Below are positions 1 through 64,000 of a stretch of 64,000 nucleotides of DNA, piece after piece. Within the stretch, counting starts at the first letter, position 1. Each line of letters opens with the position of its first letter. The notes under the pieces are model-generated. The model saw only the letters and a list, made by a program, of their open reading frames with translations, was not told the DNA's origin and made no database searches. This DNA comes from Arctopsyche grandis (taxonomy: Eukaryota > Arthropoda > Insecta > Trichoptera > Hydropsychidae): the NCBI RefSeq assembly GCF_051622035.1, contig NC_135360.1, positions 3,345,501 through 3,409,500 on the forward strand, given 5' to 3'. The position numbers were made by a program, and so were the translations under genes.

Positions 1-562
1 CACATTATTATATGTATATTTAATTATAGACAAATAAAAATGTACACGTATTTCCCAGTCAATTGTGATTTTTTCGATTATCCGGATTTTTCACTATCCG
101 GACTATCTTCATTCCCAATTACTGAACTTTCAGGCTTCATTAGAATGTGGATCGGTTGTTGTTGTTTTATGGTAATTTTTGTACGATTATAATTGTGTAT
201 GTATGTATGTATGTATAGGTTAACCATACATATGTATTCAATACAGTGTGTATTTTGATTTTAGTTAATTTTTGATTAATATGTATGTACATATCATGTA
301 TTATATGTTCGTGTTGTAAATATTGAGAAATTTGTTCATGAAATGTATTCCCAGTTTATATAATTTATTTTACATATTATCTTCGTTTATACATTTTATT
401 ATGTTTTAATTTTAATTTTTAATGTCGGTGTTTATGCATAATCGGAAAAAGCTCAAACACCCATTTACAATACAAGAAGATTTGTGTAATATCCATATTT
501 TATATTATAAATATAAAAATGCATACATATGTTGTGTTTTGTTTTATAGATATACATACATA
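1..562. other. AT-rich non-coding stretch
   Basis: I see no convincing coding sequence here. It holds a short (GTAT)n microsatellite near 199-217 and several CATACATATGTATG-type runs, the last of which is the insertion site of the LTR element that follows. Confidence 0.6.
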
Positions 563-566
563 TGTA

Positions 567-857
567 TGTAGTGTTGGGATTGAACGAAAGGCTGATGTAT
601 GGGCTATGGCTGAGAAAGGGTATGTTACGACCGATTGTAGAGAGGGGGATGGAAAAGTGGCAGAGGGCGCGGAAGGACCGCTATTTTACAGTTAGTAGAA
701 GTTAACCTTCCACTGGGGGCGGTTGGTCGTTAAACCACCGCGTGGTGTCGTTTTAATAAACAACATGACTGAAAACGCACGTGTTTGATCTTCAATTCCA
801 CCGCCACATCCCATCGTGGTCCTGAATAGCGTCATCTATTCAGGAATTCCACCCACA
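567..857 (+). repeat. Left LTR of the 567-3556 element
   Basis: Matches about 3266-3556 nearly base for base. The stretch TTTTAATAAACAAC at about 750 holds a plausible AATAAA polyadenylation signal, as expected within an LTR. Confidence 0.85.
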
Positions 858-907
858 ATTGGAGGCTCGTCCGGGATTAGGCGGCAGTTTGAAGACCACG
901 TGCTACA

Positions 908-1948
908 ATGTATCGGAGGAGGAAGCCGACATCTGGTCGTAGGACGTCGAGAGGGGTTCGGGAGAGGGCGATAGAAGAGCCAGTCGCCAGCCGAGCCAAG
1001 CTGACTTTCCAAGACATGGAGGGCGCCGTCCCCATTTTCACCGGAAACGTCGACTATCCGGTAGAAAAGTGGGTGGCGCAGATCGAAGAAGTCGCACACT
1101 CGGCAGGTTGGGGCAGCATGGAAAAGCTGCTGTTTGGGAAACGCCTGGTCAAGGGGGCGGCCGAGAGGTTCCTGCGCATACAAGATGGGGTCTATTCGTG
1201 GGAGAAACTCAAAAGCGCATTACTGGAGGAGTTCGCTCGGATGGTGAGTGGGGCGTCAGTCCATAGGAGGCTGTCCAAGTCGCAGAAAACGTCAGAGGAA
1301 TCGGTCAACGAGTACTTTTACCGGATGCGGGAGATGGCGAGCGTGGGTTCGATCGAGGATCGCGACCTCATGGAATACGTCATCGACGGGATCCCTGGCA
1401 GGTCTTCTATGAAGGGGATGCTGCATGGTGCCCGCAATTTGAAGGAGTTCAGGGACAAGTTGAGCGCCTTCGAAGGGCTGGTGGAAAAGGTAAAGGCAGA
1501 AGAAGCAGCCGCAACCGTAGCCACGGCCAAAGCAGTGCCCGCACCCTCAACTGGAAGCGGCTGGAGACCCAAGGCGAGGACGCCGGCACTGATCGACACA
1601 GGCAGTGAAGACAACCTCGCCGGCGAGAACTTCGTACATCGATGCGGCATCATCACTAGTGAAAGTGTTCCTGTGGTAAGAGACCAATGTAACAGCTCCG
1701 GTGCCATTCGTAGAAAAGCTGCGGAAGGAGTAAGGAGGGCTGATTCGGACTTGAAGGATGGAGAGCAAGAAAAAATCAAAGTGGAACGCGATAAAACGTC
1801 AAAACCACGAGTTCCGATCGAGGTTAAGTTGGAACAGAGTCTGCGGAGGGAAAAAGAAGAACGGGCTTCACAAGAGATGTCTGCTCATGCAGAACCCAAC
1901 GATTCCTGTTACATGGTACATCAAACATGTCACATGGTCAGATGGTGA
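908..1948 (+). other. gag-like and protease-like part of the LTR fossil
   Basis: The translated region has the look of a retrotransposon gag capsid segment: IFTGNVDYPVEKWV near residue 40, a Trp/Leu-rich helical region, and ALLEEFARMVSG. Toward the C-terminus there is an aspartic-protease active-site-like ALIDTGSEDNLAG. These are gag-pol parts of the short LTR element, not a host gene. The element is defective overall. Confidence 0.7.
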
Positions 1949-3265
1949 GGACCCCCTTAGAGCCTCCAGCGTCGCCGTCTCGAGCTCATTTGGACTATTC
2001 TTCAGTGCGACCGAACACAGAAAATCGATCATCAACCACAGATTCAATTAGGATGAAGAATGATGAAAGTAAGCATCGCAAACCATGTGGAATAGACGTT
2101 TCCAATAATGAAGAGGACGGTGTAGACATGAGTGATCGAAGTGAGGACACGGGTAATGGAGGCCTGGACATGGGTGATGGAAGTATGGACGGTGATGGTT
2201 TGCATATTGGAAGGCTTTGGGACAACGGAGACATGGCGTTTTCAAATAAAGATGAACCGCCCGATGGTCAGTTCAGTAAAGGGTCTCATGGTCATTCGAA
2301 GAATCCTAAAGATGAAGATGAAGAAAATGGGAAATATAAAGAAAAAGATATGGATAAATCACCAGAAGAAATAAGAGACCCAGCCAAAATTTCAACAACA
2401 AAGGACAATGTATTCACTTTCAAGCTTGGTCGTAGTCAGATTGATGTTACTTTAATGGAAAATAAAATAAGACCATGGATTAAGAAAGGAGTTTTTGGAT
2501 ATATCGGTGAACCAGGAACGATATTGGTCAACTTCATCTGTGGCAAGATACTACATGGAAAGCTGTGGGGCGACGGAAGGTCCATCGCAGACAACATCAT
2601 CGGACAGCCGCGTGGAATCGCGACTGGCATCGGATAGTGTTTAGGTTGTGCCGATTGAAGTGAAGTGTGTGTCAGTGAATTAGAGAATAAGTGGAGTACC
2701 CGGAGGGGTTTTAGTTAAGCCTTACATGATATTTGATTATTGTTTTATTTTGTTAGTAGTTAAGATTTGAAATATTGTTAATGTTTTATTGATTATTCTA
2801 GTGTTTTCATGTTTTGGCGAGTGTTTGGTATGTTGAATAATGTTTTAATTTGGTCACATGCCTAGAAGAATATGAGATAATTGTATTGAAATGTAATTCT
2901 AGTGATGTTTTAAAATGTGATTTGTTTCCGATGTGAAGGTGTTGATTTTAATGCTATGTATTTTTTGTAATGATTTTAAATTGCAATTGTGATGATTTAT
3001 GTGTAACTTTAATTGTGATGATCTGTGTGTAACTTTTTTGAAGATTGAATTGTATTGAAACGTGAAAAATTGATATGATACTGAAATATGTTTAAGGTTA
3101 CTGTGGAGTAAGTTTGAGATTATTGTGGAGTATGTTGAAGACTACTGTGAAGTATGTCTGGGATTATTGAGAAGTATGTCTGAAAATTATGTGTAATATG
3201 ATTGAGGAATGGCCCGGCAGGTGAGAGAAACCTGAGGGCAGGTTTGTGGTCAGGAAAGGCCGAGT

Positions 3266-3556
3266 TGTAGTGTTGGGATTGAACGAAAGGCTGATGTATG
3301 GGCTATGGCTGAGAAAGGGTATGTTACGACCGATTGTAGAGAGGGGGATGGAAAAGTGGCAGAGGGCGCGAAAGGACCGCTATTTTACAGTTAGTAGAAG
3401 TTAACCTTCCACTGGGGGCAGTTGGTCGTTAAACCACCGCGTGGTGTCGTTTTAATAAACAACATGACTGAAAACGCACGTGTTTGATCTTCAATTCCAC
3501 CGCCACATCCCATCGTGGTCCTGAATAGCGTCATCTATTCAGGAATTCCACCCACA
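3266..3556 (+). repeat. Right LTR of the 567-3556 element
   Basis: Partner of the left LTR, followed directly by the TGTA target duplication. Just inside it (about 3098-3190) is a degenerate tandem repeat of about 27 bp built on a TACTGTGGAGTA-type unit. Confidence 0.8.
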
Positions 3557-4430
3557 TGTATGTATGTATATCCATACTATCCTATACTATTTTTTTACAT
3601 ACAAACATATACAAGCATATCTACCAGGAAAGCCTAATATGGAAACCCCAATGCGCCTTCCTGGCCAATTACTAACGTCGATATACAATTTAACGAATCT
3701 ATTGATAAAATAACGTTTTTGGGACATTTTTTATATTAATAGTCAAACTCGAAATTTGTGAGACATTTATGGACAAATTTGCAGCATTTTTATACAACTC
3801 AGCGAAATTCGAGATGCTGAAGGCTCGAAAATTGCGAGAAATGGGTAAAGGTTGGTTATTTTTGGACTTTTCCAAAAATATTTATTTCGCTCTCTCGCAC
3901 TCCGATCTTCAAAGGGGACAAACTTCCCCAGCAACTGTCCCGAAGCACGGAGAGTTCGCCATCTTGTGGTTGTTGAGCCACGAGAGACGGTTGAGAATCA
4001 TCACTCCCTCCCCTGAGCTCCAAACAGTCTCCTGTAACTTCCACGCAGCTTCCTACCCCCGTGCGGGTTAAACTTTCCGTGGTAGCCGCCGGCTCCGGAA
4101 GGTTCCTAGAAGCATCATTTATTTATAAAGTCTAGTGCAAAAGACACTAGACTAAAGCGCCGCAGAGTGCCCGAGTAATGGATAAAAAGTTAGCAATTAA
4201 TGAATTGCCAAATTTTCTGATAAATTAAATTGTTATAAAATCTGCTTATGACCGACTGGTCGATTGCAAATAACTTAAAAAAAAAATTAAATATAAAATA
4301 AACAGAGAAACTTACAGCTAAAATAAAGATAATAAAATAAATAGTTAAACATAAGTCAATAAAAGTTTCTTCACATAGCATGAAAAATGAACAATGGAAC
4401 TTGTTATGAAGGCCAATAATAATACAAAAA
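3557..4430. other. Unclassified repeat-like DNA with a hairpin
   Basis: No gene seen. About 3628-3680 is an inverted, diverged relative of the CCAGGAAGGC...GCCTTCCTGG hairpin that forms the 3' end of the element near 13850. A perfect 9-bp stem with a 7-nt loop (AGTCTAGTG / CACTAGACT) lies at 4129-4153. The G+C-richer stretch 3890-4120 differs in composition from its surroundings and looks like part of an unidentified repeat. Confidence 0.4.
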
Positions 4431-4439
4431 GAAAAATAA

Positions 4440-4990
4440 TGACAAATTCGTAAATAATACTAGATTATGGTGAGTAACAGTAGAAAATTAAGCAAAAAGG
4501 ATTAAAGTAAAAAACAAGAAAAAAAAGATCGGGTTAAAAAAAAACAATCTTGCAAATAAGTTCCTAATAGTAATCGAACTGTCATGAAATAGGTCAATAT
4601 TCTCATCTTAGCCATTGTAAAAATTGCACACTCTGACGATATAAGAGTTTCGAGGATAATTAGTGGAGGCACTGGAAGCACACAAAAGGGGCCATTTTCG
4701 TAGGGACCGATTTGGTACATATAAAGAAAACTTACTTAGGATTGCAGAGTAGTCGATATCACCTCGTAGTATCCGTGAAAGTAAAGTTATATCAACTACG
4801 TTGCGTCGATAATACAAGGGAAGGATATGAAGCCTACGACATCGGGATTCGTAATTCATTTATTTTATATTAAATTTTAATGATAGATATCTAAGAAAAC
4901 GTTTTTGAATAGCTTCAATACGATCAATATAAATAACGTAATGGGGGTTCCAAATTTGGCTGGCATACTCAAGATGGCTTATCGTCGAAT
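4440..4990 (-). mobile_element. 5'-truncated, decayed Jockey-type LINE fragment
   Basis: On the minus strand the sequence reads as the C-terminal part of a non-LTR reverse transcriptase: a piece like EYASQIWNPHYVIYIDRIE, then KRFLRYL, followed by RRNVVDITLLSRILRG. These match the ILEFSSIIWNPTH...RIQKRFLRYL region of the better-preserved LINE at 6915-11065. Stops and frame breaks show it is dead. Confidence 0.6.
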
Positions 4991-4994
4991 ATTA

Positions 4995-5120
4995 TTTTTA
5001 TTCGATTCAAATAATATTTAATAAAAAAAATGAATGAATGTGTACTATTGGATTAGCCATGTTTAAGCTGTTTATATTAAAAATACCGAGCGAAGCCGGG
5101 TAAAACCACGAGTAATAAAT
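4995..5120 (+). repeat. Repeat end with ACCGAGCGAAGCCGGGT hairpin (Helitron-like)
   Basis: The stretch ATTGGATTAGCCATGTTTAA...ACCGAGCGAAGCCGGGTAAAACCACGAGT recurs inverted at about 19928-20000, where it ends in CTAG followed by T. A short GC-rich stem-loop just before a CTRR-T end is typical of Helitron 3' ends, but no Helitron protein is present. Confidence 0.4.
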
Positions 5121-5480
5121 AAGTATATTGATTGTTAGTAAGAAATTGCCGATGGCCATGCTTGGGGGTGTTTCGGCCGCACCTGTCAGCTGTCAGTTTA
5201 CACTACGAAATACAACGGTCTCCCATTCAGCGAATATCCCTTTGATTGTACAACGATCCTTAATCTTTTACCCCTTCAAATACCGTCTCCTTGTCAAAAA
5301 TACACTAAGTTCGACGTCCAGCAACATCGTCCTAGCGCTGACTGAATTGCTTTCGAGTTATTTTTATTAATTACTTAATATCTATGATTGGAAATGTTTG
5401 TATATATGCCACCTGATGTCCGCTGTCCACTATCACCTCTCCATTCTCGAGACGTTTGTGTTTCTCCCGTCCAAGTAGCG

Positions 5481-6894
5481 ATGGAGTGCAGACTTTGCCT
5501 GTGCTCTGCCCCGCCGGAGGCTTTCGTCTCCATCCATGGTGATCCTCATTCACCGCATTTGGTGCAGCGCATTTGGACCAGCTGTCGGCTGCGGGTCAGT
5601 TATACTAACTCATTGCTTTGCTAACTCGTTAGTCCTCACAATTGTCACTCCCTTTCTCATTTGCAGGTTAGAAAAGATGACAAACTGCCAGATATGATAT
5701 GCCTTTCGTGTGTCAACAATCTGGAATTGCTCGACAGATTTCGAAATACTTGTCTTCGGAGTGATGAAAGATCGAGGATAAGATCAGACGAGTCTTTGAA
5801 AGTCAAGCCAGAGGAAGCTTTGCTAGATGATTTAATATGGGAGGATGAGTCGGGTGCTAATTTGCCATCGAACATATCTAATTTACCAGACAACGGCGAG
5901 GTAAGTAAATGGGATTCGAGTGCCTTAAAACGATTCCAAGAAAAATATTCCATTAAATGAAAAAAAATCACATTCACAAAATTCACAATTAAAATTGTAT
6001 AATGGTTGTTTTATTTTGTAGATAAATGGAGGGAAAATTACCTCCGCTGATGAAATGATAGATACCATTGACAATCCAGCGGATGAATCACCATTACGAA
6101 GAACCCTAGATGCGATGCATAATTGCAACATTTGTTCAAAGTCGTTCAACAGGAAAAAAAGTCATGATGCACACGTGTATATTCATACTAAGGCAAAGTC
6201 ACACAAATGTGACATTTGTTCAAAATCATTCTCTTATCAATATTTACTTTTAAGGCATTTGAAGTCTCACACTGGGGGCAAGCCACATGCATGTAGTATT
6301 TGTTTAGAGTCGTTCGTAACAAAATCTTCCCTCGGTATACACATGTGTATTCACACGGGGGTAAAGCCACACACATGTGACATTTGTTTAAAATCATTCG
6401 CTCAAAAAAATGACCTTATGGGACATATGAAAATCCACTCTGGAAACAAACCGTTCAAATGTGATATTTGTTCGAATGCATTTGCTACAAAATTCTACAT
6501 TGCGAGACATATGAAAATCCACTCTGGAAAAAAACCATTCAAATGTCATATTTGTTCGGCTGCATTTGCTGATAGATCTTACCTTAAGAGACATTTGAGT
6601 CGCCACTCTGGAGAAAAACCGTTCAAATGTGGTTTTTGTTCAAATGCATTTGCTGATAGATCTAACCTTAAGAGACATTTGAGTCGCCACTCTGGCGAAA
6701 AACCGTTCAAATGTCATATTTGTCCGAGTGCGTTTGCTAAAAAGTTTTACATTGACAGACATATGAAAATCCACTCTGGAGAGAAACCGTTCAAATGTGA
6801 TGTTTGTTCAAATGCATTTGTTGATAGATCTCACCTTAAGAGACACATGAGTCGCCATTCTGAAGAAAAACCGTTCAAATGTGATACTATTTGA
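5481..6894 (+). CDS. ZAD-C2H2 zinc-finger protein 1 (3 exons, probably truncated)
   Basis: Exons 5481-5594, 5667-5900 and 6022-6894, joined in frame with GT/AG introns (GTCAGT...TTTGCAG; GTAAGT...TTTGTAG); 406 residues. The start ATG follows CAAGTAGCG and matches the other copies. The ZAD domain spans residues 1 to about 75: CRLC at 3-6 and the second Cys pair in MICLSC encoded by exon 2. ZAD is a zinc-binding dimerisation module of insect nuclear proteins. Exon 3 encodes nine C2H2 fingers with TGEKP-type linkers, then FKCDTI and a stop inside a tenth finger. Finger-like sequence continues past the stop in other frames, so the protein is shorter than its ancestor. A LINE lies 20 bp downstream. 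It would be a nuclear DNA-binding regulator; targets are unknown. Confidence 0.8.
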
Positions 6895-6987
6895 AAATAT
6901 GACTTCGGTGTGCACATATAAAAGGCCGGCCTTTTGAACGTGGTTGACGTGCGTCGTTCTGTCTATACTTATTAATTATTAATTAGT

Positions 6988-8004
6988 ATGTCGCGCTTCG
7001 AAGCGATATATAAATTGTGTGGTGCGATTACCGATGACCTGTCTGGGAAAACTAATATCCTCTCAAACTCAAAAAAGGCTGATTTGATGGAGGCCACCTC
7101 TCAAATAGCCATGTTGGCGCGAGCTGAAGAGGAATCCTCGCGGGCGCCTGACTCTCCCAATCTGTTGTCCAACCTCAAGCATGCAGTGGACCAGCTCACC
7201 AAGGATTCCCGTGAACTAAAGCTGTTCATTGCCGATTCTTTCAGTTCTCTGGCTGCTCAAATTGAGGCTGGAAAGATTGCAACAATACCACCATCTGTCT
7301 CTGCACTCTCTCCGCCCCCTTCTACACCTGCTTTGCCTCTTGCATCCAATCAGCGCAATACTTCGTCAACCAATAGCCGGCCAAGACGTAGTAAACAACG
7401 ATATCAGCTGTCAAACGCTGCTTCATCGACCCGTTCGGACTCAGCCATTGTTTCGGCTGTTGCCTCTGCTTCCGTCTCTACTGCAGCTATCACTGGTGAT
7501 ACAGTTGGTTCTTTGGCGCCGTTACGACCCTCGCAGCCCTCGCTACCACGCTCAGAACCTGTATCTGTTCCTGCTTCAGTGCCATCCACTCACGATGTCG
7601 ACCACCCTTCTACTGATCCTTTGGCGACATCTCAACCCTTGCGGCCCTCGCTACCTCGTTCTACTAGACCGTTTATGCGTGGTTCAGGAGCACCACATGC
7701 CAATCTTCAGGTGACGAAAATTAGAAAATACCTACATATTTTCCACCTAACGAACGATTGTACTGTGGAAGCAGTTAAGGAATATGTATCAAAAAAACTG
7801 GGCCATGATAACGTTTCAGTAGATCAATTACGAAAGACTTCTTTTAGTACATCTTTTAAAATTACAGTGGATGTGGATAATTTTAAATTAATTAATGTGT
7901 CCGAATTTTGGCCAGAGGGAACCGGTATAAGGGAGTGGTTTTTTCGGAGAAGTACAAAGATGCCCACGTCCTCTTCCGAGAAAGTCTCAATTGATCGGCA
8001 ATAA
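6988..8004 (+). CDS. LINE ORF1 protein (nucleic-acid-binding)
   Basis: A 338-residue frame. The N-terminal third is charged and helical, the middle (about residues 95-230) is Ser/Pro/Ala-rich low-complexity with repeated LRPSQPSLPRS-like units, and the C-terminal part (about 235-325) has the IRKYLHIFHLTNDCTVEAVKEY...WPEGTGIREWFF fold seen in ORF1 of CR1/Jockey-group LINEs. No CCHC knuckles are visible. It overlaps the start of ORF2 by about 14 nt in a different frame. Its family role is to bind LINE RNA. Confidence 0.7.
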   Translation: MSRFEAIYKLCGAITDDLSGKTNILSNSKKADLMEATSQIAMLARAEEESSRAPDSPNLLSNLKHAVDQLTKDSRELKLFIADSFSSLAAQIEAGKIATIPPSVSALSPPPSTPALPLASNQRNTSSTNSRPRRSKQRYQLSNAASSTRSDSAIVSAVASASVSTAAITGDTVGSLAPLRPSQPSLPRSEPVSVPASVPSTHDVDHPSTDPLATSQPLRPSLPRSTRPFMRGSGAPHANLQVTKIRKYLHIFHLTNDCTVEAVKEYVSKKLGHDNVSVDQLRKTSFSTSFKITVDVDNFKLINVSEFWPEGTGIREWFFRRSTKMPTSSSEKVSIDRQ

Positions 8005-10686
8005 TATAAGCACATCCATTTTTTATCAAAATGTACGAGGCCTTAAGTCTAAACTGGATGAATTAGGTTCTAACTCGGCTATACAATGTGCTGATATCCT
8101 GGTACTAACGGAAACCTGGCTTGACGACTCTGTGCATAATGCGGAATTGCTGGACGGAACTTACTCAATCTTCCGCAAGGACAGACCTACGAGAGGTGGA
8201 GGAGTTTTGTTAGCAGTGAAACGCAACAAGTATGTTACAATAGAGAGACTTGATCGTTTAGAGAAAGGAAGTGAATGTGTGTGGCTTAAGTTGAAACTGT
8301 ATTGTATTCCATTCTTATTATATATATATGTGTTGTTTACTTTCCGCCTAGATCAACGCCTGAATCTTATAGGGATTTTTTTAATTTGATTGTCTCAAAT
8401 GTTTTAGATTTATCCAAGGGGCGTGTAATTTTGATTGGGGATTTTAATTTAATCTCCTCGAACTGTTCGAGTGAGGATCTTAATTTTGTTTTATCTTTGT
8501 TAGATTTAAGTCAAATCAATTTTATTAAAAACAATTATAATGGTTCTATTTTAGATTTAATCTTCACTAATATTGATTGTGTTAATATATCTGTATCAAG
8601 AGCGTCTAATCCTTTAGTTACAGAGGATATTTATCATCCAGCACTTGATGTTGATATTATTTTTAATTCAGCTAAAGTTAATATTAATAATATGTTGTGT
8701 TCTGATGGAAAAATGATACCTGGATGGAAATTTGAATATGGAGATAAGCTGGTTAAATTAGGAAATAGTCTGGCCAATTGTAATTGGAATGAGTTGTATA
8801 AGTGTTGTGATGTAAATATAGCTGTTTCCACCTTCTATAATATTGTATATAATGAATGTAATGGCATTTTTAATAAAAAGAAATTTGCCCAGTTATCCAA
8901 CGATTATAAGTATCCTAAATGGTTTTCAAAAGATTTAATTAAGATTATTCAAAGAAAAATTTACGTCCATAAAATTTGGAAAACAACGAAATGTTGCATA
9001 GCACGTGCTGATTTTGTATATCTGCGTAAATTAGTAAAATCAACTATGGATGAATGCCGTAAAAAATATATTTTAAATTGTGAAATTGCACTATCTAAGG
9101 AGCCGTCTGCTTTCTGGTCACTTATTAATTCTAAACGTTTTACTAAAAATATGCCTGGCACTATGATTTATGAAAACTGTGAGGTACATGGTTCCCAAAA
9201 TATTGCTGATAAGTTTGGTGAACATTTTAGCAATATTGTGCGGAGTTGTCAATCTGTACAAGGTCAGTCTAACAGTATATCAGACAATGGCTGGTTCCCT
9301 TTTCTAAACCTAGATTGCTGCAATCAAAATGACTTAATTTATGGTTTTAACAGACTGAAACCAAAACTGTCGGCTGGTCCAGATCTCATTCCTGCGTATG
9401 TGTTGAAAGCTTGCAAAGCTCCTTTAACGCAACCACTATGCTTTATCTTCAATTTGTCATTAAATTCGGGAATTTTTCCTGATTTTTGGAAAATCACAAA
9501 AATTGTTCCCATTTTTAAAAAAGGTGACATTTTATCAATTACAAATTATAGACCGGTTGCGCTACTTTCTGCTCCTGCCAAGGTGTTCGAGGCAATTTTA
9601 CATCGGTATATCTACAATCACTGTGAACCATATTTGATCGATCAACAACATGGATTTAGAAGTTCTCGTTCAACAGTTACTAATTTATTATGTTTTTCCA
9701 ATTATGTAACCAAATCGGTTGATGCGGGAAACCAAGTTGATGTAGTATATACCGATTTCATGAAGGCCTTTGATATGGTAGACCATAATGTTTTGTTTGT
9801 GAAGTTAAGAAATTTTGGGTTATCAAATGGCTTGATGCAACTTATACAAAATTACTTTGAAAATCGGAGGCAATTTGTCTATTTTCACCCTAATTCCTCA
9901 AATGAGTTTATTTCACATTCTGGGGTACCTCAAGGGTCCAACTTAGGGACATTATTCTTTTTAATTTACATTAATGACATCTCAAAAATAATCAAGTATT
10001 CAGACTATCTTTTATTCGCCGATGACCTTAAGATTTTTATGACAGTTAAGTCTCATAGTGACGCAGCCCTTCTCCAATTGGACTTAGATGCGCTGTCAAG
10101 TTGGTCTGTCGATAATAAATTATTTTTTAGCATTCAAAAATGCGGTGTTCTCAATGTGGCAAGATCTTCAAATCGCTTGATTTATCCATATCGCCTAAGT
10201 GGTGTTGAATTAAAGTTTGTGGATGAATATTGTGATTTGGGGGTCTTGTTCTCGAATAATTTTCAATTTAAACGACACATAGACAATATTTGTTTGCGAG
10301 CCACAAAAATGCTGGGATTCTTACTAAGAGTTAGCAAACCTTTCCAGAGTACGTTGGTGCTTAAAATTCTTTATGAATCTTTAGTACGTAGTATTCTAGA
10401 ATTTTCTTCTATTATATGGAATCCTACCCATATAACTCATTCATTGAAGATTGAGAGAATCCAAAAACGGTTTCTCAGATATCTTTATTTGAAACAGTAT
10501 GGTTATTATCCTTGGCTATATCCTAGTGCATTCCTATTAGGGGCGTTAGGTTTCAACTCATTGGAGTCTCGTCGGAATATGTTACTGGGAAGGCACTTTT
10601 TTAAGCTGTTGAATGGGATAATTCACAATCCTCAGGTTCTAAATGAATTTAGGTTTAATGCACCTAGCAAATTCAGGGACTTTTGA
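7991..10686 (+). pseudogene. LINE ORF2: endonuclease and reverse transcriptase, two lesions
   Basis: The first frame (7991-8389) holds an APE-type endonuclease start: FYQNVRGLKSK, LVLTETWLDDSV, GGGVLLAV. A one-base slip near 8320 moves the rest into the frame 8302-10686. Reverse transcriptase follows with AGPDLIPAYVLK, GFRSSRST, YTDFMKAFDMVDH, GVPQGS and the catalytic LLFADDLK. A TGA ends this frame, but the same frame continues as YRDLFVPPVARTN, a typical LINE C-terminus. The product would nick DNA and reverse-transcribe the LINE RNA; this copy should not make a full protein. Confidence 0.8.
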
Positions 10687-11066
10687 TATCGTGATTTGTT
10701 TGTTCCTCCTGTGGCTCGCACAAATATGTTGTCAACGGCTCCTATATCTAGGGCTATATATCTGCTCAACCGGATTTCTGGTGAAATTGACCTCTTCAAT
10801 ATAAAATATACTAATCTGGTTGAGTGGTTGTTGAGGAATGCCAGTGGTTGATTTTGCCTATTAAATATGAATGATTGTTATTACTTTATCTATGTTTTTT
10901 TTTTATGATTTTATGATTTTAATGATGTTGTGTCAATATTGTTATTTTTATAAGTTATTATTACTGTTATGATGTTATTTTTACTGAATGACCGGCCACA
11001 GTGACGCGTTGGAGATCTCTGTAATGTCACTTTGGCTAATATGTTAAATAAATAAATAAATAAATA

Positions 11067-11292
11067 TGCCAGCAGCATAGCTCAGTTGTTAGGCTTCTGC
11101 TTAGCGTCGTGAGGTGCCGGGTTCGCTCGGGTGAAAATGAATATTTCAGAGTATGCTGCTGGTTAGACCTGGATTTGTGACTCCAGGTTGATCGTTTCCT
11201 ATCAGAGTTTGCCAATTTTCTCTAATTTCATTGTTGAAACGGTTTCCGGTAAAAATTGGCCAAAATCCTTCCTATATATATACAATATGTCA
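11067..11292 (+). mobile_element. tRNA-headed SINE
   Basis: Begins with a polymerase III promoter: A-box-like TAGCTCAGTTGTTAGG and B-box-like GGTTCGCTCGG, 30-40 bp apart as in tRNAs. There is no foldable anticodon arm. The body (TTGCCAATTTTCTC...AAAAATTGGCC) can form a stem. It abuts the (AAAT)n tail of the LINE on its left and the (TTTA)n end of an opposite-strand LINE on its right. Confidence 0.6.
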
Positions 11293-13760
11293 CCAATAAT
11301 TTATTTATTTATTTATTTTATTTTACGGTCAAGAAAAAATTGACCATTTTACATGTTGGAAATAGAGAAAGAAAAAGAAAAAAAAATTTAAAATGAAATA
11401 TAAAAGAAAAATACACATACATTCATATACTACAAAATAAATTACATTATATTAAAAAAATATTTAAATAAAATAGATTTCATGTTATATTTACTAACAA
11501 TGAATAAATCGACCATGGACAATTCGTTTCCAACTCTGTGCAGTCTCAACATAGCTGAGTTCAATGAGTAATTAGTGGTAAACCTGGGCATATCAAAAAG
11601 ATGGTTACATCTAATTGATCTACCCGGCACATGGAAGCCCACTAAACTCACCAAGTCAGAGCATTTAATAGTGCCATTAAGAAGACCACACAGAACTGAA
11701 ATATCGTTAATTTTCCTTCTGTCATATAATTTTAGCAAATTAAGTTTCCTATAAATAATAACGTTACTGACATAATGATTATGACTTTTAAAAAAATTAA
11801 ATTTGATGAATCTAATGAACTTTATTTGCACTGACTATTATGTTAATTTGTTTCATTAAATAAGGAGACCAAATGGTAGAATTGTACTCTAATTGGTTTC
11901 TAACCAGAGTGGTGTATAAAATTTTAATCGTATTTACATTTTTGAAGTGAGTACTATTTCTTATTAAGAAACCAAGTGTTTTGATGGCATTTTTTGTGAT
12001 AAAATTTATATGAGAATTAAAAGTTAATTTGTCGTCAAAAATAACTCATAGATCTTTAATTAGCGATGATGATGGAAATGATTCATTATTTATATGATAA
12101 TTATAAATAATTTTGTTATTTGACCTACTGAACCTGACAACAGAACACTTCTTAATGTTTAAATATAATTTATTAAAAGAACACCAATCGTTTAATGAGT
12201 TTAAATTAGTTTGTAAAGTAGCACAATCGTTAGTGTCTTTTATACATTTAAATATTTTTAAATCGTCTGCAAATAAGAGCACTTTAACATCATTAAATAT
12301 ATTTATAATATCATTTATAAAAATATTGAATAGGACTGGTCCCATGTGAGATCCTTGGGGAACGCCACTAGTTGGATTAAAGGAGTAAGATTTAGAATGG
12401 CCGATTTTAACTAATAATGATCTATTGGACAAATAGCTCCGAAACCAGTTTAGTAATACACCGCTGATTCCGATACTGTTTAGTTTATATAATAAAATCT
12501 CAATATCAACTTTGTCAAATGCTTTACTGAAATCAGTGTAAATTGAGTCAACTTGCAATTTAACAGATAAGGCACTAGAAATAAAATTTTCATATAATAA
12601 TAAATTGGATAAGGTAGATCTACCAGAAGTAAAACCATGTTATTGTGGAATAATAATGTTATTAATGAAAGGAATAAATTCGTCTAATACTAAACTTTCA
12701 AAAAGTTTTGGAATAGTTGATAGTTGACAGATGGCTCTATAGTTCATTACATTATGTTTATCCCCATTTTTATGAAGAGGCATTAAATAGCCAGACTTCC
12801 AAGAATTGGGAAATATACCAGTGGAAATAGATTGATTAAAGAGATTAAAAAGAGGATAAGTTAATACATTGGCACAATTCTTGATAAAAATTGGGGGTAT
12901 GTTGTCAGGACCCGCAGATTTAGATATATCTAAGGCATTTATTTTGTTAATCAATTTTTGAATAGATATATTTATAGAATGTAAAGGTGAAATCAGGACA
13001 TTATTATTTACAATGCTATAATTAGAATTATTGTTGTTTTTGACATATATCAATTTGAAAAAATCAGCAAAAAGATTGACTGAATCATTAGTATTGTCAA
13101 CAAATTTACCGTTAAGTTGAATGTTTTCTGGTATATATGTTTTATTGTTGTTTAATTCTTTAGTAAATGACCAAAAATATTTGGAATTTGAATCAATGAA
13201 TGATTCTGTTTTTTTAATATAAAGTTTAAAACATTTGGATATATGTAGTTTACACAAAGCTCTTAGTTTTTTGAATTCAATATATATGTGTGTAGAGTTA
13301 TAAATTTTGAATAATTTGTGCACACTTTTTTTTTTATGTATTAGGTTTTTTAATTCGGGACTAAACCATTTTGGAAAAAAATGCAACTTATTTTTATATT
13401 GAGGAACATGGTTGTATATACAAGAGATTAATAATTCATTCAGCATAATGACTTTTGATTCAAAGTTAATGTTATCGTTTAAGAACGACCAATTAGTGAC
13501 ATTTAATTGGTTCATGATTTCGTTTTAATCGGCTCTGTGAAAATCAAAAATATTTTGCTGAATTAAAGGTAGATTAGTAGATTTATTTAAAGTAATAATA
13601 ATATCTAGGGGTGGATGATGGCCATCCACTGAAGATAGAACATCATGAGATTTCATAACGTTAGTATTTTTGAAATTGGAATTATGTTTGATTAATGTGC
13701 AATAAATAAGTTTGTGTACGATTTTATAGATGTCGCATTGATTTGCGAGTTTTTCAGTGT
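11293..13760 (-). mobile_element. 5'-truncated Jockey-type LINE on the minus strand
   Basis: Reading minus: the end of the endonuclease (SHDVLSSVDGHHPPLDI) at about 13640, then connector sequence, then reverse transcriptase. One frame spans 13515-12640 (SAGPDNIPPIFIKN, ICQLSTIPKLFE). After a stop a second frame spans 12558-12046 (YTDFSKAFDKVD, SGVPQGSHMGP, LLFADDLKIF). The thumb and C-terminus are in 11831-11442 (LVGFHVPGRSIRCNHLF). The + strand TTTATTTATTTATTTTATTTTA at the left edge is its 3' tail. A few stops and shifts make it inactive. It is a different subfamily from the 6915 LINE. Confidence 0.8.
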
Positions 13761-13769
13761 CTCGTAATT

Positions 13770-13884
13770 CAGTTACTTATATAATGAATAAAAAATGCTG
13801 CCATATTTGTAATTGGCCAGGAAGGCGCATTGGGGTTGCCTGTAATGCCTTCCTGGTATGTGTTGTCATAAAATAAATAAATAT
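13770..13884 (+). mobile_element. 3' end of a LINE or SINE with CCAGGAAGGC hairpin
   Basis: The segment has a stem formed by CCAGGAAGGC and GCCTTCCTGG around GCATTGGGGTTGCCTGTAAT, then a (AAAT)n tail, which are common LINE/SINE 3' features. It ends exactly where zinc-finger remnant sequence of ZAD gene 1 resumes. Confidence 0.5.
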
Positions 13885-13885
13885 G

Positions 13886-14206
13886 AGTATTTGCACTGGA
13901 TTAAAGCTGCACAAATGTGTCATTTACTGAAAGATATATCCTTATGAAACATACGAGACGCGACTCATATTCATAGTAGAGTAAAGCCACACACATATGA
14001 TGTCTAATTTGTCTAAAATCTTATGTTCAAACATCTTCCCTTGCAAGGCGTTTCAAGTCTCAACTAAATGCGACATTTGTTCAAAATCATTTTCTCACTA
14101 ATCTTATCTTGTACACAAGAATATTCATAGTGAGATAAAGCCACACAAATATGATATTTGTGTGAAATTGTTCGCTCAAAAACGTGTCCTTGTGAGTCAT
14201 ATGTAT
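13886..14206 (+). pseudogene. Decayed 3' fingers of ZAD gene 1
   Basis: Traces of C2H2 fingers in broken frames: GAGTATTTGCACTGGATTAAAG, then TGCGACATTTGTTCAAAATC and linker-like AGATAAAGCCACACAAATATG. The same degenerate sequence occurs in ZAD gene 2 (47620-47696 and 48698-48945), so decay began before or alongside the duplication of the two. It is separated from the gene body by about 7 kb of insertions. Confidence 0.75.
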
Positions 14207-14596
14207 GCCCGCGGCAATAAATATAGCGAACAAGCCCTGTATGCGGCACCTTTTTCGCGAATTTGGCAATCGAGTTTTCGACCTTAAATACAGAATCGTA
14301 GTTTTGGATTAATTGTCAAATAATCATTCTTCATAATTGTATGAAGACGTGACGTCACATAAACGAGGTTTCAGTATGGTTCCACAAAAAACTAATTTTT
14401 GACTGGTATATATTCATTTTAAGCAAATTGAATAGATGGTATTCAACTCTCAGTAATATATTCAACCAATTTTGAACCTTAAAACAGTTGAAATAGGCGC
14501 ATATAAGCCTCAAAATCCCGTGCAAAGTTCAGAAATTCTATGACAGCTGCGCTACAGACTTGTCGCGCAAAGCTTCCATAGAAGACGGGCAAACGG
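14207..14596. mobile_element. piggyBac-type MITE, internally deleted copy
   Basis: Shares GCCCGCGGCAATAAATATAG...GCGCAAAGCTTCCATAGAAGACGG...CAAACGG with the complete copy at 50509-51012, and is followed by TTAA. The left tip is lost and about 110 bp are missing relative to the other copy. No protein is encoded. Confidence 0.7.
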
Positions 14597-14599
14597 TTA

Positions 14600-15960
14600 A
14601 GAGAAAAACAAACAAAAAAGGGGTGACCAAACTTTTTTTAAACAACAAAATCAGATCAGAAGTCAGAAAAAAAAGAAAAAATATTAACATCATTTTTGGG
14701 CTATAAATGATTTCAAATATGATAATATTTTGACTAGGGTAAACAGCCTTTTTTTAATCAAAAAATTTCTTCAAGTTGAAAATAAAATTTAAAAATATTC
14801 CTATAGTTTTTATGCTATAAATGATGACTAGTCACCGAAGCCTGAGGGGGCCGTGTATTGTTCAAAGGTTGTAAATGCATTGTTAAAGGTTTGCCAAACC
14901 TTTTTTACAAAGGATTTACAACAATGGAACAATGGATAGCACTGTGACTATCCTACCTCTAATGATGACAAAATTTAAAATGAAATAGTTTTTTGGAGTA
15001 GGGTAACCAAACTTTTTTTTTAAAGCTAGAAAACATCTAAAAGTATTACTATCATCTCTGTGATATAAACTTTTGCAAAATAAAAAATATGATAATTTTT
15101 TGACTAGGGTAACCAGGCTTTTTATACAAAAATTTTTTTCGAGTTGGAAATAAAATTTAAAAGTCTTAATGCTATAAATACTGCAAACTTAAAATATTAT
15201 TTTTGAGACAGGGCTTACCAATCTTTTCATACAACAATTTTTAAAGTGTAAAAACAATCAATATAATATGTAAGTAATGTTTAATGACATGAATGTTTAA
15301 CTTTAAGCGAGAAAAAATCCAAAAATATTCCCATCGTTTAAATGCTTTCAATTATTCTAAAATTTAAAATAAAATACTATAATTTTTTGACTACAGTAAC
15401 CAGCCTTTTTTATACAACAAAAAAAATATTAAAATATTCCCACCGTTCTTATACAAAATTTAAAATAAAATAGATTTTCAAAATAAATTTGATTGTTTTG
15501 TCAATTAAAAAAATTCGTTGTATAAAAAAGGCTGGTTACCCTAATGAAATTTATATTATTTTAAATTTTAATCATAAAGATGATGGGAATATTTTGAGAT
15601 GTTTTCTGACTTAAAAAAAAAGCTGTTGTATAACAAGGTTGGTTGCCCTAGTCAAAAAATCTATTTTATTTTAAATTTTGCATAGGGACGATGGAAATAT
15701 TTTTCAATCTCACTACAAAAATTTTGCTGTATAAAAAAGCCTGGATACCCTAATCAAAATTTATAGTTTTTATATTTTAAATAATATTTTTTATAATAAT
15801 AAATATTTTTAGATGTTTTCTCGCTTTAAAAAAAATGTTGTATAAAATGGATGGTTACCTTAGTCCAAAAAATTATTTTATTTTAAATTTTGTCATCATT
15901 CATAGGCCATAGCATAAAAACAATGAGAATATTTTTAGATTTTATTTACAACTTGAAAAT
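14600..15960. repeat. Palindromic array of AGGGTAACC-containing tandem units
   Basis: Diverged units of roughly 100-180 bp each carry GACTAGGGTAACCAGGCTTTTT-like sequence. In the left half the motif reads forward (near 14621, 14737, 14997, 15102, 15204, 15381); in the right half it is reversed (near 15528, 15636, 15738, 15847). The turn-over point is about 15490. A separate hairpin-bearing insert of about 130 bp lies at 14828-14960. I see no coding sequence. Confidence 0.65.
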
Positions 15961-15962
15961 AT

Positions 15963-16330
15963 TGTTGCGTAGGGGTGGGTGGAGGATCCAAGTAAGCGGC
16001 CAAAGTCGTTTCACAGCATTTATTGGTGATTAAGGAGATACACGCACTGGCAGTGCTCCGTCCAGAATGTCTTGATAGTACCGCCTTATAACGGATAGGT
16101 CTCTCAGGGCATCTTCAACGTCCGATTTGATTTCCTATTGTTATGGTCACGTACTAGATGTCCGCTGTGGGTTCTGAGAACTCTACCGGAATGCGACTCC
16201 GAGTTACCGCTACTCCCGCTAAGTGCATTCTGGGGATATAATCCTCGAAACCAATTATAACGGTCACACAGTCTCTGGGATGCTACTCGGCCTAATCCGA
16301 TTGCACTTACTCGGCCTAATCCCTCGTTTT
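15963..16330 (+). repeat. LTR fossil of the TGTTGCGTAGGGG family
   Basis: Begins TGTTGCGTAGGGGTGGGTGGAG and runs colinear with the copies at 44803-45216 and (inverted) 46529-46913, including CAGCATTTATTG and GCACTGGCAGTGCTCCGTCC. The right end is not intact. No internal gene region is attached. Confidence 0.65.
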
Positions 16331-16339
16331 AATTTTTAG

Positions 16340-17520
16340 ATGTTTGCAGAGTAATATAATGAACACTATTTCAAAATATCACTACAATACGATCATTATT
16401 CTAGAAGTAATCAAATGCACAAAAAAGGCTTTTTTTCTATTGAAACTGAAATCGGCCCGGATTCTGGTGAAAATAGTCGCACGCATTTCGGACATGGCAG
16501 TAAGGTGTTATCTTATTATTGCATATGAATATTCCATGAAAAAATATATTACAAATAAAATTCGAACGAACTTCTGTGTTAAAAGTAACGGCTACAATAA
16601 ATTCATTAGCGAATATATTAAGTCATAGATATGAAGAATCATTTCCTCCTATCAAAATACAATCTTTTTTGTCTGAAAATAAAGGAAATTTATTGCAAAG
16701 TGAAATAGATAAATTTAATTTAAATTGTATGAATTGCTATAAAAAATCGAAGGAATATTTGAATTAATGGACTAATTTTTCAATAATGCTTTCTCAAATG
16801 GTCAGAATATTTCAAAACAAATACTATTGAGTTTCATTCGGAATTATTAAAAATTTGTCAATTTTTTTTGCAATACCTGACCAGAATGCCAATGTAGAAA
16901 GAATATTTTCCACGATTGGCGAACAGTGAACCAAAGAAAGAAATATGTAGGTTGAAAATTTCTACTGTCCGGGGTATTTTGAGCGTAGTATGTATATAAT
17001 TACAAAAATATTTCATGTTTAGAATTTTATACAGAAATAAAAGAAAATAAGAAACTTTTGCACCAAATTAGCAGTGTAGATAAATATAACAGAGATGATG
17101 AAATTGTGAATGAGAATGAAAATGATTAAATTTAACTATTCTTCTTAGTTCTTAATATTAACTATTATTATGTACATATATGTATTTGCCGGTTATTATG
17201 AAATTGGAATAAGTCATATAATATTTCATTTGTAATTGGACTTTTGCATAAATTTGTCCTAAAAAATATTTTGATACTACATAAAAATATATGTATACTG
17301 TATACATACATATATTTTTACATTAGACCTTTTATTTTAGAGCATATTTTTTATTTATTTTTAACACCGCAAAGTGGGGTTCGGGAACCGTGTTAATCAC
17401 TTAACTGCCGGTCCCATGCCCGGAAAAGGACGGGGGGGAAACCTATTTTCTATTTTTTTTTTCTAGGGGCGCCTAGAGGAAAATTGCCCGAGGGCGCCAT
17501 AAGATGTAAGGCCGGCACTG
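16340..17520 (+). mobile_element. hAT transposon remnant
   Basis: Broken frames on the plus strand include FFAIPDQNANVERIFSTIGEQ near 16870-16930, the hAT C-terminal dimerisation motif. The right tip TAAGGCCGGCACTG (17507-17520) looks like a hAT inverted repeat. A shorter, diverged piece of the same family lies at about 51190-51480. It is dead. Confidence 0.6.
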
Positions 17521-17578
17521 CTAATATTACGTAATTATATTGATTGTGTAAAGCATTTAAAATTGACAATTTAGCAAA

Positions 17579-17846
17579 TAATTATAACGACCTACATTTT
17601 TAATTCAGTTTACTCAAAAGAAGAAAGAAAATCACGCCCACTAAAGGTTTATAATAAGTGAACAAAATAATGTTTTCTAAATAACCAGTCATAAGGAAAT
17701 TTATTCGTAAATAATAAACTTTCAAAATCTTCGTACTAATAGAAAACATTATTTTGTTCACTTTTTTATTATAAACCTTTAGTGGGCGTGACTTTCTTTC
17801 TTCTTTTGAGTTTGAGTGAACTAAAAATAAGTCGTTATAACGATTT
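17579..17846. mobile_element. Foldback MITE with about 105-bp inverted arms
   Basis: Sequence from TTATAACGAC through TCACGCCCACTAAAGGTTTATAATAA to AAAACATTATTTTG is repeated in reverse complement at about 17740-17846, ending GTCGTTATAA. The spacer is only about 55 bp. No coding sequence. Confidence 0.65.
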
Positions 17847-18129
17847 TCTAAATTGTCTTAAATTTATTTTAATTTATATTTTCTAAATTTAAATAAAAAT
17901 ATCATATTTGTGTTTTATTGCTTTTAATGCCAAATATATCATATTTGAATATCGAAAAAAGCTTGAAATGTGAAAAAACGAAGACACATTACAGACAGGC
18001 TATTTTTATTCAAAATTTAAAGTTAAAATATTGATAGTAAGTATCTCTATATTATTTTATCAAACGTAATTTTGATCAAAAATAGTAATATTACATAGTA
18101 AATATTACATGTACTAAAATACTTATTAT

Positions 18130-18490
18130 TATTAAAATGTATTATTAATCACATCGCGGACACTGCCCAGATATGTATTTTCAAAGTCGGAATTATACAA
18201 TGAAAGAGATAATCGTCAACATTGACAAGATGCTCATCACTAAAAGAATTTCTTATGTTTAATTTTATAATGTTGACATCAGAAAATGCGATTTCAGTCA
18301 AAAATGTAGAGCCAAAATTGGATTGGGTATTTATCTATGCATAAACATTAACATTGATATGTCAGCATAACAAATACTTCAATTGTGTTTCAGGTATTTT
18401 CAGGTTACATTTGTCAAAATAAGTACATTTTAAAAATTAAACGAAGATCGACTAAAAATTATACCGCGATCTACTAGTTGGGCAGTCCTG
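18130..18490 (-). mobile_element. hAT (ZBED/SCAND3-like) 3' fragment
   Basis: The minus strand reads FGSTFLTEIAFSDVNIIKLNIRNSFSDEHL across about 18320-18220, matching the hAT dimerisation region (ETAFS.MNIIKSKYRSSLTDEHL in the family). The + strand edge GGGCAGTCCTG at 18480-18490 resembles a hAT tip. Fragmentary and dead. Confidence 0.5.
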
Positions 18491-18539
18491 TTATATAATA
18501 TACGTAGGGGCTGCTGACCGGGACGTTTGGGAATAATTG

Positions 18540-18900
18540 AATGATAGAAGGCACATTGAAATGAAAAACTCATGATTTCAACAATCGACAAATTGCAGTT
18601 AACTCGTGAGTTAATAAGACTAAATATCTATGGTTAATAAATCTGAGATCTGTAAACCACGACAAATCCCGGTCTACCGGGAAGTTAACAGTTAACAATT
18701 AACTTAGTTCAAGTTGGTCGCGACCCCCGTAACCGAGGAAGCGGCGCGGCGAATGAAAAGAGATCTAAAAAATGTCAATGCCACCATACAGAGAGTTTGA
18801 AGATCGGAGGCCTTGAGGAATGGAAGAATTCGGTTATGCCGCGGTTCTGAGGAATATGAAATGGGGGACGATGGCGGGTTCAAATAAAACTCTCCAGAGC
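18540..18900. other. Non-coding stretch, G+C-richer than its flanks
   Basis: No gene recognised. The segment around 18700-18860 (GGTCGCGACCCCCGTAACCG and GGGGGACGATGGCGGGTTC) is more G+C-rich than its surroundings and may be part of a repeat that I cannot classify. Confidence 0.3.
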
Positions 18901-19290
18901 ATGAAGGCTAATCTCCTATAAAATAGAATAAACTGAATAGAATGAAATGAATAAAATAGACTGGCATGAAACAAAACCTCGAAATATAGAAAATAAGTAC
19001 TTGATTAGAGCAACACTTCTCTTGAGTTCAAAATAAGTGTAGCCGATCATACCCATAACAAATCTTGTAGGAAATAAATATGGGCAAGTCCCATAATGCT
19101 CCTTATAAAGAAGCCGGAGAAAGCGTCTTTGGATAAGCTCAAGCTTAATAGACTGACTTTTGGCTGGAGGAATCCAGATCTTGGATGCGTACTCCATGAT
19201 ACTTCTCACCAAAGGATTGTACAACAGCCTCAGAAATGCCAGGAATTGCGAAAAACAATCCCTAGCATCCTTGAAGCTGAGCAACACACA
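18900..19290 (-). mobile_element. LINE reverse-transcriptase C-terminal fragment
   Basis: Minus-strand frame 19287-18916 reads FLRLLYNPLVRSIMEYASKIW, then RRFLRLLYKEHYGTCPYLFP and YFELKRSVALIKYLF, the region after the catalytic core in Jockey-type reverse transcriptases. It is isolated and truncated on both sides. Confidence 0.6.
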
Positions 19291-19299
19291 GAATTAATA

Positions 19300-20150
19300 T
19301 GATTGGAGAACCTGAGGTCATTCTGAAAAGCAACTTATACATATATTGGTATATGATATGAACTGATACTAAAATGATGGCTTTGCGTTATCATTCGAAC
19401 AAAATATTGCTGTTACTACTTGAATACAACATAATATCTAATACATACAATCACATTTAAAAATGTTGTGTCTAACAGAGACTCCGAGATCAATAATAAT
19501 ACGTATATGCATAATGTTGTCTATCCATTAGATCTTATATAAAATTATCTTTTTAATGTTATGTTCTTAACAAACGGAAAACTACAAGTTTAAAATCATT
19601 GATCATATTACACATATATAATACATAACAATGTACAAGATCTTTTTTTAGTTTGTCATAAGGCCCGAAGTTATTTTTCCCAGAGCATATATATATATGT
19701 ATATATATATATATACATGTATATATTTTTGGCAAAATTCCAAACATACTATTACTAACAAGTACGTTTTATCATCATCAATATGAGCAGCCATTAAAGC
19801 TTTGAGGAACAGTCTTTATCACCACCCATCATCATGGGACGTGAAGTACTATTAAAATGCTCGCAAATTGTATCGCTACAATCTTGTAAAGCACTTCCCG
19901 AATTTATGTGCACGATTTTATAGGGAACTAGTGTTTTTACACGACTTCGCTCGGTATTTGTAATATAAACCGCTTAACATGGCCAATCTAATATGTAGTT
20001 ATGGGGATCTAGTCTTGTTGTGAAGGTCTTCTTCACCACCAGTCCGCCATGTATTATAGACAGGTTCGTCTGTGTTCGGTATTAAATACAGCTATGTTGA
20101 ATATGGTATTTATTTGGTAGTAACACGTATACACAAGTATGATTAATTGT
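19300..20150. other. Non-coding stretch with microsatellite and Helitron-like end
   Basis: An (AT)n/(GTAT)n microsatellite lies at about 19687-19727. The inverted copy of the ACCGAGCGAAG repeat end occupies about 19928-20000; on the minus strand it ends ACACTAG followed by T. Nothing coding is supported. Confidence 0.4.
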
Positions 20151-20159
20151 TGGCAAAAG

Positions 20160-20390
20160 TTTGTCGTTCAGCGGTCTCTGGATATGGTAGAGTGTCGCTG
20201 GCTCGGCATTCAGCTATGTTCGGCAAGTCGCTGGATATGGTAGAGTGTCGCTGGCTCGGCATTCGGCTATGTTCAGCAAGTCTCTGGATACGGCAGTGTG
20301 TTGCTGGCTCGTTGTTCGGCTATGTTCAGCCAGTCTCTGGATACGGCAGTGTGTTGCTGGCTGGTTGTTCTTCCAAGTCCGCGTAGTGAA
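20160..20390. repeat. 53-bp minisatellite, about four copies
   Basis: The start CTGGATA(T/C)GG recurs at about 20178, 20231, 20284 and 20337, an exact 53-bp period, with copies differing at a few sites. The unit includes GGCTCGGCATTCGGCTATGT. Confidence 0.85.
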
Positions 20391-20449
20391 GTGGTGGCTG
20401 GTCAGGAGCTGGATGTTGACTGGTGTTGTTTGGGTTGTACCTCCTTTTA

Positions 20450-20750
20450 TATGGTTTCTGGAATGCTTGGTGGAAGTGGTTATTGACGCGTACGAAAGGA
20501 ATTTTGTTTTCGTCGAGGCGTCGAATTTTCTGGAATGCTTGATGGAAGTGGTTATTGACGCGTACGAGAGGAATTTTGTTTTCGTCGAGGCGTCGAATTT
20601 TCTGGAATGCTTGATGGAAGTGGTCGTACGAGCATTTAGTTTATTGATGCGTACGAAAGGAATTTTGCTTTCGTCGAGGCGTCGAATTTTCTGGAATGCT
20701 TGATGGAAGTGGTCGTACGAGCATTTAGTTTGTTGTTGCGGAATATTCTC
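20450..20750. repeat. 72- to 89-bp minisatellite, about four copies
   Basis: TGGAATGCTTG recurs at 20459, 20531, 20603 and 20692, so the period is 72, 72 then 89 bp. The later units carry an extra GTCGTACGAGCATTTAGTTT block. It directly follows the 53-bp array and probably belongs to the same larger repeat. Confidence 0.85.
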
Positions 20751-20999
20751 GAAGGATTTTGGCATCGTTCCGCTTGGTGAATGTGACGAGATTCCCACAT
20801 AGTAAACATTAAACAAAATAATCTCTTGATAATTACTTAAAATAACATATTCCCATTTTATAGAAGAGTTTGTAAACATCACTGCTCCTATGTTTTTGTT
20901 TTGACGTATTTGGCCGTAACAATCGAAGAAAAGCGAGATTGAGATTAATTTTTTTTCAATCTTTTTTGGCAATATGTAATTAATTTTATTTAATATTAA

Positions 21000-21469
21000 A
21001 GTAACTAAATAAACTGGGAAAAATGAAAGAAAATACTAGTTTATAAAAGGATTGATTTTATAAAGTTTTTTTATCATTTTTGTAATATCGGTGCCCGGGG
21101 GGTCGGGGGGGGGGGGAATAAAAATATCCGAATTAATCTGGCAGCCCTACCCCAGGAGGATCCCCAAATATTAATATGTATTTATATTTTAAAGATTATG
21201 TGCATTATCGGTGTCACTGTGTCGATTTTAGTTAATAAATTTTGCCAATTTATAACGTACAAAGAAATCAAAGGGGGATCCGAGGGGGGTTCCATGCCTC
21301 CCCCCCTACCTTGGACGAATTTACTTTCATAAAGTGGAATAATAGGGGAGATGGGTGGATGAAATAAGATAAATGTAGCTTTAGCACTTTGAAGTCTAAG
21401 AAGGCACGATGTGACAGCAGCGATCTTATTACAAAATTTAGCGTCGCAGTTATTCAATAGCCCTTGTTA

Positions 21470-21470
<1 letters not shown>
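21000..21470. other. Non-coding stretch with poly-G tract
   Basis: A poly-G-rich run lies at about 21096-21116, and there is a G/C-strand switch (GGGGGG...CCCCCCC) across 21270-21310. I see nothing coding. Confidence 0.4.
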
Positions 21471-21779
<309 letters not shown>

Positions 21780-21780
<1 letters not shown>

Positions 21781-23340
21781 AATGCATTGAATGAATAGAG
21801 TGAAAATAAATGGCAAAAATATTTGAATTTGAATTTAAAAAGTTAATTCACTTGTTTGTTTTCATTCGATTTCAGTCGAAGAAAAATGGTCGAACCTCAC
21901 GTCAATTTGATCGCGAATTTTTAACGTTTCAATTCATTATCAATTAAAATCAATCAATATGTCGTTCGCGAATAAACCCAAAAATCAATTAAATTGTGAC
22001 ATTAAGTGACTTTTTTATAATAACTTTCCTTCGCGTGTGAAAAACGAATTAATTTTTTATTTCTAGTGAATTTGAATTTCAAAATTAATTTTTATAATTT
22101 TAAGCGATATCGAAAATAAATATCAGTGTTTGTTAAATTATGTGCAACGTTTTCAAGTGTATATTGAAGAAGATGATCCGCAAATGCTTTTAAGCTACTG
22201 CTATGGAGACTACATCCAGCTGCTGAATATTAACCTTGTTTTATATTGCTGTGCAAATTCGTTTGTATCATGTTTGCTAATTTTGTATTACACACGTTTT
22301 ATTAATTTTTATATACTTACAATTTAAATCGTAGCCATCTCACTCCAGTTTCGTTCAAAATGTCATGACACGTTTAGCCGTATAAAACCAATTCACTCTA
22401 CCGTGCGTAAAAAGAGTGGAACTTTCAGAAATTAAAAAAAAACACGATTAATCAAAAGAAATACCAATTATTTAAGTGAAAATCCAAATAATTCAAATTT
22501 GTATGTGAAAAAATACACTACATATTACATTTCAGAAGCGCTGGCATAAAGACAATTAAAGGAAATATGTTGATTACTTTGAATAAATAATTGAGAAACG
22601 TTTTCGAAATTGTTGACAATTATTGGATACATAGATGAATAAAATTATCCCATAAAAATACTATTAAACTTAATAAAAGTGTGAAAAACCATCTTAAAAT
22701 CAGTCGAAAATCATTGAAAACACAAAAATATGTATTCATCAAAATTTTTTATTGGAGAATCTCTGGTGCTACAAACCGTTTGAGAATAACTGGAATTTAA
22801 TAAACGGACGGAAATCTGTGAAATCATTTGAATTTGTAAAGTTACATTATTTGGAAATTAACTTTAGGATAAAAACATATTAATAAAATAAAAGTTTCAG
22901 AGCCACTGACATTAACATATTGATTATTTCTCATAAAAGTTAACAATACTAGAAAATTTCACAATTCGATAAAAACCACGATGTAACAGAATAAAAGTGT
23001 AAAAGTATTTGAGAAACCTTCGTAAAATCATTTGAGAGCCGTTGGAATGCAGCAAATTGCAAAAAAATATATGAAATTCATCTTGATTTACAAATAAAAG
23101 TAATAATTATGAAAAGTTTGAGAATCACTTAATGAATAATGGAAAAGTATTATTTAATCGACGAAAAGTGTGAAAAATATTTGAGAGCCACTGTTTGAAA
23201 TAAATTTAAAGAAATATACAAAATTTATTTTCAATTTCGATATTATTTAAACAAGAAAAATGAGATTAGAAATGAAATATAACATTTCTGGATTGAATTG
23301 AATTGAATTCATTTTTATGTATATGTTTTTGATTTTGGCT
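21780..23340. other. AT-rich non-coding stretch with degenerate repeats
   Basis: Motifs of the type TTTGAGAGCCACTG / TTTGAGAATCACT / TTTCAGAGCCACTGACA recur irregularly between about 22780 and 23200 among ATTAAA-rich sequence, suggesting a very diverged tandem repeat. No gene seen. The inverted duplication starts at its right edge (about 23345). Confidence 0.4.
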
Positions 23341-23555
23341 TCTGATTCTCTGATTTTTCAGTTAATTTAGATAATATTAATTATTCATGAGTAAATAAAC
23401 ATTAAATATTGACGGAAAAATAAAATATATTTTGAGAAGTTGTTGCATATTATGTATTTATTCAAACATTTGGATAAATTAAAAATTCAAAAAGTACATT
23501 TAATGATTATTTCAAAATACATTTTTTTCAAATAATACAAAAACACTGCAGTCGA

Positions 23556-25871
23556 TCAAATAATCGAATCATATGGAATGACATTTGCAACTGCATCACT
23601 TCTCTTTCTGCTCAGACTTGTTGAAGCTTTCCAAGATTTGTTCGTCTCGTCGTATTCCCAAACATCACTTAAATAATTTTTTCCATCGAATCCACCTGAA
23701 AATCAAAACAATAAATTAATTCTACATTTAAGACCCATAAATTCAACTTAAGTTGTAAAATAAACTCACCCATGCTAAACAGTTTATTTTGGAAACAGCC
23801 GAGACTGATTCCGGATGCAGCTTGCGTTAGTTTGGTGAATGCAGTCCACACATTTGCATTCGGATCGTAATGCTCCACACTGTCTAAACGTGAAGAAGTT
23901 TGTCTGTCAAATCCACCAGCGACGTAAAGTTTTCCTTGGAATGCGACGCTCTAAAATGGTGAAATCAAAATTTAGTTCATTTTATTTTGGAGAGTTGTAT
24001 ATTATTTGCGATAGTTGTGAATAAAATTAATTGATGTTCACCGAATGATTATATCTTCCCTGAATCATCTGAGCGCGGTAAGTCCAAGAATTGGTCTCCA
24101 CTGAATACATCTGCACTTTATTCGAGGATATGGTTTTTCCGTTTTCACTTGTTTCCCCGCCTGTTATGTATATTTTATCGGCGATGACAGAAGCACTATG
24201 AAAACTTACTGCCATCAACAATGGAGCGATGATCTCCCAATCCCCAGTGTTGCTGCTCCACCTAATCGAAATCAATAATCGTCAACTTCTCTTTCAATCG
24301 ATCTGATGAAATGATTGCAATTTAATCACCTTTCCACTGAAGATAAACAGTCATTATCAAAACCACCAATGGCGTAAACATCCGTGGACGAACCGCGCCG
24401 AAGTGTGACTGCTGAGAAGTCATAACGAGCTTGATTTAATGGCTTCAATGGCTTTTTCTCACCGCTTTTCAAATCGATGTATTCTACCTCCTAAAACAAA
24501 TAAATTGGTTATATTCCGATTTCTCTAAGCAGGTACTTCGCAACACCGGAAAACAAGTTACTGAAGTCACTGTTGCATTTGAAGAATTCCTTCCGCCGAT
24601 GATAAAAATCCAATCTCCCACGAGGACAGACGCAAATTTTTTATTTATTCCAATATTTTTGGATAGAGTCCAACTGTTCTTTAGTCCATCAAATATATCG
24701 ATGGTGTTTGCCATCTGAAAACACGTTATGCAATAAAATAATTAATTTACAATCCAATCAAAATATTATACTTGTGATACAAAACTCACATCTAAAACAT
24801 TCCCCCCAACCAGTGCCATTTTTTGTATTATTCTACGAGGGGTCTCTCTTGGGACGAAAGATTTATCATTCTTGTTTATAATTTCTTGAGTAATAGTAGT
24901 ATAACACTCTGCACATGAAAGACAGAACGTCATTACTTCGTTGACGATAAACTGAAAATATAACACATTATTCGAATGATTTTTATCACTAAACTGCAAC
25001 ATTCATTTAATTTGAAATACCTCCATGGAGAGTAAGGATAACCTCACGAATCTCATCAGCTGTGCCAAGTCACTTTTACGGTTTGCATCATCATGATTTA
25101 CCCACAATTTCACAGCATTGAATACGCTTTCTTCGGAATGCACCAACAAATCATTCGATTTCAAGATTTCCATCAAGTTGAAGAGCGGCAGATTGAGAAA
25201 ACCTTGAGTTTTGTGCAGCTGAAACAGAAGTGGAATTGAAAAATATTTAAATGACATATTTTTTTATATAATCAACACTCACCGTCTCGAAGTTTTCCAA
25301 AGTCAAATCCATTGCCTTTCTTAATAATTCGGAATCGGCCGTTGATTTCAAAACGTTCAGACAATTAGATTTATTGACTGTTTTAAATTGTGGTGGAATG
25401 TTCACTTCCAGTCGGTTGGCTAGCTCCAGTAATTTCTTGCGGTGTTTGTCTCCTATGTCTAAAATTATATTTAAATGATTGCATTTAATGACGAAATCTC
25501 GTATTTGAAATTGATTATTTTAGATATTTATGAACTCGTACTTATTTCTCCAGTGTAACAATACTTTAGGATTGCATCGATGACTTCGTCGTCATAATCT
25601 GAAAAGACGTCATTCAATAGATTTTCTTTTGTCATGAAGATTTCGCTGCACGCCATTAGGACGACCAAGTGCGCTTGGATTCTGCAATTATGAAAAATTA
25701 TAATTAAACTGACAGAACAATTTGGATTTTAAATAATTTTGGATTCGAATTAAGATACTCTCGGCCTCGAACTGCAAATAAGGTGTCGCATTTCTTATTT
25801 AGTTGGAAGGCCTCATACAAATACTCCACTCGTTTTGCAGCAAAATCAGGCTTCGCCTTCACTAGATACAT
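23556..25871 (-). CDS. BTB-BACK-Kelch protein, left copy (KLHL-like, 10 coding exons)
   Basis: Exons (minus): 25871-25759, 25681-25542, 25458-25283, 25218-25021, 24951-24790, 24714-24562, 24490-24330, 24261-24042, 23950-23770, 23695-23556. All have GT/AG borders and matching phases; the total is 1644 nt, 547 residues, with no break. BTB: about residues 15-85 (KCDTLF, AHLVVLMACSEIF, ILKYCYTGEI). BACK: about 100-230 (DLTLENFET, LPLFNLMEIL, VFNAVKLWVNHD). Kelch: six blades marked by ALVGG, FIIGG, YAIGG, YITGG, YVAGG, FSMGG. Proteins of this type bind Cullin-3 through BTB/BACK and present substrates bound to the propeller for ubiquitination. A 5' leader intron with donor at 25975 and acceptor at 25901-25902 precedes the ATG. 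Substrate unknown. Confidence 0.92.
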
Positions 25872-25902
25872 CTTGTTTCTGATTTTCTCTTAGATTTCTC
25901 CT

Positions 25903-26573
25903 GAAAAACAAGATTGAAAATTATATAAAAAGACAATATAACTATAAGTGCTAAGCAAAATAAAGTTCGACTTACCAATTGGAAAGATTAGCAGCGAATG
26001 ATGTGAAGTACTGTCGTTCTGCGGTTATATCTCGATAGATAAGGATATCTCAACCCTTTCGTTGCATTGAAACGTATATTAATTATTTACTGAAATTAAT
26101 TATTTCTCATAAATGCCATGACAGGTGACCAACATACGCGGAATATATAATTGAACTTTAGTTAAGATCAGGGCTGTGGAGTCGGACTCCGACGTTTTGC
26201 TATGATTCCATTCGGACTCGAATATTATAGTATGATCGACATTTCTTGCCAATGCATAAATTATTAAAAATGAAATTTATTTTCGATATTTAAAATATAA
26301 AAAAAATTTAAGGAATTAAAAAAAACCACTAAAAATTACAAAAATATCAAATAGTGATGGCTAAAATTAATAATTTGAACAAAGATGTTGTGTCTTGATT
26401 GCTATTTGGATTGTGATCTATGAAATTTCAATAATTAAATTGTAAAAGCGATATTCACATATTTTGCAGGAATAAAAACAGTTTTTGGAGTTTTTTGAAA
26501 CGAACTTACATGTAAAGGGTTAGCACTTGATTATTTACCCGGATGTGGCATTATACTACACAAAAACATGTTT
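25903..26573. other. 5' flank of the left Kelch gene
   Basis: Holds the leader intron (about 25903-25975) and the probable promoter. From 26150 to about 26570 it is AT-rich with the CAGGGCTGTGGAGTCGGACTCCGAC segment, which also occurs next to the right copy. I see no clear TATA box or coding sequence. Confidence 0.5.
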
Positions 26574-26743
26574 TTACAATAATAACGAAAAACCGCATGG
26601 AAATAACCACTCATACGATATTAAAATAATCGTCTTCTCACAGATAAAACACATTTTGAAATTAAAATTAAGATCATCGATAATAGAATTCGACAAACTA
26701 CTCAAATCCGCCGTGCATATTTTGCACTCAAAAGGAATAAAAT
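26574..26743 (-). CDS. Exon-like Cys-rich frame (CKIC...CFIC...PCGF), left arm
   Basis: On the minus strand, CTTACTTTAG at 26744-26753 is a good splice acceptor, followed by an open frame FIPFECKICTADLSS...FKMCFICEKTIIL...WLFPCGF and a stop at 26574-26576. The spacing of CxxC pairs and the PCG resembles the start of a RING-type zinc finger, but the usual His/Cys after PCG is absent. It lies between the micro-exons and the Kelch gene, in the same orientation. A phase-compatible donor (CATC|GTATGC) exists in the upstream SDSWING exon, so the two could be spliced. Function unknown; it may be an exon remnant. Confidence 0.4.
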
Positions 26744-27229
26744 CTAAAGTAAGCAATTAATAAGAATTATGTATTTAACCGAAAAATGTATTTTCTTCAA
26801 GATATGTAATTTCAATGATAGTGGAAAAACCGCACAAAAAAACAACTGATTATTGAAAATAGCATCAGAATTTTTTCTACTGGATTTAGCTCTTATCTAT
26901 AATATTATATTATATACTAAATGCATTGCTCCAATGCTTACTCATTTTATTTTCGTTTATAAACACGAAAATTCGAACTGGAGATTTTAAATAATGTGTA
27001 TTAAATTTGAGGTCTTCTCTTAAGTTTTTGGATTCAATTGTCTCATAAGCCGCTTAACGGATTGGGATGAATCGTAAAAGTTATGATAGCCCTTTCAAAA
27101 AAGTATAACTGACGCTAACATACATATCGGGTAGTTATTGTATATCTATATATTTAAATGAAAGGAACATGAAAGAAACCTGCAAAGATAAAACGTTTAT
27201 CGACTTGGAAACAATCCAATTTGAATTTG

Positions 27230-27914
27230 TTAGATCAGCATACGATGAAATCCATTTATCCATTTATCCAGCTATCTGAGCTGAAACTGAAATTACAGCT
27301 CAGAATTGATAATATTATGGGAATAATACACATGTGTATGTTAATCGGTGTGACTTACTCAGTTATTGAGGACGCAGCCTCTCCATTGGACCTGAAAGTA
27401 AAGTGATTGTAATTGTAATTGTAATTGTCTACCATCGATATATAATATTAGCAGTTACTACTTACATTTCAGATAGCATGGCCCAGCTCCGATTTTTGTT
27501 TTCAGAACCGCTATCAGAGCTGAAATTTAAATTAATTCGATTAATAACAATATATGTGATTTACTATAAATAATCATACGTATGTATAATAGATATAAGC
27601 AGTTACAACTTACGTTCCGTATAATATGATCGAGGTTCCACTTTTTGTTTCGGAATCACATTCTGAGTTGAAATTTATAAGCGATTGAGATTATTAACAT
27701 ATCCAAGAATTGATAATAATACAGAAACAATATATAAATGAGTTACTCGTTTGACGACGTTGGTGTCTCGATGATGGACCTGAAAGAAAAGTGATTGTAA
27801 TGAAGAATATTGTCAATCATTGCTAAATAATCATACTCGTACATTGAAACTTAAATTTCCGATGGCGATGCCGAGCTTCGACTCTTCATTTCCACACCGA
27901 GCTGATGTTCCAAA
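27230..27914 (-). pseudogene. Micro-exon set A (left arm)
   Basis: Minus-strand segments homologous to set B: 27914-27855 (60 nt, LEHQLGVEMKSRSS), 27779-27747 (33 nt, SIIETPTSSN), 27667-27614 (54 nt, SECDSETKSG), 27519-27466 (54 nt, SDSGSENKNRSWAM), 27391-27359 (33 nt, SNGEAASSIT) and a terminal exon from 27280. All start with 1 nt and end with 2 nt of a codon. Most have TTTCAG acceptors and GTAAGT donors. The 60-nt exon has TT in place of the GT donor, the 27667 exon lacks AG at its acceptor, the terminal exon has an 8-bp duplication that brings an early stop (SDSWING), and no first exon is present: the arm is cut at about 27970 by a repeat. Probably non-functional. Confidence 0.6.
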
Positions 27915-27969
27915 CTGAAATTTAAAAGCGATTGCGATTATTTACATATCCGAAAATTGATATTTATTT

Positions 27970-28240
27970 AAAACTAGCTGAACCCCGGCATGCAATTCCC
28001 GTTCCCGTTCCCGTTCTCGTTCTCATATGTGAAAATTGTAAAATGGTTTATTTTCTAATAATTATATTTTGTTATCGTTTATAATCAATATAAAACTGTA
28101 AATTTTCCAAATAAAGTAACGTTTGGTTATTTTGTTTATTTATTTATTCTCAATCATTGAGAAGATCGAATTTATTTTTCCCTCTATTGATCCATTTAAT
28201 AATAAACGTAATCTTTAAATAACCAAAAATATTCACGAGT
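27970..28240. mobile_element. Unclassified insert with ACTAGCTGAACCCCGG edge
   Basis: Starts AACTAGCTGAACCCCGGCATGC and contains four CGTTCC-type hexamers (about 28003-28024). The ACTAGCTGACCC-type edge with a short hexamer repeat is reminiscent of the 3' ends of RTE-type LINEs or their SINEs, but no protein is encoded. It replaces the first exon expected for micro-exon set A. Confidence 0.35.
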
Positions 28241-28800
28241 GATGGCTAAAATGAACAATCTGAGCTAAGATATTGTGTCTGGATTGGTATTGGGATTTCG
28301 ATTTCTTAAATTTCAAATGATTCCATTGTTAATGCGATATTCATATATTTTCCAGGAATAATAACAGTTTTTCGAGTTTTTTAAAACGAATTTAGGGTTA
28401 AAGGACTAGCGCTAGATTTCTTACACGGATATGACATTAAACCACAGAAAAACATGATTTTACAATAATAATGAAAAACCGCATGGAAATAACCGCTCAT
28501 CCGATATTAAAATAATCGTCTTCTCACAGATAAAACACATTTTGAAATTAAAATTAAGATCATCGATTATTACCAAAGTAAGCAATCAATAATAATTGAT
28601 TAATAACCGAAAAATGTATTTTCTTCGAGATATGTAATTTCAATGATAGTGGAAAAACCGCACAAAAAAACAACTGATTATTGAAAATAGCATCAGAATT
28701 GTTGCTACTGGTTTGAGCTCTTATCTATAATATTATATTATATACTAAATGCATTGCTCCAATGCTAACTCATTTTATTTTCGTTTATAAACACGAAAAA
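28240..28800. repeat. Second, direct copy of the Cys-rich exon region
   Basis: Repeats 26340-26990 in the same orientation with deletions. On minus it keeps DDLNFNFKMCFICEKTIIL...RLFPCGFSLLL (about 28565-28466) but has lost the CKIC half and the acceptor. Confidence 0.7.
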
Positions 28801-28855
28801 CGGATTGGGATGAATCGTAAAAGTTAAGATACATAGGTTGCATATACATACACAC

Positions 28856-31565
28856 CAGTGGCGTATATTGGGTGTGTGCTAGGTGTGCGGCGCACACCCG
28901 TGAAAACCAAAGACCACATAAAGTAGTATTTTAATACAAAATAATGTGTTGTTGTATAAGCAGGCATTGATGTGTATGGTGTATTTACCGCGTGCGCTAA
29001 ATGTATGGTGTATGGTGTGGTGTGCAGTCTGCAGCGTGTTGTGTGATGTTAGATGTAGTTTGTGCGCCGCGACGAGAGAATACCTATGCCGTGCAGCAAA
29101 TTGGTGGGTTTGGTTGGAGTGTGCAGGCGGATATTCGCTTGTATAGGTTTGTTCGCGATATTAAGACGTACGGTGTGCTACGACTTCAGAGCACCGCGCA
29201 ACAGTCGGCAATTGACCAATGCGATGCGACACGTGGTCTCGTACTTTTTCGCACATTCGTATTTTTATGGTCATATTATTACCTCTAATAACTAATAATG
29301 GCTAACAGTGTTCAAGACATTTTAACTATTCCGTTTTCAAATAGAAGTTTTGAGATAAAATTAAAAATAATTAAAGATGGGAAACCGTGTCCGTCTCTTC
29401 CAAATTTATCCAGTTTGCATAAAGAAAAAACAAAAGTTTACACTAGACATTTTTGCGTTTCAAATTATAAAAAATTCGAATGGATTACAGGCTGTGAAAT
29501 TCGATCCAAACTTTTCTGCTGGCCATGTTTATTGTTCTCCAAAGATATTAATGTGTGGAACAAAGAAGGATTTGCTGATCTCAACCATTTGACAGCAGCA
29601 CTGAAGAAACACGAAGGATCGCAGGCACACGTTCAATCATTTCTTTCCATACAAATGTTTGGCAAACAACGAATCGACGTATTAATTGACAGTCAACGTA
29701 AAGCCGAAATAAGTCGACATAATGAACAAGTAAATAAAAATAGAGATGTTTTAAAACGAATTATTAACGCAATAATCTATCTAGGAAAACAAGAACTGTC
29801 CCTGCGAGGTCACGACGAGTCATGTAATTCCGTAAACAAAGGCAATTACATTGAATATCTAAATGCTCTTCGAGAATATGATTCTGTTTTAGATACTCAT
29901 TTAAATACTGCTACTACCTTTCGTGGTACTTCTCCAAGTATACAAAATGACATAATCGAAGCAATCTCTCATGTTATTAAAGTTCATATAAAAAATGAAG
30001 TAGAGTCAGCAAGTTTTGTTGCTATTATTCTCGATGAAACTTCAGATATAATGACAAAATCACAGCTCTCAACAGTTTTACGTTTTGTATGTAAAGGCAA
30101 TGTACATGAACGGTTTATTAGTTTTACAGACGTTAGTGCTGATAAAACATCTAATGGTCTATTCTAATGGTGAACATAGTTGAAGAATTTAAAATTCAAG
30201 ACAAATTGGTTGGACAGACTTATGATGGAGCAAGTGTAATGAGTGGACACGTAAATGGTTTGCAATCCAAAGTCCTCAATGCTTATCCTTTTGCTCTTTT
30301 TACACACTGTTATGCTCATATATTGAATTTAGTATTGCAGCAAGGTCTTTCTGATATTAAAGAAAGTAAATCATTTTTTCAAACTTTAAATGGATTGTCT
30401 ACATACTTTTCAAAATCTTCCAAAAGAGTATTCGCTTTACAGGAATTTGTGACAAAAAGACTTCCCTCTGTAGCACCCACAAGGTGGAATTTTACATCTC
30501 GTTTAAGTAGCACAGTACAACAATACAGAAGTCAATTTACATATTTTTTTTCGACATGTTATAGAAAATTGTGAATTATGGGACACAGATACTGTTATAA
30601 AAGCACGAGGGTTTTTAGGCTTTTTAGAGGATTTTCAAACAATTAAACTTCTTCAATTTTTTTCAAAACTGTTTGGAATAACTGATGTTTTGTATAACAT
30701 TCTTCAATCTAAATCTTCGGACGTTTTATATTGTTGTAAAAAAATTAATGATGTTTTGCAGCAACTGAAATACGAAAGGTATAATAATTTTGAAATGTTA
30801 TGGAATAATTATTTAAATGAAAAAAATGATGATCATGATCGTAGGCCACAAAGATTAAAAAATTATTCAGAAGTAGAAGATAAAACTTCATTTCGTCAAT
30901 TATATTTCAAAATAGTTGATAGCATAATCGCACAAGTCGAATGTAGATATTCTTCACTTTCCAAATTAGAATATTTCCACCTTCTTTGTAATGATAAATA
31001 TGACGAATATAAAGAAAATTTTCCAAATGTTTTAATTAATAAATTAAAAGATTTTTATGGATCACTGTTTGATTATATTCGATTGAAAAACGAACTCATT
31101 GTGCTATATTCCAGCTCTGAATTTTCAGAGAAACCTGTTCATGAATTAATACAATTCATGACAAAAAATAGCCTCGAATCTGGTTTTAAAGAAGTGTTTA
31201 AGCTGGGAGAATTAACATTAACGATACCAAGCAGTACAGCTTCAGCAGAACGGTCTTTTTCGGCGCTGAAAAGAATAAAAACTTGCTATAGAGGTACGCA
31301 AGGTCAAGATAGATTATGTGGCCTTAGCTTAATTTCAATAGAAAAAAAGTTATTGGTGGAATTAAAACAGAAAGACACATTCTATGCAGACGTGATTGAA
31401 AAGTTTATGTCTCAGAAACGTCGCATTGAACTTATGTATAAATAACTAATAAATTAAACATTTTTGTAATGCAAAACGAGTATTTTTTTTTAATTGCTAA
31501 TTTTATACCCTACGCCCTACGGCATACACAGCACACCCGGTATTAACACCCACCGTCCGCCACTG
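28856..31565 (+). mobile_element. Complete hAT element, recent (zf-TTF/ZMYM-like)
   Basis: 2,710 bp. Terminal inverted repeats CAGTGGCG.A....GGGTGTG at the left and, reversed, CAGTGGCGGACGGTGGGTGT at the right. An exact 8-bp target duplication ATACACAC lies at 28848-28855 and 31566-31573. The transposase frame is broken at only about two points. It sits between the inverted-duplication arms. Confidence 0.93.
29298..31445 (+). pseudogene. hAT transposase (TTF zinc finger, DUF4371, hAT dimerisation)
   Basis: Three consecutive frames cover one protein: 29298-30167, 30167-30574 and 30690-31445. The first has the TTF-type zinc-finger region (YTRHFCVSNYKKFEW, CWPCLLFSKD, HEGSQAH) and ILDETSDI, the first catalytic block. 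The second has GQTYDGASVMSG and CYAHILNLVL. The third ends with the hAT dimerisation motif IPSSTASAERSFSALKRIKT. Between 30574 and 30690 recognisable sequence continues in another frame. Family role: cut-and-paste transposition with 8-bp duplications. Two frame breaks make this copy inactive. Confidence 0.85.
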
Positions 31566-31743
31566 ATACACACATATAATATGTATTAGTATAATATTCT
31601 TTAAATATTATTGTCAATTATTGTAAATTTTATGTCAAAATTAAAAATCCCCAAATTCTGCGATCATAAAAAAACATATTTAGTTATATGGTTTTTAACA
31701 GAAAATTTTTCAAAATGTATAAAAAGAATCATTTCCATACATT

Positions 31744-31938
31744 TTAATAACTTTTAAACAAACCAGCACTCCTGGAACTGCCAGGATCGGAAGGTGGAGG
31801 AGGGTCGATCACGATGTTAGTCCTCGGAGTCGGTGCTCTCACACCAGATGTAGACGGAATATCTTCATTGTCTTCTGAGGCCATCACACCTGAAAATAAA
31901 CAAATAAAATCATGTAATTGAGCGGACGTTGAAAGCAT
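31744..31938 (-). other. Exon-like Ser/Pro-rich frame
   Basis: On minus, TTTATTTTCAG (acceptor, ending about 31891) is followed by GTGTG and ATGGCCTCAGAAG, giving MASEDNEDIPSTSGVRAPTP, then NIVIDPPPPSDPGSSRSAG and a stop at 31744. Composition (acidic, Ser/Pro-rich, start with Met-Ala) is like the first exon of micro-exon gene B. It may be a displaced first or last exon of a micro-exon copy, but its phase does not fit the 1+2 pattern without an unseen donor. Confidence 0.35.
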
Positions 31939-31991
31939 GTTAAAACGATTCCATGATTCTTTTTTTTCAGTATATGATGATTAGTTATGAC

Positions 31992-33046
31992 TAGAGACAC
32001 GTATTTTGGGCACTTTGCTATTAATGCTTAATTGATGCTAAAATTCGGAATAGATGCTAATAGATGCTAAATTCGTAAAAAACGCGAATAGATGCTAAAA
32101 TAACAAACAAAAGTGGAATTTGCATAAAATTTATAAAATTAATAGAAAATTTAGAAGGGTCTTCCTATCCCTTTGCCCATTTATTATATGAAGAAATTGA
32201 GGGGATAAAACAGAGCTTGCAGTTTACCATAGACGGTGATTTTCCTGTCGAAACCAAGCAACTGCTTTTGTCTACTACTGTAAAGAAAAGAAGACAGTTG
32301 GAGCTGTGCCTTAAAACTAGACTCGCACTCGAGACTAAATGAGACGAATCTATTCGTCCGAAAATTGAGTAAACTATTCAATCCATCTGTGGCAGGTTCA
32401 AAATCTAATATTAATGTTAAAGAAACAGTTTTGCCATTATTTAATGTATTAACAGAGGCTCAATGTTTGGAAGGATATCAGCACTTTTTTTAGACAATTA
32501 ATAGAGAATATAAAAACATAAAAGAGGTTTGTAAAAAGTGAATCCACACCGGATATATTTCTATTATTGATGGCAATAAAAATTAAATATGAAGAGTTTG
32601 GTTGTGCAGCTCTAAAATCTATTTGGTGTCCCGTCAATAGTGTGGATGCTGAAAGGTATTTTATTAAATACAATGTAATTGTTACCGATCGTCACACGAA
32701 TCTCAAAAAATAGTCTGTAGAAATATGCTCCATGTTGTGTTTTAATAAATTTTAATTGGTACTATATTTTTATATTCATATTTTTATATTTATGTTTTTT
32801 TCAATGTTATTTTAATTTCGAAACATTTTTGAATGTTTTTATTATTTTTTAATTGTTGTGTTGTCTTTAAATTGTATAAACGTGTATACATTTTATTAAA
32901 ATTCATCGAAATTTTTTATTATTTAAAATTAAACTCTTCATAAAAATAGATGCTAAAATTGAACATTTTTAATGCCCTAAAACGCTAAAATGCAAAATGA
33001 AAATGCTAAAATTGACAAAAATAGATGCCCAAAATACGTGTCTCTA
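31992..33046 (-). mobile_element. Short hAT derivative with 8-bp target duplication
   Basis: Ends TAGAGACACGTATTTTGGGCA and its reverse complement, flanked by GTTATGAC at 31984-31991 and 33047-33054. 1,055 bp. The interior has repeated ATAGATGCTAAA motifs and, on the plus strand, FGCAALKSIWCPVNSVDAERYF (about 32600-32665), a hAT C-terminal dimerisation region. A partial, inverted copy ends the window (63112-63799). The transposase frame is broken in several places. Confidence 0.85.
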
Positions 33047-33152
33047 GTTATGACTAATTCTGCATCAACACTACTTACAGAACACAAAATCATACTTCTC
33101 GTATTTAATTTTTGAAGCCATTGACAAAAGTCTCTATTTATATAATACATAT

Positions 33153-33245
33153 TGTAGCGTAGGGGTGGGTTCAGGATTCAAATGAAATGCCAAAGTCGCT
33201 TCACAGCATTTATTCAACGATTCAGGAGGTCCACACGAAATACTT
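33153..33245 (+). repeat. Fragment of the TGTTGCGTAGGGG LTR family
   Basis: TGTAGCGTAGGGGTGGGTTCAG, then CACAGCATTTATTCA, aligns with the first 90 bp of the LTRs at 15963 and 44803. Old and truncated. Confidence 0.6.
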
Positions 33246-33690
33246 GGCTTATTTTTTAGGTTGGGTAATTCCTGCTAATAAAAATGAAATAAAAACGTTA
33301 TTAAAACACATTAATTATCGAAGATATGATCAATAAAGAATGTTACTAAACGATTTTATTTTCTTATTATCCTCCTTTGACATTTTCAAAACCTGGTCAC
33401 CTTAACTAAGAGCTTCTTAAGGCGGGGAGATTTTCCTAAAATAAAGAAAACAGTAAAAGTAATATAACATTATATTAAATCATATTGATGAACTATTGTT
33501 TTTAAATATACATATAAATAACAAGTATTATATTTTTTTACCTTTATATGTTGATATTTACGTTTTGAGTGGAAACAGTGGAAATTTTGATGATAATAAT
33601 GATGTGTATGCCTGGCAGTCAAAATTCTTTTTTGCACAGGAAATAGCACGGGTAAGGATTTCTGTAGGAAATAATATATGTCTAACCCTT
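33246..33690. other. AT-rich spacer
   Basis: No supported gene. On minus there are a few isolated splice-like signals (for example TTTTAG at about 33435 and AAAG|GTAAAA at about 33540), but the segments between them lack consistent phase and carry stops. Confidence 0.3.
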
Positions 33691-33801
33691 TCAAAAACGT
33701 ATAACTGACGCTAACATATCTGGTAGTTATTGTATATCTATATATTTAAATGAAAGGATCCGCCGTCGTTTATAGACATGGAAACAATCCAATAGAATTT
33801 G

Positions 33802-34638
33802 TTAGATCAGCATACGATGAAATCCATTTATCCAGCTATCCGAGCTGAAACTGAAATTATAGTGATTATTAACATATCCCAGAATTGATAATATTATGGG
33901 AATAATATACATGTGTATGTTAATCGGTGTGACTTACTCAGTTATTGAGGACGCAGCCTCTTTATTGGACCTGAAAGTAAAGTGATTGTAATTGTAATTG
34001 TAATTGTCTACCATCGATAAATAATATAAGCAGTTACAACTTACATTTCAGATCGCATGGCCCAGCCACGATTTTTGCTTTCAGAATCGCTATCAGAGCT
34101 GAAATTGAAAATAATTCGATTAATAACAAATTCAAGAACTGATAATAATACAGAAACAATATATAAATATGTATATGTGATTTACTATAAATAATCATAC
34201 GTATAATATATATAAGCAGTTACAACTTACGTTCCGTATAATGTGATCGAGCTTCCACTTTTTATTTCGGAATCACAATCTGAGCCGAAATTTATAAGCG
34301 ATTGAGATTATTAATATATATCCAAGAATTGATAATAATGCAGAAACAATATATAAATGAATTACTCGTTTGATGATGTTGGTGTCTCGGTGATGGACCT
34401 GAAAGAAAAGTGATTGTAATGATGAATATTGTCAATCATTGCTAAATAATCATACTCTTCGACTCTTTATTTCCACACCGAGCTGACTTTTGGAACTTCA
34501 ATTTAAAAGCGGTAGCGATTATTTACATATCTGAGAATTGATAATAATTGATAACGCGTCCAATTCGCAAATTGAGACGTTGCTGTCGCCATTTTCATAT
34601 CTATTTCCATTTCCACTGCCATCGTTCGCGTTGGCCAT
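33802..34638 (-). CDS. Six-exon micro-exon gene B (predicted 99 aa, Ser/Asp-rich)
   Basis: Minus exons: 34638-34556 (83 nt, start MANANDGSGNGNRYENG), 34398-34366 (33), 34284-34231 (54), 34098-34045 (54), 33970-33938 (33), 33844-33802 (43, ending WINGFHRMLI and TAA). The sum is exactly 300 nt in one open frame. Every internal exon begins with 1 nt and ends with 2 nt of a codon, so exons can be skipped or added without shifting the frame. Donors: GTTATC, GTAATT, GTAAGT, GTAAGT, GTAAGT. Acceptors end in CAG, except the 34284 exon, which has CGG. Each internal peptide begins with Ser after the junction (SITETPTSSN, SDCDSEIKSG, SDSDSESKNRGW, SNKEAASSIT). No signal peptide or known domain; probably disordered. 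I do not recognise the family. Confidence 0.55.
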
Positions 34639-34639
34639 T

Positions 34640-35170
34640 TTCAATTGCTCAAATCAAAATTGATCTTTCAAACTCTTCCAACTGAAACATTGTTATTTTG
34701 TCACTTTGACACTTTTCCACTCCACTCGTAACGTTTCCAAATCCGACCATTACCTTATGACTTTTTTTTCCTCTCCTCCACTTAATTAATTCGCAAGTAG
34801 ATCCAGAGTCAATTACAAATGCAATCCAAATAGTTTAAATTTTCCTCCAAAGAAAAAAAATTGCTTTAAAAATCCAAAGTAAAAAAAAAAACTATAAATA
34901 ACGTCAACATTCTTGCATAAACGTAACGTGAAGAGAGGAGGGGGGAGGAATACGATAGTTATAATGGTAATTGGACTATTCGTCACTTTTCCGTGGTCAC
35001 AAAGACATCTTTTGCCATGAAAATTTGGCACTCGAGTTCTCGTTAGTTCAACATATTGGCTACGTCCACACTACCGATATCTACACCCGATATTTAGACA
35101 TTTTTCCATATCCAGTTCCCATATTGCAACCTGTGGTTGCTCTTTAGGAACTGGTTCGTCACTTGCATTG
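34640..35170. other. 5' flank of micro-exon gene B with a dispersed repeat
   Basis: 34960-35050 (GTAATTGGACTATTCGTCAC...TGGCACTCGAGTTCTCGTTAGT) recurs in reverse at about 53690-53800 and partly at 58285-58345, so this is a dispersed element or a shared promoter-derived piece. The rest is AT-rich without coding features. Confidence 0.45.
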
Positions 35171-36760
35171 CTTAAAGGAAGCGTTAAAAATATTCTTAAA
35201 ATTGTTTCAACATTTGGAAACGTTGAAACAATTAATAATTTGTTTTTAAACCTCCAATTAATAATTTATAATTGTCGATATGATTCGAAATATTTTCGCT
35301 TTTGATATGTGCCAATATCATTGTTATATTTTGAAATTATTCTTTCAACACATTGGTTATTAATTTTCAACACATTTGACTTATTTCAAAATTAAAAAAT
35401 AATTGAAAATCTTTAAGCAAACTATCTTAAATTGAGCTCCTTCTTTACACTTCTGAAATTAATGCATCGCAGATAATATTATGAATATTTATTATAAAGT
35501 TTTCTTTTCGAATAAAATTAACTTCATCGCATATCTCTCCAAATTACAATTTTCATTTTTTACGTCTAGTGTCTTAATGTTTATGATTTTCATTTAGAAT
35601 GTTAGCATCTTTTTCAATTTCACCGAATTCATTTCTCGTGTTTTGAATAAATTCTGAAACGGATTTTATCAATCTTGTTCCCAGCAACGAATTGTGCTGC
35701 ATATTTTGTAATGATTTATTTGTAGCATTGATGCGCTGTAACAATTTATCCTACAAAGTATTATAGTTAGTAATGCAGTCTCATATTCATCGAAATAAAC
35801 TGCCAATTTTCTTGCCTCCAGTTTTCCCATAGGTTTTTCAAATACGGACGTACTGATTTTAATAATAGCTTCTTTAATATTTTGATTAAAAAAAAAAACA
35901 GTCTCTGCTCTAGACGTCCATCGCGTACTATTTATTCTTTTTAAATATTGGTTATTCAAAATATGACTTAAAAAAATATTCCATCGTCGAGTCGATGATG
36001 AAAAAAAAACATACAAAGATAAACAACAGATCGCCAATATCTCCGTTGTTTTTTTTTTCTAAGTTTATATCCATACGCCCATTAATTGGTAACCGTTTTT
36101 GGAAAGTTAACATCGATTTGAAATGAGCTGGCGAAGATTCGTGTTCTTTTAATCTACGTGTTATGTTTTTCCAATCGTTAAATCATGTTAACAATTTAGT
36201 TTTAGCTTGTGAAAATAGTTTACATACATAACAATAAATGGATTTGCTTTTTGCGGTTTCTCTATCTATACTCTACTTTTATTTTTTTTACGTATGGCAC
36301 GGTTTACTTATTAAAAAAAAGAATAATTTTTTCATATATATGCTCTGGCCACAATGCTAAATCCATAGGATAATCATTGGGAGCCATTACAGTATCATTT
36401 TTCCTCATTTTCTTTTTCAGAAAACTGTTCTTCAGTACTTTCAGGGGTCTGTACTTCAGACGTTGTAGGATGCTGCTCATTATTTTTTCCAAAGGGGTCT
36501 TCATCAGTTCTTCTAAAGGGCTGCGTTTCGATCCTTTCCATTGGATGGTCTTCGTTCCTTTCAGAGAGCTGCTCATCAGTTCTTCTACAGGGCTGTTTTT
36601 CGGCCCTTTCAAGAGGTTGATATTCATTCCTTTCAGGGAGCTGCTCTTTAGTTCTTTCAGAAGACTGTTCTTCAAGTTGTTCCGATATTCTGCCATTTTT
36701 AATGTAATTCATTAGCGAATTATTTTGTGATTTATCTAGAAATTTATCTAGAAAGGCCAA
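35170..36760 (-). mobile_element. hAT (ZMYM-like) remnant with a coding 24-bp repeat
   Basis: Minus-strand pieces: PMDLALWPEHIYEKIIL (about 36360), the usual start of the domain in ZMYM-type hAT proteins; NNQYLKRINSTRWTSRAETV (about 35940), the Trp motif of hAT transposases; and LARKLAVYFDEYETALL-like sequence (about 35800). In front of this is a 24-bp repeat encoding 8-residue units such as EQLPERNE, EQLSERNE, YQPLERAE, KQPCRRTD (36400-36690), about eleven units. Numerous stops; dead. Confidence 0.6.
36395..36690 (-). repeat. 24-bp minisatellite coding 8-residue acidic units
   Basis: In one minus frame about eleven 8-residue units follow each other, for example SSERTKEQ, LPERNEYQ, LSERNEDH, FRRTDEDP. 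A 24-residue super-repeat (…NE / …AE or IE / …TD) appears at least twice. A second frame is also open over the array, as is common for repeats without stops. Confidence 0.75.
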
Positions 36761-36957
36761 ATAATCGACGACGGTGAGCGCAATTATCGCAAAGCTTTGT
36801 ACTTTACATAAAAAAATGAAAAGAGAAATGCATAGGAATTTCCTAATTATAATTTTTCTCAGAAGGATTTGGAGGCCCCTTAAATTTAGAGGCCACAGAT
36901 ATGCGCCAATTTTGCTGTTCGATAGTCCACCGCTGATTACAACCACTTTTCTTTCAG

Positions 36958-37124
36958 GTCCAATGGAGAGGCTGCGTCCTCAATAACTGAGTAAGTCACC
37001 GATTAACATACACATGTATATTATTCCCATAATATTATCAATTCTCGGATATGCGAATAATCGCTGTAATTTCAGTTTCAGCTCGGATAGCTGGATAAAT
37101 GGATTTCATCGTATGCTGATCTAA
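36958..37124 (+). pseudogene. Micro-exon set C (right arm), last two exons only
   Basis: Exon 36958-36990 (CTTTCAG|G ... CTGA|GTAAGTC, SNGEAASSIT) and terminal exon 37082-37124 (TTTCAG|C, SDSWINGFHRMLI, TAA). Both are in the same phase as sets A and B. The upstream exons are missing, replaced by the hAT remnant at 36760 and below. Confidence 0.6.
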
Positions 37125-37576
37125 CAAATTCAAATTGGATTGTTTCCAAGTCGAAAAACGTTTTATCTTTGCAGGTTTTCTTTCCTGTTCCTTTCATTTA
37201 AATATACAATAACTACCAGATATGTATGTTAGCGTCAGTTTTACGTTTTTGAAAGGGCTATCATAACTTTTATCTATCATGACTTTTACGATTCATCTCA
37301 ATCCGTTGAGCGGCTTATGAGACAATTGAATCCAAAAACTTAAGAAAAGACCTAAAATTTAATACACATTATTTAAAATATCCAGTTCGAATTTTCATTC
37401 AATGCATTTAGTATAAGATAATATTATAGATAAGAGTTAAAACCAGTGTCAACAATCCTTCTTCCATTTTTAATAATCAGTTGTTTTTTTGTGCGGTTTT
37501 CCACTATCATTGAAATTATCTTGAAGAAAATACATTTTTCGGTTATTAATCAATTCTTATTAATTGCTTACTTAAG

Positions 37577-37750
37577 ATTTTATTCCTTTTGAGTGCAAAA
37601 TATGTATGCATGGCGGATTTGAGTAGTTTGTCGAATTCTATTATCGATGATCTTAATTTTAATTTCAAAATGTGTTTTATCTGTGAGAAGACGATTATTT
37701 TAATATCGGATGAGTGTTTATTTCCATGCGGTTTTTCATTATTATTGTAA
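37577..37750 (+). pseudogene. Broken Cys-rich exon, right arm
   Basis: After CTTAAG the frame reads FIPFECKICMHGGFE and stops, because of four extra bases compared with the left copy. The rest (KMCFICEKTIIL...CLFPCGFSLLL) persists in another frame. The left-arm copy is open. Confidence 0.6.
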
Positions 37751-38683
37751 AAACATGTTTGTCTGTAGTATAATGCCACATCCGCGTAAGTTCGTTTCAA
37801 AAAACTAGAAAAACTGTTTTTATTCCTGCAAAATATGTGAATATCGCATTAACAATTCAATCATTTGAAATTTCAGAAATCGAAATCCAAATACCAATCC
37901 AGACACAATATCACTCTTAAATATTTTTGTTTATTTAAAATAAATTAGATCTTCTCAATGATTATGAATAAATAAATAAATAAATTAACTTAACGTTTGT
38001 TTATTTTAACCTTATTTTAATTACCTTAAAAATAAAATCGTTGACTTGCACGTATTTTGATTTGCTTAAATATTTATTTTTATTTCAATTTTTAATCTCA
38101 TTTTTTTATTTAATTGGTATGTTTGTGTATGAAATTCTTATCAATGCACTATGAATGTACTTACTCTTTATTTATACCTATGTATTTCACTACCAATAAT
38201 TCGATAAATTGGGTAAATGGCAATTTAATTCCATTAATTTTTTTTTATATATTTTGTATATCACAATTATTTTAATTTTTAATAATTTTATACGTTGGCA
38301 AAAAAAGTCGATCATACCATAATATAATAATCGAATCATGGCAAAACGTCGGAGTCAGTAAATTCTGATCCGACTCCACAGCCCTGATCTAAACTAAAGT
38401 TCAATTATATATTCCCCGTATGTTGGTCACCTGTCATGGCATTTATGAGAAATAATTAACTTCAGTAAATAATTAATATACGTTTCAAGGCAACGAAAGG
38501 GTTGAGATATCCTTATCTATCGAAATAAAACCGCAGAACGACAGTGCTCCACATTATTCGCTGCTATTCTTTCCAATTGGTAAGTCGAACTTTATAATGC
38601 TCAGCACTTATATTTATATTGTCTTTTTATATAATTTTCAACTTTGTTTTTCTGGAGAAATCTAAGAGAAAATCAGAAACAAG

Positions 38684-40999
38684 ATGTTCGTAGTGAAGGC
38701 GAGTTCCAATTATGCTGCAAAACGGGTGGAGTATTTGTATGAGGCCATGCAACAAGATAAGAAATGCGACACCGCTTTTACTGTTCGAGGCCGAAAGTAT
38801 CTTAATTCGAATTCAAAATTATTTAAAATCCGAATTGTTTCGTCAGTTAAAATTATCATTTTACATAATTGCAGCTTCCCCGCGCACTTGATCGTTCTAA
38901 TGGCGTGCAGCGAATTCTTTGGGACAAACGAAGGTCATGTGGAGAAGATCTTTTCGGATTTTAACTACGAAATCATCGAAGCAATCCTGAAGTATTGTTA
39001 CACTGGAGAAATAAGTAAGAGTTCATAAACATCAAAAGTAATCAATTATTTTCGTCTTCAAATGTAATAATCTGAAATATAATTTTAGGTATAGACGAAA
39101 AGCACGTCGAAAAATTAATGGACCTAGCCACCCGACTGGAAGTAAAAATTCCAAAGCAATTTAAAACAGTCGATCTTTCAAACTGTTTGGAAGTTTTAGA
39201 ATCAACGGGAGATTCCGAATTATTAAAAAAGGCAATGGATTTGACTTCGGAAAACTTCGAGACGGTGAGTGTTGATTATATAAAAAAATATGTTACTTAA
39301 ATATTTTTCAATTCCACTTCTGTTTCAGTTGCACAAAACTCAAGGTTTTCTCAATCTGCCGCTCTTCAGCGTGATCGAAATATTGGAATCGAATGATTTG
39401 TTCGTGTCTTCCGAAGAAAGCGTATTCAATGCTGTGAAATTGTGGGTAAATCATGATGATGCGAACCGTAAAAGTGACTTGGCACAGCTGATGAGATTCG
39501 TGAGGTTATCCTTGATGCCGTTGGAGGTATTTGAAATTAAATTAATGTTACAGTTTAGTGATAAAAATCATTTGATAATGTGTTATATTTTCAGTTTTTC
39601 GCCAATGAAGTAATGACGTTCTGTAATTTGTGTGCAGAGTGTATGACCACTATTAGACAAGAAATTATAAACAAGAATGATAAATCTTTCGTCCCAAGAG
39701 AGACCCCTCGTAGAATAATACAAAAAATGGCACTGGTTGGGGGATGGAGAATTAATGTGAGTTTTGTATAACAAGTGTAATATTTTGATTGGATTGTAAA
39801 TTATTTTATTGCATAACGTGTTTTCAGGAAGCAAACACCATCGATATATTTGACGGATTAAAGAACAGTTGGACTGTATCCAAAAATATTGGCATTAATA
39901 AAACATGGTTTGCGTCTGTCCTCGTGGGATATTGGATCGTTATCATCGGCGGATTAAAATCACAAGCTTTATTGACTTCAGTAACGTTTTCCGGTGTTGC
40001 GAAGTACCTGCTTAGAGATATCGGAATATAACCAATTTATTTGTTTTAGGAGGTAGAATACATCGATTTGAAAAGCGGTCAGAAAAAGCCATTGAAGCCA
40101 TTAAATCAAGCTCGTCGTTCTTTCTCAGCAGTGACACTTCGGCGCGGTTCGTCCACGGATGTTTACGCCATTGGTGGTTATGGTGGAGGCTATTTATCTT
40201 CAGTGGAAAGGTGATTAAATTGCAATCATTTCATCAGATCGATTGAAAGAGAAATTGACGATTATTGATTTCGATTAGGTGGAGCAGCAACACTGGGGAT
40301 TGGGAGATCATCGCTCCATTGTTGGTGGCAGTTTATGGGCATAGTGCTTCTGTCATCGCCGATAAAATATACATAACAGGCGGGCTTACAAGTGAATGGA
40401 TATCCTCGAATAAAGTGCAGATATATTCAGTGGAGACTAATTCTTGGACTTACCGCGCTCAGATGATTCAGGGAAGATATAATCATTCGGTGAACATCGA
40501 TTACTTTTATTCACAACTATCTCAAATAATATACAATTCGCCAAAATAAAATTTTGATTTCACCATTTTAGAGCGTCGCATTCAAAGGGAAATTTTACGT
40601 CGCTGGTGGATATGATTGGGAAACTTCTTCTCGTTTAGACAGTGTGGAGCATTACGATCCGAATGCAAATGTGTGGACTGCATTCACCAAACTAACGCAA
40701 GCTGCATCCGGAATCAGTCTCGGCTGTTTCCAAAATAAACTGTTTAGCATGGGTGAGTTTATTTTACAACTTAAGTTGAATTTATGGGTCTTAAATGTGG
40801 AATTAATTTATTGTTTTGATTTTCAGGTGGATTCGATGGAAAAAGTTATTTAAGTGATGTTTGGGAATACGACGAGACGAACAAATCTTGGAAAGCTTCA
40901 ACTAGTCTAAGCAGAGAGAGAAGATCTTCAGTTGCACATGTCATTCCATATGATTCGATTATTTGATCGACTGCAGTTTTTTTGTATTATTTGACATGA
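38684..40999 (+). CDS. BTB-BACK-Kelch protein, right copy (KLHL-like, 10 coding exons)
   Basis: Exons 38684-38796, 38875-39014, 39089-39264, 39329-39526, 39595-39756, 39828-39980, 40050-40210, 40279-40489, 40572-40752, 40827-40999. They have the same exon sizes and phases as the left copy, except exon 8 (211 versus 220 nt, three residues fewer) and the last exon. Exon 10 has a (GA)n run two bases longer, which replaces the last residues (…VIPYDSII in the left copy) with a different tail and moves the stop to 40997-40999. BTB, BACK and six Kelch blades are all present. Differences from the left copy cluster around the Gly-Gly turns: GGYGGGYL versus GGFDNDCL, GGLTSEW versus GGETSENGKT, GGYDWET versus GGFDRQT. 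The predicted role is a Cullin-3 adaptor with altered substrate face. The leader-intron acceptor AG seen in the left copy is TG here. Confidence 0.88.
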
Positions 41000-41155
41000 A
41001 ATAATCATTAAATGTACTTTTTGAATTTTTAATGTATCCAAATGTTTGAATAAATACATAATATGCAACAACTTCTCAAAATATATTTTATTTTTCGGTC
41101 AATATTTAATGTTTATTTACATGAATAAATAATATTGTCTAAATGAACTGACCGG

Positions 41156-41630
41156 ACCCTTTAAATATCTGTGCTCTTCACGATTTCAGTTATAATTCCT
41201 TTTGTCAATGTGATTCAAATATAATAAAAAAAATCATTAAATTTAATTAGCCAGAAGTGGGATTTTTTCCTCTTAGAAAAGTCAAAAATGTTGTGAATAC
41301 ACGGTTTTTTTTACCACACCCCTGAACGTATCAAGATGAAAATTTATATTTGTATTCTTTATGTACTAGCATTGATAAGGTTTTGGTCAGAAAGCAATTT
41401 TAATTAAAACATTAAATCCACCGCATTCGTTGTTTTGTGTGGGATGGGCGTCTGCAAATAAAAATACGAGAAATAAAATCATTTTTGATATAACTGATTC
41501 AGTAAAATATTAATTTAAAATCTTTCTTGAAAACAAAAAATAAATACGAACTTTCGGAAAAATAATCTGTTTTTGTGACAAAATAAAGTAAAGGAGACCT
41601 TTCTAACGATTCGCTCCATAATGCTACGTA
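41156..41630. other. AT-rich non-coding stretch
   Basis: Right of the duplication arm I see no gene and no clear repeat apart from simple AT-rich runs. Confidence 0.4.
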
Positions 41631-41631
41631 C

Positions 41632-42535
41632 GGACCAAACCAACGACGATTTTGGGCCAACTTTTAAAACCAGTAGCGTACAAAATATCGAAATAAAAAT
41701 TAAATTAAAAAATTGAAATTATATATCAAAATTAAGCTAAAGAGCGAGATTGAGCTAAAATTAGATCATCGTTGATGTTTTGAATTACAACAATGTTTTG
41801 AATTACGACGATACGCATTTACAACCAGAGAAATATTAGCGAGAAAAAAAATCTTATTATTTCTTAAAAGTCGACACGATATACTACTGTATTTCAGCCG
41901 CCGATGAAAAATTTAACAAGAAAACCGTCGGTGATTTGTCCAAGGGTTTTTTTTCTTTCGTCGAAATAAAATTAATAATCACACATTATCCGATAAATTT
42001 TACCTCTGAGATGGATTTAATTATTTGATTTATTTCGACGAGAGAAACAATTGAACACTAAAAAAATTTCGATTGATGTACCGACAACGCAACGGATTGC
42101 GACGATCGCTGGATCACCCGTACTTATACATGATATATTCTCATTAACTGTGCATTACGGGGAAGTAAAAATAATAATTCTTTGATTTTTTTTCGATCTT
42201 AGTGCGTATCTTCGTAAGTCAAACTATCTTCGACAAACAAAAGTCGAGGATTACCTGTATGTGATTGTTGATGATCTAATATTAGGTCAATCTCGAAAAT
42301 TTATTTAAATTGGGCATGTTCTGTTTTAACTTTCAATATTTAATTTTAATTTTAATATAATGATTATAATTTTATTTTGGTATTTTAATTTAATTTTAAT
42401 ATAATAATAATAGTTTTAATTTTGATATTTAATTTCAATTTTTAAATTTAATTTTTATTTCGATATTTTGTACGCTACTGATTTTATCCTACTGGTTAAA
42501 AAGTTGACCCAAAATCGTCGTTGGTTTAGTCCGTA
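41632..42535. repeat. Foldback element with about 95-bp inverted ends
   Basis: CGGACCAAACCAACGACGATTTTGGG...CAGTAGCGTACAAAATATCGAAATAAAAATTAAATT at 41634-41710 is repeated in reverse complement at about 42437-42535. The interior is AT-rich and has no coding content. Confidence 0.6.
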
Positions 42536-43235
42536 AGCACAATAAGATGAACAATTTCTAAAAATTTTACCCAAGGCATACCACTTAAAAACCAAAATAT
42601 ACTTGCTTCGAAATAATAATAATCTTTTTTTTTCAAAGCACTTAGCAGCGATTATTTTATTAGTTACTAAGCTACCCAAAAGTAATATAAGAAATAAACG
42701 TAGTTTCACAGATCCATAGTCTCATTAATCATTAAATTCATAATATTTTCTAAATTCAAACTATTCCTAAATTTATGGGGGGGCGAGTGTACCCCAAATG
42801 ACGTCCCTGAAAAAATTGCACGTGCAGATTAACAGTGGGAATACCATCGTTGACTTAAAATTAAAGTAAATCTTCTGGCAATTGTATTTTCGGTTCCGTT
42901 AATTCTACGAAGGGAAGTCATAAACAAATTACCGTTTCAGTTGTAAATACAATGAGGTGGACCTTTCTAACAATTCACTCCACAGGTCGAACAATTTCTA
43001 AGAATTTTACCCAAGGAATACCATTTAACAAAACAAAATATAACCATTTTTTACATAGCTTTATTGCAGCGATTCTATTTCTGGCCTAGTCTATGCTACT
43101 CAAAAGTAACATAACATAACAATCATATTATTTCATTGATCGTTAAATTCTTACTGCTTTGTAAATTCACACTATTCCAAAACTAAGGGATGGCAATTGC
43201 CATCCCATGCCCCCCCCCCCCCAAATGACGTCCCT
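42536..43235. repeat. Tandem duplication of an about 260-bp segment
   Basis: AACAATTTCTAA(A/G)AATTTTACCCAAGG(C/A)ATACCA through CCAAATGACGTCCCTG occurs at about 42550-42810 and again at about 42985-43238. The copies are diverged and the second has a poly-C run (43207-43220). Non-coding. Confidence 0.7.
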
Positions 43236-43238
43236 GCT

Positions 43239-44404
43239 CGGGAGTGAGGAATAAGCGGAGAGCGACAGATGTGTGCTCTCCAGCGACCGAAAACGAACAG
43301 ACAGAGTGAGCTGGACGCTTCGCTGCCGCCAGTAAAAAAAACAATAACAAAGGGCCAACTTTAGTGGATCGTAAGGCCACGAAAGCCGAACATGAGACAA
43401 TTAGCCGCAACAATTCTGTACAATAGAAATTTTGAATGAGATATTTTAGATATATACTGAAACTCAATTATTGTTCATACTAAGTGTCTGATGGTCGGCT
43501 TTCGTGACCTTACGACCCACGATTTGGCCGATGTGTTTTGGGTGTTGGCCACCCTGGTCAGCGCCCACTGACAGCGCCAACGGCTGCTGCATAAACACGC
43601 AGTTCGCTCCTCGCCACCGAATCACCTGCTCGATCACTGGTGATGTTTGACTATACTTGGAGACCAGCTCCAGTATCCGTCCGGTGTGCACCAGAGGAAG
43701 CCTGGTCTGTCTTCGTCCAGAAGGCAGACAAATCAGCTACGCGTGGCTAACCTCAAAAGCACGCGTGGTTTCTTTGTCGACTCCCACCCCCCCCCCCCTC
43801 TTTCCCCCTGTTTGCTCTATGTACATTCAACGAGAAAATATAATCATTGTGATCAGATTTGCGACCTGTTTCATTGTTATATAATCTCCCGCCATGTTTC
43901 CACATCACGCATACCACGCACACTGTACGAAAGAGAAAGGAACAGAGCAGAGCAGCCATCATCAGCAGAGACCAGACCACCGACGACGAAGGAAGGCACC
44001 GTGAGGAAACCAGCCCCGCCCACGCTTACCACGAGTTATCTCACAAACCGACATCAGGTGGCTCTCGATTGAGAACCCCTGGCGTCCGTACAATTATATA
44101 GACGGAAAATTTAAAACAAAGAACAAAAATTAAAGCACAAGTTATTAAAAAGTTATATTTTTTCTTTTTGTTCGAAATGTTTTTGAAATTCGAGATTATT
44201 ATTTTATTTTTTCGAAATAATATTTTTAAAATCCTAGTAGTGATATATATTATCAGAAATTGAAATATTAAAGCGTCTCGTCTCCAAGCTATAGAAATTA
44301 AACGCGCACATATGCACGCCCCGGCGCCTGGCCAAAAATTCAAAACGCGCATTTATGCGCGCCTCGGGCTCCACGTGTTAAGATTCATATTAAGACTGAA
44401 CATT
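43239..44404. repeat. Dispersed repeat, copy 1 (related to 53940-54405)
   Basis: About 43600-44095 (CGAATCACCTGCTCGATCACTGGTGATG...TCGATTGAGAACCCCTGGCGT) aligns with 53940-54405, including the poly-C run and the CCGCCAT block. The sequence at about 43350-43420 (GATCGTAAGGCCACGAAAGCCG) recurs inverted within 43490 and again near 58555. It may be LTR-derived, but I find no clear ends. The small open frames here have no family features. Confidence 0.5.
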
Positions 44405-44732
44405 TGTAGGCATATGTACAACTTAAATGATCTCATCAGGTCACTGCGACACATATCCAGGAAAGTCATTAACGCATGGCACACGCACACTTCAACCAAG
44501 AACAAAATATGTGCACACGACACACTTCAACCCAAAACGTTTATAAACCAACGCAGCAACCTCCACTGGCAGAGTGAGCCTCTGCAGTTCATACAGATCA
44601 CTTCTCCGAAGAAACCTCTTCGTACATACAATAACCATTGTACCAAATTGAACGAAAATAAACGATCCTCTTTCAAACTTAACTGAATTTCCATAGGCCG
44701 GGAAACGGTCGAAACCTTTCACTCGTCCTACA
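44405..44732 (+). repeat. LTR fossil related to the solo LTR at 60184-60737
   Basis: Starts TGTAGG and ends CCTACA. It shares CAGAGTGA(G/A)CCTCTG.AGTTCA, CACTTCTCCGAAG, CTTCGTACATACAATAACCATTGTA and AAAATAAACGATCCTCTT (with a polyadenylation signal) with 60184-60737. No target duplication is visible. Confidence 0.55.
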
Positions 44733-44802
44733 ACCGGTGACCACCGACCACCTGTTCTATACATTTATATGTAGATATTGGCGCCGTCCACACACAAGAT
44801 AT

Positions 44803-45216
44803 TGTTGCGTAGGGGTGGGTGGAGGATCCAAGTAAAAGGCCAACAGTCGTCTCACAGCATTTATTGATGATTAAGGAGATACACGCACTGGCAGTGCTCC
44901 GTCCAGAATGTCTTGATATCGCCTAAGTATCGCCTTATAAGGGATAGATCTCTCAAGACATCTTCGACGTCTAATTTGTTTACCTATTGTTATGGTCACG
45001 TACGGATATGTCTTCCCCCGACATTCGCTCCCACGGCACAGGTCAATTCTGCGAAAGGACCAATACCAGCCAACTCGGTCGCCATTGTTTAGCGTACATG
45101 CACTTAGCTTGTCGCTAATCCTTAAAACCACTTACACCGGTCTCACGGTCTCTCAGGACGCTACCCGGCCTAATCCGATCGCAATTACTCGGCGGCTCTT
45201 TTTAGTATACGTAACA
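44803..45216 (+). repeat. LTR fossil of the TGTTGCGTAGGGG family
   Basis: TGTTGCGTAGGGG...TACGTAACA with TG...CA ends. It aligns with 15963-16330 and, inverted, 46529-46913. 45217-45380 may be an adjoining internal piece. Its right side abuts the remnant of the first exon of ZAD gene 2. Confidence 0.7.
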
Positions 45217-45380
45217 TTGCCCCCCTCTTAGGTCAAATCGTCCCGATTGACCAACAAATCCTAACTGATAAATCTACCGTAGTAGTTACATTAATCTCCG
45301 ATATCAGTCACAGTTACATTTACAATTATAGCCGTTATCTTTACAGTGCATACAATAGCGCGTCGTTACAATGGAAACAA

Positions 45381-47601
45381 TTGGACCTGCTGTCAGCTGC
45401 AGGTTTGTTACGTTTCACTTGAACCATTGCTATTGTTAATTCGCTAGTCGTAATCGTCAATACCTTTCTTATTTGCAGGTTAGGAAAGGTGATCATCTGC
45501 CAGATACGATATGCCTTTCTTGTGTCAACAATCTGAAATTGCTCGACAGTTTTCGAAACTCTGGTTGTCAGAATGACACAACGTCGAGGGTGAAATTAGA
45601 CGAGTCTTTGAAAGTCAAGCCGGAGGAAGTTTTGCTGGAAGATTTAATATGGGAAGATGATCTAGGTGCTGATTTGCCACCCAACATATCTAGTTCATCA
45701 AACAATGGCGGGGTAAGTAAATACCATTCGAGTGCCTTGTAACGGTTCTAAGCAAAACATTAAATTAATCGAAAATTAATTAATCATTTACCGTTCAATT
45801 TATTTTTTAGACCTCTGAAGGAAAAATTACTTGGAACGATAATACGGCAGAAATAATAGATACCAATAGACACATTCTAGCGGAACCATTACCAAGAGGT
45901 TTAGATAAAATGTGCTCTATATACATTCTGAATTGGGCCATCAAATAAATATCCAAGACAAGTTTTATACCCATAAACTTATTCTCATGGCTCTGAAAAA
46001 CTCTAATACTCAAATAAAGCCGCATGAATGTGACAATTGTTCAAAGACATTTAATAGAAAAAAGGGTCTCTATGTACACATGAGTGTTCATACAGGGATT
46101 AAATCACACAAATGTGAATTTTGTTTAAAATCATTCCCTTCAAAACCGGAGCTCTGCGTACACATAAGTATTCATAGTGAGGTTAAGCCACACAAATGTG
46201 ATATTTGTTCGAAATCATTCCATTCAAAATTTAACCTCCGTAATCACATGCTTATTCATAGCGGGGTTAAGCCATACAAATGTGACAATTGTTTAAAATC
46301 ATTCTGTTCAAAAGCTAACCTCCGTAATCACATGATTATTCACAGCCGTGCAAAGCCACATAAATGTCACACTTGTTTGAAATCATTCTCTTTTAAATCT
46401 GTACTTTCAAGGCATTTGAAATCACATGCTGGGGACAAGCCACACAAATGTGACATTTGCTTAAAATCATTTGCTCAAAAAAATTACCTTATGATACATA
46501 TGAGATGCCAGTGGCATCTCATATGTATTGTTACGTACGCCGTGGATTTGGCGAATTGTACTTAGACCAACGGATATCTGTTATCGGATTAACTAAATGC
46601 ATGCACTTACTTCCAAAGATTATATCTGGACTCTAAGTGCATTTAGGCTAAACAATGACCGTTATTAGTTATTTCTCAGAATCGGTACGGGGAGACCCAA
46701 TATCGGGGAAATACATATCCGAATACGTGACTATACAACAGGTAAACAGATTAGGCGTCCTGAGAGATCTACCCTTTATAAGGCGGTACGTAGGCGATAT
46801 CAGGTCATTCTGGACTTAACCGTGACACTGCGTGTATCTCCTGAATCATCAATAAATGCTGTGATACGACTATTGGCCTTTTACTTGGATCCTCCACCCA
46901 CCCCTACGTAACAGTATCATAATCTAATTTGAACGGTTTTTCCCCAGAGTGGCATCATGCCACTCTGGGGAAAACCCGTTCAAATGTGATATTTGTTTAA
47001 AATCGTTCATTTCGAAATATGACCTCGACGTACACAATAGTATTCACACTGGAAAAAAGCTACACGAATGTGAGGTTCGTTTCAAAATATTTACTAAAAG
47101 AAAATAGCGTACGAGACATATGATAATACACTCGGGAAAAAAACCTTTCAAATGTGATATTTGTTCAAATGCATTTGTTGATAAAACTTCATTGCAAAAT
47201 ATGACCTCGGTGTTCACATGAGTATTCACACTGGTGTAAAGCCACACAAATGTGAAGTTTGTTTTAAATCATTTACTGTAAAAAGTTACCTTGTGAGACA
47301 TATGAGTCGCCACTCTGGAGAAAAACTGTTCAAATGTGATATTTGTTTAAAATCATTCATTAGTAAACATGATCTCGGTTCACACATAAGTATTCACACT
47401 GGCCTTAAGCCATTCGAATGTAACATTTGTCTAAAATCATTCACTAAAAAATCTTCACTTGCAACGCATTTGACCTCTCACACTGGAGACAAGCCACACA
47501 ATTGTAACATTTGCTTCAAATCATTTACTCTAAAAAGTAGCCTTAAGAGACATATGAGACGCCACTCTGGAGAAAAACCGTTCAAATGTGATGCTGTTTG
47601 A
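45381..47601 (+). pseudogene. ZAD-C2H2 zinc-finger gene 2 (pseudogene)
   Basis: Only the last 22 nt of the first ZAD exon survive (45381-45402); the CRLC half is gone at the junction with LTR-related DNA. Exon 2 (45479-45712, 234 nt) is intact and keeps ICLSCVNNLKLLDSF. Exon 3 starts at 45811, but two extra bases near 45915 (TCTATATACATTC against TCCATACATTC in gene 4) shift the frame into an early stop. Six fingers remain open in 45912-46500. A solo LTR and two palindromes interrupt the array at about 46495-46980; further fingers follow, with four whole ones in 47218-47601 that end FKCDAV-stop as in gene 1. It cannot make the ancestral protein. Confidence 0.85.
46529..46913 (-). repeat. Solo LTR inside ZAD gene 2
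   Basis: Reads TGTTACGTAGGGG...GGCGTACGTAACA on minus and is flanked by a 4-bp target duplication GTAT (46525-46528, 46914-46917). The size is 385 bp. It is inserted in the middle of the finger array. Confidence 0.85.
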
Positions 47602-47619
47602 AAATATTACCTCGGTGTA

Positions 47620-48945
47620 CACATGAGTATTTGCACTGGATTAAAGCTGTACAAATGTGACATTTATTTAAAATCATTTACTGAGAGAAATATCCTTATT
47701 TATTTATTTTATTTATTTATTTATATATATTTTAGCTATCAAGCTAATTTAAAAAAAAAATACATCTTAATTATTATACTTAACTCTAAAATTTATAATT
47801 AACTTATATGTACTGTCCCTCACAGAGGTGTCTCTTCGCACCTCGCAGGAATGCATCCATGTTTTTAGCAGACCTGACGCACTCAGGGAGGGCATTATAC
47901 ATGAGCACACCCCTGTGAAAAACACCCCCAGCCGTCTTATTCTTTCTTACTCTACTTACAACTAGTTTGTCCTTATTTCTAGTATAAAAACTATGTTTAT
48001 CTCTATTCCTTATTATATAATCATCAAAATACTTAGGTAATAACTTATGATCTAACTTATAAACAAAAGACAATGTACTAATATTTAGACTAATTCTAAT
48101 ACTCATCCATCCTAATTCATCTAACATACTTCCAATACTCTTAAATCTACTCACATTCAAAATAGCTCTCATAGCTTTATTCTGTATTTTTTGCATTTTT
48201 TCTAAATCTTGGCCACTAAACAAATTAAGCACAGTGGCACAATAAACCACATGTGGCAAGACAATTGAATTAAACACTAAAATTTTACTTTTTTTACTTA
48301 AAATATTTCTTAATCTACATAATACACCAACTTTTCTAGCCATTTTTTTTATTATATAGTCAGCGTGCATTTTAAAATTTAGTCCTGAATCTATGTATAC
48401 ACCTAAGTATTTTATATTTTCAACTTTTTCAATTAACTTATCATCAATTCTAATTTCATTCAATATATTTTTATTTTTACCATTCAACCACATCATTTTT
48501 GTTTTATTCACATTCAACTTTAATTTATTTTCACACAACCAGTCATTCACATAATTTAATTCTATATTTAAAATCTCAGACATTACATCAACATTCTTTC
48601 CAATTATATATATCAATGTATCATCTGCAAACAAATGTATTTTACACATCTTAATTACCTTAACAATATCGTTTATATATAATATAAATAATAATATTGA
48701 ATATGAAACATACGAGACGCCACTCATATTCATAGTAGAGTAAAGCCACACACATATGATGTCTAATTTGTCTAAAATCTTATGTTCAAACATCTTCCCT
48801 TGCAAAGCATTTCAAGTCTCAACTAAATGCGACATTTGTTCAAAATAATTTTCTCACCAAACTTATCTTGTACACAAGAATATTCATAGCGAGATAAAGC
48901 CACACAAATATGATATTTGTGTGAAATTGTCCGTGTCCTTGTGAG
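47620..48945 (+). pseudogene. Decayed 3' fingers of ZAD gene 2, split by a LINE
   Basis: 47620-47696 and 48698-48945 align with 13886-14206 of gene 1: GAGTATTTGCACTGGATTAAAGC, then ATGAAACATACGAGACGC, then AGATAAAGCCACACAAATATG. Frames are broken, as in gene 1. Confidence 0.75.
47697..48697 (-). mobile_element. 5'-truncated LINE in ZAD gene 2
   Basis: A minus frame running about 48690-47804 has the reverse-transcriptase end: LFILYINDIVKVI, HLFADDTLIYI (catalytic ADD), LKLNVNKTKMMW, ENIKYLGVYIDSGL, then the C-terminal GVFHRGVLMYNALPE. Its tail is (AAAT)n, seen as TTTATTTATTT at 47697. The empty site is preserved in gene 1 (ATATCCTTATGAAACATAC, about 13930). Almost no frame damage in the retained part. 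Confidence 0.85.
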
Positions 48946-48950
48946 ACATA

Positions 48951-50471
48951 CAGGTATTCCTTGACTTACGACGGAGATACGTTCCTGAACCTCGGTCGTA
49001 AGTCGAGGAATATATATATTTTTTTTTTCGGTGATTTAACTTACTTTTATTAATACAGTAATTCAAATGAATTCATATTTAAATTTAAAAAAAATTAAAC
49101 ATCTATGTACATCATCTGTACTTATTAATTATAAATTATACATCCTCATCACTTATCACATAAGTACAATCCATTTCTTCATCTTCAGTTTGAGATACAG
49201 TCGTATGAGTTTTTTTTTTAAATGTGTCTAATTTTGTTTGAACAGTATCGTGTGTTTTTTCTCTATATATTTTTGGTAGCATGCGAGATTTTCTTGAATC
49301 CTGCGGTTCACATTTGAAAATCTTTCACTGTCTGGGTCCATCATTACAGTCCAAACTTTTGTATTCCTTGATTAATTAAATTAAAAGCAGCAGTCATTTC
49401 TTTCAATTCAATTTTTTTCAGCGGTTCCGCAGATGTGATTGATTCATTTTCATCAATATCCTCTTCTGCAACCATATGAGTTTCAAGATCTAATAATTCT
49501 ATATTAGTTAGATCTTCTGAATCATTTTCAAGAAGTTGGTTGATGTCTTCGTTATCTACGTCAAATTGTAGACGTTCACTAAATTGTACGATTAGGTTAG
49601 TAATATCCTCGATATTTTTTTCTTTTTCGTATATGCAAAGAGAAACGGGTTCAAATCAATTGGTGAGTTTTTTCCATATTCCATACGTACATGCTGAAGT
49701 AACTTCTTAAGCCATTAAAGGGTCCATCCCTTATTTATATTTCTTATAGCATGAAGGATATTATAATTTTTCCAAAATTCTTGAAAAATTTTTCCTTCTA
49801 TTGCTTCAATGCCTTGCGCAAATTTCATTTTTAAATAATGAGCTTTAAGAGACGCAATGGAATTCGCTTTTCAATCTTGTCATCGATCCAAATCACTTGT
49901 AATTTTTCCATTTGTTGAATGGGTTCGAGTCTTTTTTTATTTATTATTTTAGATTTGAATGACAAGGACCCTTTAACGGCTTTACGAATTTTTTCTTTAT
50001 CTTTTAAAATAGTGGAGACCGTTGAATGTGACAATTTCAAATTATTTGCCAAGTCCAACACTTTTTTACCACTATCATATTGTTTTATCACTTCAAGTTT
50101 CATTTATAAGTCTATCGCCTTTCTCTTTTTTTAACACGAGTTTCTTTATCAGTCATTATCCCTTTTCTTTATCACACATTATAAATTTTCTTATAAATAA
50201 AAATTTGAGCACTAATCAACACGAAATTGAGAAAATAAACATCCTAAAACAATAACGAACAGTTATGTAACAAACAGTAACGACCGTATGAGTTTGTTCC
50301 CATAGGAATGAGTCATAACTTAATTTTTAAAAGTACAGCGATGTTTCATTTCTTCCGAAAGAGAATTCCCCGTTTTCATAACTCACATCCGCTTGAGATT
50401 TATCAGTCAATTTTTGAAAAATAATTAATTAATAAAAAATATATTATTTTTTTTCGGTCGAGGACTACCTG
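48951..50471 (-). mobile_element. Complete Tigger (pogo-superfamily) transposon, decayed
   Basis: Ends CAGGTATTCCTTGACTTACG at the left and, reversed, CAGGTAGTCCTCGACCGA at the right. The TA target duplication is at 48949-48950 and 50472-50473. 1,521 bp. The minus strand encodes a degenerate CENP-B/Tigger transposase. Its inferred insertion point is just within the decayed fingers of ZAD gene 2. Confidence 0.88.
49140..50150 (-). pseudogene. Tigger transposase (CENP-B N-terminal DNA-binding domain)
   Basis: Start MTDKETRVKK at about 50153, then after a stop MKLEVIKQYDSGKKVLDLAN, LSHSTVSTILKDKEKI and EPIQQMEKLQVIWIDDKIEK (50103-49831), the double helix-turn-helix typical of Tigger/CENP-B. The DDE core is largely missing. 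The C-terminal acidic tail survives in pieces (DSEDLTNIELLDLETHMV, about 49530-49470). Inactive. Confidence 0.8.
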
Positions 50472-50508
50472 TATGTATAAGTAGTGCCGCCAAAAGGTAT
50501 CTTTTTAA

Positions 50509-51012
50509 CCCTTTGCCCGCGGCAATAAATATAGCGAACAAGCCCTGTATGCGGTACCTTTTTCGCGTATTTGGCAATCGAGTTTTCGACCTTAAATACA
50601 GGTTTTAATATTTTCTCAAGTAACCAGATATGTTAATTAACACAGAGTATTATTTTAAACATTAAAATACATAATATATCTTGTAGTTTTGGCTTAATTG
50701 TCAAATAATCATTCTTCATACAATTGAGACGTATCGTCGCCATTGTTCAACAGACGTGACGTCACATAAACGAGGTTTCAGTATGGTTTCACAAAAAAAT
50801 AATTTTGACTGGTATATATTCATTTTCAGCAAATTGAATAGATGGCATTCACCTCTCAGTAATATATTCAACCAATTTTGAACCTTAAAACAGTTGAAAT
50901 AGGCGCATATAAGCCTCAAAATCCCGTGCAAAGTTCAGAAATTCTATGGAAGACAGCCGCGCTACAGACTTGTCGCGCAAAGCTTCCATAGAAGACGGCC
51001 GCGGGCAAACGG
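50509..51012. mobile_element. piggyBac-type MITE, complete copy
   Basis: TTAA target sites flank it exactly (50505-50508, 51013-51016). Inverted tips: CCCTTTGCCCGCGGC and, reversed, CCGTTTGCCCGCGGC. 504 bp, non-coding. TTAA duplication with CCY-starting tips is the piggyBac signature. A deleted copy lies at 14207-14596. Confidence 0.88.
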
Positions 51013-51016
51013 TTAA

Positions 51017-51575
51017 GAGAATATGTTCTCTTTTTTGAACGCAATTCTTTTGTTCTCTATATTTTTTTTATATTATACCTATAATATTCTCTTTTTCAAT
51101 TTTGATAATAATTTCACGCAGTCCGTACTATATACATATTTCTCCTGAGTGGAGAGGCGAGGCAAACTGGCAACACTGAGTGTATACTCGTATTTACTTT
51201 TATTAGAATATTTTCCATAATCAGCGAACAGTGGACTAAAGTAATAAATAAGTTGAAAATTTCCACTGTCTGGGGTATTTTAAGCGTAGTATATAATCAC
51301 AAAAATGTTAAGAATTTTATAAAGGAAATAAAAGAAAATAAGAAACTTTTGCAACAAATTATTTGGTGCAAAAGTTTCATCGGCTAATTTGGTCCAAATT
51401 AGTCATATAATATTTCGTTTGAGATAATTGGACTTGTGCGTAAATTTGTTTTAAAAATTATTTTGATACTATATAAAAATATATGCATACATTATGATTC
51501 TTAGCCTCATAGATATAATATTTCCTGTACTGTTGGAATTTTACGATTACCATGTAGAATAATGGTGTTTTTGGT
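51017..51575. other. Repeat debris with a hAT fragment
   Basis: 51190-51480 (TTTTCCATAATCAGCGAACAGTGGACTAAAG...AACTTTTGCAACAAATT) is a diverged copy of 16890-17260 and so comes from the same hAT family. The rest is AT-rich. Confidence 0.5.
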
Positions 51576-51584
51576 ACCTTAAAT

Positions 51585-53083
51585 AAGTGCTTCCCAAATT
51601 GGGGGGTCGCGACCCCCTGGGGGGCCGCGAAAATATTCAGTAGAAAGTACTAATATTCATTTATGAATATTTTTCCACATTATATATTTAGGGAATGTAT
51701 ATACATATTTAAGTCTGTTAAAATTTCTTTTAAACAAATTATTTACTGTTAAAGCAAATTCTTTGCAATACAGCTCGATGAAACTACTGATATTACAAAT
51801 TGCGCACAGTTAATGGTTTTTGTAAGATATCAATATGACTTACAAATATTTGATGATTTTCTTTTCTGTCGGGAGCTTTCATCAACAACAAAAGGCTATT
51901 CCTTTATATATTTAAGAAAGTAGATGAGTTATTTTCCGAGAATGAAATTGAATGGTTAAAATGTGTTGGAATATGTACTGACGGTGCAGCAGCTATGACT
52001 GGGAAAATATCGGGATTTAAAGCTGAAGTAAAAAAGGTATGCATATTCACTGCATAATAAGTAGAGAACATCTAGTTTTTCGACATATATGTTGTGAACT
52101 GAGTAAAATTTTAAATGAAGTTGTGTCAATAGTAAATTTTGAGAAAAGTAATGCTTTAAATACAAGATTATTTAGTATTTTGTGCAAAGAGATGGATTCA
52201 GTTTTACTTTATCATACTGAAGTAAGGTTTTAAAACAAGTTGTAGAATTTAGTGACGAACTTCGCCTCTTTCTTCACGATAAAAAACCAGATCTCTTGTG
52301 TGTTTTGCATCTTATTTGGCGGATTTTTTTTGATAAAGTCAATGAACTAAATCTTTCGCTTCAGGGAAAAGAAAGCAACATTTTCATAATGAACATAAAA
52401 CTTCAAGCTTTCCAACAAAAGCTTTCTTTGTGGTCAAAAGGTATTAGTCAAGGATGCACGGAGATGTTTTCGTGTTTGAATGATTTTTTCACGAATAATG
52501 AAATATCACTTTCGACTTCAGTGAAAAATGCTATACTTGATCACATGGCCGAATCGATACTATTTTTCAAGAAGTATTTCCCCAACTTGAATGAGGATGA
52601 AAGGAACAATTGGATAAGAACACCGTTTGCCAAGTCCTTAAAATATGATCATATTACATGGACAGCCCAAGAAGAGTTGATCGATATCAGATCAGATAAT
52701 TTGCTTGAATTGGAATTTAATGAAAAAAGTATTTCAGAATTTTGGTTAAGGCGACAGCAAGAATATCCTGCTATTGGAAAAGAAGCCCTGGTAACTCTTA
52801 TTCCTTTCGCGACTACATACCTATGCGAAACAGCATATTCGTCATTACTTATATTAAAAAATAAGCAAAGGTCATGTTTTTCCACGGAGACTTTGGAAGA
52901 TCCTTTGCGACGAAGTTTTTAAGCACGTTCCTATAATTTTGTGCTGAATATAAATATGTGTATTATAATTGTAATAATTACAGCCAAATAAACCTTTTAA
53001 CTAGAAAAAATTTTTTTTAGGGGCTGGGAATTAATTCTTTCAGATTTTGGGGGTCGTGACATGAAAGTAATTGGGAAGCACTA
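51585..53083 (+). mobile_element. hAT element with 8-bp target duplication (ZBED5/SCAND3-like)
   Basis: Tips AAGTGCTTCCCAA and, reversed, TAGTGCTTCCCAA, followed at the left by the common hAT block GGGGGTCGCGACCCC. The target duplication CCTTAAAT is at 51577-51584 and 53084-53091. About 1.5 kb; much of the transposase N-terminus is missing. Confidence 0.85.
51770..52922 (+). pseudogene. hAT transposase, ZBED5/SCAND3 type, partial
   Basis: Broken frames begin IQLDETTDITNCAQLMVF (about 51770), then ICTDGAAAMTGK (about 51980). A long open part at 52296-52922 (208 codons) has the insertion domain (LQAFQQKLSLWSKG) and ends with LIPFATTYLCETAYSSLL, the hAT dimerisation motif. Two or more frame breaks lie upstream. 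Dead as a transposase. Confidence 0.75.
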
Positions 53084-53091
53084 CCTTAAAT

Positions 53092-53930
53092 GACTTATTT
53101 CACTTTAATAATAACCGCCACAATTACATATAAAGAAAATTGTAAAAAATAAACATTTTTTTGTTAAAAGTTCTCTTTTTATTTTGTCCATGACACTTGA
53201 CAACCTTAGACATATGTACATATGAGACATTACTCTGAAGAAAAACCTTAGCAAAAAATCCTCATGAAACATTGGATATCTCAAAATGTAAGCTAGGATT
53301 GAAAATCTCCTATGATTTCAACTACTATCATCATATTTGCAGTTCTCTTTAAAAATGCTTGTTGATACGAATAGCGAAGTATAATGGAACCCCAAAGACT
53401 AAAATTATTACAAAAAGCACTTAAAAGGAAATTCATGGACACATAGCTGTGGTTTTAAATGAAAATAATACTGTCATAATAACTTAAATAATAACTTCAT
53501 ACAGAAGAGCGAAAATGAAAGGTATGTATGTATATATTAAAAAAAATATTTTTACATTCACTGTTTTTGTTATTATACCTACATATGTACATGGTTCGGT
53601 GATTACTGGTCACAAATTACTCGTCACAAAGTCACTAAAATCTCTATAACGGAACATCTGGCAGCCGAAAAGTCCATCATACTAACGATAACTATCATAG
53701 TAACGAGAAATTGAGTGCCAAATATTGTGTATTCGCGATTTTCATTGGAAAAATTGTCTTTGTGACCACCCCAATGTGACGAATAGTCCAATTACCATGT
53801 ACATATGTGATTGCATATATGATTTTTACAAGATCGTTATTCATAAAAAAAAAGCTAAAAATCAATACCTGCGCAGAGAGATGTAATAAGAATAGAGGGG
53901 CCCTTAGGAATGAATAATTGTTGTCAATTT
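53092..53930. other. Spacer with a zinc-finger trace and a dispersed repeat
   Basis: 53209-53250 (ACATATGTACATATGAGACATTACTCTGAAGAAAAACC) is a C2H2 linker-like trace, probably the continuation of ZAD gene 2 beyond the inserted transposons. 53690-53800 is the inverted relative of 34960-35050. No intact gene. Confidence 0.45.
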
Positions 53931-53939
53931 GTATTAGCG

Positions 53940-54405
53940 GCTCGTTTCCTCGCTCCCGAATCACCGGTTCGAGACTGGTGATGTTTGACGATACTTGGAG
54001 ACCAGCTCCAGTATTCGTCCGGGGTGAAGTGAGGAAGCCTAGTCTGTCTTCGTCCCGAAGGCAGACAACACGTAACCGCGTGTGTTGGGTGAGGTTTCTT
54101 GCATAACCTCAAGCCACACAACACGTGTTCTTTTGTACGAGCCCCCCCCCCCCTCCTTCCCCCTTGCTTGCTCTCTGTACATTTAAACTTAAAATACAGT
54201 GGCTCACATACAGATTTACAACCTGTTTTCATTATATATAATTTCCCGCCATTTTCCTTCTCCCCACTTCACGTTCACATACGCACATAGTACGAGAGAG
54301 GGAGACAGAGAGCCGAGCCATCAGCAGAGACCAGACCACAGACGACGAGCAACTCTACAAACATCACGTCCAGGTGGCTTCTCGATTGAGAACGCCTGGC
54401 GTACG
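53940..54405. repeat. Dispersed repeat, copy 2 (related to 43600-44095)
   Basis: Matches copy 1 through ACTGGTGATGTTTGAC, CTTGGAGACCAGCTCCAGTA, GTCTGTCTTCGTCC, the poly-C run at 54140 and TCGATTGAGAACGCCTGGCGT. Class unknown; non-coding. Confidence 0.65.
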
Positions 54406-54571
54406 TAAACGCGCCTTATGGCCAACGCTTGCGCATATGATGCATATATGGATATTACTCACGTCAATCACGGCGCAGAACTTGATTAATAATGTGTTTC
54501 TGTCAAGTAATTTATAGCTGATTCAATGACGATAAAATGCATTTTAATCATTATACAGCGTGATAATAGTA

Positions 54572-55642
54572 TGGGGGATGAACGAATGAGACGACTGGCA
54601 TGTTAATGCACGTATTTTATTTATGACAGCTGAAGGCAGAGTGGGTGGGTAGCCGCTCTCCGAACCCAGCCGAGTTGGTCTCCACTCGCAGGAAGGTGAC
54701 CAAACTCGAACATGTCGTATAGCGAGCCGCCACATCACTCCCCCCCCAGCATCAGCGATACAAAAATTACAAAGAAACAAATTTTACAAAAGAAAAAAAA
54801 ATATTGTTACACAAAGAGAAAAAAAATTATCGAGTGGGGAGAAAAAAAAATTGTTGACGTGGGTCATCCGCTGTGTAGGTGTACCGCCCTGAATGGTCAG
54901 TACATTCGAGGGCGGTGACGTCGCGAGCAGGACGGTGGGTCGTCCGATGGTCGCGCCGATGCGATGCTGCGCCGGCGCCGCTCTTCCGAGGCTGATGTCG
55001 GTTGGTGGGGCGGCGGGGGCGGCAGGGGCATCGATGTGGTTGATGATACTCCGAGCTGGACTGTGAGTCGTTGTGGCTCGTGGAGGTGTTGTAGCGCTGC
55101 CGCCCGTCTCGGCGTGACGACGCTCGTGGGGACGGACGGGGCCTTGATGATGATGATGGTGCTGAGGTGGTGTGTGATGAATCTTGTGGTGCTGGATGAC
55201 CGTTCTATGTGTACTGGATCGCGCATGACTCCACATCCAGCTGTCAAGATCGTCGTCTAATTCGCTCCCCCATTTTTTTAAGCACCTGTCATCGACGTTG
55301 TGGCTGGACTCTAGTCGGTAGTAGGTAGGTAGCCGTGTCTGCTCGTTTATTGTCACCCGCGAGCCGCGGCGTGCTGTGTCGATGGCGATGCCGGCGCGGC
55401 GGGTAACTTTCCCGCCTGGCTCGGCGAGGCAGGGATGAACGGCGGCATGCTGAATTAATCAAGACTGCGTGGCTCGATGTCGGGAGTCACCAGTTATGGG
55501 GGATGAACGAATGAGACGACTGGCATGTTAATGCACGTGTTTTATTTATGACAGCTGTAGCCGCTCTCCGAACCCAGCCGAGTTGGTCCCCACTCGCAGG
55601 AAGGTGACCAAACTCGAACATGTCGTATAGCGAGCCGCCACA
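54572..55642 (-). mobile_element. Miniature LTR element (TRIM-like fossil)
   Basis: Direct repeats at 54572-54734 and 55497-55642, with TG...CA ends and a 6-bp duplication ATAGTA on both sides. On minus, TGGTGACTCCCGACATCGAG beside the 55497 repeat resembles a tRNA-Trp primer-binding site. The interior is only about 760 bp, His/Pro-rich in translation and without recognisable pol domains, so it could move only with help. LTRs are similar apart from a short indel, so it is fairly young. Confidence 0.8.
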
Positions 55643-56240
55643 ATAGTAAATAATTGAATTGTTTTCATTGATTAAATTAGCTTTTACTCGGATTTAAATA
55701 TATTTTGCTTAATTTTGAGTACTTTTTTTCCCCCTACCGCGTCTAGTGTGATTTTTTTTGGTATCGGTACACGAAGGTTAAGTATGAATAAAGAAATGTA
55801 TTTTGTCTGCATTTTAGCTACATCAGAATCCGCCCTCTATTCCGCATTGCACTAGTGGCAGGCTGCACACATTACGAAATATTCTCCTTTGACATTTTAA
55901 TTATGTATATGATTACAATAAGTTATAGCGAGAAGCCGTATAAAGAGATGTAGACGGTGTGAGTGTATTAACATTAACTTGCTAATATTTAAATACAAGA
56001 GAACCGAAAACCGAAACTGAATCGATATATATTTATTTTACCGAACCGGAACGAAATAAATAACGGTTCGAATATTATTTTTGATTAATCTTACAATTAT
56101 CAAAACAAATGTGGCATCTATCCGTCAACGTAATAATTAACCTTCGGCCATTTGACATTCAGAAGATACGTAATTTGAAAAACCCGTGTTTTGAAAACCT
56201 GCTATTTGGACTACTAGCTTCGACCAACTCGTATTCGACA
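55643..56240. other. Upstream region of ZAD gene 3
   Basis: AT-rich. From about 56105 the sequence GCATCTATCCGTCAACGTAATAATTAACC...CCATTTGACATTC matches the region upstream of ZAD gene 4 (about 60980-61030), so it belongs to the duplicated unit and probably includes the promoter. Confidence 0.55.
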
Positions 56241-56418
56241 AATTGAATTCGCGTGTTTGCTTAGAATCGTAGAAAGCCCACTCGACTCCATCACCAGCAC
56301 CAATTGTGTGTCAACCTGGCAAGACCCTCGACTCCAAACGTCTGAAACGTCTACATCTAGACATCCATTGTCCACTCTCCACTCTCTAGGAGTTTGTGCT
56401 TCTCCTGCCCAAGGAGTA

Positions 56419-57936
56419 ATGGAGTGCAGACTTTGTCTCTGCTCTGCTCCGGCAGGGTCCTTCGTCTCCATCCATGACGACCCTCATCCATCGCGTTTGG
56501 CGCAACGCATTTGGACTTGTTGTCACCTGCTGGTCAGTTATGTTACACTTGAACCATTACTATTGTTAATTCGCTATTCCTCGTAACTGTCAATACCTTT
56601 CTCATTTGCAGGTTAGGAAAGATGACCATCTGCCAGATATGATATGTTTTTCTTGTGTCAATAATCTGGAATTGCTCGACAGCTTTCGAAACGCTTGTTG
56701 TCAGAATGACACAACGTCGAGGGTGAAATTAGACAAGAAATTGAAAGTCAAGCCGGAGGAAGTTTTGCTGGAAGATTTAATATGGGAAGATGATCAGGGT
56801 GCTGATTTGCCACCCAACATATCTAGTTCTTCAAACAATGGCGAGGTAAGTAAATAGGATTCGAGTGCCTTGGAACGATTCTAAGCAAAACATTAAATTA
56901 ATTGAAAATACAACTTCATGTGTAAAATGACATCCTATCATATAACGTTCAATTTGTTTTTTAGACCCCTGGAGGAAAAATTACTTGCAACGATAATATG
57001 GCAGAAATAATAGATATCAATAGACACACTCTAGCGGAAGAATTACCAATACAAAAAGCTCTTGATAAGATGACCTCTACACATTATGAATTGGATCATA
57101 AAATAAATTTCCAAGACAATTCATATACACATAAACTCAATCTTGTGGCACTGATAAACTCTAATACTCAAAGAAAGATACATGAATGTGACATTTGTTC
57201 GAAGACATTTACTAGAAAAAGTGGTCTCCGTGTACACATGAGTGTTCATACAGGAGTAAAACCACACAAATGTGAAGTTTGTTTAAAATCATTCACTACA
57301 AAACCGGACCTCCGTTTACATATGGGTATTCATAGTGGGGTAAAGCCACACAAATGTGACCTCTGTTCAAAAACATTCCTTACAAAGGCTCGCATGCGTA
57401 AACACATGGTTATTCATAGTGGGGTAAAGTCACACAAATGTAACATTTGTGCAAAATCACTCATTTCAAAGAACAGCCTCAGTAAACACATGGTTATTCA
57501 TAGTGGGTTAAGGACATACAAATGTGAGATTTGTTTAAAATCATTCCTTAGAAAGAATGATCTCACCGTACATATGAATATTCATACTGGGGTAAAGCCA
57601 TACAAATGTGACGTTTGTTCGAAATCATTCCTTAGAAAATCATACTTCAGTACACATATGAATATTCATACTGGTGTTAAGTCAGCCAAGTGTGACATCT
57701 GTTCAAGATCATTCCTTACAAAGTCTGATCTCCGTAGGCACATGTTTATTCATAGTGGAGAAAAGCCATACAAATGTGATATTTGTTTAAAATCATTCTG
57801 TTCAAAAGATCACCTCCGTAATCACATGATTATTCACAGTCGAGTAAAGCCACACAAATGTGATATTTGTTCAAAATCATTCATTAGACAAGATGTCCTC
57901 AGCAAGCATATGAATATTCATACTAATGTAACATAG
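56419..57936 (+). CDS. ZAD-C2H2 zinc-finger protein 3 (3 exons, intact)
   Basis: Exons 56419-56532, 56612-56845, 56965-57936; introns GTCAGT...TTTGCAG and GTAAGT...TTTTTAG; 439 residues. The ATG follows AAGGAGTA and gives MECRLCLCSAPAGSF. ZAD: residues 1 to about 75, with zinc ligands CRLC and CFSC. An acidic linker follows (LLEDLIWEDDQGADLPPN). Nine regular C2H2 fingers with (S/T)G(V)KP(H/Y)KC linkers end at HMNIHTNVT. No break seen. As a ZAD protein it should dimerise and bind a long DNA site in the nucleus. It is the tandem twin of gene 4. Confidence 0.9.
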
Positions 57937-58540
57937 GAACAGATATATCCTAATATGATTCGTGGGTGAACAATAGAGAACCCTGGTCAAGTTAACAGGT
58001 GTCCGTAAGTGTCTAAACAAAGGATACGCTGGAATTCTCAAAGACCTTGGCGAGTTCGTGCGTAAACAATACATATGTTAGGGTAGACCTTTTATATATT
58101 TTATTAATTTGTAATAAATTTGTTTTAACTTTCTTAAATTGGTATTTATTCATTTATTAAAATATTCATGAAATACCATGTGTAGATGAATAACTTACTA
58201 TCTGAAGCTTGGACCGTATAATCCATGTTTATATGGTTAACGGATCATTGCGCAAATTGCGATCGCGCCCACGAAAATCATTGCCACCAAAATCGCGAAT
58301 ACGGAATATCTGACACTCGGGTTCTCGTTAGTACAATATTTCGAGCGCCAAACTTTCGATTGATGGAGTTTTTGGGTGCCAGATGCTCCGTGATCAAGAT
58401 TTTGGTGATGAGCGCGAGATCGCTTTTTGCAGAATAATCACCATACGGGTTATTATTTGTGAATATGATAAACGTACGTGATATTTTGTTAATGGATGAT
58501 TTTAATTTGGCTAGTGTTAATAAACAATGGGATGGCGGAC
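57937..58540. other. 3' flank of ZAD gene 3
   Basis: TGAACAATAGAGAACCC...GGATACGCTGGAATTCTCA...CGTAAACAAT matches the 3' flank of gene 4 (about 62850-62935). TTTGTAATAAATTTG at about 58108 is the likely polyadenylation signal. 58285-58345 carries part of the dispersed repeat seen at 34960 and 53690. Confidence 0.5.
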
Positions 58541-60183
58541 TTTAGTGTTTGGTCGTAACACCACGAAAGCCGGCCATCAGACAATTAGTCTGAACGGTGC
58601 AGTGATTATGGTGTTATACCACTATTTTATAAAATTCGTAACTAATTGCTTCACGAAACTTTAGAATGCGTCAATGTTTACATTTGCTCTGTGATCATAT
58701 TCCATTTGTTAAAATTTTGTCCAGTAAATTGGTTTATGAATGCTTGATAAATGTCATCATGTATACATATATTATATCGCTATTCTGTCTGAGATAACGC
58801 TCGCCGTACTAGAACGGTCGTTTCGATTCAACATACATATGTACGTCATAGCTAAACCACTGCCAAAACGTATATATGAATACAATAAGAAAAAAATTTC
58901 TATATATAATATTTGCTACCAATATTTTCTCTTCGCAGAGAATTTACCGCCATCTATTGACAATTTATTTAATTATTTTTTCTATTGTGTGTTTTATATT
59001 GTTTACATGTAGGTAGTTTTTACCTTTTTTTCATATTAAACAATTAAATATAAATATTAAATTAATATATTTAAAATGTATTTGAAAAAAATTTGACCGC
59101 TTGGGGATTGAACTTCTTTTTCATTCTTCTTCTTTTTTCGGAATCTAAAACTAATATTTTTACTGAACGGTGGCAATGAAGAAAGCAACGAGTCCATAAA
59201 CTTAACAGATGAGCCATCTAAAAATAAAATATACATATATAGAATTACAGTTGCTTATGGAGCCTTTTGGCAAACTGAAAACGGTAGCAAATGAGCTGAA
59301 ATATGACCAAGATGCAGAGTTGTGCTCATATTTTGATTATATGAATAGAAAAGATAAAAATTTACGACAGCTTGATTATTCGGATATAATAGAAGATATA
59401 TATACTCTTTCAATCCTTCGAAGATCACCTGCACACTTCCGAGATGATAGTGCTGATGATTTGTTAAGATATGCAAAAAATCGGTCTCCGTCACGGGACC
59501 GAAAGTGAAACGCCCGAAAACGTAAATATCGGAAGGCAAAGATCGAAAATCGAATGATCTTAAGTCGAAAGATCAAAAAAAAAAGGGTGCATGGTAAACG
59601 TTACTATGTATATATATGAATGGCATGCGGTGAAATTATCTCTCTTTTTGTCATACAGCCTTGTTTAATGTGCGCGCGCAGAATACGGGAGGAAAAGCCT
59701 GTTCCTGTTGTATCCTGCTCGCGCAAATTAAGTGATTATGTACGACGGGGGGGAGAGACCCTTTTTTATCTGTGAGGTAGACCCAATTTCAATAACCAAT
59801 ACAAGGAATTGATATTAAGTATCTCTATATGGTGTGCTTGTAAACATCTATTAAATAACTCTACGGTTCCTGTCATGGCTATAGCTGCAGAAGCCTTAAA
59901 TGTTTCCAAATCGTCAATTAATAAAATATATTAAAAAGAATAAAGAAAACAGATCTTTGCCGAAAAAAATGCTGTTTTAAAAAACGAGTGGAAAAATGTT
60001 TGTGACCACACACAAAAATGAAAATAACCACATAATGAACCAAATGATTGATGACGATTCGTTGCGCTTTACTGTCAACTATGGATTTGATTCCTCGAAT
60101 TTCGAATCATCAGACAGTAAATTCGATGGATCATATGCAGAATTATTAATTAACCGATTTTTGAAATCTCTGTATCTTTGTAT
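58541..60183. other. Intergenic stretch with possible transposase traces
   Basis: 58555-58600 (CACCACGAAAGCCGGCCATCAGACAATTAGTC) is shared with 43370-43420. A frame at 59209-59508 (99 codons) is acidic and polar without recognisable features. 59875-60010 reads AIAAEALNVSKSSINKI, a helix-turn-helix-like piece as in transposases, but it breaks off at the solo LTR. I do not support any gene here. Confidence 0.3.
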
Positions 60184-60737
60184 TGTAGGAATATAGCACG
60201 ATTTGTGCTATTACGAATCAAAACCAGTGATCTCATCATCGATCGTGTACAAATATGCATATCTCAAGGGCAATGTCCCCTTCAACCATTCCAGAAGAAA
60301 GAGTTCATCGCTCGATCGTAAAACGAACGAAACCAACAGTGATGTCATCAGGAAACTGTAGCACACGTGTACCGAAAACACGTGCCTCGAAAACCGCAAT
60401 CTTAAACGAACGACGTCCTGGCGCTGACCCCACAGCTATAAAGCACGCGCCTCGAAAACAGGTCAACACGTGTCCCTAACACACGTGTCCTGGAAACGAA
60501 GACAAAGCATCTGCACACGGCACGTCTCAAGCCAGAACGTATATAAAGCGACGCACCAGCTCCCAACGCCAGAGTGAACCTCTGGAGTTCAACCAGCTCA
60601 CTTCTCCGAAGCTCGACCTCTTCGTACATACAATAACCATTGTAACAATTGAACAAAAATAAACGATCCTCTTACAAACTACACAACATGTGTTTCGTTA
60701 GGCCGGGATACGGTCAACATACCTTCCATGCGTTACA
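60184..60737 (+). repeat. Solo LTR (GTAT target duplication)
   Basis: TGTAGGAATATAG...GCGTTACA with GTAT at 60180-60183 and 60738-60741. It contains AAAAATAAACGATCCTC (polyadenylation signal) and a TATATAAAG box at about 60540. Related to 44405-44732. No internal region remains. Confidence 0.8.
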
Positions 60738-61175
60738 GTATCTTTCTTTAATATTTTTTTTACGTTTTGTAATTTGTATATTTTGTATATATAAAATGAA
60801 ATAAATCTAGAAATTAAAACAGACCTTTGTGTCATTTTCGAGAAAAACTTAAAAATTAATGTATATATGCGTAAAGTATATAAATTAATTAATTATGTAG
60901 TCAGCCTGTAGTAACAAATTATAATCATATATTGTTATATTGGTCGTTTTCAGTTTGAACGAACTGCACAATACAAAAGTGCCATCTATCCGTCAACGTA
61001 ATAATTAACCTTCGACCATTTGACATTCGGAAAATACGTATTCGGAAACCAGCTATTCACCAATTGCATATCATCCGGAAGACCTCAACTCCAAACGTCT
61101 GAAACGACGACATCTAGGCATCCATTGTCCACTCTGCACCCTCCAGGAGTTTGTACTTCTCCTGTCCAAGGAGTA
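60738..61175. other. Upstream region of ZAD gene 4
   Basis: From about 60975 it parallels the upstream region of gene 3 (CCATCTATCCGTCAACGTAATAATTAACCTTCG). The last 100 bp (CTCCAAACGTCTGAAACG.C.ACATCTAG.CATCCATTG) is also shared and leads to the ATG. Confidence 0.5.
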
Positions 61176-62800
61176 ATGGAGTGCAGACTTTGTCTCTACT
61201 CTGCTCCAGCAGGCACCTTCGTCTCCATCCATGACAACCCTCATCCACCGCGTTTGGCGCAACGCATTTGGACCTGCTGTCAGCTGCGGGTTTGTTACGT
61301 TACACTTAACCCATTGCTATTGTTAATTCGCTAGTCCTCGTATTCGTCATACCCTTCTCATTTGCAGGTTAGGAAAGGGGACCATCTGCCAGATATGATT
61401 TGTCTTTCTTGTGTCAATAATCTGGAATTGCTCGACAGCTTTCGAAACGCTTGTTGTCAGAATGACACAACGTCGAGGGTGAAATTAGACAAGAATTTGA
61501 AAGTCAAGCCGGAGGAAGTTTTGCTGGAAGATTTAATATGGGAAGATGATCAGGGTGCTGATTTGCCACCCAACATATCTAGTTCATCAAACAATGGCGA
61601 GGTAAGTAAATAAGATTCGAGTGCCATGGAACGATTCTAATCAAAACATTCAATTAATCGAAAATACAACTTCATGTGTAAAATGACATCCTATCATATA
61701 ACGTTCAATTTGTTTTTTAGACCCCTCAAGGAAAAATTACTTGGAACGATAATACGGCAGAAATAATAGATACCAATAGACACATTCTGGCGGAAAAATT
61801 ACCATTACTAAAAGGTTTAGATAAAATGTGCTCCATACATTCTGAATTGGGCCATCAAATAAACTTTCAAGAAAACTCGTATACACATAAACCTAATCTC
61901 GTGGCACTGAAAAACTCTAATACTCGAATAAAGCTGTATGAATGTGACAATTGTTCAAAGACATTTCATAGGAAAAAGGGTCTCTATGTACACATGAGTG
62001 TTCATACAGGGGTTAAACCACACAAATGTGATATTTGTTCAAAATCATTCCTTTCAAAATTTTACCTCCGTGTACACATGCTTATTCATAGTGGGGTAAA
62101 GCCATACAATTGTGACATTTGTTCAAAATCATTCCATTCAAAATTTTACCTCCGTAATCACGAGCTTGTTCATAGTGGGGTAAAGCCATATAAATGTGAC
62201 ATTTGTTCAAAATCATTCCTTAGAAAGAATGAACTCGGGGTGCATATGAATATTCATACTGGGTTAATGCCAGACAAATGTGTCATCTGTTCAAAATCAT
62301 TCCTTACAAAGTCTGGCCTTAGTAGACACATGGTTGTTCATAGTGGCGTAAAGCCATACAAATGTGACATTTGTCCAAAATCATACCTTAGAAAGAATGA
62401 CCTCCATGTACACATGTTTATTCATAGTGGAGTAAAGCCATATAAATGTGATATTTGTTCAAAATCATTCCATTCGAAATTTTACCTACGTAATCACACG
62501 CCTATTCATAGTGGGGTAAAGCCATACAAATGTGACATTTGTTCAAAATCATTCCGTAGAAAGAGTGATCTCAGCGTACATATGAATATTCACACTGGGT
62601 TAAAGTCAAACAAATGTAACATCTGTTCAAAATCATTCCTTACAAAGTATGGCCTCCGTCAACACATGGTCATTCATAGTGGGGTAAAGCCATATAAATG
62701 TGACGTTTGTTCAAAATCATTCTTTAGAAAGTTTGGACTCAGAGTACATATGAATATTCATACTAATATTAAGCTGGAACAGGGAGTATATCCAGTCTAA
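61176..62800 (+). CDS. ZAD-C2H2 zinc-finger protein 4 (3 exons, intact)
   Basis: Exons 61176-61289, 61368-61601, 61721-62800; 475 residues. The exon 1 donor is GTTTGT, weaker than the GTCAGT of genes 1 and 3 and shared with the gene 2 remnant. ZAD: MECRLCLYSAPAGTF...MICLSC. Exon 3 encodes ten C2H2 fingers; three carry the recognition-helix region HSKFYLRNH or SKFYLRVH, pointing to internal finger duplication. The protein ends IKLEQGVYPV. No break. It would be a nuclear, sequence-specific DNA-binding protein; targets unknown. It is the closest relative of gene 2 in exon 3 (shared WNDNTAEIIDTNRHIL). Confidence 0.9.
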
Positions 62801-62989
62801 TATGTTTCTTGGCTAATATGTTTCTAATATCAGGCTAACGGGATTCTATTGTTCACCACCCAGAGTAAGTGCTTAAACAAAGAATACGCTGGAGTTCTCA
62901 CAGGACTGGGCGAGTTCATGCGTAAACAATGCACACGTCAGGGTAGACCTCTTATCGGATTATTATTATATATAATATACCTATTGTAT

Positions 62990-63082
62990 ATTTTATTACT
63001 TTATAATAAATTTGTGTTGTTTTATTACTTTATAATAAATTTGTGTTGTTTTATTACTTTATAATAAATTTGTGTTGTTTTA
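62990..63082. repeat. Three 29-bp repeats, each with a polyadenylation signal
   Basis: TTATAATAAATTTGTGTTG occurs at 63001, 63030 and 63059, an exact 29-bp period. Each copy contains AATAAA followed by a GT-rich stretch, the layout of an insect polyadenylation site, placed about 200 bp after the stop of ZAD gene 4. Gene 3 has one copy of the equivalent element. Confidence 0.75.
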
Positions 63083-63111
63083 ATTTTGTGTTTATTCATT
63101 TATTACAATAA

Positions 63112-63799
63112 TTATATTGTATTTACTAAAATACCTTTCAGCATCCACACTATTAACGGGACACCAAATAGATTTTAGAGCGGCACAACCAAACTCTTCA
63201 TATTTAATTTTTGTTGCCATCAATAATAGCAATATATCCGGCATAGATTCACTTTTTATATTCTCTATTAATTGTATAAAAAATGCTAATATCCTTCCAA
63301 ACATTGAGCCTCTGTTAATACATTAAACAATGGCAGGTTTCTAAAAAACAAAACTGTTTCTTTAACATTATTAGATTTTGTACCTGCCACAGATGGATTG
63401 AATAGTGTACTCAATGTTCGGAGGAATAGATTTGTCTCATTTAGTCTTGAGTGCGAGTCTAGTTTTAAGACGCTTTTTTGAGCAGCCTTTTGGATACACA
63501 GCTCCAACTTCTTTTATTTACAGTAGTAGACAAAAGCAGTTGCATGGTTTCGACAGGAAAAACACCGTCTATGGTAAACTGCAAGCTCTGTTTTATCCCC
63601 TCATTTTCTTCACATAATAAATGGGCAAAGGGATAGGAAGACCTTTCTAAATCGTCTATTAATTTTATAAATTTTATGCAAATTTCACTTTTGTTTGTTA
63701 TTTTAGCATATATTCGCATGTTTTACAAATTTAGCATCTATTCCGAATTTTAGCATCAATTAAGTATTAATAGGAAAGTGACCAAAATACGGGTCTCTA
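63112..63799 (-). mobile_element. Partial copy of the TAGAGACACG hAT derivative
   Basis: Inverted relative of 31992-33046. Its right tip GGTCTCTA is at 63792-63799. Reading minus from 63304: FGCAALKSIWCPVNSVDAERYFSKYN (hAT dimerisation motif). The left end is cut off at about 63112. Confidence 0.75.
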
Positions 63800-64000
63800 G
63801 TTATATATAAACATAGCGGAAGATAATTTATTGGTGCGCGTGCGTATTAATAGTAAAAAAGTCGAGCGCTCATTAAACGCTCGACGAAATGATGAATGAA
63901 TACGTGTGTCTTCGTGAATGTGTGTATGTGTGTAAGCTCTCGCGTATCTGACGCTGATGCCACCCGATCCAACTCAGGCCCTCAATATCAAGAGCACATA
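63800..64000. other. Window end with a perfect hairpin
   Basis: GTCGAGCG (63861-63868) and CGCTCGAC (63878-63885) form a perfect 8-bp stem with a 9-nt loop. The surrounding sequence has higher G+C than the average here and could be the edge of another repeat. No gene seen. Confidence 0.4.

What the first reader, a model, noticed from the sequence alone, without database searches (positions are those of the whole stretch)
23556..40999. Inverted Kelch gene pair whose differences cluster in the propeller binding loops
Seen: the two 10-exon BTB-BACK-Kelch genes have matching introns and the same blade frameworks, yet differ at the turns after each Gly-Gly pair and in the loops before the next strand. 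Examples left/right: GGNVLDM/GGWRINE, GGRNSSNATV/GGLKSQALL, GGFDNDCL/GGYGGGYL, GGETSENGKT/GGLTSEW, GGFDRQT/GGYDWET, ARYDF/ARRSF, VSFHS/VYGHS, NKKFAS/NKTWFAS. Known: in Kelch adaptors these loops form the face that holds the substrate. Inferred: the copies are being selected for different targets, as in a conflict-driven or recognition system.
Basis: partly seen in the sequence, partly recalled or inferred. Interest (0 to 1): 0.88.

Follow-up and report, generated by a model that had tools for sequence, protein, structure and literature searches.

The report
Kelch gene pair with rewritten binding face
Two neighbouring, mirror-image copies of an insect-like Kelch gene have kept nearly the same scaffold and introns but have largely rewritten the loops that in known Kelch proteins hold the target, which suggests that the two copies recognise different partners.

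Summary
The pair is real: two intact 10-exon BTB-BACK-Kelch genes, 82% identical in protein, head to head (minus 25871..23556; plus 38684..40966). The first loop is cut by an intron: 12 of 15 exonic bases differ, 2 of 71 intronic ones. In K13 these positions are reported as the most conserved of the propeller, so the pattern is reversed here.

Two corrections. For the whole gene, 61 of 100 aligned amino-acid differences lie in BTB-BACK. And loop dN/dS above 1 depends on the yardstick: 2.48 with a shared silent rate, 10.7 against introns, 0.86 with the loops' own silent rate. Positive selection is likely but unproven from two sequences.

Both copies also lack about six residues where KLHL3 docks CUL3, so a standard ubiquitin-ligase role is uncertain. 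Pea aphids are known to have about 200 kelch paralogs. The species of the window and further relatives could not be identified.

The parts
23556..25871 (-). Left BTB-BACK-Kelch gene, coding part, 10 exons: 25871-25759, 25681-25542, 25458-25283, 25218-25021, 24951-24790, 24714-24562, 24490-24330, 24261-24042, 23950-23770, 23695-23556; 547 aa
   Evidence: Exons, splice borders and translation; Pfam
38684..40966 (+). Right BTB-BACK-Kelch gene, coding part, 10 exons: 38684-38796, 38875-39014, 39089-39264, 39329-39526, 39595-39756, 39828-39980, 40050-40210, 40279-40489, 40572-40752, 40827-40966; 544 aa
   Evidence: Exons, splice borders and translation; Pfam
24790..24801 (-). Left copy, exon-5 part of the first BC loop (NVLD); the next codon (M) opens exon 6 at 24714-24712
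   Evidence: Coordinates by arithmetic from the exons; 12 of 15 bases differ between the copies
39745..39756 (+). Right copy, exon-5 part of the first BC loop (WRIN); the next codon (E) opens exon 6 at 39828-39830
   Evidence: Coordinates by arithmetic from the exons; 12 of 15 bases differ between the copies
24715..24789 (-). Left intron 5, inside the first BC loop
   Evidence: 2 of 71 aligned bases differ from the right intron 5
39757..39827 (+). Right intron 5, inside the first BC loop
   Evidence: 2 of 71 aligned bases differ from the left intron 5
23358..26320 (-). Left arm of the inverted duplication (gene with close flanks)
   Evidence: 88.8% identical to 38224-41151
38224..41151 (+). 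Right arm of the inverted duplication (gene with close flanks)
   Evidence: 88.8% identical to 23358-26320
40632..40798 (+). 167-base identical tract, exon 9 into intron 9 (left: 23890-23724), possible local conversion
   Evidence: Longest identical run; reached in 2 of 5000 permutations for exons 4-10 and 0 of 5000 for exons 6-10

Best explanation
The two genes are functional paralogs from an inverted duplication. Each encodes a BTB-BACK-Kelch protein whose six-bladed propeller should bind a target through its BC and DA loops. Since the duplication, selection has changed the binding face of one or both copies while keeping the blade framework, so the copies most likely bind different targets. 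Shown: intact genes, conserved framework, loop-centred change that stops at exon borders. Inferred: that these loops bind targets here (from KEAP1 and KLHL3), that the targets differ, and that positive selection was the driver. Open: repeated point substitution or replacement of short exon segments; and whether the proteins act as CUL3 ubiquitin-ligase adaptors, since the docking segment is shortened.
For: Face 30/95 changed codons vs 9/195; 0/294 circular shifts and 0/20,000 permutations reach the count. Framework omega 0.19, face 2.48 with a shared silent rate (face against 1: p = 0.0024). With the rate fixed to introns 5-9, face omega 10.7 (against 1: p = 1.7e-31). Face codon positions 1+2 41/190 vs introns 5-9 10/364. 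First BC loop split by intron 5: 12/15 vs 2/71, p = 2.5e-10. The right face has 4 Trp, the left none. BC and DA loops make the substrate pocket of KEAP1 (PMC4668279, passages). In K13 these positions are the most conserved, and the pocket is also a conserved patch in KEAP1, KLHL2, KLHL3 and KLHL12 (PMC6650413, passages).
Against: With a separate silent rate for the loops omega is 0.86 and that model fits better (p = 0.0017; free rate against intron rate p = 6.5e-7). Whole-gene omega 0.71-0.76. On the intron yardstick the framework looks neutral (omega 0.75, against 1 p = 0.36; positions 1+2 9/390, p = 0.82 against introns), so introns may be a poor neutral standard. BTB (omega 2.19) and BACK (1.90) also exceed 1 on that yardstick, so the signal is not unique to the loops. 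Fourfold sites near changed codons are raised (17/125 vs 1/58). Only two sequences; loops were assigned by me from the Kelch motif, not from a structure of these proteins.
Confidence: 0.6

Rival explanations
1. Old duplicates, partly homogenised. The copies are older than the 3' half suggests; gene conversion between the arms has overwritten introns and framework there, while loops and BTB exons kept the old divergence. No omega above 1 is needed.
For: Silent divergence of the face (dS 0.264) is close to that of exons 1-3 (0.275). Free-rate omega is 0.86 for the face and 0.79-0.92 for BTB. Identical tracts are longer than chance, up to 167 bases. Introns 1-3 differ at 20/214, introns 4-9 at 14/432.
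Against: Intron 5 lies inside the most changed loop, yet differs at only 2/71: a conversion tract would have to end at both exon borders. Even this model needs selection, or luck, to spare the loops.
Confidence: 0.25
2. Segment switching. Short exon segments coding for the loops were replaced as blocks, from other paralogs or by an unknown process, as proposed for snake toxins (ASSET). The functional outcome would be the same as in the best explanation, but the changes would be few events.
For: Of 30 changed face codons 16 are hit at two or three bases; face differences are even over codon positions (21, 20, 21); 3 of 12 face loops carry length changes; silent changes are raised near changed codons. 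In the toxins, switched exon segments lie beside introns of more than 85% similarity (PMC2711939, passages).
Against: 14 of the 30 changed face codons differ by one base, and 13 of the other 16 need at least two hits for the amino-acid change itself. No donor was found; none could be sought, as no insect genome is held. A DNA donor patch over the first BC loop would have to skip intron 5.
Confidence: 0.3
3. Relaxed constraint: the loops are simply free to change and have drifted.
For: Face omega near 1 with its own silent rate (0.86); BTB likewise (0.79-0.92).
Against: Face positions 1+2 differ 41/190, introns 10/364; the surface loops of the other side (AB, CD) differ at only 2 of 37 codons; free drift gives no reason for change to stop at the borders of intron 5.
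Confidence: 0.12
4. Two haplotypes of one gene, misjoined in inverted orientation during assembly.
For: Intron divergence in exons 4-10 is low (14/432). No reads are available to check.
Against: Exons 1-3 differ at 18-20% of bases and the 5' flank at 56/465, and the upstream stretches recur in several orders, which fits real duplication.
Confidence: 0.04

Closest known systems
Pea aphid kelch expansion (about 200 lineage-specific paralogs, PMC2826372; 286 additional genes compared with Diuraphis noxia, PMC4561433)
   Same: Duplicated insect-like kelch genes, here beside repeated zinc-finger genes; kelch and zinc-finger families are both named among the largest pea aphid expansions (passages)
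   Different: The species of the window is unknown, so membership is not shown. The passages seen say nothing about divergence of the binding face.
KEAP1/KLHL3-type CUL3 substrate adaptors
   Same: BTB-BACK-Kelch order and blade landmarks that align with KEAP1
   Different: The target face is the most changed part of the propeller. About six residues of the KLHL3 docking segment are missing, and there are gaps before the BACK core.
Nematode and plant F-box and MATH-BTB adaptor families (Thomas 2006)
   Same: Expanded ubiquitin-ligase adapters reported under adaptive evolution and proposed to recognise foreign proteins (seen only as cited in PMC4063957, passages)
   Different: Kelch propeller instead of MATH or F-box; no infection or target data here. 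Thomas 2006 itself is not held.
Snake toxin families with accelerated segment switch in exons (ASSET)
   Same: Block-like change of surface-coding exon segments beside similar introns (PMC2711939, passages)
   Different: A BTB-BACK-Kelch protein, not a venom toxin; only two copies compared

Membership tests
BTB-BACK-Kelch (KLHL) family | BTB, BACK and Kelch domains in this order | tested here: met
   Both proteins pass the Pfam cut-offs for BTB, BACK and Kelch_1
BTB-BACK-Kelch (KLHL) family | Six blades with a Gly-Gly at the end of strand B, closed by a C-terminal strand A | tested here: met
CUL3 substrate adaptor | Helix alpha3 and phi-x-E motif as in KLHL3 (A77, M78, M83-S84-E85; PMC3616122, passages) | tested here: not met
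   Net gap of six residues over KLHL3 CAMFTGD in both copies. Right: Thr at the phi position; left: M54 with one extra residue before the Glu. The Glu (E57) is kept in both. Sequence only; the Miz-1 BTB aligns there with a single-residue gap, so a short segment occurs in other BTB domains.
CUL3 substrate adaptor | 3-box hairpin at the start of BACK | tested here: inconclusive
   Gaps in both copies just before the KLHL3 HPTNCLGI stretch; the SNCL core is present
Aphid kelch expansion | Descent from the aphid-specific radiation | not testable with these tools
   No insect genome collection is held; no relatives found in bacterial/archaeal or viral collections
Positively selected recognition family | dN/dS above 1 at binding-face sites | tested here: inconclusive
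   2.48 (shared t), 10.7 (intron t), 0.86 (own t)

The most novel reading that the evidence does not exclude
The genes belong to a germline repertoire of intracellular Kelch recognition proteins in an insect: the BC/DA face is a hypervariable region on a constant scaffold, rewritten block by block within exons, and the CUL3-docking end has been remodelled too, so that the repertoire sorts or sequesters its targets rather than ubiquitinating them in the KLHL way.
Probability: 0.2. Interest if true: 0.8.

Novelty: new variant of a known kind. Interest (0 to 1): 0.52.

Why it matters
Pea aphids are reported to carry about 200 lineage-specific kelch paralogs (PMC2826372, passage); the passages seen give no role for so many. 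If the pattern found here, a constant framework with a changed target face, holds across such a family, the expansion would be a recognition repertoire whose targets (plant, symbiont, virus or self) could be sought directly. The pair is also a natural loop-swap experiment on one scaffold.

Tried and rejected
Relatives: protein scans of genome contigs and viral contigs, two DNA patterns in viral contigs and a tblastn of the right BTB-BACK part (238 of 544 aa) in phages found none; none of these collections is meant to hold insect genomes. No further copy of the genes in the window by tblastn or blastn (only weak stray hits and pieces of the upstream repeats). The sigma-70 promoter scan does not suit a eukaryote and was not used. 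No terminal repeat with target-site duplication was found for the hAT-like insert in a simple search. Whole-gene dN/dS was set aside as a test because the domains differ. Growing or shrinking the loops by one residue leaves the result standing (p = 8.6e-9 and 3.1e-7). Dropping the three gapped loops (DA1, BC2, BC4) leaves 22 of 69 against 9 of 195 (arithmetic). Species: not identified. An aphid is a guess from memory and from the literature on kelch and zinc-finger expansions; no call shows it. Literature: no listed row is on selection in aphid kelch genes by its title or shown abstract (one search found 0 papers; one search listed 15 of 36); passages were read in three of the papers. Subscription journals and preprints are mostly not held, so this is no proof of absence.
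Full report
What is there. The window is eukaryotic and insect-like: AT-rich, with transposon frames and repeated zinc-finger genes. No whole genome is held for it. Two genes lie head to head in an inverted duplication: left on the minus strand 25871..23556, right on the plus strand 38684..40966. Each has ten coding exons; the nine introns (64-91 bases) are at matching positions with GT-AG borders. The proteins have 547 and 544 residues and are 82% identical. Both carry BTB, BACK and Kelch domains above the Pfam cut-offs. The arms 23358-26320 and 38224-41151 are 88.8% identical. No further copy of the gene is in the window.

Loops against framework. I divided the six blades into strands and loops by one rule from the Kelch landmarks (Gly-Gly, Tyr, Trp). 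BC and DA loops form the substrate surface in KEAP1 (PMC4668279, passages) and the bottom face with the shallow pocket in K13 (PMC6650413, passages). Face: 95 aligned codons, 30 with amino-acid change, 7 synonymous only, plus 5 gap columns. Rest of the propeller: 195 codons, 9 and 8. Fisher p = 1.3e-9 for amino-acid change; synonymous-only codons do not differ significantly (p = 0.26). Loops of the opposite face (AB, CD) have 2 of 37. Counting gaps, 35 of 44 differences fall in the face; none of 294 circular shifts (mean 14.8, highest 33) and none of 20,000 segment permutations (mean 14.9) reach 35. The high shifts are expected, as the blades repeat. Changes lie in BC1 to BC5, DA1 to DA3 and DA6; DA4 and DA5 have none and BC6 has one.

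Selection tests. In a pairwise codon model with one silent rate for the propeller, framework omega is 0.19 and face omega 2.48 (two omegas against one: p = 6e-17; face against 1: p = 0.0024). With its own silent rate, face omega is 0.86 (against 1: p = 0.69) and framework 0.33, and this model fits better (p = 0.0017). With the rate fixed to introns 5-9 (10 of 364 bases), face omega is 10.7, but a free rate again fits better (p = 6.5e-7). On that yardstick the framework is 0.75 (not different from 1, p = 0.36), BTB 2.19 and BACK 1.90. So the loops diverge far beyond the introns, part of the excess is silent, and the intron yardstick raises the whole coding part. Fourfold sites differ at 17 of 125 within 15 bases of an amino-acid-changing codon and at 1 of 58 beyond (p = 0.014); intron sites equally close differ at 4 of 126. 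The most telling place is the first BC loop, which intron 5 cuts: 12 of 15 exonic bases differ, 2 of 71 intronic ones (p = 2.5e-10). The change respects the exon borders, which argues for selection on the protein, or for an exon-limited process.

Of 100 aligned amino-acid differences 61 are in BTB-BACK, 46 of them in exons 1-3 (143 codons). There too codon positions 1+2 (48 of 286) exceed introns 1-3 (20 of 214; p = 0.018), while free-rate omega is 0.79-0.92. The 5' half is older or less homogenised: introns 1-3 differ at 20 of 214, introns 4-9 at 14 of 432; the 5' flank at 56 of 465. A 167-base identical tract in exon 9 and intron 9 (2 of 5000 permutations reach it over exons 4-10) fits local conversion.

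The output end. Aligned with KLHL3 (chain 4hxi_A), both copies have a net gap of six residues over CAMFTGD. It covers A77 and M78, where single substitutions severely disrupted CUL3 binding (PMC3616122, passages). The phi residue is Thr in the right copy; the glutamate is kept in both. The proteins are therefore not filed here as CUL3 adaptors, though they may still work like them by another contact. The Miz-1 BTB aligns with only a one-residue gap there, so short forms of this segment exist.

Mechanism. Best reading: the copies were retargeted by selection on the binding face. Rivals: an old pair homogenised by conversion except in loops and BTB; segment switching as in snake toxins (PMC2711939, passages); relaxed constraint; an assembly artefact (unlikely). 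The even spread of face differences over codon positions (21, 20, 21) and 16 multi-hit codons of 30 fit repeated hits or block replacement better than a few single steps; 14 of 30 are single-base changes. The two faces also differ in kind: 4 Trp on the right, none on the left.

What is known. Pea aphid has about 200 lineage-specific kelch paralogs (PMC2826372, passage), and 286 additional kelch genes in the comparison with Diuraphis noxia (PMC4561433, passage). Kelch-associated genes are named among genes up-regulated in bacteriocytes of two aphids (PMC10067822, passage). Adaptive evolution of ubiquitin-ligase adapters is reported for nematodes and plants (Thomas 2006, seen only as cited in PMC4063957). 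In K13 the DA and BC loop positions are the most conserved of the propeller, and the pocket was predicted as a conserved patch also in KEAP1, KLHL2, KLHL3 and KLHL12 (PMC6650413, passages). A pair in which exactly these positions are the most changed of the propeller is therefore unusual.

Limits. The functional step (different targets) is inference.

Noticed in passing
25542-25681 (-) and 38875-39014 (+): Both Kelch copies lack about six residues of the KLHL3 CUL3-docking segment, so the usual ubiquitin-ligase output may be lost or altered.
   Followed up: partly
26339-27974, 28109-28835, 33683-34555, 36936-38006: The stretch upstream of the genes recurs about four times in both orientations (about 80-88% alike in the longer matches), more often than the genes do; perhaps relics of further duplications or a repeat element.
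   Followed up: partly
29292-31445: hAT-like transposase (DUF4371 and Dimer_Tnp_hAT) spread over three overlapping reading frames in the spacer between the genes; it appears frameshifted.
   Followed up: partly
5388-6911, 45378-47618, 56326-57967, 61083-62807: Four clusters of zinc-finger genes: similar starts (83-97% to one copy; zf-AD match just under the Pfam cut-off in the one copy tested) followed by C2H2 arrays. Another locally duplicated family.
   Followed up: partly
567-3556: Two 291-base direct repeats, 99% alike, flank a frame with a retrotransposon gag match just above its cut-off: looks like a short, recent LTR element.
   Followed up: partly
36395-36979 (-): Open frame of 194 codons with degenerate repeats at 24- and 72-base spacing upstream of the right Kelch gene.
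   Followed up: no
31977-32683 and 63107-63814: Another inverted repeat pair (90-94% alike in its pieces) between the spacer and the right end of the window.
   Followed up: no
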